A stretch of 64,000 nucleotides of DNA, from contig OY754471.1 of assembly GCA_963575645.1 (NCBI GenBank), positions 33,302,401 through 33,366,400 of the forward strand, in the 5' to 3' direction. The notes below the pieces were generated by a model. That model saw only the letters and a list, made by a program, of their open reading frames with translations, had not been told where the DNA came from and did no database searches. The position numbers and the translations under genes were made by a program. Shown here piece by piece: positions 1-64,000 of this stretch. This DNA comes from Xanthostigma xanthostigma (taxonomy: Eukaryota; Arthropoda; Insecta; Raphidioptera; Raphidiidae). Positions within the stretch are counted from its first letter, which is position 1, and every line of letters starts with the position of its first letter.

Positions 1-535
1 ATTGATGAATCACCAATTTTATAAATTGATAAAACACCGGCTGCATGCACGAAAAAGTGTAACGGTCGTAACGTTCCTAACGCGTAACGTTCCGCCTGAC
101 CCTGTGCGTGCTTTTTGCTAATTTCTCGCTCAATTTAAATCAGATCGGTTTGAAACCAGTCTTAAACGAAAGAGGAGAACATTTTACATAGATTTCGTAT
201 AACAGAATTTGCCTAAACAGTTTTTTTATACAAATTTATATAGAAAAATAGTTGTATAAATGCAATGTTGTCTAATGCATGGCGCGACGCGGTCGGTCGT
301 CTTTGTTTGCCGTACATGGAAATTAGAAAATAACGTATGTCTTGTCTTAACATGAAAACGGCTGCATTTCTAATGTTTAATTCAATTTTTTGACATTAGT
401 ATTTTGTGAAATGCAACGCCTTCTAAGTTAAGTATTGGAATAACTAATTATTATTAGAACATAATACTTTGACAGTTGCAAACGTCACTTTTGACATTTC
501 TTATCATTCCGACACAAAGGATAAGCGGATTGAAA
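1..535. other. AT-rich region, no gene seen
   Basis: No open reading frame of note, no RNA gene and no clear inverted ends were seen. There is a short direct repetition of an AACGTT-like motif near 60-90 and scattered AT-rich sequence. Confidence 0.4.
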
Positions 536-810
536 CCAAATTTTGGGAGGATGTTTGATATGCAAATATGAAGTGGCCTATTGTTTTTGGGGAACATCGG
601 CGCATGCGTAAAAGAATATATCTCTTATAATGATGTTTTATATAATAATAATATAGTTTTTAAAACGGTTTTTACTCTATCTATTTTTACTAGAAATTTT
701 TGTAAATTTTTTGGGGAAAATCGGCGCATGCGCAAAAGAGATACATGCCATAGTTGTTTTTTATATAATAATAGTGTACTTTTTATAGTGTTTTATTATT
801 CTACTTAATA
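536..810 (+). repeat. Dispersed repeat copy (shared with 37612-37760)
   Basis: The stretch starting AAATTTTGGGAGGATGTTTG recurs near 37620 with the same downstream landmarks (ATGCAAATATGAAG, ATCGGCGCATGCG, TTTTATATAATAAT). A partial internal duplication is visible: the GGGGAA-ATCGGCGCATGCG-AAAGA block occurs at about 588 and again at about 711. The open frame running through it is a by-product of the repeat. Confidence 0.6.
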
Positions 811-1054
811 AAATTTACCTAAATTTGAAGCGAAAGATGCAATATCATAGATTCGAATTATTATATAAATTTAGGTTATGTATTACGGAATACGTTATCA
901 CGTAAAACTATCGTCCGTAAACCGACTTTACAGACAACCAATTTTTTAACTCAAAATCGATATGACGGATATTAATGAATTTCTTTAAATGTCCCTTATG
1001 AATCCATAAGTTGAATGATTTATTTAACTTTTCGAATTAATTTTTGAGTATAGG

Positions 1055-1250
1055 CATGGTGACAGATTTTGAAATCCCGTTCTATGATGTAGGCACACGT
1101 CTACTATTTCCGAAAAAAACATTATTTCAACAATAAATTAAATTTTAACCCAAATTGTTGCATTTTAATCTTTCTATTTTGACTTACGCGCGAAAACGCT
1201 GGTAAATGTCATGGCGTTGTTTCTGACGTCACGAATGCATACGCTTGCCT
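1055..1250 (+). repeat. Dispersed repeat, inverted copy at about 20765-20920
   Basis: Read on the opposite strand, this stretch matches 20765-20920: the order CGAAAACGC, tracts around TTTCTATTTTGA, TTGCATTTTAATC, ACATTATTTCA and TTTGAAATC is conserved in inverted orientation. It carries a TGACGTCACG motif, also present in other repeats here (about 14148, 19405). It lies immediately upstream of the THAP pseudogene and may be the end of the same ancient element. Confidence 0.5.
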
Positions 1251-1299
1251 CGTGCCTATGTTCAACAAAGAAAGTCAACAAATATTTTGTGTGTTGAAA

Positions 1300-1940
1300 A
1301 TGAATTCCAACGGTTATTATAGTGTTGTGCGGGTCCCTCTGTACAAAAACACAACAATAACAACACCTACAAATTGTTTGTTTACGTTTGAAACAAGAAA
1401 AAAAGTGAGAAATGTGTGCCGTGTGGCTAAAGCTCGCGCAGCGAGACCCAAAAGATGTAGCTACGAGTTCGAATATGTGTGAAGACCACTTTGATGTAAG
1501 TAATTAGTAATTACTATAGATTCATAGCACAGAATGTTCTGTGATTCATAGAATAGATTTATAACTCAAAATCTTTGTTTCATATTAAATAATTAAAGTA
1601 ATGGATAAGAAATTTACTGAGGTTATGTTTGTTTTGGACTGAGTTGTCATTCTTGTTATGTATCAATTTTTATAGACTTATTATTCTCCTTTCAGCTGCC
1701 TAATGATATGAAAACTATAATATGAAGTATCATTTGATGGGGTCGATATCACAAGTGCGTATGAACCAACTGTGTATTCTCAAAAAAATTGCATGCCAAA
1801 TTGCCAACAACACGAATACCTATCTGATTATACATAGAAGCGAAAAACGATGGCTCTTGAATTATGTGAAAAGCAATTAAAAGAAAAAAGTATGGTTACA
1901 GAATGTATCGATTTTGAAGAAGTTGCTTCCGGAAGTTCAG
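1300..1940 (+). pseudogene. THAP zinc-finger domain pseudogene, two exons
   Basis: Two exon remnants read as a THAP (C2CH zinc finger, DNA-binding) domain. Exon 1 (about 1300-1495) contains KNTTITTPT and, after a frame change near 1450, MCEDHFD followed by the donor GTAAGT at 1496. Exon 2 (1696-1940) follows the acceptor CTCCTTTCAG and reads LPNDM, then, one base out of frame, YHLMGS and VRMNQLC, the usual THAP C-terminal block; it ends at TCAG|GTATTA. The Cys positions of the first zinc pair are replaced (VPLY where C-x-VP-x-C is expected), and at least two frameshifts and stops are present, so it cannot make a working domain. THAP domains occur both in host factors and in P-element-like transposases; which applies here is not decidable from this fragment. 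Confidence 0.7.
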
Positions 1941-2928
1941 GTATTACATGTTTTTCTATAATTTATGTATGTAATTGCATGCCAGGATTTAATGCAATAA
2001 GAGAGTTTAAAATGTTATTATGTAATTAACAAAATAATGACAGAAGTTGGTAATTTATTTTGGACGTTTGTTACTTTTCATAAAATCTATAAGTGATGTG
2101 ATTCGAACCATATTTTTACTCGAGTGAATTTGTCTCAGTACCTAATCGAGAAAAATTAAATTTTACTGCAAAAAATACAATATGTTTTTTTCGCTGCGAA
2201 ACGTTACATTGATGTTTTCCTATGCATATCGAATAAGAACATTGATTTTTTCAATACGTCGAATAAAAACATTGACACATATATTTTTTAATAAAGATTA
2301 ACAAAGTAGAAAAATGAGGCATTTCTTTGAATTATATTATTTGTTAGCATTTCTGTTTTGTTGTTGTCGTTTGTTATTGTATAAACTATAGTAAATTATA
2401 AGTGTTTATGTAAAAGACCCTTGTATATTTCACTGCGATAACTAAGTGTTATAAGATAAATATCGGCAGATGAGATAGAAAAAGGGATGCTGTTTTTAGG
2501 ACATTCTTGCACAAACTGTTGTAGAGTTAACTGCTTAAAATTGAATATCATACTCATAGTAAATAATTAAATTCTTTTATGTAATTGTTATTTTATTTCT
2601 ACGTTAATTCCAACTATTGTTAATTTCTCACTATTCAAGTGAAATAGATAATTGTGTTCATATTTTTATAAAATAAAAGTTATATTGAAATAGTATAAAA
2701 TTATTATTATTGTTTCAAAATAAAAGTTTACATATATTATATGTTTAATTAGTTTATATTCTGTTTCTAGTTCTGCACAATCTTGAAGAAGCTCAGCAAG
2801 TAACATAAAAAATGATAGATAAATCAATTCAAGTATATATGACAAAAACATTCAGAAGTAAAGCTAAACAAACAGAATTGATAAAACAGATGACATCACC
2901 TTTGAGAAGAACAGTTAAAATATGTTAT
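1941..2928. other. AT-rich region, no gene seen
   Basis: Downstream of the THAP remnant. Short reading frames here are AT-rich noise without domain signatures. No inverted ends or tandem repeats were recognised. Confidence 0.4.
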
Positions 2929-3090
2929 CGATTGAAAAAAATTATATTGTATTTTTTTATTTTTAAATAAATATAGAATAAATGTTCAACTATTAGAAAG
3001 TACCCCCCAAACTTCCTTAATAACCCATATGATCAATTGAAAAAAAATCCTATTATATTTTTTTCCTTTTTAAATAAATATAGAATAGAT
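2929..3090 (+). repeat. Imperfect tandem duplication, period about 100 bp
   Basis: The block TTGAAAAAAA...TTTTTAAATAAATATAGAATA occurs twice (from about 2932 and from about 3034). The second copy ends exactly at the target duplication AGAT (3087-3090) of the transposon that follows, so the transposon landed in the duplicated segment. Confidence 0.6.
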
Positions 3091-3753
3091 CGATGGTTAA
3101 GTGCACAAACAGAGTAGGAGTTTTGAGTAATCTGCATTTCAAAGTTTGCGTCGTAACTATGACAAATGCACACGTTTTAATTGACCGGCGTTTATATTTC
3201 CGATTACTTGATTGTTTTGTGAATCCAGTTTTATTTAAAAACACAGGCTCTGATGTAACAAATAGGCAATATGATTTAAATAAAAAATTGTGCATGGACA
3301 TACAATGTTTATGTTTCTATGCATTATTTCAAATAAACTACGAATTATGATTATAATGGTATAATTTATGTAAATATTGTATGTTCGGATCTGAAAAATC
3401 TATTGAACTCTTTATTTCATTTCATAATAGTTTTATTGAAAACTTTGGACCTCACAAAAAAAATTAACACAAATAACACATTCAATATAAAAATTAAAAA
3501 AAAATATTGCTTCCACTATGTTGGTAATATAATATCACATTAAAGTTTCCTGAGAATAACTCTTTTAAAAATTGCTCAAATTTAAACAAAAGTCGTTACG
3601 TTCTTTAAAAAAGAGAAAATTTATAATCTTTGTCGTATCATTGTGTTCGTAAGTTCAACTAGCCTCACATTCTTTCAGCTAAGTACGAAGGTACGAATCC
3701 AATGGTACCCGACAGATGATATTATTATTATTTATCTTTTTGTAATTAATTAA

Positions 3754-6480
3754 CTACTCTTCATCTTCATCGCTGGAGGCCCACGGCGTGAGGTCCTTAA
3801 CTTTTTTACTTGTTGGTAAATCATCTATAAATGACTTATATTCTTGAGGAATAGTTCCTTTTTCAAGAAGGTACACTAAATCCCTTTTTTTTGCTTCTGA
3901 AATATTTAATCGTTTAGAATACTTTTTTGTTAATTCAATATCATTCCACGAACAAACTTTTTCCTTTCTACCTTTATGTAGAATGTCTAATTCTTTAAAG
4001 TCACTGTGAAGATCATATTTAAATTTAATTTTAAATGGATTACATTTTTCAAACCTTAGCCATTTGATTTTGAGCCATTTTACTTTCTCGCCTTTAGTGT
4101 CCACTGTACTGTTTAACATAACTGCTGAAGCAAGTCTCTGAAGATCATGTATTTCGTCGTAATGCAAGATGTCGACATTATATGGTGCAGGCTTTTTTCG
4201 GGCCATCTGTATCAAAAGACCCCATTCTCGGGTGGTGTATATTTTTTTATGTTTTCTTGCACGTTCTATAGTGGCGTGCATAGAATCCGCCTCCAAATAA
4301 GAATGACCAGATTCCATGAACTTTAAGTCTATTGTTTCCAAATGATCTATTTTATTTGTAGCGTACAGCATAGCAACTGCAACGAATTTGTTCCGGTTTT
4401 GCCCCCCACACGTATCGGAGAAGCTTGATACTTGTTTTACGCTTGACGGTAAATTGAACAAATATTTTAGTAGGCACGAGCCTATTTCCGAGGCTCCTTT
4501 GCCTCCATTTGTCTCATCCCAGACATAACAGTTCCCATCACTTTTGTTTGTGTTGTAGGAATCAAAAATTGTAAAATTATATACCGATAGTTTCCGGCGG
4601 TAATAAATTTGAGCATCTCCGCTGAATGGAACTGACAAAATCGCTTGCAAGTCAAATGTTATTGCCCTTTGCGAAACACCAGCGTCTTCAATAGCCTTCT
4701 TTTTGTCTTCTTCCTTCATCTTCATCGATTCAACTTCATTAAGTTTGTGAACTTTCCAATCATCTTCGAGATCTGTTTTGTTAGAAGCACTATAATATTG
4801 GTTACATTTTGTGCATTGATCTTTTTTCGGCACATGAAAACTTAACTTAGGATTATGATTTTTAAAAATGGATCGGTATACAAACATTGATACCGGTTTT
4901 GTTTTAATCAGGTTCATTTCATCACTGTACAGGCGATACATGATACTTATATTTAATTCGGCAGATAAATACAGCTTCTTTGAATCCTTGCGACAATAGT
5001 GAGATTCTAATTTGGGAAAGCTGCCAATATGTTTCTTGACTAGTTCTTTTTTTTCATCTGTTGTCGCGTTAGGTGGTATCCTATTCAATCGCTTATCAAT
5101 ACCAAGATAAGCACCCCCTTCGCCTTTAAATTTAAGTGCATTATCAATTATTTGAAATGAAATTGCTAATGTACTGCAAAAAAATTTTAGACAAATTCGC
5201 TGTTTTTCTCCGTTTTGATCAGGAAAATAATAAAAACGTGACTTGGTTTTACTTTTACCGGAATTAGTAGCTCTATTTCGTTTTCTTTTTATGCTGCTTT
5301 CGGACACTAGAGCGCAGATTAAAGATTTTTGAAGTTTTGGCTGTCCAAGCCTCCAATACTCTTCACATAAAACTGTTTGCCTCTCGAATGAAATTTTTTC
5401 CGAACACCGAAATCTGCACTTAGAACAATCTTTTTTTGTTGGTTTTTTTGCCTGAACGGTTCGCCCTTGTCTGTCAGTATATGACTGACCTTTATTTCTT
5501 AAATTTTTTCTAACGTTTCGTTGCCATAATGATTGATCTGCTTTTTGTTTTCTTGACTTTTTAGGTTTAGAATTTAAGTTATTGGTTAGTGATTCAATTT
5601 CTTGTTCAGAATCTTGGGAAGATGAAATATCAGGCATGTATGTTTCATCGGAATCAGCGTTATTAGAATGGGTTTCATCTACGTGTTCATCAATAATATT
5701 ATTTTCAGCAAAATATTCATTACCTGGGCGTAAATTCAAGGAAGCATCATACAATTCATCAGAATTAAAAATAGAATTAAGTAATGATTCCGTGGTTTCT
5801 CTGAACTCAAGAATATTTGGAGAAATATGGCCAGGTGACTGTAATAGTTCACTTCTAGGCGGTTGTAAAGGTTCTATACAAGGATTCTGCGGCAACATAA
5901 TATTAATATCATTATTTTTTTCAGTAATGTATTCGTCTACTTGAAAATCGCCTATGATTTCTTGACCCGGTTGCAACTGACCGATGTTAAGGAAGTGATT
6001 ATCTTCTTGGGGAACGCTTTGCTTGTCTAACTGATCTGTTAACATTATTCAAAAATCACTTTGTCATAAAAATTTCAAGTGAATATCATAATATTATAAA
6101 TTGATAATTATACAAAAAAACTAACCGTAATTAAATAAAATAGATTTTTCTGATGCCAAAACATTTTTGGTTGAAGAATTGACTGTCTCATTAATAATAA
6201 AACTTTGATCTGAAAATAATAAAGCGCATTTGTAGTATGTCCATTTATAACCAAAATAACATTATTAAAATTTTATCAGAGCATAAATCTAACACAAAAA
6301 TTATCATTCTTACAATCAATTACACCAAAGATGGTGTAACAAAGGTTAAAATTATTCAAATTTACCTGAAATAATGGTCACAACAGAATTGCCGATATCA
6401 CTGCAAAGATCATTTCTTGTGAAAACATCGCTAACATTGTTTTCAGTCGCAATTTGCTTCTCCTTGAGTAGCTGTAACAT
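3754..6480 (-). CDS. Transposase-like protein (DDD-type), three exons
   Basis: The uninterrupted ORF (3754-6045, 763 codons) starts with an ATG that lies in AATGTTAACAG, a good 3' splice site. I therefore predict three exons on the minus strand: 6480-6366, 6209-6126 and 6035-3754. Donors are CAG|GTAAAT and ACG|GTTAGT; acceptors are TTATTTTCAG and GTTAACAG. Both junctions are phase 1 and rejoin in frame, giving 826 residues from ATG 6480. In numbering of the 763-codon ORF there are Cys clusters at 207/210/214 (CSKCRFRC) and 411/414 (CTKC), and candidate catalytic acids at D465 (TFDLQ), D544 (SDTCGGQN) and D587 or E594 (GHSYLEADSMHATIE). This arrangement resembles a family of large insect proteins that behave as transposases. 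An Asp/Ser-rich acidic N-terminus and a Lys-rich patch near residue 160 may act in DNA binding or nuclear entry. The frame is intact, so the element could be recently active. The start and exact family are uncertain. Confidence 0.7.
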
Positions 6481-6659
6481 CAGTTTGCCTCTACTGCCTA
6501 TTGCACAAATTTAAATTGTTAATTTAAGGTAAAAACTCATAATTATCAAAACCACTGTCCACATACGAACTTAACACCAATAAGATCTATATAAAACTAT
6601 AGTATCATAAATATGATATGTCCTAATATCCCTCTTAGAATTTGCTGTCAATTGCGAGC

Positions 6660-6935
6660 CTTATAGCACAAATGTAGTATGTCCGGACATATAACAATTG
6701 TGTTACTTTGCCGGTATTGAAAATTGCACATTAAAGAAACTAAAATATTGGTTTACGGGACATACTATATTTAAGTTTTGATATGTTTGAATAATTGACT
6801 TGTGAGTATTTCAGCTTTTACATACAATATTTGTGCATGCACAGCGTTGAACAAGAATGTTTTATACAATAAAATAATCTTCTTTTTCTACGTTCCTGAT
6901 TGCCCTAGACATACTATATTTGTGTACAATGTAAA
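6660..6935 (-). repeat. Subterminal repeats of the 3091-7016 transposon
   Basis: Variants of a motif close to ACATACTATATTTGTGC recur at about 6666, 6758, 6821, 6908 and 6987, in both orientations, with further copies at about 6224, 3297 and 3374. The last copy runs into the right terminal repeat. Clustering near the ends only is typical of transposase binding sites. Confidence 0.55.
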
Positions 6936-7020
6936 AAGCGCTCTACTTAATCATAATGTATCAAAAACACAAAAAAACTAAAATTGGATATACAATGTTT
7001 GTGCGCTTAACCATCGAGAT

Positions 7021-7790
7021 GTTCTAGTAGAAAATACCACTTCCTTATAAAGAACAAACAGAATGCGATACTTTTAATATACTCCCTCTGTAACTCGCGC
7101 AGAATTATCACCATCGACAAAATTTTTTCATATGGAATCTGCTTCTGACTGCAGCGAGATGGTAGAAGCTGGTAAAAAACCAGGATTTAAAAATTTTAGA
7201 ATGTACGTTAAAGAAAATCAAAGAATCCACGTTCTGGCATACCTATAAAGTGTTATTACTTAATTAATTTGATTCAAGAGCAGACAAATATCCTCTCTAA
7301 CCTTATTTTAATCTGTCTAAAAAAAATAAATTAATATTTCTTTCCGTGAACTTGCTTTTGCGAGACCTTGGCCGGCGCACTCCGTGCGCTATGATTGACT
7401 GAATTATTATACAAATTTAATACAAAAATTGACAACTGATGATTTATTAGTTTAAAATAAACAATTAGATATTGTATTTATGGCTGTATTTTTTTAAAAG
7501 TAGGTACCTACTTTGACTTTGTAGTAAAAACTGTGTGACTTTCTTTAGCTGGGAGTTAACTAACCTCAAAAATAACAGCTATGACAAGTGTTATAAAGGG
7601 TTGTGTGAGTTAAATTATACCTCGCACTAAAGATTAATAACAATGTAATTACAATGAAGTTTTTACATTTCTAAATTCAGATGAACAAACATCTTTATTT
7701 GATGGAAGAAACTCTCCCAACATCAACAAATCAATTTTGGGCAAATTAGAACTATTCGCCTTAATAAAACCTTGTTCCATTATATTTATC
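7021..7790. other. Intergenic; short ATG frame at 7132, otherwise nothing
   Basis: An open frame from 7132 to 7248 encodes 38 residues (starts MESASDCSEMVEAG). It is less AT-biased than its surroundings and might be a first exon, but no clear donor or partner exon was found. A GGCCGGCGCACTCCGTGCGC patch near 7370 can form a short hairpin. Nothing else recognised. Confidence 0.3.
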
Positions 7791-8110
7791 ACACGAAGAC
7801 GAATAAAATAAACAACAAATCAACTAATATATTGCAGAAGTGAATGATATTAACAAAAATTCAAGCGACACACGTTGATTTATTACTTCAAGTGTATACA
7901 AATGAATTATATTCTTTTTGGTTCTAGCATTCGTGACGTAATTCACTCTGATTGGTGTTTCAGTCAACATGGCCGATTACAGTATTTTATACTTTTATTT
8001 TATTAAAAATCTTATTAATCTTAATATTTATGTTAAAACTGAGTCATTTTTTAGAATATTCTCAACATATATTTTTCTCTAAGACCGTTTATTCTTTGAT
8101 TCTTTTATAG
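7791..8110 (-). repeat. Dispersed repeat, inverted copy at 19215-19530
   Basis: Landmarks ATCAACTAAT, GCAGAAGTGAATGAT, AAAATTCAAGCGACAC, ACTTCAAGT, TGACGTAATTCAC and GGTGTTTCAGTCAACATGGC occur here and, reverse-complemented and in the reverse order, at 19215-19530. No inverted ends were defined, so the element class is unknown. Confidence 0.6.
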
Positions 8111-8379
8111 TAACTGTCCTCACGCCTATTGTAAATTTATTACATTTTTATGGGCTTCCTAAATACTTGAGCATCACTAAGGCCCATTTCCCATCACGTA
8201 TGCATATTCTAATCATCCGTACTGCGCTCAAGGTTATTGGTCGGAGGAGGTTTGGTAGCAAGTGGAAGAAGCGGAGCTACGTCTATAATACACGCGTGCA
8301 GTTCGTACATTCGCGCGAAATATTTTCTTTTTGATAAGAAATTAATAATAAATAAAATTTAAAAATGTATTAAGGGAAT

Positions 8380-8588
8380 GCATTACAGAAGTGAAACTTC
8401 TAGTTGCAAATCATACGATTGCATTTGGACTAGTGGAAAACATGTGTTACGAGATAGTTTCACGTTCAGATATTTCGTCTTGTACAGACGAAATATCTGA
8501 ACGTGAAACTATCTCGTAACACATTTTTTCCACTAGTCCAAATGCAATCGTATGATTTGCAACTATAGAAGTTTCACTTCTGTAATGC
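8380..8588. repeat. Near-perfect inverted repeat (hairpin), arms about 100 bp
   Basis: The arm beginning GCATTACAGAAGTGAAACTT (8380) is repeated in inverse ending at 8588; the centre is CTTGTACAGAC near 8483. Only small length differences separate the arms. It is probably a fold-back MITE. No target duplication was identified. Confidence 0.7.
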
Positions 8589-8734
8589 AAATAATAAATA
8601 AGAAAATACAAGCAGACAACAAAATTTTTGCAGGTTTACTGCAAATATTGTTTTTTTAGCTCAAGTATCACCCAGATTAATTAGTCGAAAATTTTAACAC
8701 AAACTCTTCATACTTAAAAATAGTTTTCTACTTT

Positions 8735-9000
8735 TTAGTTCGGTTTGCTATTAAAGCGTATTTTTTTTAGTTTTTTTAAACTATAATTTATTTTCTTAAT
8801 TTTTAGTCTCAAAACGACCTTTTTTCATAATTTTCAGATTCAAATTTTTTTCAAATTTATTTTTATGAAATGATTGTATTATCATCGGTCCTTGACACGT
8901 GTGCACATTTTCAAGTTAATCAGACTTCTTGAAACTGGTGAAAATTACGCTGAAAGATTACTTTACATAGGTACATACCTACAGGTCAAGCTAATTAAAA
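8735..9000 (-). repeat. Diverged copy of the 42640-43440 repeat family
   Basis: Read in reverse this matches 42720-42790 (AATTTTCACC, AAGTCTGATTAA, TCAAGGACCGATGA) and the neighbouring TTTTTAGT/TTTTTTTAAACTATA hairpin arm of 43213-43440. It is a degraded dispersed repeat. Confidence 0.5.
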
Positions 9001-9454
9001 CGTATTAAAAACGATCCCATTTTTCTTGAACTACACGAACTAGTTCGCAGCTAAAGAAGAAATCAGTTCTATACTAGCCATGCCACAAAACACTGGATTT
9101 CATGTACGTTGTTGACTGTAGGTTTTATACATTAAACGTCGAGGGGTAGTTTAATATATTCTCTGCCTCTTCACCATTGTTTTCAGAAAACAATGCACAT
9201 TATGATTACATTGACACCAGTAATATATAGGACTGCGTTTCACCCGAACTCTACTTAGTCTAGAATAGTATAAGCCGTTGATAATGAGTTTCTGTAGAAA
9301 TGTTGCCTGAATACTGAAACTAACAAAGGCTTCAGACGGTGTTCATTCATTTATAATAAACATATTTTTTGCACGACCCCCTATAAAATAACTGCTTCAC
9401 ATGCCTGGATAGGAGTTGTAAAATCACCTTTTTTTCGCACTAATGCGTAAAGTA

Positions 9455-9660
9455 AAGGCCGCTGCACACGAGGCTAGAAACACTGCTAGGAGTTCTGCTG
9501 GCCGGTAAGTTGGATACGAAGCTGGAAAAGACGTAACTGCGGGGTCGCCTGCTAGCTCACAAGATATAGGTTATAAAATTAGAACAGGGGCTATTTTCCC
9601 TGTTAGACCCGCTGCTAGATATGAGCAAGAACCAATCAGGAAGCAGTATATGCGTACGTA
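9455..9660 (+). repeat. Truncated copy of the GGCCGCTGCACACGA repeat family
   Basis: This begins AAAGGCCGCTGCACACGAGG and continues with the same landmarks as 43943-44393 (CTGGAAA, GACGT, TAGCTCACAAGATA, GGGGCTATTTT, ACCAATCAGGAA). It stops abruptly at an ACGTACGTACGTA run near 9655, so the second half is missing. Confidence 0.65.
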
Positions 9661-9892
9661 CGTATAATACTCAAATAGAGACCTTGAAACATAAAAATAT
9701 GTTAAAATAGTTGGCAAAACCAAAAGTGCACATCCCGCAAGTTTTCCACTGTATGATAAAAAAATAACAATTAAAAAATATTTTTAATAAATTTAAAAAG
9801 ATTTAAAAATTTAAAGAAATAAATAATTAAAAATTGAAAAAATATTTTTTTTAAGTTTGCAAAAATAAAAAAAATTAAGAACTATACATAAT

Positions 9893-11361
9893 AGTATAAG
9901 AGCCAGTGATCGGCTACCAGTATGTATTTGACCAGACATGAATTTTTACACAGTGAGTCTCCTATACCTACCATACATGGAATGGGGACTCACTAAGTTC
10001 GGAGTGGCCGCCGCGGCCCGTACTCAGGTGCGACAGGTACAAAATTTGACAAATTTTCAAAGTATTTGACCACGTCTGCCATTTGGAAATTTAATAATAT
10101 ATTATTATTGCTATTGAAAAATAACAATGGCAGACCATTATCGCGCGACAATCATCGTGGAAGACAATTTTTTAAGTACTAAAAAATATGAAATTTTGAA
10201 AGGTATATTTTTCATCACGGATTATTATTCTATTTATTATTTCAAGCAAGTTTCGTAAATAAAATTTTTTTCTAAACTTTATAGTTCCGGAAATATTTAG
10301 AAAATTAAAAAAAAATCAGCTGGTCTTTTGTCTTGTAGATCTGTCAGAAATAAACTAGTTAAGCATGCTTTGATTAATTTTTACATGACGTGGAACATAT
10401 TATGTAGGTGACCAAGACGACGAATAGCAAATATCATATTGAATACTAGCCATTACCCGCGTCACCTCACGCGATATCAGAAATGTTATTTTCTTTATTT
10501 TACTATATCAAATGTCAATATTTTTGAAGTTGGAATGGTCCCGTCGCCCAATTGGTCGGAATTTTTTATTTGTTCCAAAACAAAATTAAAAAGTGTCAAG
10601 TGAGAATAAAAATATTGTTTATAGGTATAGGCATAAATAATTTTTTATATTCTCTTGACATTTTTTATTTTTGTTTTGGAACAAATAAAAAATTCCAACC
10701 AATTGGGCGACGGGACCATTCCAACTTCAAAAATATTGACATTTGATATAGTAAAATAAAGAAAATAACATTTCTGATATCGCGTGAGGTGACGCGGGTA
10801 ATGGCTAGTATTCAATATGATATTTGCTATTCGTCGTCTTGGTCACCTACATAATATGTTCCACGTCATGTAAAAATTAATCAAAGCATGCTTAACTAGT
10901 TTATTTCTGACAGATCTACAAGACAAAAGACCAGCTGATTTTTTTTTAATTTTCTAAATATTTCCGGAACTATAAAGTTTAGAAAAAAATTTTATTTACG
11001 AAACTTGCTTGAAATAATAAATAGAATAATAATCCGTGATGAAAAATATACCTTTCAAAATTTCATATTTTTTAGTACTTAAAAAATTGTCTTCCACGAT
11101 GATTGTCGCGCGATAATGGTCTGCCATTGTTATTTTTCAATAGCAATAATAATATATTATTAAATTTCCAAATGGCAGACGTGGTCAAATACTTTGAAAA
11201 TTTGTCAAATTTTGTACCTGTCGCACCTGAGTACGGGCCGCGGCGGCCACTCCGGACTTAGTGAGTCCCCATTCCATGTATGGTAGGTATAGGAGACTCA
11301 CTGTGTAAAAAATCAGGTCTGGTCAAATACATACTGGTAGCCGATCACTGGCTCTTATACT
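9893..11361. mobile_element. 1.47-kb fold-back element, possible 5-bp TSD ATAAT
   Basis: The whole segment is one inverted repeat: AGTATAAGAGCCAGTGATCGG at 9893 is matched in inverse at 11361, and the arms stay nearly identical for about 730 bp up to a short loop near 10627. ATAAT flanks both sides (9888-9892, 11362-11366), a plausible target duplication. No transposase frame is present. Each arm contains a Helitron-like tip (CGCGTCACCTCACGCGAT next to ACTAGCC), and a single arm-like copy without the partner lies at 37750-38030, so the palindrome may have formed by inverse duplication of a Helitron-derived unit. Such a transcript would fold into long dsRNA. Confidence 0.75.
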
Positions 11362-11436
11362 ATAATATAATATATAATTAATATCAAGTGGAATAAAATA
11401 AAACAAAATAAAAAGAAAAAAAAAAGAAAAATATCA

Positions 11437-11511
11437 ATGATTTCGTAAGGAATCGAACCCAGGACCTTGCCCTTGGGGATCCAACGGCATAACCATTACG
11501 CCACGGCGGCC
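11437..11511 (-). repeat. tRNA-derived sequence (tRNA pseudogene or SINE head)
   Basis: On the minus strand from 11511 the sequence reads as a tRNA-like module: box A region GTGGCGTAATGGTTATGCC and box B GGTTCGATTCC. The T-stem and acceptor stem pair poorly, so it is not a working tRNA gene. A T-rich tract follows rather than a poly(A) tail. It is compatible with a decayed tRNA-derived SINE. Confidence 0.6.
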
Positions 11512-11767
11512 TAATACGTGTAGTGGTGTTATCACGGTATAGAAGTGTAGCACTTGTTTTATGGATTACATTATATTTACACAGCAATTATTATATTGTT
11601 TTTTTAAACTATTAGCTGTCAAAAATAATAAAATAAAACTGTTTATAAAAATTAAACTACTGAACACATTTTAGTGAATTTAAATAGGGTTCTGGTCTGA
11701 TAGTAAACAAAGTGAATAAAATATAACCCAAGGCAATCCGACCAAAATTGCGATCTGTAGAGTCGTG

Positions 11768-11802
11768 ACGTACGTACATACGTACGTACGTACATACGTA
11801 CA
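11768..11802. repeat. TACG microsatellite
   Basis: A run of (GTAC/TACG)n with two ACATACG interruptions. Confidence 0.8.
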
Positions 11803-12527
11803 GACCAACCGACAACTGCTGTTTGTGATTTTCAATTACAATTTTAATAGTATTTATGAACTCGAATTGATTTGAAAATGGTTCTATTTTATAGATTAGA
11901 ATCTCCTCTTTTCAAAAAGCTTCAATTTGAATGGATTTCGTGTGAAATTAACTTAGATATAACTTCTTATATGAACGAAAGTCAGCTCTGACGCACAAAG
12001 CGATAATAAAGCACATACCGCTAGTTTAGCGGTATGTGCAAATGTTAGTTTCTATTTTTGGACCCATCATCCCACTGTACTGGGAAGTTAAAAAGTTCCA
12101 TATTTAGCCACTTGAGGATGTGATCAAGCACACTGGATTGCCATCTATTAAAAATGCACAAGTCCAGTGAATGACAGTTAGTTTTTTTGGTGCGAATATT
12201 GTTTCTATATTTTGTCCTCAAGTCTTTTTGTTATTAAAACTGATATTGTCATATTAATAAAGCACCTTTGTGATATTCTCTATCTGTGCATTTTTTTGAA
12301 GAGCTATCGTTTTGAATAACCCAGAACAATAAAATTCATTCGAATATTTCAATGCTTTGACTTCATGTTGATGAATAATGTACTATCTAGGAATCCGGGA
12401 TGCAGAAAACAGCGGACGCATTACTGACATTGCAGTCTGCAGACATTTTTTACAGACGTGGATAAAAAAATGACGTAAAATGTAAAATATATTTTTATCA
12501 ACAATATAAGATTTTTACACCTCATTA
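11803..12527. other. No gene seen; one short hairpin
   Basis: An inverted repeat GCACATACCGCTA / TAGCGGTATGTGC lies around 12011-12042. The rest is AT-rich sequence without recognised features. Confidence 0.4.
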
Positions 12528-13352
12528 GAGAGTGCGCGGCAAGATGGGGAAGCTAAAGTTCAAGGCATAATAAATCAAAGACTTTTATGTGCTCATAATC
12601 GTATTTATTCTTAAAATTATATTTTGTAATCAGACTTATTAATTGCACAAAATTAGGAATTTCAGACAGACGGTTTAATTTTGATTAGAAAAAAATTAAA
12701 AAATACCCTTGGCAAAATGGGATATAAAATTTCCATATTAATTTTGCTGTAAAAACTTGCAAACGAATATGAATCAATAGCTACAATGCGGCATTTAGAG
12801 CATAAGCTATCCAACCTTTAAATGATTCTGAATACAGACCTTTACAGTAAATACTGTCATCTTTATCATCAGAAAAGGATTCTCTTGAACGTTTTGTAGC
12901 ATTTTTCGTTTTAGTTTTAGTGGCTGCTTTCGACTTTATCTTATTCTTTTCTTTTAAGTTTTCTTCTTCTATTCTTCTCGGATTTCCTTTTTTTTCCGTT
13001 TTAACTCCTCTGCGTCTTCCTTTTTTTGTTATACATCTTCTAACTCACGTTTGTACTGTGAGGAAGTTATAATCTCGGTAACGGTTTCGCACGTTATACT
13101 CCACCTTGCCCTTTCGTCCGTTTTGTAATTAAAATTTTAATAAAAAATAAATACAAACATTTCAATATAAATCAAGTTCTTATCACAACAACAAAAACAA
13201 ATGTCGTCCGCCTAAGTTGACACTCGCATGACTGATAGCTGTCATGGTTGCGCATCGTCAGAAGCAAGAACAATCGTGATTAGTCGATTGAAAACACTTG
13301 CTCGGATCTAGTACCCTGTCTTACCCGCTTCCCCATCTTGCCCCATTCTCCC
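12528..13352 (-). mobile_element. pogo/Tc1-mariner-like transposon remnant, TA target
   Basis: The ends are inverted over about 28 bp (left GAGAGTGCGCGGCAAGATGG, right read in reverse GGGAGAATGGGGCAAGATGG) and each is flanked by TA (12526-12527, 13353-13354), the insertion signature of the Tc1/mariner/pogo superfamily. At 825 bp it is internally deleted. The inside keeps a C-terminal piece of a pogo-type transposase on the minus strand. Confidence 0.75.
12781..12987 (-). pseudogene. C-terminal fragment of a pogo-like transposase
   Basis: The minus-strand frame from about 12987 to the stop at 12781 is Lys/Glu-rich and then reads DDSIYCKGLYSESFKGWIAY before ending. Pogo/Tigger-type transposases often end in a Cys-rich tail with the pattern C-x-YC-x-x-x-YS-x-S-x-x-GW; here the later Cys and His are lost. 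No DDE catalytic core is left inside the element, so this is a dead remnant. Identification rests on this short tail plus the TA-flanked ends. Confidence 0.55.
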
Positions 13353-13566
13353 TAATTTTCGTTTTGATATCCGTCAAAACTGCACACCTATAATGTTATC
13401 GGTATTTAGAAAAAGACGCGCGCTTCGCTCTCGTATTGGATGTGGTCATCATCACATTGTATTAACTAATACACGGAATGCTAGATCCATATACTATTGA
13501 GTCTTTCATAAATACCTACTGCAATGTCTTATCAATGCATTTTATTATTCTGCAATTTTATAAAAG

Positions 13567-13860
13567 GTGTACGTTTATGAAGTGATGTCTAGCTCTCATA
13601 GGTACTACCGTACTGCGAATAGCGATCTAAAAGAGGATAAACCGCACATTGTGAATTGTTTGCAGAAAACAGGATTGTTCACTTTCGCAGGATTTATGTT
13701 ATTTGTGCTTTTATTTTACATCAATGACTCGCCGTCTGCACTATTCAGCATTTCTGTTATTGTAATATTATATACGTTTGAAACGAGTATTGTTTATATC
13801 CAGACAACTTTTGCTTTTATTTATACAAAAAAAAAACAAAAACAAAAAAAGGGTCAATAA
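13567..13860 (+). CDS. Hypothetical 97-residue frame with hydrophobic segments
   Basis: I do not recognise this protein. The frame starts MYVYEVMSSSHRYY, has a charged stretch (NSDLKEDKPH), then two hydrophobic segments of about 20 residues (near residues 37-52 and 58-80), and ends in a Lys/Gln tail encoded by an A-rich tract. It could be an exon of a membrane protein, but the A-rich 3' end and absence of splice sites with a partner make a chance frame in AT-rich DNA equally likely. Confidence 0.2.
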   Translation: MYVYEVMSSSHRYYRTANSDLKEDKPHIVNCLQKTGLFTFAGFMLFVLLFYINDSPSALFSISVIVILYTFETSIVYIQTTFAFIYTKKKQKQKKGQ

Positions 13861-13971
13861 TAATACGATATGGAACATTCGATTACGTTTTGATACTGTA
13901 AAGAACTTAAAATAATGTTGGAAAAATGTATTTCTTAATATTATTTTCGGGAATCTAATGAGACAGACACT

Positions 13972-14474
13972 AATAGGTCATATGCATGTATTTTTTTTAT
14001 ATTTTTAATAGATTATTTAGTCAACCATAATACGGAAAAAATTGATAATCATTTAAAAATGTAATATTATCACAAGAAAAAAAATATGAAATTTCACATT
14101 CAAAAATAGACAGTTTAAACAATCGGCCATGTTGGCGGGCTTATGTGACGTCACGATATATGATGCATGTCAACTTTGATGTCAAATTGTCAATGTTCTA
14201 AATGAAGTTTATTTGTTGTTTTCTCTAAATACTGACGTAATCTTACTGTGAGACGACCCAGTCACCATGGAAACTGTTATTGATATATACTCTGACGTCA
14301 CGCTGCGTTTTGAAAATTCGAAAATAGCGCGTATTTTCTACGTTTCTATTTTATTATTTGTATTTTTTTCAGTGATTAGATTAATAAAATAACCATTACG
14401 ATATGATCAGTAACTAAAATATATTTCAAAATAAAAATTTAAACCAATTTGGAGTCTCATGCATATGACCTATT
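13972..14474. mobile_element. MITE-like element with 17-bp inverted ends
   Basis: AATAGGTCATATGCATG at 13972-13988 is repeated in perfect inverse at 14458-14474. The interior (about 500 bp) has no coding frame, but holds GGCCATGTTGGCGGG and two TGACGTCACG motifs that also occur in the repeats at 1230, 7960 and 19390, suggesting a related family. No convincing target duplication was found. Confidence 0.6.
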
Positions 14475-15299
14475 TATAGCCCAGTCAATGCACGGTTTCC
14501 CTAGCAATTCTACCAAACAGCACCGATTAGCACCAAAATTTTGCTGTAGGTTCTACTTACCCTCTACTTCAAAGTTGTCAATGTGCCGAGGGTTGCTTTT
14601 ACCCTGGGGGTGAACGCCACCTCTTCTCGAGGATGAAAACTTTTTTATTGAAAATAGGTATGCGAATGGTTAGATTGACTAATTCTAAGCAGCTTTTGTT
14701 CTATAAAGTTTTTACTTAAAGTCAATACTTTTCGATTTATTCGAGAGTGAAAGCACATATATCACAACAGGAATCCTCTTCATCAGTGTTGTAATATACG
14801 TGTTTTGATAACTGTCAAAATTTGTGATTGGGTATTTTTACCATGACTTGCTTAGTTTTTGAGCTATCAAGTTCAACAAAAAGCCATTTTGTATGTTTTT
14901 TCAAGGGCTATAAGCTGATGTTAAATAATTTTTTAAGCTCTTATTTTTTAAAAGGTTTGAGCTAAAGAGCTTGAAAACGGTACTATTTGCGAACATATGC
15001 GAACTTAAAACGGCCATATCTTACTCAATAGACACAATATAAAAGGGGATGTTACAACCGGAGAAAATGTCTGCCACCATAAATATAGGCTTATAATATT
15101 ACTATAAATAACGTATAAAATTTTCAGATCTGTTAAAATATGTGTTGTCATCCGACTACTGACTCTTCAGTTAATAAGATCTAGACAGGTATTCTAAAAT
15201 AATTTAAATATTTATATTTGATATTTCCGCGGTTTCCATACAATTAAAATTCCTGTCAACGGAGTGTCAAAATTTATTGTGCACTAATTTTACAACAAA
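14475..15299. other. Dispersed-repeat-like upstream region of the 15300 gene
   Basis: The part 14510-15080 has the look of a degraded transposon (GTGCCGAGGGTTGC, CTGGGGGTGAACGCCACC, TGACTAATTCTAAGCA); I recognise the style as common in arthropod repeats but cannot name the class. The last 200 bp before the ATG at 15300 should hold the promoter of that gene; no TATA box at a convincing distance was found. The ATG context is ACAAAATGG. Confidence 0.35.
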
Positions 15300-15794
15300 A
15301 TGGCAAATCCAGTACAAGCATTAAACGACAATTTCTTCTACAACAGTATGTTGGCTCGTTCGCTCATTAACGTGTTTCCGCTGATTGAAAGACGGGTAAT
15401 TTACACGTGGATGGACCGACTGCACGCCATGTCTGACAATCCAGCTGAAATGACAATACGGAACGATTACATGTGGTTTATGCTGTTGGTACTACAGAGT
15501 GGCAGGTTGACCATGCCTTTCAATAATCCCCCACCAGATGCCGAGCTGCAACCGCTAAATCGAATTTTACCGAGTGAAATATACGACGAAGTTTTAGCAA
15601 CAACTGACGATAACTTCTCATGGATAGACAAACTGATTGCAAATGATGGTAATACGACTGCAACGGCCGATAAAGAAGCCATCGATTCTGCAGACGTACC
15701 AAGATCACATCCTGCGGATTTCTTCAAGGATCAACCGCGGCCACAGAATGGAGTGATTTGTTATATGGCTGCGTTTAGCGATCACGATTATTAA
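15300..15794 (+). CDS. DUF4485-like protein, intact single-exon gene
   Basis: This is a complete 164-residue frame with a good start context (ACAAAATGGC) and clearly higher GC and balanced codon use compared with the AT-rich surroundings, which argues for a real gene. The N-terminal half (about residues 8-95) looks like a DUF4485 domain, a small helical domain of unknown function found in centrosome/cilium-associated and other animal proteins: NDNFFYNSMLARSLINVFP, then ERRVIYTWMDRL, then WFMLLVLQSGRL-TMPF-NNPPP. The C-terminal part is acidic and Ser/Thr/Ala-rich and ends in HDY. There is no signal peptide or membrane segment, so a cytosolic protein is likely. It has no introns and sits 30 bp upstream of an inverted-repeat element. 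It could be a recent retrocopy or a normal single-exon insect gene. The domain name is by eye and needs a profile search. Confidence 0.65.
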   Translation: MANPVQALNDNFFYNSMLARSLINVFPLIERRVIYTWMDRLHAMSDNPAEMTIRNDYMWFMLLVLQSGRLTMPFNNPPPDAELQPLNRILPSEIYDEVLATTDDNFSWIDKLIANDGNTTATADKEAIDSADVPRSHPADFFKDQPRPQNGVICYMAAFSDHDY

Positions 15795-15825
15795 ATTATT
15801 TTATTTTTTATTATATGCGCAAATA

Positions 15826-16407
15826 ACCCCGCACAAATCGTATGTGGGATTTGGTTCTCGATTAAATTGATCGATAGACGCTGATGACCTCAGCTGTTGA
15901 GCGTCTATAATTCACAATCTCTCTCTCTCTCTCTCTCTTAAATTGATCGAAAATTGTTTTATTTTATAGTTTAAAGGTCACTAAGAAAAGGTGTCCATGG
16001 GCGCATAGCCTAAAAACCAATAGATTTTTGGCTACAGATATGGTTAGCCAGATTTTAGATATAGGGATATCCATTTAATTCACAAACTTAAAAAATCCTA
16101 AGCTCTACAAATATGTTTTCGAGTGCGCTGAATCCGAATATGACATTATTATATTTCCAACATTACCTAGTTTTCAACTACTTTTCTATTTCTAAAAAAA
16201 AGCACAAAAGTTGAACATGGAACATGTTTGTGAATCCAATAGATACCCCCTTATCTGAAATCTCGCTAAACACATATGTAGCTAAAAATCTATTCGTTTT
16301 TAGGCTATGCGTTCATGAACACTTTTTCTTAGTGACCTTTAAACTAAAATAAAACCATTTTCGATAAATTTAACCAAGAACCAAATCCCATAGGGTTTGT
16401 GCGGGGT
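15826..16407. mobile_element. Inverted-repeat element with arms of about 190 bp
   Basis: ACCCCGCACAAA at 15826 reappears in inverse ending at 16407, and similarity continues inward through GGGATTTGGTTCT, TTTAAAGGTCACTAAGAAAA, CATAGCCTAAAAAC and AATAGATTTTT. The left arm is interrupted by a 63-bp insertion (15875-15937). No coding capacity. A target duplication was not found. Confidence 0.7.
15875..15937 (+). mobile_element. Short non-LTR retrotransposon tail with 13-bp TSD
   Basis: TTAAATTGATCGA flanks both sides (15862-15874 and 15938-15950). The 63-bp insert contains GATGACCTCAGCTGTTGAGC and ends in a (CT)n tract. A 5'-truncated LINE or SINE 3' end inserted by target-primed reverse transcription explains the short length, long duplication and simple-repeat tail. 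The inverted arm at 16340-16390 lacks it, showing the empty site. Confidence 0.7.
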
Positions 16408-17110
16408 CCTTTGAGTGAACTTGTTTTAACCTAGATAAAACCTCAGATCAATTATTTGATGTTTTTTTATTTGTCAATTACAAAACAAACTGTCCATTTT
16501 ATTTGAGGACGCTATAAATTTTTTCGGCCTATAAACTTTGTAACAGTATCCAGAGCATAATAAAATCAACATAAAGATTCGGAAAAGGACTCATGTAAAT
16601 GAAAGATAAAGTGAATGCTGTCTCTTTGGATCTACAAACAAAAATGTAATATAGGTATTACAAATATTCAACTTTATTGCTCCTAACTGTACTGCACTTA
16701 GAAAATGCATTCTACTGCAGTTGTATAATAAAAATCAGGAAGTAATATGTTTCAATTATGTCTTTGATCTATTAATATCGGTAGAAGTAATTTGTTTGAT
16801 ATCTAGGAAGAATGCGCCGTAATTAGAATGCAATTAACTAATAAGTGCATTTATATAGACGCAAACCCTGTGTGGAGAATATCAAGTTATTAATACACCA
16901 CTATCCGGTCGTTTCTTATTAAATTAATTATGTTATATGACACGATACGATAAAAGATGTCTCATAAATCCTTTGAACATGAATGGCTTAGAGCAGGGAT
17001 GTCAGACTGATTTTATTAAAGGGCCATTTATAAGACTTAAGATATTGTGTTAGCGGGCCAGACTCTAAATTAAAAACTAAAACACATACTAAATTAAAAT
17101 CTTCGTTTAT
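16408..17110. other. No gene seen; hAT-like fragment at about 16993-17075
   Basis: GCAGGGATGTCAGACTGATTTTATTAAAGGGCCATTT followed by GCGGGCCAGACTC resembles the terminal part of hAT-type non-autonomous elements. Only this fragment is present and no second end was found. The remainder is unremarkable. Confidence 0.35.
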
Positions 17111-17117
17111 TTAGTTT

Positions 17118-17300
17118 AAATCAGTCTAAATATATAAAAGGAAACCGTACGACTGACTAATCTATTAACGCACAGCTCAAACCACTGGACGGATGGGGCT
17201 GAAATTTGGCACACAGGTAGTTATTGAGACGTAAGAATCCGCTAAGAACAGATTTTTTAAAATTCAACCACTAAAAGGGTATAACGGGGGTCCAAAATTT
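17118..17300 (+). mobile_element. Helitron 5'-end fragment
   Basis: ATATATAAAAGGAAACCGT, then GCACAGCTCAAACCACTGGA and CTGAAATTTGGCA match the 5' part of the Helitron at 26709 (about 26714-26900). The copy is broken after about 180 bp, close to the hairpin that begins at 17440. Confidence 0.6.
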
Positions 17301-17439
17301 GGAAAAACTAAAAAATGACTTTTGTAACTATGAATTTTTCAGTAATTGTTGATAATTTGTTTAAATTTTTAAGAAAATTGAAAAACGGATTACACCATAC
17401 AATTGTACGGACAAATATACAAAAGAAACTGTCTTTCAT

Positions 17440-18150
17440 TGTTTGACCGGAAACCTAATTTTTTCGCAGTAAAGTTACATTAAATTAGAATAATAAAGCT
17501 TCACGTAAGTAAGCAAAATAATCTTTTTTTTGTCATAGAATAAAAAAATATCCAAAACAAAAGTTGTAGATCATGAAAAAATCTGCAACTTTTGTACAGG
17601 TTACTATATAATATAACCTCAAAACTTCCGAGAAAAATGCAAAAAACCCTATTTTTTAGTATTTTTTACTTTTTATTTTTAAGTTTACATTTTTGAGCAT
17701 GTTTTTGAACTGCGACTATAAATTTTCATTATTTTAGTCTAAAGTAGGTATATGTAACAATAAAAAATTAAGCACCGATCGAACCGTGTACGATGATTTT
17801 TCACGTACATGGTTCGGTCGGTGCTTATCTTTTTGTTTTGACATATACTTTTAGCTAAAATAATGAAAATTTATAATCACAACTCAAAAACATGCTCAAA
17901 ATTGAAAATTTAAAAATAAAAAGTAAAAAATACTAAAAAATAGGGTTTTTTGCATTTTTCTCGGAAGTTTTCAGGTTATATTATATAGCAACCTGTACAA
18001 AAGTTTTTTCATGATCTACAACTTTTGTTATGGATATTTTTTTATTCTATGACAAAAAAAAAGATTATTTTGCTTACTTATGTGAAGCTTTATTATTCTA
18101 ATTTAATGTTTATAACATTACTGCGAAAAAATTAGGTTTCCGGTCAAACA
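17440..18150. repeat. Long inverted repeat, arms about 340 bp
   Basis: The left arm from GACCGGAAACCTAATTTTTTCGC (about 17448) is repeated in inverse ending at about 18146, with the centre near 17795 where a strong inner hairpin GCACCGATCGAACCGTGTAC / GTACATGGTTCGGTCGGTGC sits. There is no coding content. Mismatches and small indels (for example CTGCAACTTTTGTAC against GTACAAAAG with a deletion) show moderate age. Confidence 0.75.
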
Positions 18151-19214
18151 ATTGTTCGATGAATTTTCACCGTAGAATTTTTTTTTTTAAATGGTTTTTG
18201 ACTGAAAGAGAACTGAATATCACAAAAACTTTTCGATTTTTTTATGTAAAAATATTTGTGCTTATTTAAGACATAAAGAGGCATGCTTTTACAAAATTTC
18301 ATCAAAATTGAGTTATTTATGCGAAAATGAAAAATAAAAAACAAAAGAATCGTTTTCTTCGCACATTTTGCATTTTTCACGGACATTTTGAGATCACAGT
18401 AAAAAGTGACCTCTATGAAAGTTGTAGATCTTTTTATGTTTTACAACTGTCCTGTAGAACATTTTTTGATAGAACATTAAGTTCTGCTGGAAAACGCAAT
18501 AATATATTTTGCCCCCCTTTTTAACCTCCCCGAATTAACTCTATACTACCCCTGGCCGGGCATTTTTATTTTTTACGTTCATTATAAGCCTTTTTACCGT
18601 TTACAATAATAAAAGTTCTGTCTACAATTAATACACATTCTAAATCTTATTTGCCTGCACTATAATAATGTAAGTATTATATTTATGAATATCACAGCCG
18701 TTCTGTAATTTGTTTTTCTTCGCATTAATCAAGTTTTGGTGAATCACTGAATATATAAAGAGGTTAAATTATCTTAAAATTTACAAAGCATAATTGACAT
18801 TATTACCTCGAGGGAACATGAACTTTCTGTTGAGCAATTTTTTGCAAATTAGACGCTTCATTTCAGACTAACTTTAATATTATGCAGGAGTGAAATAATA
18901 TTGAATTATATTAACTATACAAATAACTTTGGGACGTTGTATGAGATATTTCAGTAATCCTTCGTTAACAGTGCGCTGGTTCAAGTTTGAAATATTACAG
19001 GTGTATTCTAAATAAGGTTATATTAAGAAAATTGCACAATTATACCAATTTTACTAACGCGTGGTGTAAAACATAGCGAAACCCCGTTATACCTGTACCT
19101 ATGCAATTTTATAGAATCTGTTTAGACTTTTGATGACTTTGTATGAAAAATAATTTTATTTGCACGGGAGGTCTACATAAATATGCCCATCGTTTTAGTT
19201 AGAAGCCTGTATGC
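18151..19214. other. No gene seen
   Basis: AT-rich sequence. Frames around 18144-18524 have no recognisable domain, and the TGAAAGTTGTAGATC-type tract near 18420 is the kind found in degraded repeats. Confidence 0.35.
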
Positions 19215-19530
19215 GTATACCAATTTTCATGATGACAGTATAAAAGAATCAAAGAATAAATGCAGGTTTTAGAGAAAAATAGATGTTGAAAGGAAAAATA
19301 GATGTTGAAAGAATTCTAAAAAATAACCCAGTGTTAATTTAAACATTGAGATTAATAAAATAAATGTAGAAAATACTGCATTCGGCCATGTTGACTGAAA
19401 CACCGAATGACGTCACGCCTTCTTAAATCAATGAGAATATAAATACTTGAAGTAAATAATCATCGTGTCGCTTAAATTTTTGTTACGATCATTCACTTCT
19501 GCATCATTTAATTAGTTGATTTGTTGTTTA
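19215..19530 (+). repeat. Dispersed repeat, inverted partner of 7791-8110
   Basis: This shares GGCCATGTTGACTGAAACACC, GACGTCACG, ACTTGAAGTAA, GTGTCGCTTAAATTTTTGTTA and TTCACTTCTGC with the reverse complement of 7791-8110. A 19-bp direct repeat AAAATAGATGTTGAAAG occurs twice at about 19278-19310. Confidence 0.6.
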
Positions 19531-19588
19531 TTCGTTTATTTGTGATATTTTATAAAACTTATGCCATAAGTTAATTTTGAACGATGAA

Positions 19589-19871
19589 GGATGGTTTTGG
19601 TTGAGGATCATAAATAAATAAGCTTTACCAATGTTTCGTTAGTGGCCAACGTTTCGAAAAATTTATTTTCATCTTCAGGGCCTATGAACATGTATATATG
19701 TTTATAATTTTAGAACTTATTGTAACTGTTAGATAGAATATTATGATCTAAATTATAAACATATATACATGTTCATAGGCCCTGAAGATGAAAATAAATT
19801 TTTCGAAACGTTGGCCACTAGCGAAACATTGGTAAAGCTTATTTATTTATGATCCTCAACCAAAACCATCC
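19589..19871. repeat. Inverted repeat (hairpin), arms about 120 bp
   Basis: GGATGGTTTTGGTTGAGGAT at 19589 is matched by its inverse ending at 19871. The arms include GTGGCCAACGTTTCGAAAAA and GGCCCTGAAGATGAAAATAA and differ at very few sites. The loop is about 40 bp of AT-rich DNA. Confidence 0.75.
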
Positions 19872-20764
19872 TATTCTATTGGATCAACACTACTTTATGT
19901 TAATTTTGAAGTTAGTTAACTTGCAATTACTATAGAAAACCGTACTATTTATACTACTTAGTACCTACTTTTAAGAAAATACTTAAGGCAGTACCCTCGA
20001 TAAATGAATGAACAAACAGAAAATTACGAAAATTTGCAAATATGTCAAAACCTTTTCAAAAATGACTCAGTTAAATTTTTGTGATCTTTGGTTGACTTTG
20101 AAAAAAGATATTGATAATTTTATTTCGCTGCACTTAACATGGAGTCTTATGGAAATCTGTGATTTTGACGCACTCCATCATTTATTACGTTGGAATTGAC
20201 AAACAGATTTTGATAAAATTTTCAGGAAATATAAACGAATATTCTATGAACATTTTTCTTTTTCCAAAACGTATAAAGCTTGCTTATGTTAATAGAAATA
20301 ACTAAAACAAAGCCGAGCTTTTTAGCAATTCATAAACATGACAACACCGCAATATTATAGTTTGTGGCGCGTCATTTAAAGGTAAGTTACGAAACTGCAG
20401 CAGTTTTGATATCGTAAAAACATACGTAAATTGAGTAAATGCTAAAAGCATAGTATTCCAAAAAAATGATAGTATATTATTATTTCCGAAATGACAGGAA
20501 TAAAGAAAAGCATTTTCATAAATTAATGCGAATTTGACACCGCATGCTGACTTATGCTGCGTACATAAGCACTTGTAACTATGGCAAGGCATGCGGTGTT
20601 GCCAAATTATATACTACGTTACTCAAGTAGAAGACTGAAATTCTTTGACTTACTGCGTACCGAGGGTACTTCCTTAATATAAATCATATCATTAAGTAAA
20701 ACATACCTTTCTAAGAAATACCTCTGAACCACAGCAGTAACCCATAAATACAACATCTAATGTC
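19872..20764. other. No gene seen
   Basis: Several 60-100 codon frames here are AT-rich and lack domain signatures. No repeat structure was recognised. Confidence 0.35.
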
Positions 20765-20920
20765 AACTGTCACTGAGGCGTGACGTAACAAGCGTTTTCG
20801 CGATTACTTCAAAATAGAAAGATAAAAATGCAATAATTTAAAATTTAATTCAATGCTGAAATAATGTTTTTTTTTTCGAAAATAGTAGAACTGGATTTCA
20901 AAATCTATTATCGACAGACA
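20765..20920 (-). repeat. Dispersed repeat, inverted partner of 1055-1250
   Basis: GAGGCGTGACGTAACAAGCGTTTTCGCG, AGAAAGATAAAAATGCAATAA, AATAATGTTTTTTTTTTCG and GATTTCAAAATCT match the reverse complement of 1055-1250. Confidence 0.5.
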
Positions 20921-21365
20921 AACACACAAGCTCCGAAAAATACGGCAGACTTCTTGGAACGTATGCGACGGTCAAAACTTTTATTGTTTTAATGTGAAAC
21001 ATCGTAGATTATCATGCGAATATACATAAGTCTTGCGTTTGACGATTTCATACATAAATAATTTCCGGCTATTTGTTATTTACGCGATGTGCTAAAACGG
21101 CACGCAAACGTCCACGAAATAACATATGAGAATCTACATCTGTGAATACAAATGCTTCCTACCGATCGTGTCACTGAATGATATGGATATAACAACCAGA
21201 TGAAATTTCCCATCTATCACTTTTGATTATACACTATACAGTGTGTAAATTTTGTTCGGAACAATCCATATAAAAAATTACAGTTTAAAAAAAATTCAAA
21301 AAACAGTCTTTTATACCAATGTGTACTAAAAAGTCAAAATTAATTTTTAAATGTAATGACTTTGT

Positions 21366-21590
21366 TTAACAGCGATAGGAAGTCTCCCAACTCGATACCT
21401 ATATAGGGGGACTTCCTATCGCTGTTGAACGAAATCTTTATATGCATTTAAAAATTTTTCAAATAAATAAAATTGTCGACCAATTTTTCTCAGACCAATA
21501 TATTGACAAAAATATATTGATTTGTTATTTTTTTATTTTTTGTTAATATATTGGTCTGAGAAAAATTGGTCGACAATTTTATTTATTTGA
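21366..21590. repeat. Two adjacent hairpins
   Basis: The first hairpin (about 21366-21435) has arms AACAGCGATAGGAAGTC / GACTTCCTATCGCTGTT. The second (about 21462-21585) has arms AATTGTCGACCAATTTTTCTC / GAGAAAAATTGGTCGACAATT around an AT-rich loop, and its right flank (AGTTCTATTCAGACGTTAATC) is shared with 42125-42160. They are likely remnants of small inverted-repeat transposons. Confidence 0.65.
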
Positions 21591-21714
21591 AGAGTTCTAT
21601 TCAGACGTTAATCAAAGATTTGTATTTAAAAATATTTTTACTTTTTCACATCTAATCTGTTGCGCCTTCAACTATCTTACAGTCATGACTTACAACATTA
21701 TTATCTTTATATAC

Positions 21715-21900
21715 TATATAAAAATCTCGTGTCACGATGTCCGTCCCGCTAATCTCCGAAACCACTGAACCGATCTTAATGAAACTTTGTAAATGTGTCT
21801 TGCTTGGTTCATCTTACGCTACAGGATAGTTTTTTATGAATTATTTTGTACAAAATTACGGCGTTTTCTCAGAAAAAAATGTTTTAGTAAAATGCAACGA
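21715..21900 (+). repeat. Helitron-type dispersed repeat fragment
   Basis: AAAATCTCGTGTCACGATGTCCGTCCC followed by ACCACTGAACCGATCTTAATGAAACTTTG has the character of the 5' part of common insect Helitron-like repeats. No second end was found. Low confidence on class. Confidence 0.35.
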
Positions 21901-22838
21901 CATCTGATGGAATTCGCTCAAAGCTATTAGCTTAGAAACAAATCTGGTAGAATTTGCTCAAAGTTATTAGTTGAGATGTCGGGCTTGCAAACGAAATACA
22001 TTTTGTAAAATTACTAACCGAGTTACTGTTAAATATGACGTTTGTGCCGCATGGCGTCACTCGTACTGCAAATTTCGTACCGCGGAAAATTGTCAAATTT
22101 AAACTTTGAAGTAGCATAATTTTGTTGTCTGTAACGGTATTTAAAAAATTCTTTCGTTTGTAGTTTTGAAAATCTTCGGATAATGGTAAAAGGAGAACTT
22201 TCTAATTATTGTTGAATACAAAAACGAGATAAAAAAACATTTTGAACACAATTTGAACACTTAGTTTTTGTTTTAGTTTTGTTTTTTGAACTAATATATT
22301 TATGTAGCAGTCCGTGCATCAATTCGTTATTTTTTTTCAAATAACCTGCTAAAATGTTCCCAGCTATATCGTTTTTTGCAGCTTTTAAAAATTTATATCT
22401 TGACAACTGTCAGTAAAAACGTCAAGTACCTAATGGCATATTTCTTAAAAAAATTTGATTATCTTTCCAAATCTAAAAAAATTGAGAGGGTGTCATTAAA
22501 AAGCGACTATGAAGTAATTGCGGAAAGGGGTTGAGCTAAAATATATACGATTATCAAAAAAAGATGTCAGTTAAAAAATTAAAATTGTCATGTCCAAAGA
22601 TTTTGACCGCAGATGGTGTGAAAATTTTTTTATTGATTGTTCCAAACTAAATTTACACACTATATAGATAACTACGAAGGAAATTGGGTCATCATAACAA
22701 AAACAGAGAACTGATACAAAAACATACACACGAAAATATGCTAGAAACGGTATACTGCCATAAGTATTTGGCAATGTGCCGAACAAAAATATTATATAAT
22801 ATAGGGGTTGGGCTAAAGTCCGTTCATGACAACGAATT
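21901..22838. other. No gene seen
   Basis: AT-rich sequence with short frames lacking domain features. Confidence 0.35.
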
Positions 22839-22850
22839 AAATAGCTAGAG

Positions 22851-23096
22851 GAGGACAGCGTGGTGTAATGGTCAGCGTGCTGGCCTTTGGATCGCACTGT
22901 CGTGGGTTCGAATCCCACCTCTGCTCATGGATATTTTGTGTTTGTCGTTTAGACTCAGCTTTGAAATTTAATTATACTGGCCAGATACTAAGAGGTAGTG
23001 CCACCCCCCCAAGTGATATTCTCTTGTATATGTGCATATGCTCTATATATGTGGATATATGCAATTGGATATACCTTTTTTATAAAAAAAAAAAAA
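22851..23096 (+). mobile_element. tRNA-derived SINE, intact, 12-bp TSD
   Basis: The 5' head is tRNA-like: box A region GTGGTGTAATGGTCAGCG and a perfect T-arm GTGGG-TTCGAAT-CCCAC at about 22900-22917. A non-tRNA body of about 160 bp follows and ends in a run of 15 or more A. AAATAGCTAGAG flanks both sides (22839-22850 and 23097-23108), the target-site duplication of target-primed retrotransposition. The acceptor stem pairs imperfectly, so it is not a tRNA gene. The element would be transcribed by RNA polymerase III from its internal boxes and rely on a LINE for mobilisation. The perfect duplication indicates a young insertion. Confidence 0.85.
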
Positions 23097-23151
23097 AAAT
23101 AGCTAGAGTTTGAAATGGCAACGGCTAGTAATAAAACTTTGTCAACTATTT

Positions 23152-23578
23152 AGGCCGCTGCACACGAGGTGGATTTTCCGGTAGATTCCTTGTTCGATTT
23201 AACTCCTAGTTTTCTAGCGCTGGTTTTCTTAATTGCTTTATAGTTTCGCTTCACAGGAGACGTATTTTCTAGCTTGTATTGTGGATGGATGTGGTGCGCT
23301 GGCAATGATAGAACGGTATCAAAAGCGTACGTTTATTGTCTCTGAACAGAACATACATGTTCATTGTTCATATCGCCCACGTGACAAGATACTGTTTCCT
23401 GATTGGTACTTGGTGAGAGCAAGCAGAGGACCAAGCAAGAAAAATAGCCCCTGTTCTAATTTTAAAATCCATCTTGTGAGCTAGCAGGCGAGCCCGCAAT
23501 AACGTCATTTCCAGCCTCGTAGCCAGCCTTCTGGCCAGCAGATGTCCCAGCAGTGTTTCTAGCCACGTGTGCAGCTAC
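23152..23578 (-). repeat. GGCCGCTGCACACGA family element, reverse copy
   Basis: It starts AGGCCGCTGCACACGAGG and ends CACGTGTGCAGCTACC, so its ends are inverted. The interior is the reverse complement of the 43943-44393 copy (AATAGCCCCTGTT, ATCTTGTGAGCTAGCAGGCGAG, CCAGCAGTGTTTCTAGCC). No transposase frame. Confidence 0.65.
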
Positions 23579-23579
23579 C

Positions 23580-23977
23580 TTTATGCTGGCTGACGCGCTG
23601 GCTGCGAAGATAAAAAATGTCCTCAAAATGGGCTCGCATTCATGGTCACAAGATGGGTTTCAAAATTAGAACCGCAAAATTTTTCGTGCTTGTTTGTCTG
23701 CTTGTTTTAAGGAACAGGCAACAATCTTGTCACGTGGGCGACATAGGCCCACAAACAAACATGACGCCATAGTCAGAGACAATAAACGTTCACTTTTGTT
23801 AACATTCGAACTGTTACTGTGCGAGTACTAAACCCATCTACAAAACTAGCTTCAAAACAAACATCCTGTGCTGTGAAAACATAAAAATCATCACGAAACC
23901 CACAGCATGCTTGAAACCTAGCAAACAAATCTAGCAAGGAATTTAGCGGCAAAACCAGCCTCGTGTTCAGCGGCCTT
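23580..23977 (+). repeat. GGCCGCTGCACACGA family element, forward copy
   Basis: It directly follows the reverse copy. It is diverged at its start (CTGGCTGACGCGCTGGC) but then keeps TCACAAGATGGGTTT, TTGTCACGTGGGCGACAT, CCATCTACAAAACTAGCTT and ends CCTCGTGTTCAGCGGCC. The two copies are back to back. Confidence 0.6.
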
Positions 23978-24447
23978 TAGCTAGCATAAAATGGTTTTTG
24001 CGCATTTGAAGAGTTTTTCCAGCACAACTTTTTTGAAAGCGGTTGAACTATGTTATTATTAATAAATCCATACGCTCAAGTAAGTTATCCACTGCCAGTA
24101 CAGTGAAGCTTTTCCATCAAACTTTTCTTTCATCATATTATTTTTTACGTTTTTTTTTTAATTAAAAAGTTTGTTTAAAAACCAGTCATTCACAGTACGA
24201 GTATGCACTATTCACTTAAGTGGTAGGGTACAGGGTGCATTGTGGGGAAATCGGATACAGCGCGCGTGGTGGACAAATAGAGCATTACTCTTATGTGAGT
24301 TTAATATAAAAATTCGGGTCGCAGTGCCAAACCCTGTAGACAATATAGTGTATTTGCTAACACAGACAGTTTGATTTTTTTATGTGAACTAAACTTTTTT
24401 GTTTTTGGGCAAAATAAAAATTTAACCCCTTAATACAACCCTTGAGG

Positions 24448-24612
24448 AAGACCAAAAATATCCTGGAGAAGATTTGTTTGTGAAGAAGTTATGGAACAAG
24501 GAACTATCTGGCTTCAAGTCAAACATATGGCAAAAGATAGGACTACATTCAAAAATTTCGTAGAGGCCCTATGCTTCACTTCGGAGTTAAAGGAATTTAT
24601 TATCATTATTAT
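24448..24612 (+). mobile_element. 5'-truncated LINE with coding tail and 16-bp TSD
   Basis: AATACAACCCTTGAGG (24432-24447) is repeated as AATACAACCCTTAAGG (24613-24628), one mismatch. The 165-bp insert encodes the last residues of a LINE ORF2 (begins RPKISWRRFVCEEV and includes MAKDRTTFKNFVEAL) and ends in an ATT-rich tail. The GRPK-x-x-W...AKDR pattern is typical of the ORF2 C-terminus in Jockey/RTE-like elements. It is a dead-on-arrival insertion. Confidence 0.7.
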
Positions 24613-24773
24613 AATACAACCCTTAAGGTAACATTTTTTTTCTTAATTTCAATATTATCAATTTACCAAATTAAATTCACCCTTCACTAAGTAAATCCAT
24701 ATCTACAAACTAACGTTTTCACGCCGATTTTAATGAAATTTTGGCAGCACATTTTTATCTTTGCTAGTGGGTT

Positions 24774-26338
24774 AAAGGGTATAGCCGGATAGATATGGCG
24801 AGTTGGCCCCCAAATGGCAACCTATATCGAAACTTATGTTTTAATATCTACTTGATGTACGAACTCTTTTTATATATGTGTTACCCCCGCACTCCCCTTT
24901 GACCTTGAGTTATAGAGGAAAAACCAGCCTACCTACGACTATCGTTCAAAGAGACATATCTCGAAAACTAATTGAGCTAAAGAGGTAAAACCAACGCGAG
25001 CATTTAGGTAACCTTTAAGAGCACATTTTATATTTTTTTTGGATTTTTGCGAATAATTACACACAATATTAAAAAATAAATAAAAATATACCTAATTTTC
25101 AATTTTTCAGTGTTCTCTGTGACTTACAATCACTGAAATAATATATATTGTGGCACTTGATATGCACTACTACACATACAAATTGCGTTAGAAAAAAGTT
25201 GGTGCAACACTTCGAAAAAAAAAATTTTTGACGCACATCACATCATATAAGGATACAAACTTGACATAGTACACACATATGTAAATATTTTATTAATTAA
25301 AATTATTGTTAGAATGGATTGAATGAAAATATAAACAATTTTCAGGAAAATATTGATTTCATACGGCGCGGTATCGGGAATTATACGAGCGACAGCGAGT
25401 TCGTACTTGTTATTGCACTGCTTGTTATTTACGTGCTTAAGAGTTAAGACTGTTTATGTGTTTACACCACCACGTCATAATTTCATTAAATTAATTAAAC
25501 AAATTAGCGTCTTTGTCAGTTTTGTTAACTTTTTTATAACCAGTAACCTTACGAAGAGCCTTATTTTTTACACATATTATCTGACATTATTATAGATAAC
25601 AAAATAAAATAATAGCTACAAATAATAAATAATAGCTACTTCCGACAGAAAATGATGCCATGGTGGTGTAAATAAATAAAGTCTTAACTCTTAAGTACGT
25701 TAAGTTCGAACTCGATGTCGCTCGTATAATTCCCGGCACCGCACCGTATGAAATCAATATTTTCCTGAAAATTGTTTATATTTTCATTCACTCCATTCTA
25801 ACAATAATTTTAATTAATAAAATATTTATATATGTGTGTACTATGTCAAGTTTGTATCCTTATATGATGTGATGTGCGTCAAAAATTTTTTTTTTTTCGA
25901 AGTGTTGCACCAACTTTTTTCTAACGCAATTTGTATGTGTAGTAGTGCATATCAAGTGCCACAATATATATTATTTCAGTGATTGTAAGTCACAGAGAAC
26001 ACTGAAAAATTGAAAATTAGGTATATTTTTATTTATTTTTTAATATTGTGTGTAATTATTCGCAAAAATCCAAAAAAAATATAAAATGTGCTCTTAAAGG
26101 TTACCTAAATGCTCGCGTTGGTTTTACCTCTTTAGCTCAATTAGTTTTCGAGATATGTCTCTTTGAACGATAGTCGTAGGTAGGCTGGTTTTTCCTCTAT
26201 AACTCAAGGTCAAAGGGGAGTGCGGGGGTAACACATATATAAAAAGAGTTCGTACATCAAGTAGATATTTAAACATAAGTTTCGATATAGGTTGCCATTT
26301 GGGGGCCAACTCGCCATATCTATCCGGCTATACCCTTT
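24774..26338. mobile_element. 1.56-kb fold-back element
   Basis: AAAGGGTATAGCCGGATAGA at 24774 is matched in inverse ending at 26338. The arms run about 700 bp each (to about 25475 and from about 25660) with a loop of roughly 185 bp. The left arm has an extra tract near 25405-25435 absent from the right arm. No open frame spans the arms. No target duplication was identified. Confidence 0.7.
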
Positions 26339-26708
26339 CAATTTTGAAACGATTCTGATTTTTTTTCGGTATTTTTGGGCCCAAAAATTTTTTTCAACTC
26401 CTAAAACCCACCCTTAAAGTAGCCCGATTGGGCCCATTTTAAATAGGCTTCGTGCGGTGATGGATTCAACATGTGGTCCAAATTTCATTAAAATCAATTA
26501 ACTCCTTCGAAAGTTATAGCGAAAATGGAACCTTCTACCTGTACAGTATGTTTATTTTTATTGTCAACGTTTCGTTTATAATTTTAATTTAATACTTCTT
26601 CAAGGCTGAAAACCCGTTGTTATGAAAAAATATCGAACTTTTTAGTAAGAAACTGTCAAAATAATATGAAAGAAATTATGTCTTTGCAAGAACATAATAT
26701 AGTCTAAA
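26339..26708. other. No gene seen; degraded repeat sequence
   Basis: Text such as CAACTCCTAAAACCCACCC and ATTCAACATGTGGTCCAAATTTCATTAAAATC looks repeat-derived but has no identifiable ends. Confidence 0.35.
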
Positions 26709-27195
26709 TATACCTATATAAAAGGAAACCGTGACTGACTGACTGACTGATCTATCAACGCACAACTCAAACCACTGGACCGATTGGGCTGAAATTTGGC
26801 ATACAGATAGTTATTATGACGTAGGCACCCGCTAAGAACGTATTTTTGAAAATTCAACCCCTAAAAGGGTGTAACGGGGGTTTAAAATTTGCATGGAAAA
26901 TCAACGCACAGCTCAAACCGCTGGACGGATTGGGCTGAAATTTGGCATACAGATAGTTGTTATGACGTAGGCATCCGCTAAGAACGGATTTTTGAAAATT
27001 CAACCCCTATAGAAGGGTGTAACGGGGGGTTCAAAATTTGCATGGAGAAATCACATAAGATAGATGGATCAATTCGAAAATGCGCAGGATTACTCCTGTC
27101 AACAAATAAATAAACACGTGTTTCATGTTTTTATCAAAAACAACCCCTTCAGAGGGTGACAAAAGGTAAATAGTCTAAAAATCAACATGGGTGTC

Positions 27196-27334
27196 TGTAA
27201 TAGCCGATTTAGTTTATTGTAAATTATGTAAATAATTATTGTACATCTTATGTAAGTAATAGTCATTCGTAGTTTGTATTAAGAATAAAGTTCAGTTTGA
27301 AAATAGCAATCTTGGTATAATGATATACATTACA
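27196..27334 (+). repeat. Gypsy left LTR (139 bp)
   Basis: TGTAAT...ATTACA with an AATAAA signal within AGAATAAAGTTC near 27285. It is unusually short for an LTR. Confidence 0.9.
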
Positions 27335-27411
27335 AATTGGCGACGAGGGTTAAAATAAAATTATTGAAAAGAAGTTTTAGGTATTGTCATTATAAGACTC
27401 ATTAGAGCAAT

Positions 27412-28698
27412 ATGGCTTTACATTTATCGTGTTTAAAAGAATTCAACATACAGACGGACAACTGGAAAACCTACACTGATAGATTAGAACAGTTTTTCAA
27501 GGTGAATAAGGTCGCAGTAGAAGACAAAGTACCGACAATTATTGCATTGGTTGGTAATGAAACATACGAATTAATGGTAGATTTGTGTAGTCCAACAGCC
27601 CCAAAAGACGTACCATATGACGAATTAATAAAAACAGTACAGGAACATTTACAACCGAAACCGTCATTTATTGCGGAGCGTATTAGATTGCGTAACAGAA
27701 GACAAAACGAAGGGGAAACAGTTGCACAATACTTAGCGGCGTTGAAAAATTTGGCAAAAACATGTGAATTTAAAAGTAAGGATAATTTAGAAGAAAATAT
27801 CAGGGATCAATTTATTTTCGGGTTGAAAAATGAATTCATCCGACAAAGTGTATTTGCGGAGAAAACACCATCTTATGGGAAGGTAACTGCATTAGCAATG
27901 GCACTAGAAGCAGCTGAAGTAAACGCAAGTATGAATTGGAACAGTAAAGGTGAAGAAGTATACAGGCTGAGAGAAACTGGCGCAAGCACTTCGAGGAATA
28001 AATCAAGAAATCATAGTAATTCAAGTTATCAAGGAGCGTCTTCAAAAGGTTCCAAGGGACAAGGCATGCCCAGCAGAGCAAATGGAGACAGCAGGAAGAA
28101 TGAAAAAGAAATGAAGTGTTCGTGCTGCGGTCGAACTAATCATTTGAAAGGTAACTGTCGTTATCGCGATTATGAATGTAATAATTGTGGTAAAAAAGGG
28201 CATTTGGCTAAGTTATGTAGAAGGGGTAGAGGTAATGAAACTAGTAGACAAAATGTATACGCTATGGAAAACAATCATGATGAAAATAATGATTCAAGTA
28301 GTGATTCAAATAATAATTCGGATATAGAAATTTATAATTTAGGAGAAATAGGGAGTAAAGATGCACCGTGGATGATAGAATTAAATGTAAATGGTATTAA
28401 TTTCAATATGGAGGTTGATACAGGATCGGGAATCTCGGAAATTTCTGAAATAATTTATTTGAAACATTTTTCTAATAGAGTTCTCGAAAGTACTGATTTA
28501 AAGTTGCATTTGTACAATGGAGCACAAGTAAAACCTGAAGGAAAACTAAATGTAGAAGTTAAATATAAGCAGAATAAAGCAAATTTAGAATTGTATGTAA
28601 TAAAAAATGCGGGTATTCCGATAATAGGACGAACATGGTTACGTAAGTTAAATATTGCATTGGAAATAATTGGTAGCGTAAGAAATTCTAAAGAAATT
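27412..28698 (+). CDS. gag-pro: Gypsy Gag-protease part of the split polyprotein
   Basis: The frame opens at ATG 27412, 77 bp after the left LTR. Residues 1-170 form the capsid-like region of Ty3/Gypsy Gag. Two CCHC zinc knuckles follow at residues 236-249 (CSCCGRTNHLKGNC) and 256-269 (CNNCGKKGHLAKLC), which bind RNA. An aspartic protease starts near residue 318, with the active-site DTGSG at 336-340 and a second strand IPIIGRTWL near residue 405. The coding sequence is interrupted at AATT (28695-28698) by the DIRS element; the raw frame then runs 34 meaningless codons into it and stops at 28800. The frame of the part after the insertion (33571 on) lines up with this one, so Gag and Pol were a single frame before the insertion. 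Confidence 0.9.
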
Positions 28699-28742
28699 GT
28701 TAGATCGAGTGAGCCCGCCGAAGGCGGCCGAAACTCGATCGT

Positions 28743-28867
28743 AATTATATCGATTGTTTCGCTCGAAGAGATCACTTGTAGTAGTTTCAATGTACGCTAG
28801 ATGGATCCACAGAGTTCAACTAAAAATAAAAATTGACATCTCTGATACACGCTTCCTTGTTTCATAA
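28743..28867 (+). repeat. DIRS left inverted terminal repeat
   Basis: From GATCACTTGTAGTAGTTTC to CCTTGTTTCATAA it is identical to the inverse of 33447-33545. A 44-bp outer extension (28699-28742) exists only on this side and folds into a hairpin (GATCGAGT...ACTCGATC). Confidence 0.85.
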
Positions 28868-28949
28868 ATTTCAAAGCCAAGAAGAGATCACGGGTGGGGT
28901 TACTTTATATATCTTTCTTATCGATCATCTGACAGAGCTAGGGATGGGA

Positions 28950-29064
28950 GTGATCTCTTCGAGCGAAACAATCGATATAATTACGATCGAGTTTCGCCCG
29001 CCTTTGGCGGGCTCACTCGATCTAACAATTATATCTCATGTTTCGCTCTCAGGATCACTTGTAG
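28950..29064. repeat. DIRS internal complementary region
   Basis: 28950-29026 is complementary to the left outer end (28699-28776), including its extension, and 29031-29064 to the right outer end (33537-33566). The two halves meet at AATT (29027-29030), the same four bases found at the insertion site. This is the arrangement expected if the region templates joining of the ends into a circle. Confidence 0.85.
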
Positions 29065-29239
29065 GATGTTTAGAGCAGGTCTAAACGCAAAATCTAAAAA
29101 CAACAAGTTGGTTTTTAATATAAAGAACAAAGCTTTATGTAGAAAAAAAAAATAACATAATAACATTCTCATACAAAACATATCTATATATATAAAAAAA
29201 TATATATCAAAAAATACATATTACATAAACTTAAGTATT

Positions 29240-30154
29240 TTATAATAATAAGGACTTGGCAAAGATCCTCTTGTCTTTAACAATTGGTCTGTTGTAAAAA
29301 TTGTTAAAGACTTTGGAAGCTTCTGACCAACCTGCTAGGTTTTTGATGATATTTAAATCAACGCCTTTGACAAAAGCTGCCGAAGTAGTCGCATGCCTAA
29401 TGCTGTGAGGTGCATACTCATTACTGATACCACACGCTAATAAGAAATGTTTTAACCATCTGCTCAAGGTATCTTTAGTAGCTGCCTTGTATGGTTTTCT
29501 TGTTGTTATGAACAGATTGTTCACGTTCTCTGTTAAAGTGGATGTGACTTCCAAATATCTTTTTAACACGGAGGCTACACAGAGGTTGGGCTTTTCGTCG
29601 AGTCTGGGGATCAACAACAGAGGCTGATGAGCCCCCGCCCTTGAAGTTTTTATACTATCGGGTATTTCAATCTCATATCCGTCCTCAACCTCTCTGATGT
29701 GGCTTCGCTTGATCAAAAATAAGGTCTGTTTGCGATGAGCAGTAACCAATGCTAGTAGCACAATCAATTTGCATGTCAGTTGTTGGAGATTTAAATTTCT
29801 CAAAGGGGACATTCCCTCGATTTTTTCAATAATTGGATCAAGGCTATAAATACGGTCGTATCTTGGTTTACTGGGTTTTAATTTAAGTATACCTTTTAAA
29901 AGTCGAGAAATTAAGGGGCTTTTTCCAATGTAGTCCCCGCATAGAAGGGATAATGCGGATCTGCAGGTATTAAGAGTCCCATGAGAAGCTCCCCTATGGA
30001 AACTTTCAGATAACCATTCCATAACCGCATCTACACTTGGTTCAAAAAAGTTATAATTTTTAGTCTTGCAAAAATTTACCCAATCCTTAATAGGCTTGCT
30101 GTATTGTTTCATAGTCTCATCGGTTACTGATCTCAGAAGAAGCTCTATTGACAT
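29240..30154 (-). CDS. DIRS tyrosine recombinase
   Basis: The 304-residue protein inserts the element by site-specific recombination, replacing an integrase. Catalytic residues of the tyrosine recombinase/phage integrase family are all visible: R141 (TAHRKQT), H250-x-x-R253 (APHSIRHATTS), W276 (LAGWSEAS) in the His/Trp position, and the nucleophile Y287 (NNFYNRP). The N-terminal 95 residues match a SAM-like core-binding domain. The start ATG at 30154 overlaps the end of the RT/RNase H frame (stop at 30145) by 10 bp, a compact arrangement usual in DIRS elements. The frame is complete. Confidence 0.92.
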   Translation of the reverse strand: MSIELLLRSVTDETMKQYSKPIKDWVNFCKTKNYNFFEPSVDAVMEWLSESFHRGASHGTLNTCRSALSLLCGDYIGKSPLISRLLKGILKLKPSKPRYDRIYSLDPIIEKIEGMSPLRNLNLQQLTCKLIVLLALVTAHRKQTLFLIKRSHIREVEDGYEIEIPDSIKTSRAGAHQPLLLIPRLDEKPNLCVASVLKRYLEVTSTLTENVNNLFITTRKPYKAATKDTLSRWLKHFLLACGISNEYAPHSIRHATTSAAFVKGVDLNIIKNLAGWSEASKVFNNFYNRPIVKDKRIFAKSLLL

Positions 30155-32150
30155 GTCATTAACTCCTCGTCTTTTGAAGGCTTCCCGGACAATCTCCCTG
30201 CCAACAAGGTCAGCTTGTTTGCCAGCGATTGTTGTATCTCCCTGTTAGAAGAAATTAGCAGATTAGTTGAAGGTTCAAAAGTCAGCGGGGGCGAATCTAA
30301 TAAAGACAGCCATAAGGGGTACCAGGCTTGAGTTCGCCAGTTTGGTACTATAACAACCCCGCAAGCTTGGTCCAATTTAATCTTGTTTAATGTTTTCAAA
30401 ATCAACGAGAAAGGGGGAAAAGCGAAAAACTTTAGTGGCCTCCAATCGATAGTAAAGGCATCAATACAAAACGCATGTGGGTCTTTATGCCATGAACAAT
30501 ACTTCTTATATTTAGCATTCTCTCTTGAAGCAAACAAATCTAAATCCATTTCTCCAAATTTAGTTACAATGTTATCGAATGCCCAAGGAGCTAGCTCCCA
30601 TTCGATATCAATATTTTTAACCCTTGACGCCAGATCTGCCTCTGTATTCTCCCTGGATGGGATGTATGTTGCAAAAATCCAGAGCTGACGTTGTTCACAC
30701 CATGACCAAATCTCGTAGGTTATTTTGTTTAAATGCTGGTATTTAGTTCCTCCCATCTTATTTAAATATGCGATCGCTGTTGAGTTGTCGATTTTTAACA
30801 GGATCTCGCATTGTGATAACTCGGAAGCAAAGGATTTTAACCCGTTAAAGGCCGCTAATAGTTCAAGGCAGTTGATATGAAAAACTTTTTCTTCTGCGGA
30901 CCACTGGCCATATTCCACCTTACCTTCACAGGAGGCACCCCAACCTGATAACGAAGCATCAGAAAAAATCGTCATTCTAAACCTGGACTGACGAATTGGA
31001 TTTTTTGTAACCATAATCTCTTTTTGCCACCAATTGAATTCCCTCTGCAACGAAGCTGGCAGCTTCATAATGGCATTAAAGTCATTACTGGACTTAGAAA
31101 GTGCTAGATATTTTTCTCGTTCGAAAGGTTTCGAATGAAACCAACCGTAATTTACTGCCGGACTCGCCGCCGTAATGTTACCAATAAACGTAGCGAATTC
31201 TCTAATTGAACAAAAATTAGTCTCTTTAAAAATATCTATTAGTTTACTAATATGATTTCTTTTCTTTTCCGTAAGTTCTAGGGTCATCGAAGATGAATTC
31301 AGAACAAAACCTAAAAATGACAAATCGTTGTAGGTTTGAGGGTGCTCTTTTTGGTATTTATAATGAAACCTAGTGATTCCAATAGCTGTCTGGAAACAGC
31401 GACGTTCTCGTCACAGCGAGATTCAGATTCCGCCATTAGTAACAAATCGTCGAGGTAAACCACAGACGTCCATCCCGAGCTTCTCAGGCGACTGATCACT
31501 GGTTTCAAAATCTTAGTGAATACCCAGGGAGCTATGCTCAAACCAAAGGGCAAACACACAAATTCATACAACTGTCTATTCCATCGAAATCTGAGAAATT
31601 TTCGATACAATTGGTGAATCGGGATTGTATAATACGCATCCTGTAAATCTAAATGGGCCATGAAGTAATTCTTGTTTATTAATTTTAATGTTGTTCGAAT
31701 ATCCTCCATCTTAAAGTGTTCCGTTTGGACAAAGGTGTTCAGCTCTTTAAGGTTGAGAATTAATCTCATTTTTCCATTGCTCTTGGGTACCAAGAATACC
31801 TTTGACAAAAATTGGCCCGCAACAGCGTGGCATTTGACTACAGCACCTGATTCTAGTAAGTTATTCAGTGCGTCTTGCATGTTAGAGCAATTTAAATTAT
31901 CAACAAAACCGAGAGGCTCCGTCAATTGTATTGGAGTAGATAAAAAAGGTATCTTATAGCCAGAAATTGCAGACAATATGGATTTGTCTGAAGTAATATT
32001 TGACCAGGCTTGAGTAAAAAAACTTAAACGACCTGCAGTAACACGTACCTCTACTTGTTGTTTGGATTGGTCGGATTGTTTGACCGGCTCTGGTTCCTGA
32101 TAGAACCGCGAACCCGCCCTTGAGGTGCTCGGTTGGATTGAACCAATCTC
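30145..32150 (-). pseudogene. DIRS RT/RNase H, one apparent 1-bp frameshift
   Basis: The RT part (clear from M at 31976; the same frame stays open upstream to about 32150, overlapping gag) has FLVPKSNGKMRLIL, LDLQDAYYTIPI and the catalytic YLDD (residues 174-177 from 31976). It stops at about 31311 in TTTTTAG. The next frame, one base away, continues without a start codon as SFLGFVLNS and carries RNase H acids at D122, E154, D179 and D230 (numbered from 31323), followed by a C-terminal extension with FAFPPFSLI that may correspond to the Dam-like methyltransferase region of DIRS elements (uncertain). A single missing T in the T5 run (31312-31316 on the minus strand) would account for the break, so this is either a recent mutation or a sequencing error. 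Confidence 0.85.
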
Positions 32151-33353
32151 GGGAACGGCCCCTTGTTGTGGCTCGTCTGTGGGTGGCCACCCCGAACTAC
32201 AGACGAGCTTCTCCAGTTTAAAAAACGGCGTGGTCTGTCAAATTGTTTTTTCTCTGCTGGTGTCTTTAAAGATAAACCAACTTTTTCTACCGCAGAGGCA
32301 ATCTTGATCCGCTTACCCAAGTCTTCACCGAACAAAAAATCATCAGTTTTTGATTTCTCCAGGATGATCTTATTCTTGTCATCGATGTATTGATACACTT
32401 GGAATTTCCTGGATTTGGACATCTGAAACATCAGTTCACAAAAGATGCTACTAGCATCACATAGTAGCTCTAGAAAGCTATCCTTTTCTATTGGCTCTTC
32501 GTCGTCTTTAAGAATGGCGCAAATAGACTGACCTAAAGCGGCCAAGCCGTGACCACATAAATTTTGATTGATCGACAAATATTTGTCTCTGGATTTTGCT
32601 GTCTTGTACAACAGCGGTAAAAGTTCAGGATTTAGTTCAGGTGCTTTTAAAGGGCAATTAGCCTTGTTAGAATACTTGGCTTCAAGCTCTATTCTAGTTT
32701 TTTGCTCCATCCCCGTGAAAATAATGTCCTTCCAGCACATGGCCAGGTCCGGGTGGAGATCCAGGGTCTTGTCAGACTGAAGGCGCTTGTCTACTTTCAG
32801 TAGATCGCGAGCCTTTACGCTCAGCTGAGTGGTTACTGCCTCCTCAGCGCTCGTCTTTTGAGACTCTTTTGATGCAACATTCAGTGTCGACGAGCTACTT
32901 TCCTCGACAGGTCTAACCGTCCCTGCGAGAGTAAGCTCGTCGTCAGGGCTCTCCGTCCCTGTATCGTCATCCTTGTCTGAGTCTACAAAAGCAAAAAGAT
33001 CTAGGTAATATCTAGTCGTCAGGTACGATTATCAACATCAAGGTGAAAAATCGCCCAAAGTTCACAAATAGTGAAGAAAAAATTTTTTACAGTGAGCAAA
33101 ACTGTAAAGTGATTTGTCAGATAGTACAACACAACACAGAATTGAGTTGCACACAAAACACAAAGAAAAAAAAATCAAGTGAAAAAACTTATTAGAGCAT
33201 AATGTGGCATTACATACCTCTTATATAACCCAATTTGGCATCAAGATTATCACTGACTGTCATAGGTAAATCAGCCATCAATTTTTGGTATTTAATAATT
33301 TTATTTCGATACAAATTCATTGTATCACAAGAATCACTTTTGCGTTTATTCAT
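32051..33353 (-). CDS. DIRS Gag-like protein, predicted two exons
   Basis: The unspliced frame 32051-32740 continues open upstream through an acidic Ser-rich stretch to about 33000, without a suitable ATG. I predict exon 1 33353-33218 (begins MNKRKSDSCDTMNLYR) and exon 2 32982-32051, joined over a 235-bp intron with donor GAG|GTATGT and acceptor TTTTTGCTTTTGTAG. The junction is phase 1 and keeps the frame. The C-terminus is Arg-rich and ends in an Asn/Pro-rich tail (RSNNPTNPNNK), as for DIRS-type Gag proteins that coat the RNA. It overlaps the RT frame, which lies in another phase. Homology is by position and composition only. Confidence 0.6.
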
Positions 33354-33446
33354 AATTTGTTGAAAAAAACAAATGTGTAAAAAAAAATATTCTGTAAAAC
33401 GTTGCAAACGAAAAAACGTGTCCGAACTCTAGGCGCACTAGAAACG

Positions 33447-33570
33447 TTATGAAACAAGGAAGCGTGTATCAGAGATGTCAATTTTTATTTTTAGTTGAAC
33501 TCTGTGGATCCATCTAGCGTACATTGAAACTACTACAAGTGATCCTGAGAGCGAAACATGAGATATAATT
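33447..33570 (-). repeat. DIRS right inverted terminal repeat
   Basis: Inverse of 28743-28867; it differs only in the outermost 30 bp (CTCATGTTTCGCTCTCAG against CGATTGTTTCGCTCGAAGAG). It should contain the element's promoter, as transcription starts from this side. Confidence 0.85.
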
Positions 33571-35802
33571 ACAATTAAAGAAATTTTACAAAAATATGAT
33601 TGCGTTTTTTCTGAAAAAGTGGGAAATTTTAAAAAGGCTTTAGTTCATTTAAATGTGCGCGATAATATCCATCCGATTTTTCATAGAGCACGGCCGGTAG
33701 CATTCTCATTAAGAAATAAAATTGAAAAAGAGTTAGAACGTTTGGTTCAAGAAAACATTATTTATCCGGTTGAATTCAGTGAATGGGCAACACCTATTGT
33801 TCCGGTTATAAAAAGCAATGGAAATATTAGAATCTGCGGAGATTTCAAAGTATCTCTGAATCCAGTTTTACAGGACGATAAGCATCCGATTCCTTTAATT
33901 GATGAACTATTTGCAAAATTACGAGGGGGTAAATTATTTACTAAATTAGATTTGTCTAGTGCGTATCAGCAATTAAGTTTAGACGAGGATTCGAAAAAGT
34001 ACACTACTATTATCACTCATAAAGGCTTGTACAGGTATAATAGACTGCCATTTGGACTCAAATGTGCTCCCGGGAAATTTCAACGTATAATGGAAGGGTT
34101 ATTAAATTTAGATGGAGTTATGGTATTTTTGGATGATATATTAATTACAGGAAATGATGATAAAGAACATATTATGAGCAGATTATTAAAGGTGGTAGAA
34201 ATTTTGAAGCATAATGGTTTAACGGTATCTAAAGAAAAGTGTCACTTTTTACAAAAATCTATTTCGTATTTGGGTTATATTATTGATGCAGATGGTTTAC
34301 ATACTTCACCAGATAAAGTAGAAGCTATGAGGAATATGCCAAGACCTAATTCGGTTACAGCATTAAAAGGGTTTCTAGGGTTAATAAATTATTATGGAAA
34401 ATTTATTAAAAATTTAAGTGTGGTATTGTCTCCACTTTACAATTTGCTAAAGAAAAACAAACAATGGTTCTGGTCAAAGGATTGTGAAAATGCTTTCAAT
34501 CGTATTAAAGAATTAATGTCTTCGTCCGATGTACTCGTACACTACGATCCTAATTTGCCGATCGTATTGGCATGTGATGCATCTGCATATGGTGTAGGAG
34601 CAGCTATATCGCACATTATGCCTAACGGCGACGAACGGCCTATTCAGTATGCGTCACGTACCTTATCACCAGCAGAATTTAACTATTCTCAGATAGATAA
34701 AGAGGCCCTAGCCATTATTTTTGGGATTAAAAAATTTCATAAATATTTATATGGGCAGCATTTTACGTTGATCACAGATCACCGCCCACTTTTATCAATT
34801 TTTAATCCACATAAAATGATACCTCAAATGATGGCTAGTAGACTGCAAAGATGGGCTATCATTTTGTCAGCATATGATTATAATATTGTTCATAAAAAGT
34901 CTGAATTAAATGGCAATGCTGATGGTCTGTCTAGAAATCCGTTAAAAATTATTGAAACTAAAAGAAATGATTTTGGCTATATAAATTTTGTAGAAGAAGA
35001 ATTTCCAATTAATCATGAAACTGTGGCTTCTGAAACTCAGAAAGATTTGATTTTGAGACAAATTTACAATTTCGTTTTAAAAGGGTGGCCAATAAAAATG
35101 TCGTCTGAAAAATTAGTTCCTTTCTGGAATAAAAGAAAAGAACTAAATTTAGAAAAAGGATGCCTTATGTGGGGTTATCGTGTCATCATCCCACCCAGTT
35201 TACAGTCACAGGTTCTAAAAGAAATTCATGCACCTCATATGGGGATAGTGAAGAGTAAATCTACTGCTCGATCATATGTTTGGTGGCCGGCATTAGATGT
35301 AGATTTAGAAAAATTAAGTAAAAATTGTCAAGCGTGTCAATCTGTACAATATTTACCGGAAAAATCTACATTGCATTCGTGGCCTTGGCCAGATAAACCG
35401 TGGTCTAGGTTGCATGCAGATTTTCTTGGTCCTTTTAATGGAAATTCTTACTTCGTAGTAATCGATGCCTATACTAAGTGGATGGAGGTGACAAAAATAA
35501 TGCAAACAAATGCTAAAAATACAATTTCATTTTTGAAAAATATTTTTTCACGTTTTGGTTTACCATTAACTTTTGTTACGGACAATGGCCAACCTTTGGC
35601 ATCGAATGAGTTTGCTTTATTTATGAAAAATAATGGTATTCGTCATATTTTTGTTCCGCCATACCATCCAAGTAGTAATGGACAGGCAGAAAATACAGTC
35701 AAAACAATAAAAATGGCTATGAAAAAAGCTATACAGATGAAAGAAAATATAGACGATTTTCTATGTCGATTTTGTTGCATTATAGAAATTGTAAACACGT
35801 AA
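33571..35802 (+). CDS. pol: Gypsy Pol: reverse transcriptase, RNase H, integrase core
   Basis: The continuation of the Gag-protease frame after the DIRS element. Counting from the ATG at 33619: RT with the catalytic FLDD (D172, D173) and PFGLKCAPGKFQR; RNase H with D320 (LACDASAYGVGA) and TDHRPLL; integrase with an HHCC zinc domain (HAPHMG...CQACQ) and the DDE triad D601, D655, E691 (35 residues between the last two). It converts genomic RNA to DNA and inserts it. The frame ends at 35802 because of an apparent single-base loss in the T run of CGATTTTGTTG (about 35769-35774); the integrase C-terminus continues in the next frame. Confidence 0.92.
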   Translation, partial: TIKEILQKYDCVFSEKVGNFKKALVHLNVRDNIHPIFHRARPVAFSLRNKIEKELERLVQENIIYPVEFSEWATPIVPVIKSNGNIRICGDFKVSLNPVLQDDKHPIPLIDELFAKLRGGKLFTKLDLSSAYQQLSLDEDSKKYTTIITHKGLYRYNRLPFGLKCAPGKFQRIMEGLLNLDGVMVFLDDILITGNDDKEHIMSRLLKVVEILKHNGLTVSKEKCHFLQKSISYLGYIIDADGLHTSPDKVEAMRNMPRPNSVTALKGFLGLINYYGKFIKNLSVVLSPLYNLLKKNKQWFWSKDCENAFNRIKELMSSSDVLVHYDPNLPIVLACDASAYGVGAAISHIMPNGDERPIQYASRTLSPAEFNYSQIDKEALAIIFGIKKFHKYLYGQHFTLITDHRPLLSIFNPHKMIPQMMASRLQRWAIILSAYDYNIVHKKSELNGNADGLSRNPLKIIETKRNDFGYINFVEEEFPINHETVASETQKDLILRQIYNFVLKGWPIKMSSEKLVPFWNKRKELNLEKGCLMWGYRVIIPPSLQSQVLKEIHAPHMGIVKSKSTARSYVWWPALDVDLEKLSKNCQACQSVQYLPEKSTLHSWPWPDKPWSRLHADFLGPFNGNSYFVVIDAYTKWMEVTKIMQTNAKNTISFLKNIFSRFGLPLTFVTDNGQPLASNEFALFMKNNGIRHIFVPPYHPSSNGQAENTVKTIKMAMKKAIQMKENIDDFLCRFCCIIEIVNT

Positions 35803-36365
35803 CTACGGGAATTAGTCCAGCTGAACTAATGTTCGGAAGAAATTTACGTACTAGATTAGATTTACTTTTGCCGCATAACAATAACAATAAAAAAATGAAA
35901 CAAATATCGACAAAGGAAACAGTCAGAGAAACGGTTAAAATTAATCAAGAAAAACAAAAAAAATTTAAAAGAGGGAAAGATAGAGATTTAAAAATTAATG
36001 ATAGTGTGTTAGTTCGAATGTATCAAAATAATAAACAATATTGGGAAACAGGATTGATTGTCTCAAAGATAGATTCACTCTCATACATCGTTAACGTGAA
36101 TGGTAAGAATGTTAAAAGACATGTTGACCAACTTATTCTTAATCATGCAAAACCTAAGCAAAAGCCAAGGTGTTACTTAGAACATTCTGATTTAAATAAT
36201 GAGCCTGACGGCACAGAAATTAAACCAAAGAAAAGTGATACTGAATTTGACTTCAGTGAAACCATAGTGTTTCAAGAGCTTTTAAAAGAGGAAAATCGTG
36301 ACAACCAAAGTCGCTATCCCAAAAGAGTAATCAAACCTGTTACCAGATACAAAATCAATATGTAA
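35763..36365 (+). CDS. pol: Gypsy integrase C-terminal part, shifted frame
   Basis: Continues Pol one base out of frame. The block HYRNCKHVTTGISPAELMFGR is the usual end of the integrase core, followed by VLVRMYQNNKQYWETGLIV and VKRHVDQLI, the C-terminal DNA-binding region of Gypsy-type integrases. The stop at 36363 lies 55 bp before the right LTR. Its own ATG at 35763 is not expected to be a real start; the protein is a piece of Pol separated by the frameshift. Confidence 0.85.
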   Translation: MSILLHYRNCKHVTTGISPAELMFGRNLRTRLDLLLPHNNNNKKMKQISTKETVRETVKINQEKQKKFKRGKDRDLKINDSVLVRMYQNNKQYWETGLIVSKIDSLSYIVNVNGKNVKRHVDQLILNHAKPKQKPRCYLEHSDLNNEPDGTEIKPKKSDTEFDFSETIVFQELLKEENRDNQSRYPKRVIKPVTRYKINM

Positions 36366-36420
36366 ATATAATATAAAAATTTAAAATATGTTTATTATGT
36401 TTCCATTTTAAGAAAGGAGG

Positions 36421-36637
36421 TGTAATAGCCGATTTAGTTTATTGTAAATTATGTAAATAATTATTGTACATCTTATGTAAGTAATAGTCATTCGTAGTTT
36501 GTATTAAGGCCTAGTTTATATGAGAGGCGTTCAACGCGCGTTGGCCCAACGCGCGTTGAACGCCTCTCATATAAACTAGGCCTAAGAATAAAGTTCAGTT
36601 TGAAAATAGCAATCTTGGTATAATGATATACATTACA
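36421..36637 (+). repeat. Gypsy right LTR, interrupted by a MITE
   Basis: Identical to the left LTR apart from the 75-bp MITE plus a TAA duplication. The insert lies immediately before the AATAAA signal. Confidence 0.92.
36508..36582. mobile_element. 75-bp perfectly palindromic MITE, TSD TAA
   Basis: Two perfect 37-bp inverted arms (GGCCTAGTTTATATGAGAGG... and its inverse) with one central C. TAA flanks both sides (36505-36507, 36583-36585). A 3-bp TAA/TTA target is the mark of PIF/Harbinger elements. The intact left LTR provides the empty site. Confidence 0.88.
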
Positions 36638-36797
36638 GTGTCATTTTCAAGGTTTGTCAGAACGTTGAACAGGTGAATGTCATCAATTTTGAAATTTATT
36701 AGGGGAGTCTACGTCGAAAAAGGAGTAATTATGCCAAATAATGGGAATACATCCGTGCTTCGTCTTAATCGCGTGCGAAGCCGCGGGTAACGGCTAG

Positions 36798-37611
36798 TAA
36801 TAATATAAAAATCAATACAGAAAATGACACTGATAAATGTGTTGCTTGAAATTATTTAGATACTATTCGGTTTAATTATCTACGTTAGATTTTGTAAAGG
36901 TACTATTTTAAATTAATAAAAATTTACATTTACAACACTCATTCTTCAGAACATTCAGTGAAAAGCAACTATTTTGTATGGGGCACGTGCAAAAAATATA
37001 GTACATATTTCGGGCAGAACGCTATTGTCACTCGTGTCTGTTAAAACTCACTGGATCTCGTTTGGAACATTATATCATCTGCTCGTCTATATCATGTGCT
37101 CGTCTAATATATATTTTTTTCAATAGCCTTCCGAGGGATGCCCATAGTAATATAATTCATTTCACCCTAGATGTTTAAACTACTATTATAACCAGACGTC
37201 TTTCTGAACGCCTGGTATTTTAAACATAAATTAATAGAATAGTATAGCTCGTATAGTTCGTAATTGTTGGATTGTAGAGTGGTTAATCTTGAGTGAAGTG
37301 GCAACTGGAGACGTTGTAATATGAGTGGAAATAGTTAAACCATCTGACAAATTCTGGCCACTTTCCAAAGTTTTCAATTGTATTGTAGGAAGTTGATATC
37401 TGCTATTATTTAGATTTATTAGCGTCTGCTGTTGCTCAGAATTTTAATCTCATGTAGTTACTGCACTATAAATAGTAATTTTATCGTCGAACACCAAACT
37501 TTTAGGGCTGGAGCGTTGCCTTTGTTTATATGGTGTTTACATAATTTCTCTTCTCTCATGTTCTGATCTGAACGCTGTTAAAAGTAGCGATTTGATTTTC
37601 AAATTATTATA
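36798..37611. other. No gene seen
   Basis: One short tandem duplication, TATATCATCTGCTCGTCTA / TATATCATGTGCTCGTCTA, at about 37072-37112. Otherwise unremarkable AT-rich DNA. Confidence 0.4.
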
Positions 37612-38035
37612 TAAATCCAAATTTTGGGAGGATGTTTGTTATGCAAATATGAAGAGCCCTATTGTTTCTGGAGAAAATCGGCGCATGCGCCGAAGAGATA
37701 TATGCTATAACGATGTGTTTTATATAATAATGGCATACTTTTAATAACGGCGTATTATTCTATTTATTTTTTCATGAAAGTTTCGATAAATTTTTTTTTG
37801 AAACTTTATAGTTTCGGAAATATTTTGAAAATAAAAAAAAAATCAGCTGTATGTAGGTAACCATAGCAACGAATAGCAAATATCATATTGAATACTAGCC
37901 ATTACACGCGTCACCTCACGCGATATCAGAAATTTTATCTTCTTTATTATACCATATCAAATGTCAACATTTTGAAGTTGGAATGGTCCCGTCGCCCTAT
38001 TGGCTAGAATTTTTTCAATATTTTTCCTTAATTAC
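37612..38035 (+). repeat. Dispersed repeat: arm-like copy of the 9893-11361 palindrome
   Basis: The first part matches 536-660 (AAATTTTGGGAGGATGTTTG). From about 37750 it matches the left arm of the fold-back (10225-10560): TATTATTCTATTTATT, ATCAGCTG, CGAATAGCAAATATCATATTG, ACTAGCCATTAC, CGTCACCTCACGCGATATCAG, GGAATGGTCCCGTCGCCC. It therefore links the repeat at 536 with the fold-back and represents a single-arm relative. Confidence 0.7.
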
Positions 38036-39255
38036 CTAATAATAAATGAACGTCGTTAATAGCACAACGCAAGTAAAGGGAATTAGGACAAAAGTAAAAA
38101 TTGATATTTCAAGACACTACCTTGTCTCCGCATCTACGTTCACATTAATTTGTTCATTATCAGGAACCATATAAATATAATCCTGGGTGTATAGCCGGAT
38201 AAAAAACGCCCGTTCACTTTAATTTCGAGTACCGATTGATAGTATTTCGGTAAAAACAAACGGACAGATAAAAAAATTGGAAACGCTCTCCCTGTCGAAG
38301 TGTCACACGAAGTCCCGAAAAACGCCCAGAGATCGAAACAGCAAATGAATTTGTTAAATTTTTAACCTACATCTGTTTGCCTCACTTAGATAAAGAGAAT
38401 CGTAATACTCATAATTACTAATAGTTAGACATCTCACCTTTTCCAAGTGAATAACTACAAGACAGAGTAAACTATACATTATTTCCCAGTGAGGATGATA
38501 TATTGATGTTTACCAAGAACCGATGAATTGTTTTTATTGGGAAATTTTTTGTAACGAAAGTAAACAGAAAGAAAAGGTAAACATGTCGTCAGTAGTAGGT
38601 ATTATGTAATACATAAGCCTTATGAGTGTCATCTGATTAGTTCATCGACCATCGTATAGCAATTCAAAGAAGCATCAATCATAGACCAGATAGATGACAC
38701 ATGAGTAAATATTTACCCGTCTAAAATCTCCGAGTTACATCCGCGCTGTGGTTTGTAAGGATTATAGTCTTTACATATTTACTTGTAAAGTTGTTATTTT
38801 AAGTCAAACCCAAATTTTATTTTTTATATTTTCAACATACCTATGTACACATATCGCTGGGAGCCTCGAGAGGGAGGGGATAATCAGTTTTTCGCGGGCA
38901 TAGTATGCGGCGACTTTATGCGTATTTTATGCTGTATTTTTAATGAAAACGTCAAAAATAAATGAAATGAATTCTTGCAATAATAGTATGCGGAAATTTT
39001 ATGGATTTCCTACAGCAAAACATAAGTTAGGTCAGCGAGATAAGTGGATAACTGCAATTAATAAAAAAAAGTAAGTAACCTCAAAAACACCGAGATGCCG
39101 TATATTATTACAGTGCTTTTTGAAATATTAAATAAGTACATTGAATTCCGAAGATGTTACGAATATGTATCAAATTATAAGTTACTTTATAGTAAGGATG
39201 GATCAGATTGAAATAATATATCGTGTGTAATACATTTGAAATCAGTATATTGTTT
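38036..39255. other. No gene seen
   Basis: AT-rich sequence without recognisable frames, RNA genes or repeats. Confidence 0.35.
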
Positions 39256-39261
39256 AAGGTA

Positions 39262-39838
39262 ACCGGCGTTAATATCCGCGGACAAAATATCCCCGACAAA
39301 ATATCCCCGGCCATAAAGGGGTATGCGATTTGTAATTCCGAGGTGAACGATAAAGGGGTATGCGAATTTTAATTCCGGGGGAACGATAAAGGGGTATGCG
39401 AATTGTTTCGCAGTGAAACGGGAAGGGTTAAAGGGGGAGTTTAAAAAAACAATTCCAGGGTGAACGATAAAGGGGTATGCGAATTGTTTCGCAGTGAATT
39501 CCGAGGTGAACGATAAAGGGGTATGCGAATTGTAATTCCGGGGTGAACGATAAAGGGGTATGCGAATTGTTTCGCAGTGAATTCCGAGGTGAACGATAAA
39601 GGGCTATGCGAATTGTAATTCCGGGGTGAACGATAAAGGGGTATGCGAATTGTTTCGCAGTGAAACGGGAAGGGTTAAAGGGGGAGTTTAAAAAAAACAT
39701 TTCCAGGGTGAACGATAAAGCAGTATGCGAATTGTTTCGCAGTGAAACGGGAAGGGTGAAAGGGGGAGTTAAAAAAAAAACAATTCCAAAGTGAACGATA
39801 AAGGGATATTTTATCGCGGATATTTTGTCCGAGGATAT
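39262..39838. repeat. Minisatellite flanked by inverted TATCC-type ends
   Basis: Tandem copies of GTGAACGATAAAGGGGTATG followed by CGAATTG, in three linker versions: TAATTCCGGG, TTTCGCAGTGAATTCCGAG, and TTTCGCAGTGAAACGGGAAGGG plus a TTAAAGGGGGAGTT block. The ends are inverted: left TATCCGCGGACAAAATATCC (about 39273) and right GGATATTTTATCGCGGATATTTTGTCC (about 39807-39833). The 148-codon frame on the minus strand (39428-39874) is a product of the repeats. Confidence 0.75.
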
Positions 39839-39874
39839 AAAGTCATAGAACCATTGTTTAACCGGTAAATTCAT

Positions 39875-41096
39875 CTTTGTGAAACTGAAACATCCCAGAT
39901 AGACAAGTTCATAGAAAATTTAGTGTTGATATACCTATTTAATTTGTTTTATGAATATTTGTTGTTTCTTATAGGTACATATTATTTATTAATACGTAAA
40001 AAAAAATTGTTTGAACTTTTCTTCAATTCGACTCGTAGTTATTTACCAAAACGCTCATTAAAACAAATCATTATTAGCGAATTGCAAAAAAATTCATACA
40101 AAAAAAATTCGGTGATAAAAATGGGGTCTGCATAGAATCCTGGAAAAACCGGTCTTGTTTGTGTAAAGAAATGAATTTTTTAACAATCACCGCATATCCA
40201 GTCTTCATATGGGGGGTTTTATAAGTAAAATATCAAAACAGTGTCAAAATTGAAACTGAAATGAAAAACTACGAGAATTTTTACAAAAACTTTTTTCAGA
40301 AAAGAACATCGGCTGTATGTTGTTATTAATAAAGTACAGTGTCTGATGTCTACAGACGAAAGGTTGAATTAATTCAACAGTAGAAAATTTGATAATAGAG
40401 AAATTAGTGCGTGTTGTCAACTTGTATATCGCCAACTTATCACCCTTTACCCTATGTAAAAATAAGCACAATAACGCCATCTCTCTGGCAGAATGAAAAT
40501 AAAAAAATGCCGTTTGTGTAAATAAGGTTTAGTACTACGAAAATAATTTGTAAAAATGAGCACAATATGACAGTATCTTCAAATATTTTTTTAATTAAAT
40601 TTTTTATAAAATGTAAATTATTGATACCTACAACAGGTTTTAGATCTAGACCACTTTAGTTGCTATAAACATTTTATTTTACAATTTTTATTACCTAATA
40701 TGGGTTGCACTTTCACTTGTAAATAGTAGGTAAGTGCAAAAATGTAGCTTTTAACAGCGCAAAATATGAAACAGTCTTGGCATACAGAATATTACTTTTT
40801 TAAACAAATTTATATATTACTATTTTTTTTTATTTGTAAACGCGCAGCAGCGTCGCTATATGCGTTATATTATTTATGTAGCTAGTTGTAAAAAACTTTG
40901 GATGATGATGTATTCCGGTGGAGTTATATTATCTATTAGTAGATATATTACTATTGTTTTTACGTTTTACACTTTTATAAAATTGCCGTATTTTTGCTAA
41001 TGCTTACATGAAACTTAATTATAAAAAGTTACAAAGCAATTTTTTAATTATATTTTCAGGTCAGGCATAAAAATAATAATAATTTATATATCTAGA
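39875..41096. other. No gene seen
   Basis: AT-rich, with several short frames of no recognisable domain. Confidence 0.35.
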
Positions 41097-41104
41097 CTCT
41101 AGAG

Positions 41105-41354
41105 TAGGCCTGGGCAAATCCGGCCCGCAGCAGAATTTTGTCAATCCCACGAAGCATTTTGGAAAAATAGTAAAGAAAAAGCAAGGGCCAGAACAGACGA
41201 AAAAGGGACCTAAGGAGCTTTTTTTTTCTTTTTGCTCTCTACATGCGGAAATAGAATGTAAGGATCTTTTTTTTTTTGCTCTGCAAATTTTTGGCCCGCG
41301 GTCAAATTTTCATCAGCTATGTGGCCCGGCGATCAAAAGATTTGCCCGCACCTG
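41105..41354. mobile_element. hAT-like MITE, 8-bp TSD CTCTAGAG
   Basis: CTCTAGAG flanks both sides (41097-41104, 41355-41362). The ends are imperfect inverted repeats: left TAGGCCTGGGCAAATC, right (read in reverse) CAGGTGCGGGCAAATC. An 8-bp duplication with YA-G ends and GGCAAA fits hAT. No coding capacity. Confidence 0.8.
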
Positions 41355-41362
41355 CTCTAGAG

Positions 41363-41480
41363 CAAGGTTGTTCAGTCCGCGGGCCACATGCGGCCCAAAT
41401 AGGGATTGCTCCCGGGAATTTCCGGAAAATTTCATCGCCTTCAGTACCGGAAAATGAAACCCATGTCCTGGGAATTCCGG
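41363..41480 (+). repeat. Second hAT-like terminal fragment
   Basis: CAAGGTTGTTCAGTCCGCGGGCC-ACATGCGGCCC directly follows the target duplication of the previous element and resembles the same class of hAT ends. No matching second end was located. Confidence 0.35.
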
Positions 41481-42059
41481 TACTCCATTCATATCTATAA
41501 CGTCCCATAAGGAACTTCGTTCCAAAAAAAATGGACCACCGTTAATAAGCATACAAACATATACGCACATACTGTAGCAATGCATCCACAAGCAGTTTTG
41601 CGTCGAGGGTTAAACATTTCATTACTTTTGTGCCATACTTCGTATACTTATTCTGTTTCAATTGAATAATTTTGAAATTACATTCTCGCATTTTGTTAAT
41701 TTCTGTGAATCTAATAACTAGGGTTGTACAACATAATTAAGCATAGCGTGTGTGTATCACAATGTGAGTAATACCATTATCTTGCTGTCATCGCTGTTGT
41801 CACTCAAAGTGGCAGTTCTGTGTACGGTTTTAAAATACCGAATCAAATTGAATCTGACACACAATATGTCGTATATACAGGCTGGATAATTTTTCTTTGG
41901 TTCCCAATGCTTAGTCATGCGTGAAATACCAGAGCAGATATAAACATCAGGAATCAATTTCATGGGACAACAAATCGTAGATAATTTTCATACCAGCACA
42001 GAACAATCGAAATTATTGAAACAAAAATAAAACTAAACAACTAATGCAATATTATATTA

Positions 42060-42165
42060 TATCTTTATTAGTAAATAAAATTATCGACCTATTTTTCAGA
42101 CAAATTGGTCGATAATTTTACTTATATGGAAGAGTAATCAGACATTAATCAAAGATTTATATCTT
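42060..42165. repeat. Hairpin related to 21462-21600
   Basis: GTAAATAAAATTATCGACC / GGTCGATAATTTTACTTA inverted arms, followed by ATCAGACATTAATCAAAGATTT as at 21600. Confidence 0.55.
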
Positions 42166-42639
42166 TATTACCAAAGTTACACTTCATTGCGTTATTTAGA
42201 TTTTAGTTTCGCATTTTAATTAATATTTCAATCTTGAATCTCGCTATATAAAAACGTCGATTACTAGGTAAATAATCGATTAAGTTATCGATTAATCGAA
42301 ACAGAATTATCAATTATTTCATCTGTTACAGATACAGAAACGATTCGAAGTCGATGCCAAAGCAATATCGATTCAATACCAAGACGTTTTTTTAACTTTA
42401 TATACCTAAAATGGGGAAAACATGCACTTTCTGCGTGTGACCCCTGCATTCTTTTGTTATCTATATCGTCAACAAAATCATATTTGAAAAACGTACAACT
42501 GATCCTTTGATAAGGCAGTATCTATTTATCAGTAGCATGGGGGCGACCTGAAATAAAGGGGAGCAATTACTACTCCAATACTTAAACAAATTTGAATACG
42601 TTCAATTTAGTCTAACTGCCGCAAAAATACATTATATTT

Positions 42640-43200
42640 TTAAACGCTTTATATTAGTTTGGGTTGTAACTATGTATGTATGTAACTAACTATGTATGTA
42701 TGTCCGTAACGGAATCTTTGAGCATAATTTTCACCAATTTCCCGAAGTCTGATTAATTTGAAACTTTGCATACGTATCAAGGACCGATGACAATGCAATA
42801 ATTTGATAACAGTTTCCCATTATCCTTATTAGGACCCCCAGGATTAATAAATTCTTTTATAGATCCTCTGTAGTAAACGCTTTATTTTCACCAATTTCCC
42901 GAAGTCTGATTAATTTGAAACTTTGCATACGTATCAAGGACCGATGACAATGCAATAATTTGATAACAGTTTCCCATTATCCTTATTATTAAACGCTTTA
43001 TATTAGTTTGGGTTGTAACTATGTATGTATGTCCGTAACGGAATCTTTGAGCATAATTTTCACCAATTTCCCGAAGTCTGATTAATTTGAAACTTTGCAT
43101 ACGTATCAAGGACCGATGACAATGCAATAATTTGATAACAGTTTCCCATTATCCTTATTAGGACCCCCAGGATTAATAAATTCTTTTATAGATCCTCAAA
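42640..43200 (+). repeat. Three tandem copies of a repeat of about 140-190 bp
   Basis: TTTTCACCAATTTCCCGAAG to TTTCCCATTATCCTTATTA occurs from about 42728, 42890 and 43059, nearly unchanged. Copies 1 and 3 also share TTAAACGCTTTATATTAGTT upstream and AGGACCCCCAGGATTAATAA downstream. The 79-codon minus frame in it is an artefact. Confidence 0.75.
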
Positions 43201-43207
43201 CTAAAAA

Positions 43208-43438
43208 GTGAAAAATAAAATATAGTTTAAAAAAAACTAAAAAACACGCTTTATATCGGACTAAAAAGTAAAAAATAATTGTTTTAAAATAAGCTTAAAA
43301 AGCGTTGGGCGCTCGATGTACGAAAATGTGGAACAAAGCGCCCCACGCTTTTTAAGCTTATTTTAAAACAATTATTTTTTACTTTTTAGTCCGATATAAA
43401 GCGTGTTTTTTAGTTTTTTTTAAACTATATTTTATTTT
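43208..43438. repeat. Inverted repeat, arms about 100 bp
   Basis: AAAATATAGTTTAAAAAAAACT at about 43219 and its inverse near 43435, through ACGCTTTATATCGGACTAAA and TAAGCTTAAAAAGCGT. The loop at about 43312-43340 is GGCGCTCGATGTACG. It abuts the tandem repeats and shares the family seen at 8735. Confidence 0.7.
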
Positions 43439-43942
43439 TGATAATAATGTCAGAAATTGCATTAAAACATATACTCTTTTCCAAATGTGTAGACTTTTAC
43501 GGTAGATAATAACTTGACGCTGTATCCATAACGCATAATATACAGGGAGGCCATAGAAATATACAAACACGCCCATAATTTCAACCGAAAATAAAACCTG
43601 GACACCAGCCCTAAGATATATAAAACCACTGAGCGGAACGACCAATCATAGAAAAGTGCGATACGACCGAGTAGAGAACACTGGCATATGCTAAACATAA
43701 AAAAAGAAGGTAGGAACAGCAGTCGTTGAAACACTTATTATCTGTGAGCCGCCTAGAAGCGAACTTTGCCTGCTGCCGCATCGCCTTTGATGTCTAACGC
43801 AGTTGTAGGCGAAACGTCAGGTAGAAATAACAATCGACCATGGCCTATAAGCCCGGAAACCAAGAAGATTTGGATACATTTTTCTGTGGTACAATAATAA
43901 CATCACTTTATAAAACTTAGCTCACCGACTATTCAGCATTTA

Positions 43943-44393
43943 ACGGCCGCTGCACACGACGTTGGAAACACTGCTTGGACTTCTGCTGGCTGGCAGGCTG
44001 CGTACGAGGCTGGAAATGACGTCACTGCGGGCTCGCCTGGTAGCTCACAAGATAGATTTTAAAATTGGATCAGGGGCTATTTTTCTTGCTAGGTCCCCTG
44101 CTTGCTCAGAGCAAAAACCAATCAGGAAACAGTATCTTGTCACGTGGGCGACATGAACAAACGCCCACAAACCAACATGGCGTCATTCTGCTCAGAGTCA
44201 GACAATGGCTGTATTTATATTTGAACTGTCGCACTGCGCGCGCATCAGATCTATCCACAAAACAAGCTTGAAAAGACGTCTCGTGTGAAGCGAGCACATA
44301 AAAGCAATTAAGAAAACCAGCCCTAGAAAACTAGTAGTCAAATCTATCAAGGAATCTAGCGGCAAATTCAGCTCGTGTGCAGCGGTCTTAAGA
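43943..44393 (+). mobile_element. GGCCGCTGCACACGA family element, most complete copy
   Basis: Begins ACGGCCGCTGCACACGACG and ends GCTCGTGTGCAGCGGTC, inverted over about 16 bp. About 450 bp, unusually GC-rich here, with no transposase frame. Copies at 9455, 23152 and 23580 show it is a dispersed MITE-like family. Confidence 0.7.
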
Positions 44394-44868
44394 AAAGAAA
44401 AATTTAGTTCAATGTCAATGACTTTAACGCATCATCATCGCTTTTATTCGGTTTTTTTGTGTAATGAAGATTTTAAAAATGTTTGGTATCTCCTTCGGAA
44501 TTATAATCACCGAATGTGCCACACATATCGGCTGAATAATACATTCCTGACGTCACATGAATACCTGTTCTTCGAGAGCAGTATAATAGTTCACAGCCGG
44601 GTTATGTAATACCAGTATAACATCAGATCCGTATAGCATAACAGTCATCGAGAAAATATGTCCTCGAAGTTCGGAATGTGAGTATTTCATATCTACCTGC
44701 ACTGAATTTCTATATGCTGTGCTCCAGTTTCTACATATCTAAATCCTGTTAGTCCACATTCACACTGAAGTAATAAAATTGTGGAATTAATAGACCTAAT
44801 CGTGGCATTTTTATTATTCGCCGAATAATAAACTAGACTCAGTAGCATTCACACGTTTCTCTAACACC

Positions 44869-45474
44869 TTAGTTCCCAAAGTGGTCTATAGGTGGACCCC
44901 CAGGAGCCCACGGGAGACTTGACAGGGGTCTACATTGGCGTGACAAAAAAATGGGGGTACATAATTCGTAAGCGGGGGTCTACCAAAATTTATTTGCTTT
45001 CGATAGTGAAGAACTAAAATGTTGGCTTGACTTTACCTATCAATGTAAGCAGATAATATTTTAAGAAGCTCAGCGACTGTTACTTGTAAAAACTTGCATA
45101 TTCCATATTCAGTTACCACTCCGAATGGAGAGTTTTCTAAATGAAATAAATGAGAATTGATTGGTTCCTTGTGCTGTGAGTAGATGTTAAAAAAGTAAAG
45201 TTAGGTGGAATCACTTTTGTGATTGGCCAATTTTACTTTTTTTGACATCCACTCACAGCACAATCAATTAATTAATTAACCAATCAATTCCCACTTATCT
45301 CATTTAGAAAACTCCCCATTCGTGGCTGGAACTCAGCCGCAACGCAAATTTCTATAGTTAGATTTAATCTTCACATTTTTGTCGAGTTTTGGGAAATGTA
45401 TCTGTAGGAGGTCCACCGGAACCAGCTAAATTTTGAAAGTGGTCTATGAGAAAAAAAGTCTGGGAACCTCTGCG
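44869..45474. mobile_element. hAT-like non-autonomous element with internal hairpin
   Basis: The left end CTTAGTTCCCAAAGTGGTCTA and the right end AGTCTGGGAACCTCTG are inverted, in the typical hAT pattern CAGAGGTTCCCA. A near 8-bp duplication (CTCTAACA left, GTCTAACA right) is visible. The centre (about 45120-45310) is an inverted repeat around GTGCTGTGAGTAGATGT. No coding frame. Confidence 0.55.
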
Positions 45475-45935
45475 AGTCTAACATATGAATTTAGTGCTAT
45501 AGGTATTAGCACACCGAAAAACACATACTACAAGACGTATTTATAAGGGATGCTACACATGTGGGTTTCACTGGTGCGGATTTTTTGACGTCCACATATG
45601 AATGCAGATGTTAGAATAAGAACAATATTTTTAACAATGAATGTTACTTCCGATTGGTAAATATAAAATTTGCGTGGAACTAAATAAAAGACATAGGTAG
45701 TAATTTTTTATTATTTTAATTGAAACCTATTATTTTCATCACGTCTTCATAATCAAACAGAATTGGTAAAGTATATTTGATTAACAACATTGAAACCTTT
45801 TCAGGATTAAATCAATCAAAACTCAATCAAAAATCAAAACTCAACTCCCATGGGGATGAAGTGGGAGTTGTAATATTGTATGAAGTTACGCTTTCACGGC
45901 CAGACCGCTGAAGTCAAAAATTAAGGTTAAAAGTA

Positions 45936-46295
45936 GGTGTTCTGGTACTTTCAATGCGAAATATTGATGCGCCCGAATTGGGGAATGGCACGCGTTTACA
46001 AATTTCTCATCTGGGTTGAAATATTATTAGGGCTACTTTAATTAGTGGCAAATCTAAAGGAGACAGTATTTTAATCCCACGAATACCAATTATACCAACG
46101 GATTTACCTTTTCAATTAAAAAAAAAACAATTTCCACCAAAAACTGCTTTGGGAATAATTATAAACAAAGTCCAGTGGCAAATAAGACATTGTGGCATTT
46201 ATTTAGAAAAAACACGTTTTTCGCTCGGCCAGCTCTATGTGGCTTGCTCACGTGTATCGAATCCACAAAATCTTTATGTTTTGGTAAAACATTAA
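45936..46295 (+). pseudogene. Helitron Rep/helicase C-terminal remnant
   Basis: The frame reads VLSMRNIDAPELGNGTRLQ, then after an in-frame TGA, SILIPRIPIIPTDLPFQ, ALGIIINKVQ, RFSLGQLYVACSRVS and ends NLYVLVKH. This is the end of the PIF1/RecD-like helicase of an autonomous Helitron (canonical INKSQGQ is decayed to INKVQWQ). With an internal stop and the N-terminal Rep and most of the helicase missing, it is dead. It lies on the same strand as, and 116 bp before, a Helitron 3' terminus. Confidence 0.85.
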
Positions 46296-46379
46296 ACATT
46301 GTTTATAGAGCCGTCTTAAATTTGAGTCTTGTTGCTTGAATGTATAAATTTTTTAATCAATTATATCAATTGTACAACT

Positions 46380-46414
46380 GATTCCATGCGGACGAAGTCG
46401 CGGGTAAAAGCTAG
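46380..46414 (+). mobile_element. Helitron 3' terminus
   Basis: GCGGACGAAGTCGCGGGTAAAAG-CTAG followed by T. The short hairpin and CTAG|T end define the 3' boundary of the Helitron whose helicase remnant is at 45936-46295. The 5' end was not found. Confidence 0.8.
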
Positions 46415-46899
46415 TATTTAATAAGTTAACCTTGTGCCAAATTGCAACTTTTTAAAAACACTAGTTTTTTTACATTTTTTAGTGTCCCCACGCCAGAGGC
46501 TCGACCTCTGACTTATTGATCGTAGTATGTATATATATTTACACTCTAAATACTAGCTAAATCTCAAAATTGTTGTGATGTTTCACCATGAGTTCTTGTA
46601 CTGTAAAGTAGTATTATTTTTTCTAAAGAAACGGTGTAGGTACCGTTTTCTAAGAAAAATAGTATTGTCTCACTGCATCTGATTACGTCATTTTATCTCT
46701 TGTGTGCGAATGACATTGTGCATCTAGTATATATCTACCGCTGATTCAATGGAATTCCCCGTACGAGTTTCTTATAGTAATGGAATGAGTCTATTTTGAC
46801 ACTATTTAAGTCTAAAGCTATAAGGTCATGTCTATGTATTTATGTCCGTAAAGTTAGCAGAGCAGTTGCAGCAGAACAACTGTTTCTAGCACTGATTAA

Positions 46900-48734
46900 T
46901 TAAGGCTCATTAAAGGCTATTTAAATGCCCTATTGCGAAATTAAATGCTCCCATAGATACATATTGCAAAAATTCATGTTCTGCTAACTTAACGAAAAGT
47001 TAGCAGAGCACTAATGTTAAAAGTTAATAAAAATAACTTTATCATATATGAAAATTTAAGGCTCATTAAAGGCTAATTAAATGCCCTAGTGCGAAATTAA
47101 ATGCTCCCATACATATCGCAAAAATTCATGTTCTGCTAACTTAACGAAAAGTTAGCAGAGCACTAATGTTAAAAGTTAATAAAAATAACTTTAAAATATA
47201 TGAAAATTTAAGGCTCATTAAAGGCTATTTAAATGCCCTAGTGCGAAATTAAATGCTCCCATACATATCGCAAAAATTCATGTTCTGCTAACTTAACGAA
47301 AAGTTAGCAGAGCACTAATGTTAAAAGTTAATAAAAATAACTTTAAAATATATGAAAATTTAAGGCTCATTAAAGGCTAATTAAATGCCCTAGTGCGAAA
47401 TTAAATGCTCCCATACATATTGCAAAAATTCATGTTCTGCTAACTTAACGAAAAGTTAGCAGAGCACTAATATTAAAAGTTAATATAATTGACTATATCA
47501 TATATGAAAATTTAAGGCTCATTAAAGGCTATTTAAATGCCCTAGTGCGAAATTAAATGCTCCCATACATATCGCAAAAATTCATGTTCTGCTAACTTAA
47601 CGAAAAGTTAGCAGAGCACTAATGTTAAAAGTTAATAAAAATAACTTTAAAATATATGAAAATTTAAGGCTCATTAAAGGCTAATTAAATGCCCTAGTGC
47701 GAAATTAAATGCTCCCATACATATTGCAAAAATTCATGTTCTGCTAATTTAACGAAAAGTTAGCAGAGCACTAATATTAAAAGTTAATATAATTGACTAT
47801 ATCATATATGAAAATTTAAGGCTCATTAAAGGCTATTTAAATGCCCTAGTGCGAAATTAAATGCTCCCATACATATTGCAAAAAATCGTGTTTTGCTAAC
47901 TTAACGAAAAGTTAGCAGAGCACTAATGTTAAAAGTTAATAAAAATAGCTTTACCATACATGATAGTTTAAGGCTGATTAAAGGCTATTTAAATGCCCTA
48001 GTGAGAAATTAAGTGCTCCCATACATATTGCAAAAATTCATGTTCTGCTTACTTAACGAAAAGTTAGCAGAGCACTAATGTTAAAAGTTAATAAAAATGA
48101 CTATATCATATATGAGAATTTAAGGTTCATTAAAGGCTATTTAAATGCCCTAATGAGAAATTAAATGCTCCCATTAGATATGAGCGCCAATGGGTAAAGG
48201 AGCGGCGGCGGCGTAGTCGGCGGCGTGACCTTAGGAGCATTTTTTAATGATGGGCAGGATACAATAAAACAAAATATGTAGTTTAACAATCAGAATTATT
48301 ATTTATTTAACACAAATTATTTTTTTAAGAAAATGGTTTCTAGCCTAGAGCTAAAATATTTTTGGCACTTCGATTGGCAGAAAAAAATCAACGTTGTCAT
48401 AAAGTTCTAATAACAATTAACAAGAAAATAAATCTTAGAGAAAACAAAGATGTTTCTTTTAAGTCATAAAAAAATATAAAGTAGTCTTTAAAAATATGTT
48501 TTCAACATTTTTAGCTTTTATTTAAACATATGCCTTTTCGCTCGGCGCGCCGTTAAATTTTCACGGCGGCGGCGGGGGGGGGGAATCGTCGGCGGCGACG
48601 GCGCGCCGGCGCGGCGCTCATATCTAGTTCCCATACATATTACAAAAATTCGTGTTTTGCTAACTAAATGAAAAGTTAACAGAGCACTAATGTTAAAAGT
48701 TAATAAAAATAACTATATCATATTATATGAAAGG
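46900..48734 (+). repeat. Left array of the 152-bp unit
   Basis: The start of TTCTGCTAACTTAACGAAAA falls at 47131, 47282, 47435, 47587 and 47739, i.e. every 152 bp. Each unit contains the palindrome TGCTAACTT-AACGAA-AAGTTAGCA. Interrupted by a 452-bp element at 48175. Confidence 0.9.
48175..48626. mobile_element. hAT-like MITE nested in the Foldback left array
   Basis: Perfect 14-bp inverted ends TAGATATGAGCGCC (48175) and its inverse (ending 48626). The flanking GCTCCCAT / GTTCCCAT is an 8-bp duplication with one change and is part of the 152-bp unit. Both subterminal regions are extremely GC-rich (GGCGGCGGCG, GGCGCGCCGG) around an AT-rich middle. No coding frame. Confidence 0.8.
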
Positions 48735-51700
48735 GATTTTTAAATAGCCTTTAAAGAGCTTTAAATTTTCACACATGATATACCTATTATTATCAAATTT
48801 TAACATTAGTGCTCTGCAAACTTTTTGTTAAGTTAGCAGAATATGAATTTTTGCAATATGTATGGAAGCATTTAATTTCTCACTAGGGCATTTAAATAGC
48901 CTTTAATGAGCTTTAAATTTTCATATTATATGATATATTAATTTATATTAACTTTTAACATTAGTGCTCTGCTAACTTTTCGTTAAGTTAGCAGAACATG
49001 AATTTTTGCAATATGTATGGGAGCACTTAATTTCGCACTAGGGCATTTAAATAGCCTTTAATGTGCCTTAAATTTTCATATATGATAAAATTATTTTTAT
49101 TAACTTTTAACATTAGTGCTCTGCTAACTTTTCGTTAAGTTAGCAGAACATGAATTTTTGCAATATGTATGGGAGCATTTAATTTCGCACTAGGGCATTT
49201 AAATAGCCTTTAATGAGCCTTAAATTTTCATATATGAAAAAGTTATTTTTATTAACTTTTAACATTAGTGCTCTGCTAACTTTTCGTTAAGTTAGCAGAA
49301 CATGAATTTTTGCAATATGTATGGGAGCATTTAATTTCGCACTAGGGCATTTAAATAGCATTTAATGAGCCTTAAATTTTCATATATGAAAAAGTTATTT
49401 TTATTAACTTTTAACATTAGTGCTCTGCTAACTTTTCGTTAAGTTAGCAGAACATGAATTTTTGCAATATGTATGGGAGCATTTAATTTCGCACTAGGGC
49501 ATTTAAATAGCCTTTAATGAGCCTTAAATTTTCATATATGATAAAGTTATTTTTATTAACTTTTAACATTAGTGCTCTGCTAACTTTTCGTTAAGTTAGC
49601 AGAACATGAATTTTTGCAATATGTATGGGAGCATTTAATTTCGCACTAGGGCATTTAAATAGCCTTTAATGAGCCTTAAATTTTCATATATGATAAAGTT
49701 ATTTTTATTAACTTTTAACATTAGTGCTCTGCTAAATTTTCGTTAAGTTAGCAGAACATGAATTTTTGCAATATGTATGGGAGCATTTAATTTCGCACTA
49801 GGGCATTTAAATAGCCTTTAATGAGCCTTAAATTTTCATATATTTTAAAGTTATTTTTATTAACTTTTAACATTAGTGCTCTGCTAACTTTTCGTTAAGT
49901 TAGCAGAACATGAATTTTTGCAATATGTATGGGAGCATTTAATTTCGCTCTAGGGCATTTAAATAGCCTTTAATGAGCCTTAAATTTTCATATATTTTAA
50001 AGTTATTTTTATTAACTTTTAACATTAGTGCTCTGCTAACTTTTCGTTAAGTTAGCAGAACATGAATTTTTGCAATATGTATGGAAGCATTTAATTTCTC
50101 ACTAGGGCATTTAAATAGCCTTTAATGAGCCTTAAATTTTCATATATGATAAAGTTATTTTTATTAACTTTTAACATTAGTGCTCTGCTAACTTTTCGTT
50201 AAGTTAGCAGAACATGAATTTTTGCAATATGTATGGGAGCATTTAATTTCGCACTAGGGCATTTAAATAGCCTTTAATGAGCCTTAAATTTTCATATATG
50301 ATAAAGTTATTTTTATTAACTTTTAACATTAGTGCTCTGCTAACTTTTCGTTAAGTTAGCAGAACATGAATTTTTGCAATATGTATGGGAGCATTTAATT
50401 TCGCACTAGGGCATTTAAATAGCATTTAATGAGCCTTAATTTTTCATATATGAAAAAGTTATTTTTATTAACTTTTAACATTAGTGCTCTGCTAACTTTT
50501 CGTTAAGTTAGCAGAACATGAATTTTTGCAATATGTATGGGAGCATTTAATTTTGCACTAGGGCATTTAAATAGCCTTTAATGAGCCTTAAATTTTCATA
50601 TATGATAAAGTTATTTTTATTAACTTTTAACATTAGTGCTCTGCTAACATTTCGTTAAGTTAGCAGAACATGAATTTTTGCAATATGTATGGGAGCATTT
50701 AATTTCGCACTAGGGCATTTAAATAGCCTTTAATGAGCCTTAAATTTTCATATATGAAAAAGTTATTTTTATTAACTTTTAACATTAGTGCTCTGCTAAC
50801 TTTTCGTTAAGTTAGCAGAACATGAATTTTTGCAATATGTATGGGAGCATTTAATTTCGCACTAGGGCATTTAAATAGCCTTTAATGAGCCTTAAATTTT
50901 CATATATGATAAAGTTATTTTTATTAACTTTTAACATTAGTGCTCTGCTAACTTTTCGTTAAGTTAGCAGAACATGAATTTTTGCAATATGTATGGGAGC
51001 ATTTAATTTCGCACTAGGGCATTTAAATAGCCTTTAATGAGCCTTAAATTTTCATATATGATAAAGTTATTTTTATTAACTTTTAACATTAGTGCTCTGC
51101 TAAATTTTTGTTAAGTTAGCAGAACATGAATTTTTGCAATATGTATGGGAGCATTTAATTTCGCACTAGGGCATTTAAATAGCCTTTAATGAGCCTTAAA
51201 TTTTCATATATTTTAAAGTTATTTTTATTAACTTTTAACATTAGTGCTCTGCTAACTTTTCGTTAAGTTAGCAGAACATGAATTTTTGCAATATGTATGG
51301 GAGCATTTAATTTCGCACTAGGGCATTTAAATAGCCTTTAATGAGCCTTAAATTTTCATATATGATAAAGTTATTTTTATTAACTTTTAACATTAGTGCT
51401 CTGCTAACTTTTCGTTAAGTTAGCAGAACATGAATTTTTGCAATATGTATGGGAGCATTTAATTTCGCTCTAGGGCATTTAAATAGCCTTTAATGAGCCT
51501 TAAATTTTCATATATTTTAAAGTTATTTTTATTAACTTTTAACATTAGTGCTCTGCTAACTTTTCGTTAAGTTAGCAGAACATGAATTTTTGCAATATGT
51601 ATGGAAGCATTTAATTTCTCACTAGGGCATTTAAATAGCCTTTAATGAGCCTTAAATTTTCATATATGATAAAGTTATTTTTATTAACTTTTAACATTAG

Positions 51701-52565
51701 TGCTCTGCTAACTTTTCGTTAAGTTAGCAGAACATGAATTTTTGCAATATGTATGGGAGCATTTAATTTCGCACTAGGGCATTTAAATAGCCTTTAATGA
51801 GCCTTAAATTTTCATATATGATAAAGTTATTTTTATTAACTTTTAACATTAGTGCTCTGCTAACTTTTCGTTAAGTTAGCAGAACATGAATTTTTGCAAT
51901 ATGTATGGGAGCATTTAATTTCGCACTAGGGCATTTAAATAGCATTTAATGAGCCTTAAATTTTCATATATGAAAAAGTTATTTTTATTAACTTTTAACA
52001 TTAGTGCTCTGCTAACTTTTCGTTAAGTTAGCAGAACATGAATTTTTGCAATATGTATGGGAGCATTTAATTTCGCACTAGGGCATTTAAATAGCCTTTA
52101 ATGAGCCTTAAATTTTCATATATGATAAAGTTATTTTTATTAACTTTTAACATTAGTGCTCTGCTAACTTTTCGTTAAGTTAGCAGAACATGAATTTTTG
52201 CAATATGTATGGGAGCATTTAATTTCGCACTAGGGCATTTAAATAGCCTTTAATGAGCCTTAAATTTTCATATATTTTAAAGTTATTTTTATTAACTTTT
52301 AACATTAGTGCTCTGCTAACTTTTCGTTAAGTTAGCAGAACATGAATTTTTGCAATATGTATGGGAGCATTTAATTTCGCACTAGGGCATTTAAATAGCC
52401 TTTAATGAGCCTTAAATTTTCATATATGATAAAGTTATTTTTATTAACTTTTAACATTAGTGCTCTGGTAACTTTTCGTTAAGTTAGCAGAACATGAATT
52501 TTTGCAATATGTATGGGAGCATTTAATTTCGCAATAGGGCATTTAAATAGCCTTTTATGAGCCTT
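48735..52565 (-). repeat. Right array of the 152-bp unit, with 10-unit higher order
   Basis: About 25 units in reverse orientation. Private variants recur 1520 bp apart: CGCTCTAGGG at about 49946 and 51466, GGAAGCATTTAATTTCTCAC at 50082 and 51602, and AGCATTTAATGAGCC at 50421 and 51941. The array has therefore expanded by duplicating blocks of ten units. Confidence 0.88.
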
Positions 52566-52634
52566 AATTAATCAGTGCTAGAAACAGTTGTTCTGCTACA
52601 ACTGCTCTGCTAACTTTACGGACATTATGTATTT

Positions 52635-53480
52635 AGGTAGTTGATTAAACGAAAACCTTTGTTCCGTCTTGTACTTCTTTTTCTTTCAATATTATGATAC
52701 CACCGTGTTCGCATTAAAATTTATTGGATTTGTTTGAGAATACAAATGCTTTGTAGATATAAAAAAAATTATTAAATTGTGTTTAATTAATTGAGGCTGA
52801 TTTAATTAAACAATACCCTCCGCGATTGTTTGTTTATATACATTATCTAATATACAGGCTGGTTTTTTGAAAACTTTGGACGTTTTTCTTTAAAAACAAC
52901 GAATAGAATAACAAAAATAAGTTCGAAAAAAAGTTGTTGGGTTTCGAGGGGGAAATCGTTTGGACACAATAAATACCCTCACCACTTCACCTCTTATCAG
53001 GGGGGGGGTGACTTTTGTTTTTTAATCCGGTTATGTAAAATATGATAATAAAGTTTTGAAACAAAAAAATCATGTTATTAAAATAACGAAACATATTAGT
53101 CGTAAAGTTTCTGGTTTTGCAAATATTAATGATAGTTTGAGCACTACGAAGTACGAATTTTCATTAACTTTCGTATATGACTTTGGCTTCCTATGTATCA
53201 TGTACAGTTAAAAATTAAAACATTTTGTTTACGTGAAAACTTTTGACAATATATTAGCTTACTATTTAAGCAATGAAACTTCCGAATAATTATATCAATA
53301 CGGAAAGTATTTAGCACTGAAACATTTTTTTAGTTTTTGGTCAAATTCACTTCAGTGGTCAAAGTCACCCCATTTTACGGGATATAAATTCGATATTGCC
53401 TAATAAATCGCGCTCGTGGATCGGCTATCCTTTTCTCTTACACGGTGTTTTATGGGCATTTAAAGATTGTGTATGTTCTG
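52635..53480. other. No gene seen
   Basis: TATACAGGCTGGTTTTTTGAAAACTT near 52852 and TTATCAGGGGGGGGGTGACTTTTG near 52996 look repeat-derived. No ends defined. Confidence 0.35.
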
Positions 53481-53481
53481 T

Positions 53482-53916
53482 CTTAAGAGTTATTCGTCCC
53501 TGCAAATACCCCCTGCACCCTTCATCTCAAATCTTTTCCCCTCGCCTAAAAACGGTTCGCGCTCTCCCGACGCTATTTTTAAAGCTAGAGGGTTCTGGTA
53601 AACGCCAAATGAAAGACAAAGAATCAGACTACAGATCCTTCAGGCGAATTTTTTGAAAAAAAAATTCCTGAAAAAACTTACAACCTTTTGAAAAAAATAA
53701 TAAGTTACGTAATATTTCACACGTAGGCGAAACTGTTTTTCAAAAAATTCGCCTGAAGGATCTGTAGTCTGATTCTTTGTCTTTCATTTGGCGTTTAGGT
53801 AGCAGAACCCTCTAGCTTTAAAAATAGCGTCGGGAGAGCGCGAACCGTTTTTAGGCGAGGGGAAAAGATTTGAGATGAAGGGTGCAGGGGGTGTTTGGAG
53901 GGACGAATACTCTTAA
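53482..53916. repeat. Inverted repeat, arms about 170 bp
   Basis: TCTTAAGAGTTATTCGTCCC at 53482 and its inverse at about 53916, through CCCTGCACCCTTCATCTCAAATC, TTCGCGCTCTCCCGACGCTA and CCTTCAGGCGAATTTTTTG. The spacer is about 85 bp. The 86-codon frame across the left arm is an artefact. Confidence 0.75.
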
Positions 53917-56565
53917 AATAAAAATATTGCATTTGTTCAAAAACGGATACCATTTCAAATATAGTTAGTTCTTGAGAATAATAATAGATTATTATGTTTT
54001 ATATATGATTCAGTCATTTCCAATGTCTCCACCATTGTTGCAAGCATTGCGAAATTTGTGAATTTTTTGTATTTAATTTGTAATGTTAATTTTAACACGG
54101 ATTTTTACTACATTTTGGACGATCAAAACATAAAAATCTAATTCGCAGAAAATCAAGTTCAAAAAATTTGGATAAAATATTTTGAGAAAATAATTATTAT
54201 TTATCTGTTTTTATCACGAAAAGTTTATTTCGTTAAATAAAAGTAAAGTGACAAACATAAGCTGTTACTTTATGGTTATATAAATAATTTAGTTATAATA
54301 TAAACTGCCTCACATCACATGTTTTATTATACTTTTTCATGACTTGTGACATTTTGTTTATATGATTACGTTATATTCGCAATTTTTATAATATATAGGA
54401 CAAAAAAATGTCATAAATTTATGGCTGAAACACAGATTGGTGGTCACCATATGTGTTACAGTGTGTCTAATGTTTGTTTATACAATTCCTTAGGTTTTTG
54501 GCCTTCCCTGTTACATTTGTGTAATAGTAACGGGTAAAATTGCCAATATAAACTTTAAGAGTTGTAGCGAATAATTCCTCAGCAAATGAGAACCTACGTG
54601 AGTACTTATATTATTAGTAAAACAACAAATCGTGTACAGAATTTTAATCTCTACACGATTGCTAAGAAACCATTTTTCACAAAAAAAAAAATCAAATGGA
54701 ATCGAGAAATACGCAAAAGTGTTTTCCACCCTCCTTCAACATCTGTAATAATAGATTGGTACATCTATGCTGGGTTGCAGAAATTATTGTTAAAAAATTT
54801 GATTGAAGAATGAGACTATATAAGTGCATATTAAATATTGAGCTTCTCCGGCGTGTTTTGAAATGACTAGACAAGTTCAAATTCAAATTCAAATTTATTT
54901 AGATCCGTGATGCACGCGTGCATGTGGATTCGTCAAAGAATAAAATAAGTGTCGTGCCAATTGCAATTAGATTTTGCACATCAAAAAGGCAGTGTTTATA
55001 CTTTGATCATATGAAAACCAACATAAAAATATAATATACACAAATAAATACTAATGGGCACATTAGAGCAGAAAAAACCCAGAGCTCGAAAAAGAATATT
55101 GTCACTATAGATAACATCACAAAATGAACGGTTTTGAATTTACACAGCCTCGCCCGAACTGTTGTAGAACAAGTGGAATTAAGTGATCTCCAACGTCCTC
55201 TAGGGGATAACTAATGCAATATTGACCAGTTTGTTTTTTTTTTTGTCGCAACTTGTATAATGCATGTGTTACATAGCAAACAAAACATATATCATCAGTG
55301 AAATAATATAAAAAAGTTAACTGGTGAATGAACATTATAACACAAAAACCGTATCGTAAAAAAAATTAGATACAGTATGTTGCATATTCGCTTAAGCAGC
55401 GTTTTATACGAAGAAATGGTCAGCTTAAAAAAAACATATGTTTCGGATGTAATTTAGTTTTTTGTGTCTTTGTAATTTTTTTTTTTTGATAGAAACAAAT
55501 TTGAATAGAGCACTTAAGTAAATCTTTCGACCAGAGTTTTTGCAGTTTTCAGAATAATGTAAATTATATCGTATTATTTATAATTCAAAAATGAAAATTA
55601 CAAATCACATTATGTAATAGTAAATTAAATATTATATTCATGTTTTATTTATTTATGACCATCAACTGGCAGGATTTTCTGGATCTATTTCAAAACATAT
55701 TGTCAAATTATTATTGCTTTTAATAATAATATGCTACTTGCAGAATCAATTTGAACAAAATCCTTAAGAAAAACGTTGAACGAATCGGTAAAGCGCAATC
55801 ATTTATTAAAATTGCTTGTTAATAGCATAATAAAACTATATAAGTGCAGGCTGATTTTTAAGTTGATTCTTTTTTTTAACAGCGTGTAGAAATCAAATAG
55901 ACGAACAAATATTTCACGGGACATTTTTATCAAAACTCAAAATTGAAAGTGAAACGGGCTTTCAAAGTTTTATTAAATTTTATAAAGTTTAAATTGTAGT
56001 AGCCATAAGGGCCTTTCGTAAATTATTTGGGATGTATTTCCGATTCGTCTTATCGCCTGAGTTAACCAAGCTTTTTAATTAATTAAATATCGTATGTAGC
56101 AAAAATATTTTTCACCATTACTTTGAAAATACGCGTTATACGTACTTTGTTTCTTTTGAAATTACGCCCCCATGCTGGAGTAGAATAAACGTACAGTCTG
56201 CTCATAATATTATATACTGTCTAATATAATGTACAGTTATAGTGAAATGTCAAAAGATGACACATAAATATATGGACGTGTTGCAGTGCAGAACGAAAAA
56301 AAAATAGACGTCAGTACCTCCTTTGACATATTCCCGCTATTCCCTCAGGAAAAGAAACTGCTGGTGAAAACTGGTTTGTTCCCTACATACAATAAAGCAA
56401 GGTATATAGTTCACGTAACTTCACTATAACGCAATTTATTTAGTATGATATTTCCAGCTCTAAGTTTGATATGATGGCATCCGATCACTAATGGTCGACA
56501 AGTTAGGAAGTTTTTAAATACTGCTTTTTCTGAACAGTGGATTTGGTCGTGAAGGAGAAATACAG
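53917..56565. other. No gene seen; low-complexity tract at 54866-54900
   Basis: AT-rich. (TTCAAA)n run at about 54875-54895 followed by TTTATTTAGATCCGTGATGC. The many small frames lack domain signatures. The region may be intronic if the myosin exon at 56804 belongs to a gene extending leftward. Confidence 0.35.
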
Positions 56566-56577
56566 TGGCCCTCACCT

Positions 56578-56642
56578 TCCCCGTTTGGCCGATTATCGGT
56601 ATCGGCCGATATAAATGGTGCGATATCGGCTTATCGGCCTAT
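56578..56642. repeat. CGGCCGAT/ATCGGC clustered short inverted motifs
   Basis: GGCCGATTATCGGTATCGGCCGAT followed by GATATCGGCTTATCGGCC: overlapping short palindromes, as at the ends of some DNA transposons. Class unknown. Confidence 0.4.
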
Positions 56643-56803
56643 TAATAAAATTAACTACTAATTTCTCATTTAATGCTTAATAAAAGTAGGTAAATAAAAA
56701 ATTAAGGTACTTAAGTATCTACCAGATTAATTAATCCATATGCTATCAACTAATAATATCAGTAAAAACTATTTTGCAGATTTTGTTATTTTTTCCTTAA
56801 CAG

Positions 56804-56879
56804 TAATTTTATACAGACGTATACCGGCTCCATCTTGGTGGCAGTTAACCCGTACAAGGATATCGACATTTATTCATCG
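56804..56879 (+). CDS. Myosin motor-domain exon (partial gene)
   Basis: A 76-bp exon bounded by the acceptor TTTTTTCCTTAACAG and the donor TCATCG|GTAAGT. It begins in phase 2 and ends in phase 0, and reads NFIQTYTGSILVAVNPYKD then IDIYSS. YTGSILVAVNPY is one of the most conserved segments of the myosin head, close to the start of the ATPase core just before the P-loop, so this is part of an actin-based motor. The K-D-I-D-IYSS tail after NPY suggests an unconventional class (VII-, X-, XV- or XXII-like); the class cannot be fixed from 25 residues. Neighbouring exons (start of the head upstream, P-loop exon downstream) were not found in this window, so introns must be several kilobases, or the exon is an isolated remnant. 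Splice sites and frame are intact. Confidence 0.8.
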
Positions 56880-57379
56880 GTAAGTTATAAATACATTATA
56901 TATCGTTATTTATTGTTACTTAAGTCTTGCAACTAGTTATTAAACTTAAGATCGTAAAATGTGTCGCCATAAAAGCTTAACGTGATTGTCATCAAGAATT
57001 ATAAATTTCTGATTCATTGATTCAGTTATGGCTTGTATTTAAATACATTTATAATTTTAATATTTATCAGTAGAAGTAGAGGCCAACAAACTTTACAGTA
57101 AATGAAAATTATTTATACCTATACTAAATGTCACAACAATGTAAACTGACTGTTTTAAAATTTCACGCTTGCCTCTTAACTGCCTATTCTAATTCCCCAG
57201 AAGCATTTTAGGATTACCAACCATTTTGAAACCCACACGGCACACGTTTATCCCTTGACATTAAACGCAGGTGATCCTTTGAAGCGTGCGTGTATATTAT
57301 TCTTTAACAATATTGGGAAAATAAGAGGAGAACTTGTCTAAGTTAATTCGATTACCCACGCAGAGTTAATTCAATTAAA
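56880..57379. other. Probable myosin intron start, nothing else seen
   Basis: Follows the donor at 56880. AT-rich, no recognised elements. Confidence 0.35.
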
Positions 57380-57845
57380 TACACAATATCTATCTTACAG
57401 GCGCAGTTGCAAAACCCATACACTTGCTTTAACATTGATATAAAGGTTCAGCTGTTATTCCTATTAGTTGCCGACAGATATTTAAACAATATTGGGTTCC
57501 GTTAAATGGGCGAAGCTTTAAAAATATGGCGACGATGGGGTATAATTTCCCATAGTCCCTATTGTATACAGTGCAATTGTGAATTTTTTGAAATGCAATA
57601 AAATGATAATTATCAGTACCTACAATATGTGATTGGGCTGATACAAATAATCGAAAAAGGAATTTTCTTGAAGGGGAACATGTATTTAATGCCGAACATA
57701 TCATAAAATTAGGAAAAAATTTATGTGAAACAGAACCTAAGGTGAATTTTAATGCTTTCTGTTTACAAACTTCCGATTTAAAAAAGAGTAATCCAAATGA
57801 AATAAAAGTAATAAATAGAGATATTATATCAATGCAGTGTTGATG
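57380..57845 (+). pseudogene. Unrecognised coding remnant, probably transposon-derived
   Basis: Two open stretches on the plus strand are less AT-biased than the flanks. The first (about 57402-57510) reads AQLQNPYTCFNIDIKVQ and VADRYLNNIGFR before a stop. The second (about 57640-57842) reads NNRKRNFLEGEHVFNAEH, KLGKNLCETEPKVNFNAF and CLQTSDLKKSNPNEI, ending at TGA. I do not recognise the family with confidence; a C-terminal SWIM/recombinase-type domain of a DNA transposon is one possibility. The stop between the parts and lack of a start indicate decay. If the myosin gene continues, this lies in its intron. Confidence 0.35.
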
Positions 57846-58471
57846 AACGTTGCAAACATATTATTGCATTATTGCAACAGGTAAGTTCCTAAAGTATAAT
57901 CTACTTACTTGGTAAAACATTTAAACATCAGCATTAAAATGACGTGGTAGGTACTGCTACAGCCTTTTACTTTTTTTATTTGTTTTTGCACGAGGTGAAA
58001 ACTTCGCAGGTTCATTTATTAATTTATTCAACGCTCTTTATTATTATAATAAAAAAAATCACAATTAACAGTACCGATTCACAGTACGATTCATAATCAT
58101 GTTTACCTGATTATAGTTGTAAGTTTCGCCGCCAGATAGAGTAGTTCATATAAGAGATCCCATTATATTAGATATCGAGATAATAATAAGAAGAAAAAAA
58201 ATGGCAAGTATATGGACAAAAAATACAAGAAAGACTTATTTTATGTACGACGTTGCGTCTATATATTAGGATTTTTTCAAATATATAGGCGTTGTACATA
58301 AAAATAAATAATATTTTTTATGTACAAGGTCATAAATAAAATATGTAATATGAAAATAACTTTAATAATATAATTAAAACGTTACTATCCAATAACCTTG
58401 TTTTCCAATATTGCTTCAGTGTAAAAAGTGTTGATATTTTTGACACATGCGTTTGTTATACAAAAGTTAAA
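57846..58471. other. No gene seen
   Basis: AT-rich. The tract CGTTGCGTC...GGCGTTGTAC at about 58240-58300 with flanking TTATGTACGA / TTATGTACAA forms a weak inverted pair. Confidence 0.35.
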
Positions 58472-58932
58472 TGTCTCCGGATTGAGTTCACAATAGGTGA
58501 GATTGACCAAAAATTTTCGAAAAATTATGGCGTTTTGCAAATTTTCAGAATAATCGGCCTACTTTGATAATATAAGATAATGACAGTAAATTGTTTGCTT
58601 TACTACTACGCGATTGTTTTTCAAACAAAACAAAACAAAAGCGGATTTTATCAAAGTAGGCCGATAATTTTGAAATTTTGCATAACGCCATAATTTTTCA
58701 TTGCGAACAACTTTTCTTAGTGACACTTTTGCGTACTATGAACGGAAAAGGTAGGTACTTTACCTGAAACGAAAAGAGGTTTTGCTCAACTGTAAAGGCT
58801 TACTTGATTTAAAAAAATCGAAAGTAAACTAAAAATAAGTTTCAGACCAAGCAGGGCGGAATCCCAAAATATGAAATTCCAATTCGAAATTTTTTGGTCA
58901 ATCTCACCTATTGTGAACTCAATCCGGGGACA
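58472..58932. mobile_element. Inverted-end element, about 460 bp
   Basis: TGTCTCCGGATTGAGTTCAC (58472) is matched in inverse ending at 58932; similarity extends about 50 bp (AATAGGTGAGATTGACCAAAA). A second inverted pair inside (TTATGGCGTTTTGCAAATTT, ATCGGCCTACTTTGAT) brackets a loop near 58600. No coding frame. Confidence 0.7.
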
Positions 58933-59344
58933 CACTGTATACCCAACGTACTACACTTTTCAGTGTAAATTTCACTGAGTTATCTACAAGTCTACTAAAT
59001 ACTAAACACAGCTAATAATAATAATAACAATAACAACATATTAATTGAATAGGTGTTCAAAGTGATTACCTTGTGCATCTAAAGCACTTAGCAGTCTATT
59101 GTGAAAGGATCTTAGGACGAGTCAATTACAAAACAAGACTTTAGGCTATACTTGATGGTAACGGTTTAATTAATTATAATTAGTTATTTTCATATTTCAC
59201 AACTTCTTTATTTGGAACTTTAAATAACCCCATGTCAAAGGTCTTTTAATTCGTCTCAATAACGGCTACAAGATTTCATAAACAAATCTATATAATCGGA
59301 TTAACAAAAATGAAGGTGACTTTGACGTAATCCATTATTGAGTA

Positions 59345-59475
59345 CAGGTGAGGCAAATAAAGCGTTAGTTTTATATCGCGAAGAAAATCCATTTTACCAA
59401 GATGCGTTTATTCAAATCAGCTTTTGCTACAACTGTTTTTCGTGATATTAACTGACGCTTTATTTGCCTCACCTG
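59345..59475. mobile_element. 131-bp mariner-type MITE, TA target
   Basis: CAGGTGAGGCAAATAAAGCG at 59345 and its inverse ending at 59475, each flanked by TA (59343-59344, 59476-59477). It contains a further inverted stretch but no coding sequence. Size, ends and TA target fit a Tc1/mariner MITE. Confidence 0.8.
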
Positions 59476-59477
59476 TA

Positions 59478-60440
59478 CCTACCCAGTAATGGATTTATAA
59501 TAAGTTATAATAGGCATCGGTCTTGGACACCACCACAGAGGGGGCACCTCATTACGAGAATACTTTTTTTTTTTCTTAGAGTTTAAACTATTTCGATTCT
59601 TAGACTTTTGATTAAAAATGATATGTTTACACAGAACTTTATTTATGATCACTTCATGTAAATGTAGCTTATGTTTCTTCTGGATCTAATATTATGAAAA
59701 ATAGTGGAACTTTAGAAAGTGAAACAAACATATTAAAAGAAGACGATTCCTTCGCTATAAACCAAAACAACAAAAAAAGAAAAAGTAGGACACTAAAACG
59801 TAAAATCCGCGGCTGCCTGTACTATAAATCTACGCATTTAGTGTAGAGTTAAAATGTTATTAGTTTTTCGTGTCAAAAATCTGACTTGTTTTATAACCAC
59901 ATATGCATTAAGCTCTTAAGTTTATGTCCTCCAAAGCGATACGAAGTGTGGTTTTAAGGGGTATTAACTCAATAAAACGATGACAATAGGATGGAGTTTA
60001 ATGGGCTAAACAAATAGTTCCTAATTTCGACGGGTCGTTTGCGGTTAAACAGAACAACTCTTCCACTAGACTATGTTGATATACGCGCACAATCGTAGCA
60101 TAGCGCATTATCCTAGCATAGCGCACGAAGTTCACGAACCGAGTCGTTGAGTTGAGAGAGGAAAGGCTTGTAGCTTGTAACGCGATACGCTCTCATCAAA
60201 GGAACAGGAAATGGTTGAATGCGCGCACAAGCAAGTAATAGACAAAGAGAGAAAACTGGCGCTAGAGGTTCTTAAACATTTTCCTAGTTTTTACAAGTTT
60301 TCATTTAGTTTCACATGTTCCGGGGTCTGTCTGAAATCAAATTGTGCAAGTTAAATTTGACCCACTTCCCGGTTCCTAATTATTTTCAAAATTTTTGACA
60401 GTACATTTTTGAGTAGAATTTATTTTGGCAAATTTTACTT
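59478..60440. other. No gene seen
   Basis: A duplicated GTAGCATAGCGCA motif at about 60094-60122. Slightly more GC-rich than elsewhere at 60060-60250 without a coding frame. Confidence 0.35.
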
Positions 60441-60443
60441 ATA

Positions 60444-61120
60444 CTAGCCGTTACCCGCGACTTCGCACGCGATTGAGATGAAACACGGATGCGTTCCCAT
60501 TACTTCTCCTTACTCGACATAGACGGCTCCGTGAAACCAGCCGCAACTTTGTTAGCCGCATGGACCAAAATGGGTGGGCTGGTTTGTGCTTCGTTTGTGC
60601 CCTTTCCTGCTTTAAAAATTTTCGTTCCTGCTTTTAGCGTTTCCGAGAAAATCGAAAATTTTATAACTGCGGCCAGGATCACGCCAGCCGCAACTTTTTT
60701 GATTTTGTAATTTTTTTACTTGCGGCTGGTTTGTGCTTCGTTTGTGCCCTTTCCTGCTCCAAAAAAATTCGTTCCTGCTTTTCGCGTTTCCGAGAAAATC
60801 GAAGAAATTTTAGCTGCGGCCAGGTTCACGCTAGCCGCAACTTTTTGGAATTTGTACATTTTTTACTTGCGGCTGGTTTGTGCTTCGTTTGTGCCTTTTC
60901 CTGCTTAAAAAAATTTCGTTCCTGCTTTTCCCGTTCTCGAGAAAATCAAAAAAGAAAATTCGGTAAGCGTGAAGTTAGCCGCAACTTTGTTAGCCGCACG
61001 GACCAAAATAGGTGGGATGGATTGAGCTTCGTTTGTGCCTTTTCCTGCTTAAAAAATTTTCGTTCCTGCTTTACGAGTTTCCGAGAAAAATACGAAAAAA
61101 GAAAATGCAATTCTACACTG
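60444..61120 (-). mobile_element. Non-autonomous Helitron with internal tandem repeats
   Basis: On the minus strand the 3' end reads ATCGCGTGCGAAGTCGCGGGTAACGG-CTAG followed by T (CTAG at 60444-60447), nearly identical to the 3' end at 36794 including GGGAACGCATCCGTGTTTC upstream. The body (about 60530-61110) consists of four copies of a repeat of about 145 bp with GGTTTGTGCTTCGTTTGTGC, CTTTCCTGCT, TTTCCGAGAAAA and GCCGCAACTTTTT. The frames seen in it on both strands are repeat artefacts. The 5' end is not defined and may run into the satellite. Confidence 0.65.
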
Positions 61121-61299
61121 ACCGGCACAAAAAACGCAACACCTAAAATGATGACCAGTTTAGAATTGCAATAACTTTTAAACGTATCGCTCGACTTGAA
61201 TGAGTTTTTTTTTATTTGAAAGGTCTATGCTTTGTCAATATTTCTGTAAGTGCTCTGCTCATTTTGGCGCTCTTCCATTTCGGCTGTAAAGAATAACGC

Positions 61300-64000
61300 T
61301 AATGCTCGTTTTCCCCATACACATTGAAATCTGTGTTTTTGCATATTCTCTACTTGCAGCTCGAAAAACTGTTTAGAACTGCTAAAGTATTATGATGCGG
61401 CTGATTAGTGCCTACTATGGAAAGTTTCCTGCCTTCATAATATGTTCGAAATATTTAACCCTTTCTAGAGAAAATCGACATATTCTAATATATCTGTGTT
61501 TTCACGTATTCTTGACGTGCGGCTCGAGAAACTGTTTGGAACTGCTGAAGTATTATGATGCGGATGATTAGTGCCTACTATGGAAAGATTCCTGCCTCCA
61601 TAATATGTTCGGAATATTTAACCCTTTCTAAAGAAAATCGACATATTATAATATATCTGTGTTTTTACTTATTCTGGACGTGCGGCTCGAGAAACTGTTT
61701 GGAACTGCTGATGTATTATGACGCGGCTGATTAGTGCCTACTGTGGAAAGATTCCTGCCTTCATAATATGTTCGGAAAACTTAACCCTCTCTGGAGAAAA
61801 TCGACATATTCTAATATATCTGTGTTTTTACTTATTCTGGACGTGCGGCTCGAGAAACTGTTTGGAACTGCTGAAGTATTATCACGTGGCTGATTAGTGC
61901 CTACTATGGAAAGATTCCTGCCTTCATAATATGTTCGGAAAATTTAACCCTTTATAGAGAAAATCGACATATTCTAATATATCTGTGTTTTTACGTATTC
62001 TGGACGTGCGGCTCGACAAACTGTTTGGAACTGCTGAAGTATTATGACGTGGCTGATTAGTGCCTACTATGGAAAGATTCCTGCCTTCATAATATGTTCG
62101 GAAAATCTAACCCTTTTTGGAGAAAATAGACATATTCTAATATATCTATGTTTTTACGTATTCTGGACGTGCGGCTCGACAAACTGTTTGGAACTGCTGA
62201 AGTATTATGCCGCGGCTGATTAGTGCCTACTATGGAAAGATTCCTGCCTTCATAATATGTTCGGAAAATTTAACCCTTTTTGGAGAAAATCGACATATTC
62301 TAATATATCTATGTTTTTACGTATTCTGGACGTGCGGCTCGACAAACTGTTTGGAACTGCTGAATTATTATGATGCGGCTGATTAGTGCCTACTATGGAA
62401 AGATTCCTGCCTCCATAATATGTTCGGAATATTTAACCCTTTCTAAAGAAAAACGACATATTCTAATATATCTGTGTTTTTACGTATTCTGGACGTGCGG
62501 CTCGACAAACTGTTTGGAACTGCTGAAGTATTATGACGTGGCTGATTAGTGCCTACTATGGAAAGATTCCTGCCTTCATAATATGTTCGGAATATTTAAC
62601 CCTTTCTAAAGAAAATCGACATATTCTAATATATCTGTGTTTTTACTTATTCTGGACGTGCGGCTCGAGAAACTGTTTGGAACTGCTGAAGTATTATGAC
62701 GCGGCTGATTAGTGCCTACTATGGAAAGATTCCTGCCTCCATAATATGTTCGGAATATTTAACCCTTTCTAAAGAAAATCGACATATTCTAATATATCTG
62801 TGTTTTTACTTATTCTGGACGTGCGGCTCGAGAAACTGTTTGGAACTGCTGAAGTATTATGACGCGGCTGATTAGTGCCTACTATGGAAAGATTCCTGCC
62901 TTCATAATATGTTCGGAAAATTTAACCCTTTGTAGAGAAAATCGACATATTCTCATATATCTGTGTTTTTACGTATTCTGGACGTGCGGCTCGAAAAACT
63001 GTTTGGAACTGCTGAAGTATTATGTTGCGGCTGATTAGTACCTACTATGGAAAGATTCCTGCCTTCATAATATGTTCGGAAAATTTAACCCTTTTTGGAG
63101 AAAATCGACATATTCTAATATATCTATGTTTTTACGTATTCTGGACGTGCGGCTCGACAAACTGTTTGGAACTGCTGATGTATTATGACTCAGCTGATTA
63201 GTGCCTACTATGGAAAGATTCCTGCCTTCATAATATGTTCGGAAAATTTAACCATTTATAGAGAAAATCGACATATTCTAATATATCTGTGTTTTTACGT
63301 ATTCTGGACGTGCGGCTCGACAAACTGTTTGGAACTGCTGAAGTATTATGACGTGGCTGATTAGTGCCTACTATGGAAAGATTCATGCCTTCATAATATG
63401 TTCGGAAAATCTAACCCTTTTTGGAGAAAATCGACATATTCTAATATATCTATGTTTTTACGTATTCTGGACGTGCGGCTCGACAAACTGTTTGGAACTG
63501 CTGAAGTATTATGCCGCGGCTGATTAGTGCCTACTATGGAAAGATTCCTGCCTTCATAATATGTTTGGAAAATTTAACCCTTTTTGGAGAAAATCGACAT
63601 ATTCTAATATATCTATGTTTTTACGTATTCTGGACGTGCGGCTCGACAAACTGTTTGGAACTGCTGAATTATTATGATGCGGCTGATTAGTGCCTACTAT
63701 GGAAAGATTCCTGCCTCCATAATATGTTCGGAATATTTAACCCTTTCTAAAGAAAAACGACATATTCTAATATATCTGTGTTTTTACGTATTCTGGACGT
63801 GCGGCTCGACAAACTGTTTGGAACTGCTGAAGTATTATGACGTGGCTGATTAGTGCCTACTATGGAAAGATTCCTGCCTTCATAATATGTTCGGAATATT
63901 TAACCCTTTCTAAAGAAAATCGACATATTCTAATATATCTGTGTTTTTACTTATTCTGGACGTGCGGCTCGAGAAACTGTTTGGAACTGCTGAAGTATTA
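61300..64000 (+). repeat. 163-bp satellite array, continues past the window end
   Basis: Unit landmarks are CTGATTAGTGCCTACTATGG, AAGATTCCTGCCTTCATAAT, AATCGACATATTCTAATATA and GGACGTGCGGCTCGA. CTGATTAG-type starts at 61401, 61564, 61727 and 61890 give a 163-bp period; about 16 units are in the window. The first units are the most diverged. Variants GCCGCGGCTGATT and CTGAATTATTATGATG recur 1304 bp apart (8 units), a higher-order repeat. No coding content. Possibly heterochromatic or an array internal to a larger element. Confidence 0.92.

What the first reader, a model, noticed from the sequence alone, without database searches (positions are those of the whole stretch)
46842..52625. A 5.8-kb Foldback-type element built of opposed 152-bp arrays
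Seen: 9-bp duplication TATGTATTT at both sides, inverted tips, and arms composed entirely of a 152-bp tandem unit in opposite orientation, with no coding region. Known: Foldback elements of Drosophila have long inverted arms of tandem repeats and 9-bp target duplications and are related to Mutator-like elements. Inference: this is a Foldback/MULE derivative of a family I do not recognise; its arms would extrude a giant hairpin and are a likely hot spot for rearrangement.
Basis: partly seen in the sequence, partly recalled or inferred. Interest (0 to 1): 0.85.

Follow-up and report, generated by a model that had tools for sequence, protein, structure and literature searches.

The report
Foldback-type jumping DNA, tandem-repeat arms
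This is a jumping DNA element without genes, made almost wholly of one 152-letter repeat running in opposite directions from two matching tips; thirteen other two-ended copies lie in the same genome, and it is a new example of a kind of element already known from flies and nematodes.

Summary
The element spans 46842-52625 (5,784 bp) between identical 9-bp duplications, with near-identical inverted tips and opposed 152-bp arrays (TRF: 8.4 copies left, 25.2 right). In the same 623-Mb assembly the tip motif finds 14 two-ended copies including this one; 12 have perfect 9-bp duplications, one 8/9, one none. One copy sits in a LINE, and 8 of 9 fetched LINE relatives show the uninterrupted site. All 196 genome-wide hits to a unit motif lie in tip-bearing loci. 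Of 168 near-full units, 132 carry both a direct and an inverted copy of the tip motif (15 or more of 18), suggesting reiterated transposase-binding sites. No DNA-transposon transposase was found: 16 of 21 frames of 80 aa or more were scanned, and no MULE-domain hit lies within 164 kb of a tip. MULE parentage is likely from the 9-bp duplications but unproven. A separate coding MULE family with tandem-repeat ends exists in this genome. Verdict: a non-autonomous Foldback-type transposon family, nearest in design to Tetris and Tm1. A new member of a known kind.

The parts
46833..46841 (.). left 9-bp target-site duplication TATGTATTT
46842..46900 (+). left terminal domain, tip ATGTCCGTAAAGTTAGCAGAGCAG
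   Evidence: of the 28 ends of the 14 two-ended copies, 26 align over the 60 bp shown; L058 right and L059 left depart after about 20 bp
46900..48174 (+). left arm, 152-bp tandem array (8.4 TRF copies), up to the nested insert
48175..48626 (.). nested 452-bp high-copy insert, tips TAGATATGAGCGCC / GGCGCTCATATCTA, flanked by GCTCCCAT / GTTCCCAT; not part of the original element
48627..48735 (+). rest of the interrupted left-orientation unit, up to the apex
   Evidence: apex near 48732-48739, the same junction as copy L009 read in reverse
48739..52567 (-). right arm, 152-bp tandem array (25.2 TRF copies, 97% matches); a shift of 1,520 bp (10 units) gives a 594-bp exact run
52567..52625 (-). right terminal domain, inverted copy of the left tip
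52626..52634 (.). right 9-bp target-site duplication TATGTATTT

Best explanation
A non-autonomous, cut-and-paste DNA transposon of Foldback structure. Shown: conserved tips of about 60 bp; arms of a 152-bp tandem unit whose number differs between copies and between the arms of one copy; precise insertion with 9-bp target duplication; copies at different sites that share end-specific variants, a nested insert or an apex junction. Inferred: a transposase supplied in trans, most likely of the Mutator/MULE superfamily because of the 9-bp duplication, recognises the tip motif CGTAAAGTTAGCAGAGCA. Most units repeat that motif in both orientations, so the arms would be ladders of secondary binding sites. 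Unit number changes by unequal exchange or slippage within arms, including blocks of about ten units. The window copy belongs to a sub-family whose middle is missing, so its arms abut.
For: 12 of 14 two-ended copies have perfect 9-bp TSDs, L060 8/9, L059 none. Nine LINE relatives of the L015 target were fetched besides itself (40 matches listed; 40 of 62 candidates scored); 8 of 9 hold both flanks overlapping by exactly one GTATTATAA, and L074 also has one GTATTATAA but its last ~21 left-flank bases differ. All 196 genome-wide hits to a 34-bp unit motif lie in 18 of the 20 tip-bearing loci held. Tip motif in the reference unit at 17/18 direct and 16/18 inverted: 0 of 1,000 mononucleotide shuffles and 0 of 382 window blocks reach these scores. 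Over 168 near-full units, 166 have the direct motif at 15 or more of 18, 134 the inverted, 132 both. L015 and L016 share end-specific variants and a nested insert at different sites with different TSDs; L012 and L013 share an end-specific variant. The window and L009 share the apex junction in opposite orientation. Mean unit identity: same arm 0.956, other arm of the same element 0.941, other elements 0.934.
Against: No coding copy found. The nearest PF10551 hit to any tip is 164 kb away. The motif columns of the unit are not notably better conserved than others (the 34-column block ranks 32 among 152 circular windows), and 36 of 168 units lack one motif at 15 of 18. 9-bp duplications are also made by Merlin elements (recalled), and the Merlin-domain search did not complete. 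The centre of L011, the longest, looks like a patchwork of inserts, not a transposase gene.
Confidence: 0.8

Rival explanations
1. Same mobile Foldback structure, but mobilised by a transposase outside the MULE superfamily (Merlin, P/Galileo-like or other), as Galileo shows is possible.
For: No MULE-domain hit near any tip; tips ATGTCCG... differ from those of the coding MULE family L065/L066 (GGTGGCACGAC...); Galileo is a Foldback-like element with a P-element-type transposase (PMC3573991, abstract start in listings; PMC3688188, passages).
Against: The 9-bp duplication (12 of 14 perfect) is the size that PMC3169594 calls common for MULE transposases; Galileo makes 7-bp and P 8-bp duplications (recalled).
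Confidence: 0.25
2. A satellite array that happens to be inverted, with tips and duplication by chance or acquired later.
For: The unit is satellite-like in period and homogeneity (right-arm units 0.979 identical on average).
Against: 196 of 196 unit-motif hits are in tip-bearing loci; 12 of 14 perfect TSDs; empty sites.
Confidence: 0.01
3. Assembly artefact (a false inversion or collapsed/expanded array).
For: Exact unit numbers in near-identical arrays are hard to assemble; raw reads were not available.
Against: The same two-ended opposed structure recurs at separate loci with distinct TSDs, and the apex junction of the window copy is shared by the separate copy L009. The unit numbers remain open.
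Confidence: 0.03

Closest known systems
Tetris of Drosophila virilis (PMC4079207; abstract, section 10 and part 1 of 2 of section 16 read)
   Same: Foldback structure, long inverted ends with a ~220-bp tandem unit in variable number, variable middle, no conserved ORF, no autonomous copy found, duplications of 8-10 bp; 37 bp of the unit resembles the terminal domain.
   Different: Sequence relation not tested. Here the unit is 152 bp and most units carry the tip motif in both orientations; and all unit-motif hits lie in tip-bearing loci, whereas Tetris units also form longer satellite-like arrays.
Tm1 of root-knot nematodes (PMC3169594; abstract, section 9 and part 1 of 2 of section 11 read)
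   Same: Variable tandem motifs in the inverted ends, 9-bp duplications, short MITE-like copies, mostly non-coding.
   Different: Tm1 repeats are about 14 bp and its tips are asymmetric; one Tm1 class carries a Phantom-type MULE transposase; none was found here. Sequence relation not tested.
Foldback (FB) of Drosophila melanogaster
   Different: FB units are much shorter (recalled); no sequence comparison made.
Galileo (PMC3688188, passages read)
   Same: Long internally repetitive inverted ends; extra binding sites for the transposase's DNA-binding domain in the tandem repeats, tested there by EMSA.
   Different: P-superfamily transposase; duplication length differs (recalled).
FLYWCH+MULE family of the same genome (L065/L066)
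   Same: Ends built of tandem units (about 16 bp), a further 83-bp array, duplication CAATTTTTC (9 of 9) in L065 and 8 of 9 in L066, read by eye.
   Different: Has a 422-aa open frame with a MULE domain. BLAST of the tip, unit and core against copies of this family (L025-L029, L034) gave no match, and no tip hit lies near it.

Membership tests
Foldback-type transposon (structural class) | long inverted ends made of tandem repeats | tested here: met
   the short copies L057-L060 have at most a few units
Foldback-type transposon (structural class) | precise target-site duplication at dispersed sites | tested here: met
   12 of 14 perfect 9-bp, 1 of 14 with 8/9, 1 of 14 none; 8 of 9 fetched relatives show the empty site
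Foldback-type transposon (structural class) | unit number varies between copies and between arms | tested here: met
   near-full units left/right: window 7/24, L009 8/1, L010 4/8, L011 4/5, L012 13/12, L013 20/13, L014 8/3, L015 5/5, L016 18/6
Drosophila Foldback family proper | sequence homology to FB/NOF | not tested
   no FB sequence was on hand
Mutator-like (MULE) superfamily | target duplication of about 9 bp | tested here: met
   consistent but not exclusive
Mutator-like (MULE) superfamily | MULE transposase encoded between the same tips | tested here: not met
   none of the 53 PF10551 hits lies within 164 kb of any of the 38 tip hits; hits may be a lower bound
Merlin superfamily | IS1595-type transposase (PF12762) between the same tips | not tested
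   search unanswered five times

The most novel reading that the evidence does not exclude
The arms are built by the transposase-recognition signal itself: a palindromic copy of the tip motif became the seed of a 152-bp unit, and unit number grew because arms with more binding sites compete better for a transposase supplied by another element, so that parasites of a transposon can become pure ladders of binding sites with no middle at all (window copy, L009).
Probability: 0.25. Interest if true: 0.5.

Novelty: new member of a known kind. Interest (0 to 1): 0.36.

Why it matters
Why Foldback-type elements grow long repetitive arms is unsettled. Extra binding sites in the repeats were tested for Galileo and are described as untested for Foldback and Phantom (PMC3688188, passages). 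This family gives a series of copies from about 0.2 to 8.3 kb with the same tips, 1 to 24 near-full units per arm in the nine large copies, and the tip motif in both orientations in most units, in one assembly. That makes the idea directly testable by binding and excision assays.

Tried and rejected
Autonomous partner in the middle of other copies: not found. Inside the 14 two-ended copies there are 21 stop-free frames of 80 aa or more. I scanned 16 of them with Pfam; 4 in L011 and 1 in L016 were not scanned. The only family matches over a curated cut-off are the LINE in L011 (RT, endonuclease) and a Penelope-like RT with GIY-YIG in L013 ('Penelope' is recalled). L010 has a 175-aa frame in its centre without a match; it is shorter in L012 (91 aa). 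L011's extra 1.27 kb has minus-strand ORF pieces. One looks by eye like the end of a ubiquitin-specific protease, with no Pfam match and PDB sequence hits to chains named ubiquitin carboxyl-terminal hydrolase 8 only at E 0.5. That stretch is single-copy over its length, apart from a 187-bp 90% match and shorter fragments (40 of 42 candidates scored). The L015/L016 extra is largely another high-copy palindromic repeat (40 of 2,102 candidates scored).

The shared ~720-bp centre: diverged matches (68-69% and 81%) of the centre, and of the end of L011's extra (80-82%), fall together at several places, three of which are direct-repeat pairs 5.8-6.3 kb apart (40 candidates scored in each). That looks like LTRs of a retroelement. 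I infer an old solo-LTR-like insert; not proven. A 60-bp piece of the centre (484-545) recurs at many places at 87-90%, unexplained.

Single tips L061-L064, L017, L018: no second tip in the stretch held (best plus-strand match 7 or more mismatches of 25); no Pfam hit at E 0.1 in eight ORFs of L061-L064. ORFs of L017 and L018 were listed but not scanned. Four weaker two-mismatch tip hits were not fetched; the reversed-pattern control gives 4.

Selection on the motif within units: not supported.

Full report
What is there. The element runs 46842-52625 (5,784 bp) between two copies of TATGTATTT (46833-46841, 52626-52634); the first 90 bases of the two ends agree at 88 positions. TRF finds the 152-bp unit 8.4 times at 46900-48174 and 25.2 times at 48739-52567; arms of 1,218 nt are 96% complementary in many registers. 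The longest stop-free stretch is 64 aa. A 452-bp insert (48175-48626), with 14-bp inverted tips and an imperfect 8-bp flanking repeat, interrupts the left arm. It belongs to a high-copy family: 40 of 238 candidate places were scored, and the 39 others match at 93-98%. After it the left-orientation unit resumes and meets the right arm head to head at about 48732-48739.

Other copies. The window is C8:33302401-33366400 of a 623.3-Mb, 28-contig assembly. A 19-base tip motif with up to 2 mismatches has 38 hits (25 exact); the reversed-pattern control has 4. They form 14 two-ended copies (28 hits: the window, L009-L016, L019, L057-L060), 6 fetched single tips (L017, L018, L061-L064) and 4 two-mismatch hits that I did not fetch. 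Sizes run from 201 bp (L059) and 216 bp (L058) to 8,255 bp (L013). Twelve of the 14 have perfect 9-bp duplications, each with its own sequence; L060 has 8 of 9, and L059 none. One copy, L015, sits inside a LINE. Of the matches to its right flank (40 listed, 40 of 62 candidates scored) the best ten were fetched, one being itself. Eight of the nine others carry both flanks overlapping by exactly one GTATTATAA; L074 also has one GTATTATAA, but its left flank differs over the last ~21 bases. This shows precise insertion of the element with a 9-bp duplication.

No free arrays seen. A 34-base unit motif (up to 3 mismatches) has 91 forward and 105 reverse hits in the genome, control 0. The 20 tip-bearing loci that I hold (18 of them with hits) contain exactly 91 and 105. 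Of the 196, 7 hits lie at loci with a single tip (L017 2, L018 2, L061-L063 1 each), where a duplication cannot be read.

Mobility of lineages. L015 and L016 share end-specific base changes and the same nested sequence (1,812 bp, 99.5%), in opposite orientation and with different duplications; L012 and L013 share an end-specific change. The window copy and L009 share the same apex junction, also in opposite orientation, and their units are closer to each other (mean 0.959) than to those of other elements, L018 coming next (0.957 to the window, 0.948 to L009). This is what copying from a mother element gives.

Arrays. Mean unit identity over 168 near-full units is 0.956 within an arm, 0.941 between the arms of one element and 0.934 between elements; the window's right arm is at 0.979. 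Of 25 whole-unit shifts of this arm against itself, the shift of 1,520 bp (10 units) gives the longest exact match, 594 bp, then 17 units with 453 bp. Block duplication by unequal exchange or slippage is the simple reading.

Tip motif in the unit. The tip bases CGTAAAGTTAGCAGAGCA occur in the reference unit as a direct copy (17 of 18) and as an inverted copy (16 of 18). None of 1,000 mononucleotide shuffles of the unit and none of 382 blocks of the rest of the window reach these scores. Over 168 near-full units, 166 keep the direct motif at 15 or more of 18, 134 the inverted one, and 132 both; the lowest scores are 14 and 13. A test of whether these columns are better conserved across units than others was negative (rank 32 of 152). 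[quoted passage not shown] I infer, without a binding test, that the arms are ladders of transposase sites.

Centres. Four copies (L010, L012, L013, L014) hold a ~720-bp centre whole; in L011 it is split by a LINE; L015 and L016 match positions 188-717 of it; the window copy and L009 have none. The centre shows no recognisable gene: L010's 175-aa frame there has no Pfam match. Matches of 68-69% and 81% of the centre, and of 80-82% of the adjoining end of L011's extra stretch, lie side by side at several places, three of them direct-repeat pairs 5.8-6.3 kb apart, which suggests an old LTR. L011 has a further 1.27 kb with broken ORFs of uncertain kind.

Which transposase. PF10551 (MULE) has 53 hits in the genome, 34 of them on contig C10. 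None is nearer than 164 kb to a tip. A coding MULE family in this genome (L065, L066) has a 422-aa frame with a MULE domain (E 1.6e-12) and, about 0.6-0.7 kb upstream in a separate frame, a FLYWCH hit; by eye 8 of the 31 FLYWCH hits of the genome lie within 1 kb of a MULE hit. FLYWCH plus MULE is the Phantom combination as described for Tm1 (PMC3169594). Its ends are ~16-bp tandem units, it has an 83-bp array on one side, and its duplication is 9 of 9 in L065 and 8 of 9 in L066 by eye. It does not share tips with the 152-bp family. It shows that MULEs with tandem-repeat ends live in this genome, not that they move this element. The Merlin test did not complete.

Comparison. By structure this is a Foldback-type element; its nearest published designs among the papers that I saw are Tetris (PMC4079207) and Tm1 (PMC3169594). 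Plant MULEs with tandemly duplicated ends that amplify well are also on record (PMC3310237, abstract and section 18). Five paper searches listed no paper that I recognised as describing this family, but they searched words, not sequence, and no repeat library was available; so the family may be catalogued elsewhere. I file it as a Foldback-type transposon by structure, and leave its superfamily open with MULE the favourite.

Noticed in passing
window 39271-39852: An 83-bp tandem array with ~15-bp repeats at both sides, about 77-89% identical over the longer matches to the array of the coding FLYWCH+MULE family L065/L066: a second tandem-repeat MULE relic 7 kb from the finding.
   Followed up: partly
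L065:2907-7290 and L066:3199-6227 (contigs C4 and C3): MULE family with FLYWCH and MULE domain hits, inverted ends of ~16-bp tandem units and a variable 83-bp array; copies 99.8% identical over 2,610 bp at different sites, so probably recently active.
   Followed up: partly
G000 contig C10, about 8.8-16.3 Mb: 31 of the 53 MULE-domain hits of the genome cluster in this 7.5-Mb stretch; cause unknown (heterochromatin or a special chromosome?).
   Followed up: no
window 27196-36637: Ty3-type retroelement with identical end pieces (100% over 88 and 55 bp), split by a DIRS-like element with tyrosine recombinase and reverse transcriptase on the minus strand (29240-33028) (family names recalled).
   Followed up: no
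window 24774-26338: Another large palindrome: arms of about 700 bp, 94% alike, 166 bp apart.
   Followed up: no
window 48175-48626: High-copy insert with GC-rich ends (runs of GGCGGC) around an A+T-rich middle, 14-bp inverted tips and an imperfect 8-bp duplication.
   Followed up: partly
window 61329-64000: A 163-bp tandem array of 16.4 copies running to the window end.
   Followed up: no
window 3754-6048 (minus): 764-aa open frame with a weak DUF7869 match (E 3.7e-5, below the curated cut-off), possibly from another mobile element.
   Followed up: no
L064:4838-4862 (contig C5): A single tip that matches the family over 25 bp (24 of 25) but has a different sequence behind it; no second tip in the 5.2 kb held. 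It may mark a relative with another interior.
   Followed up: partly
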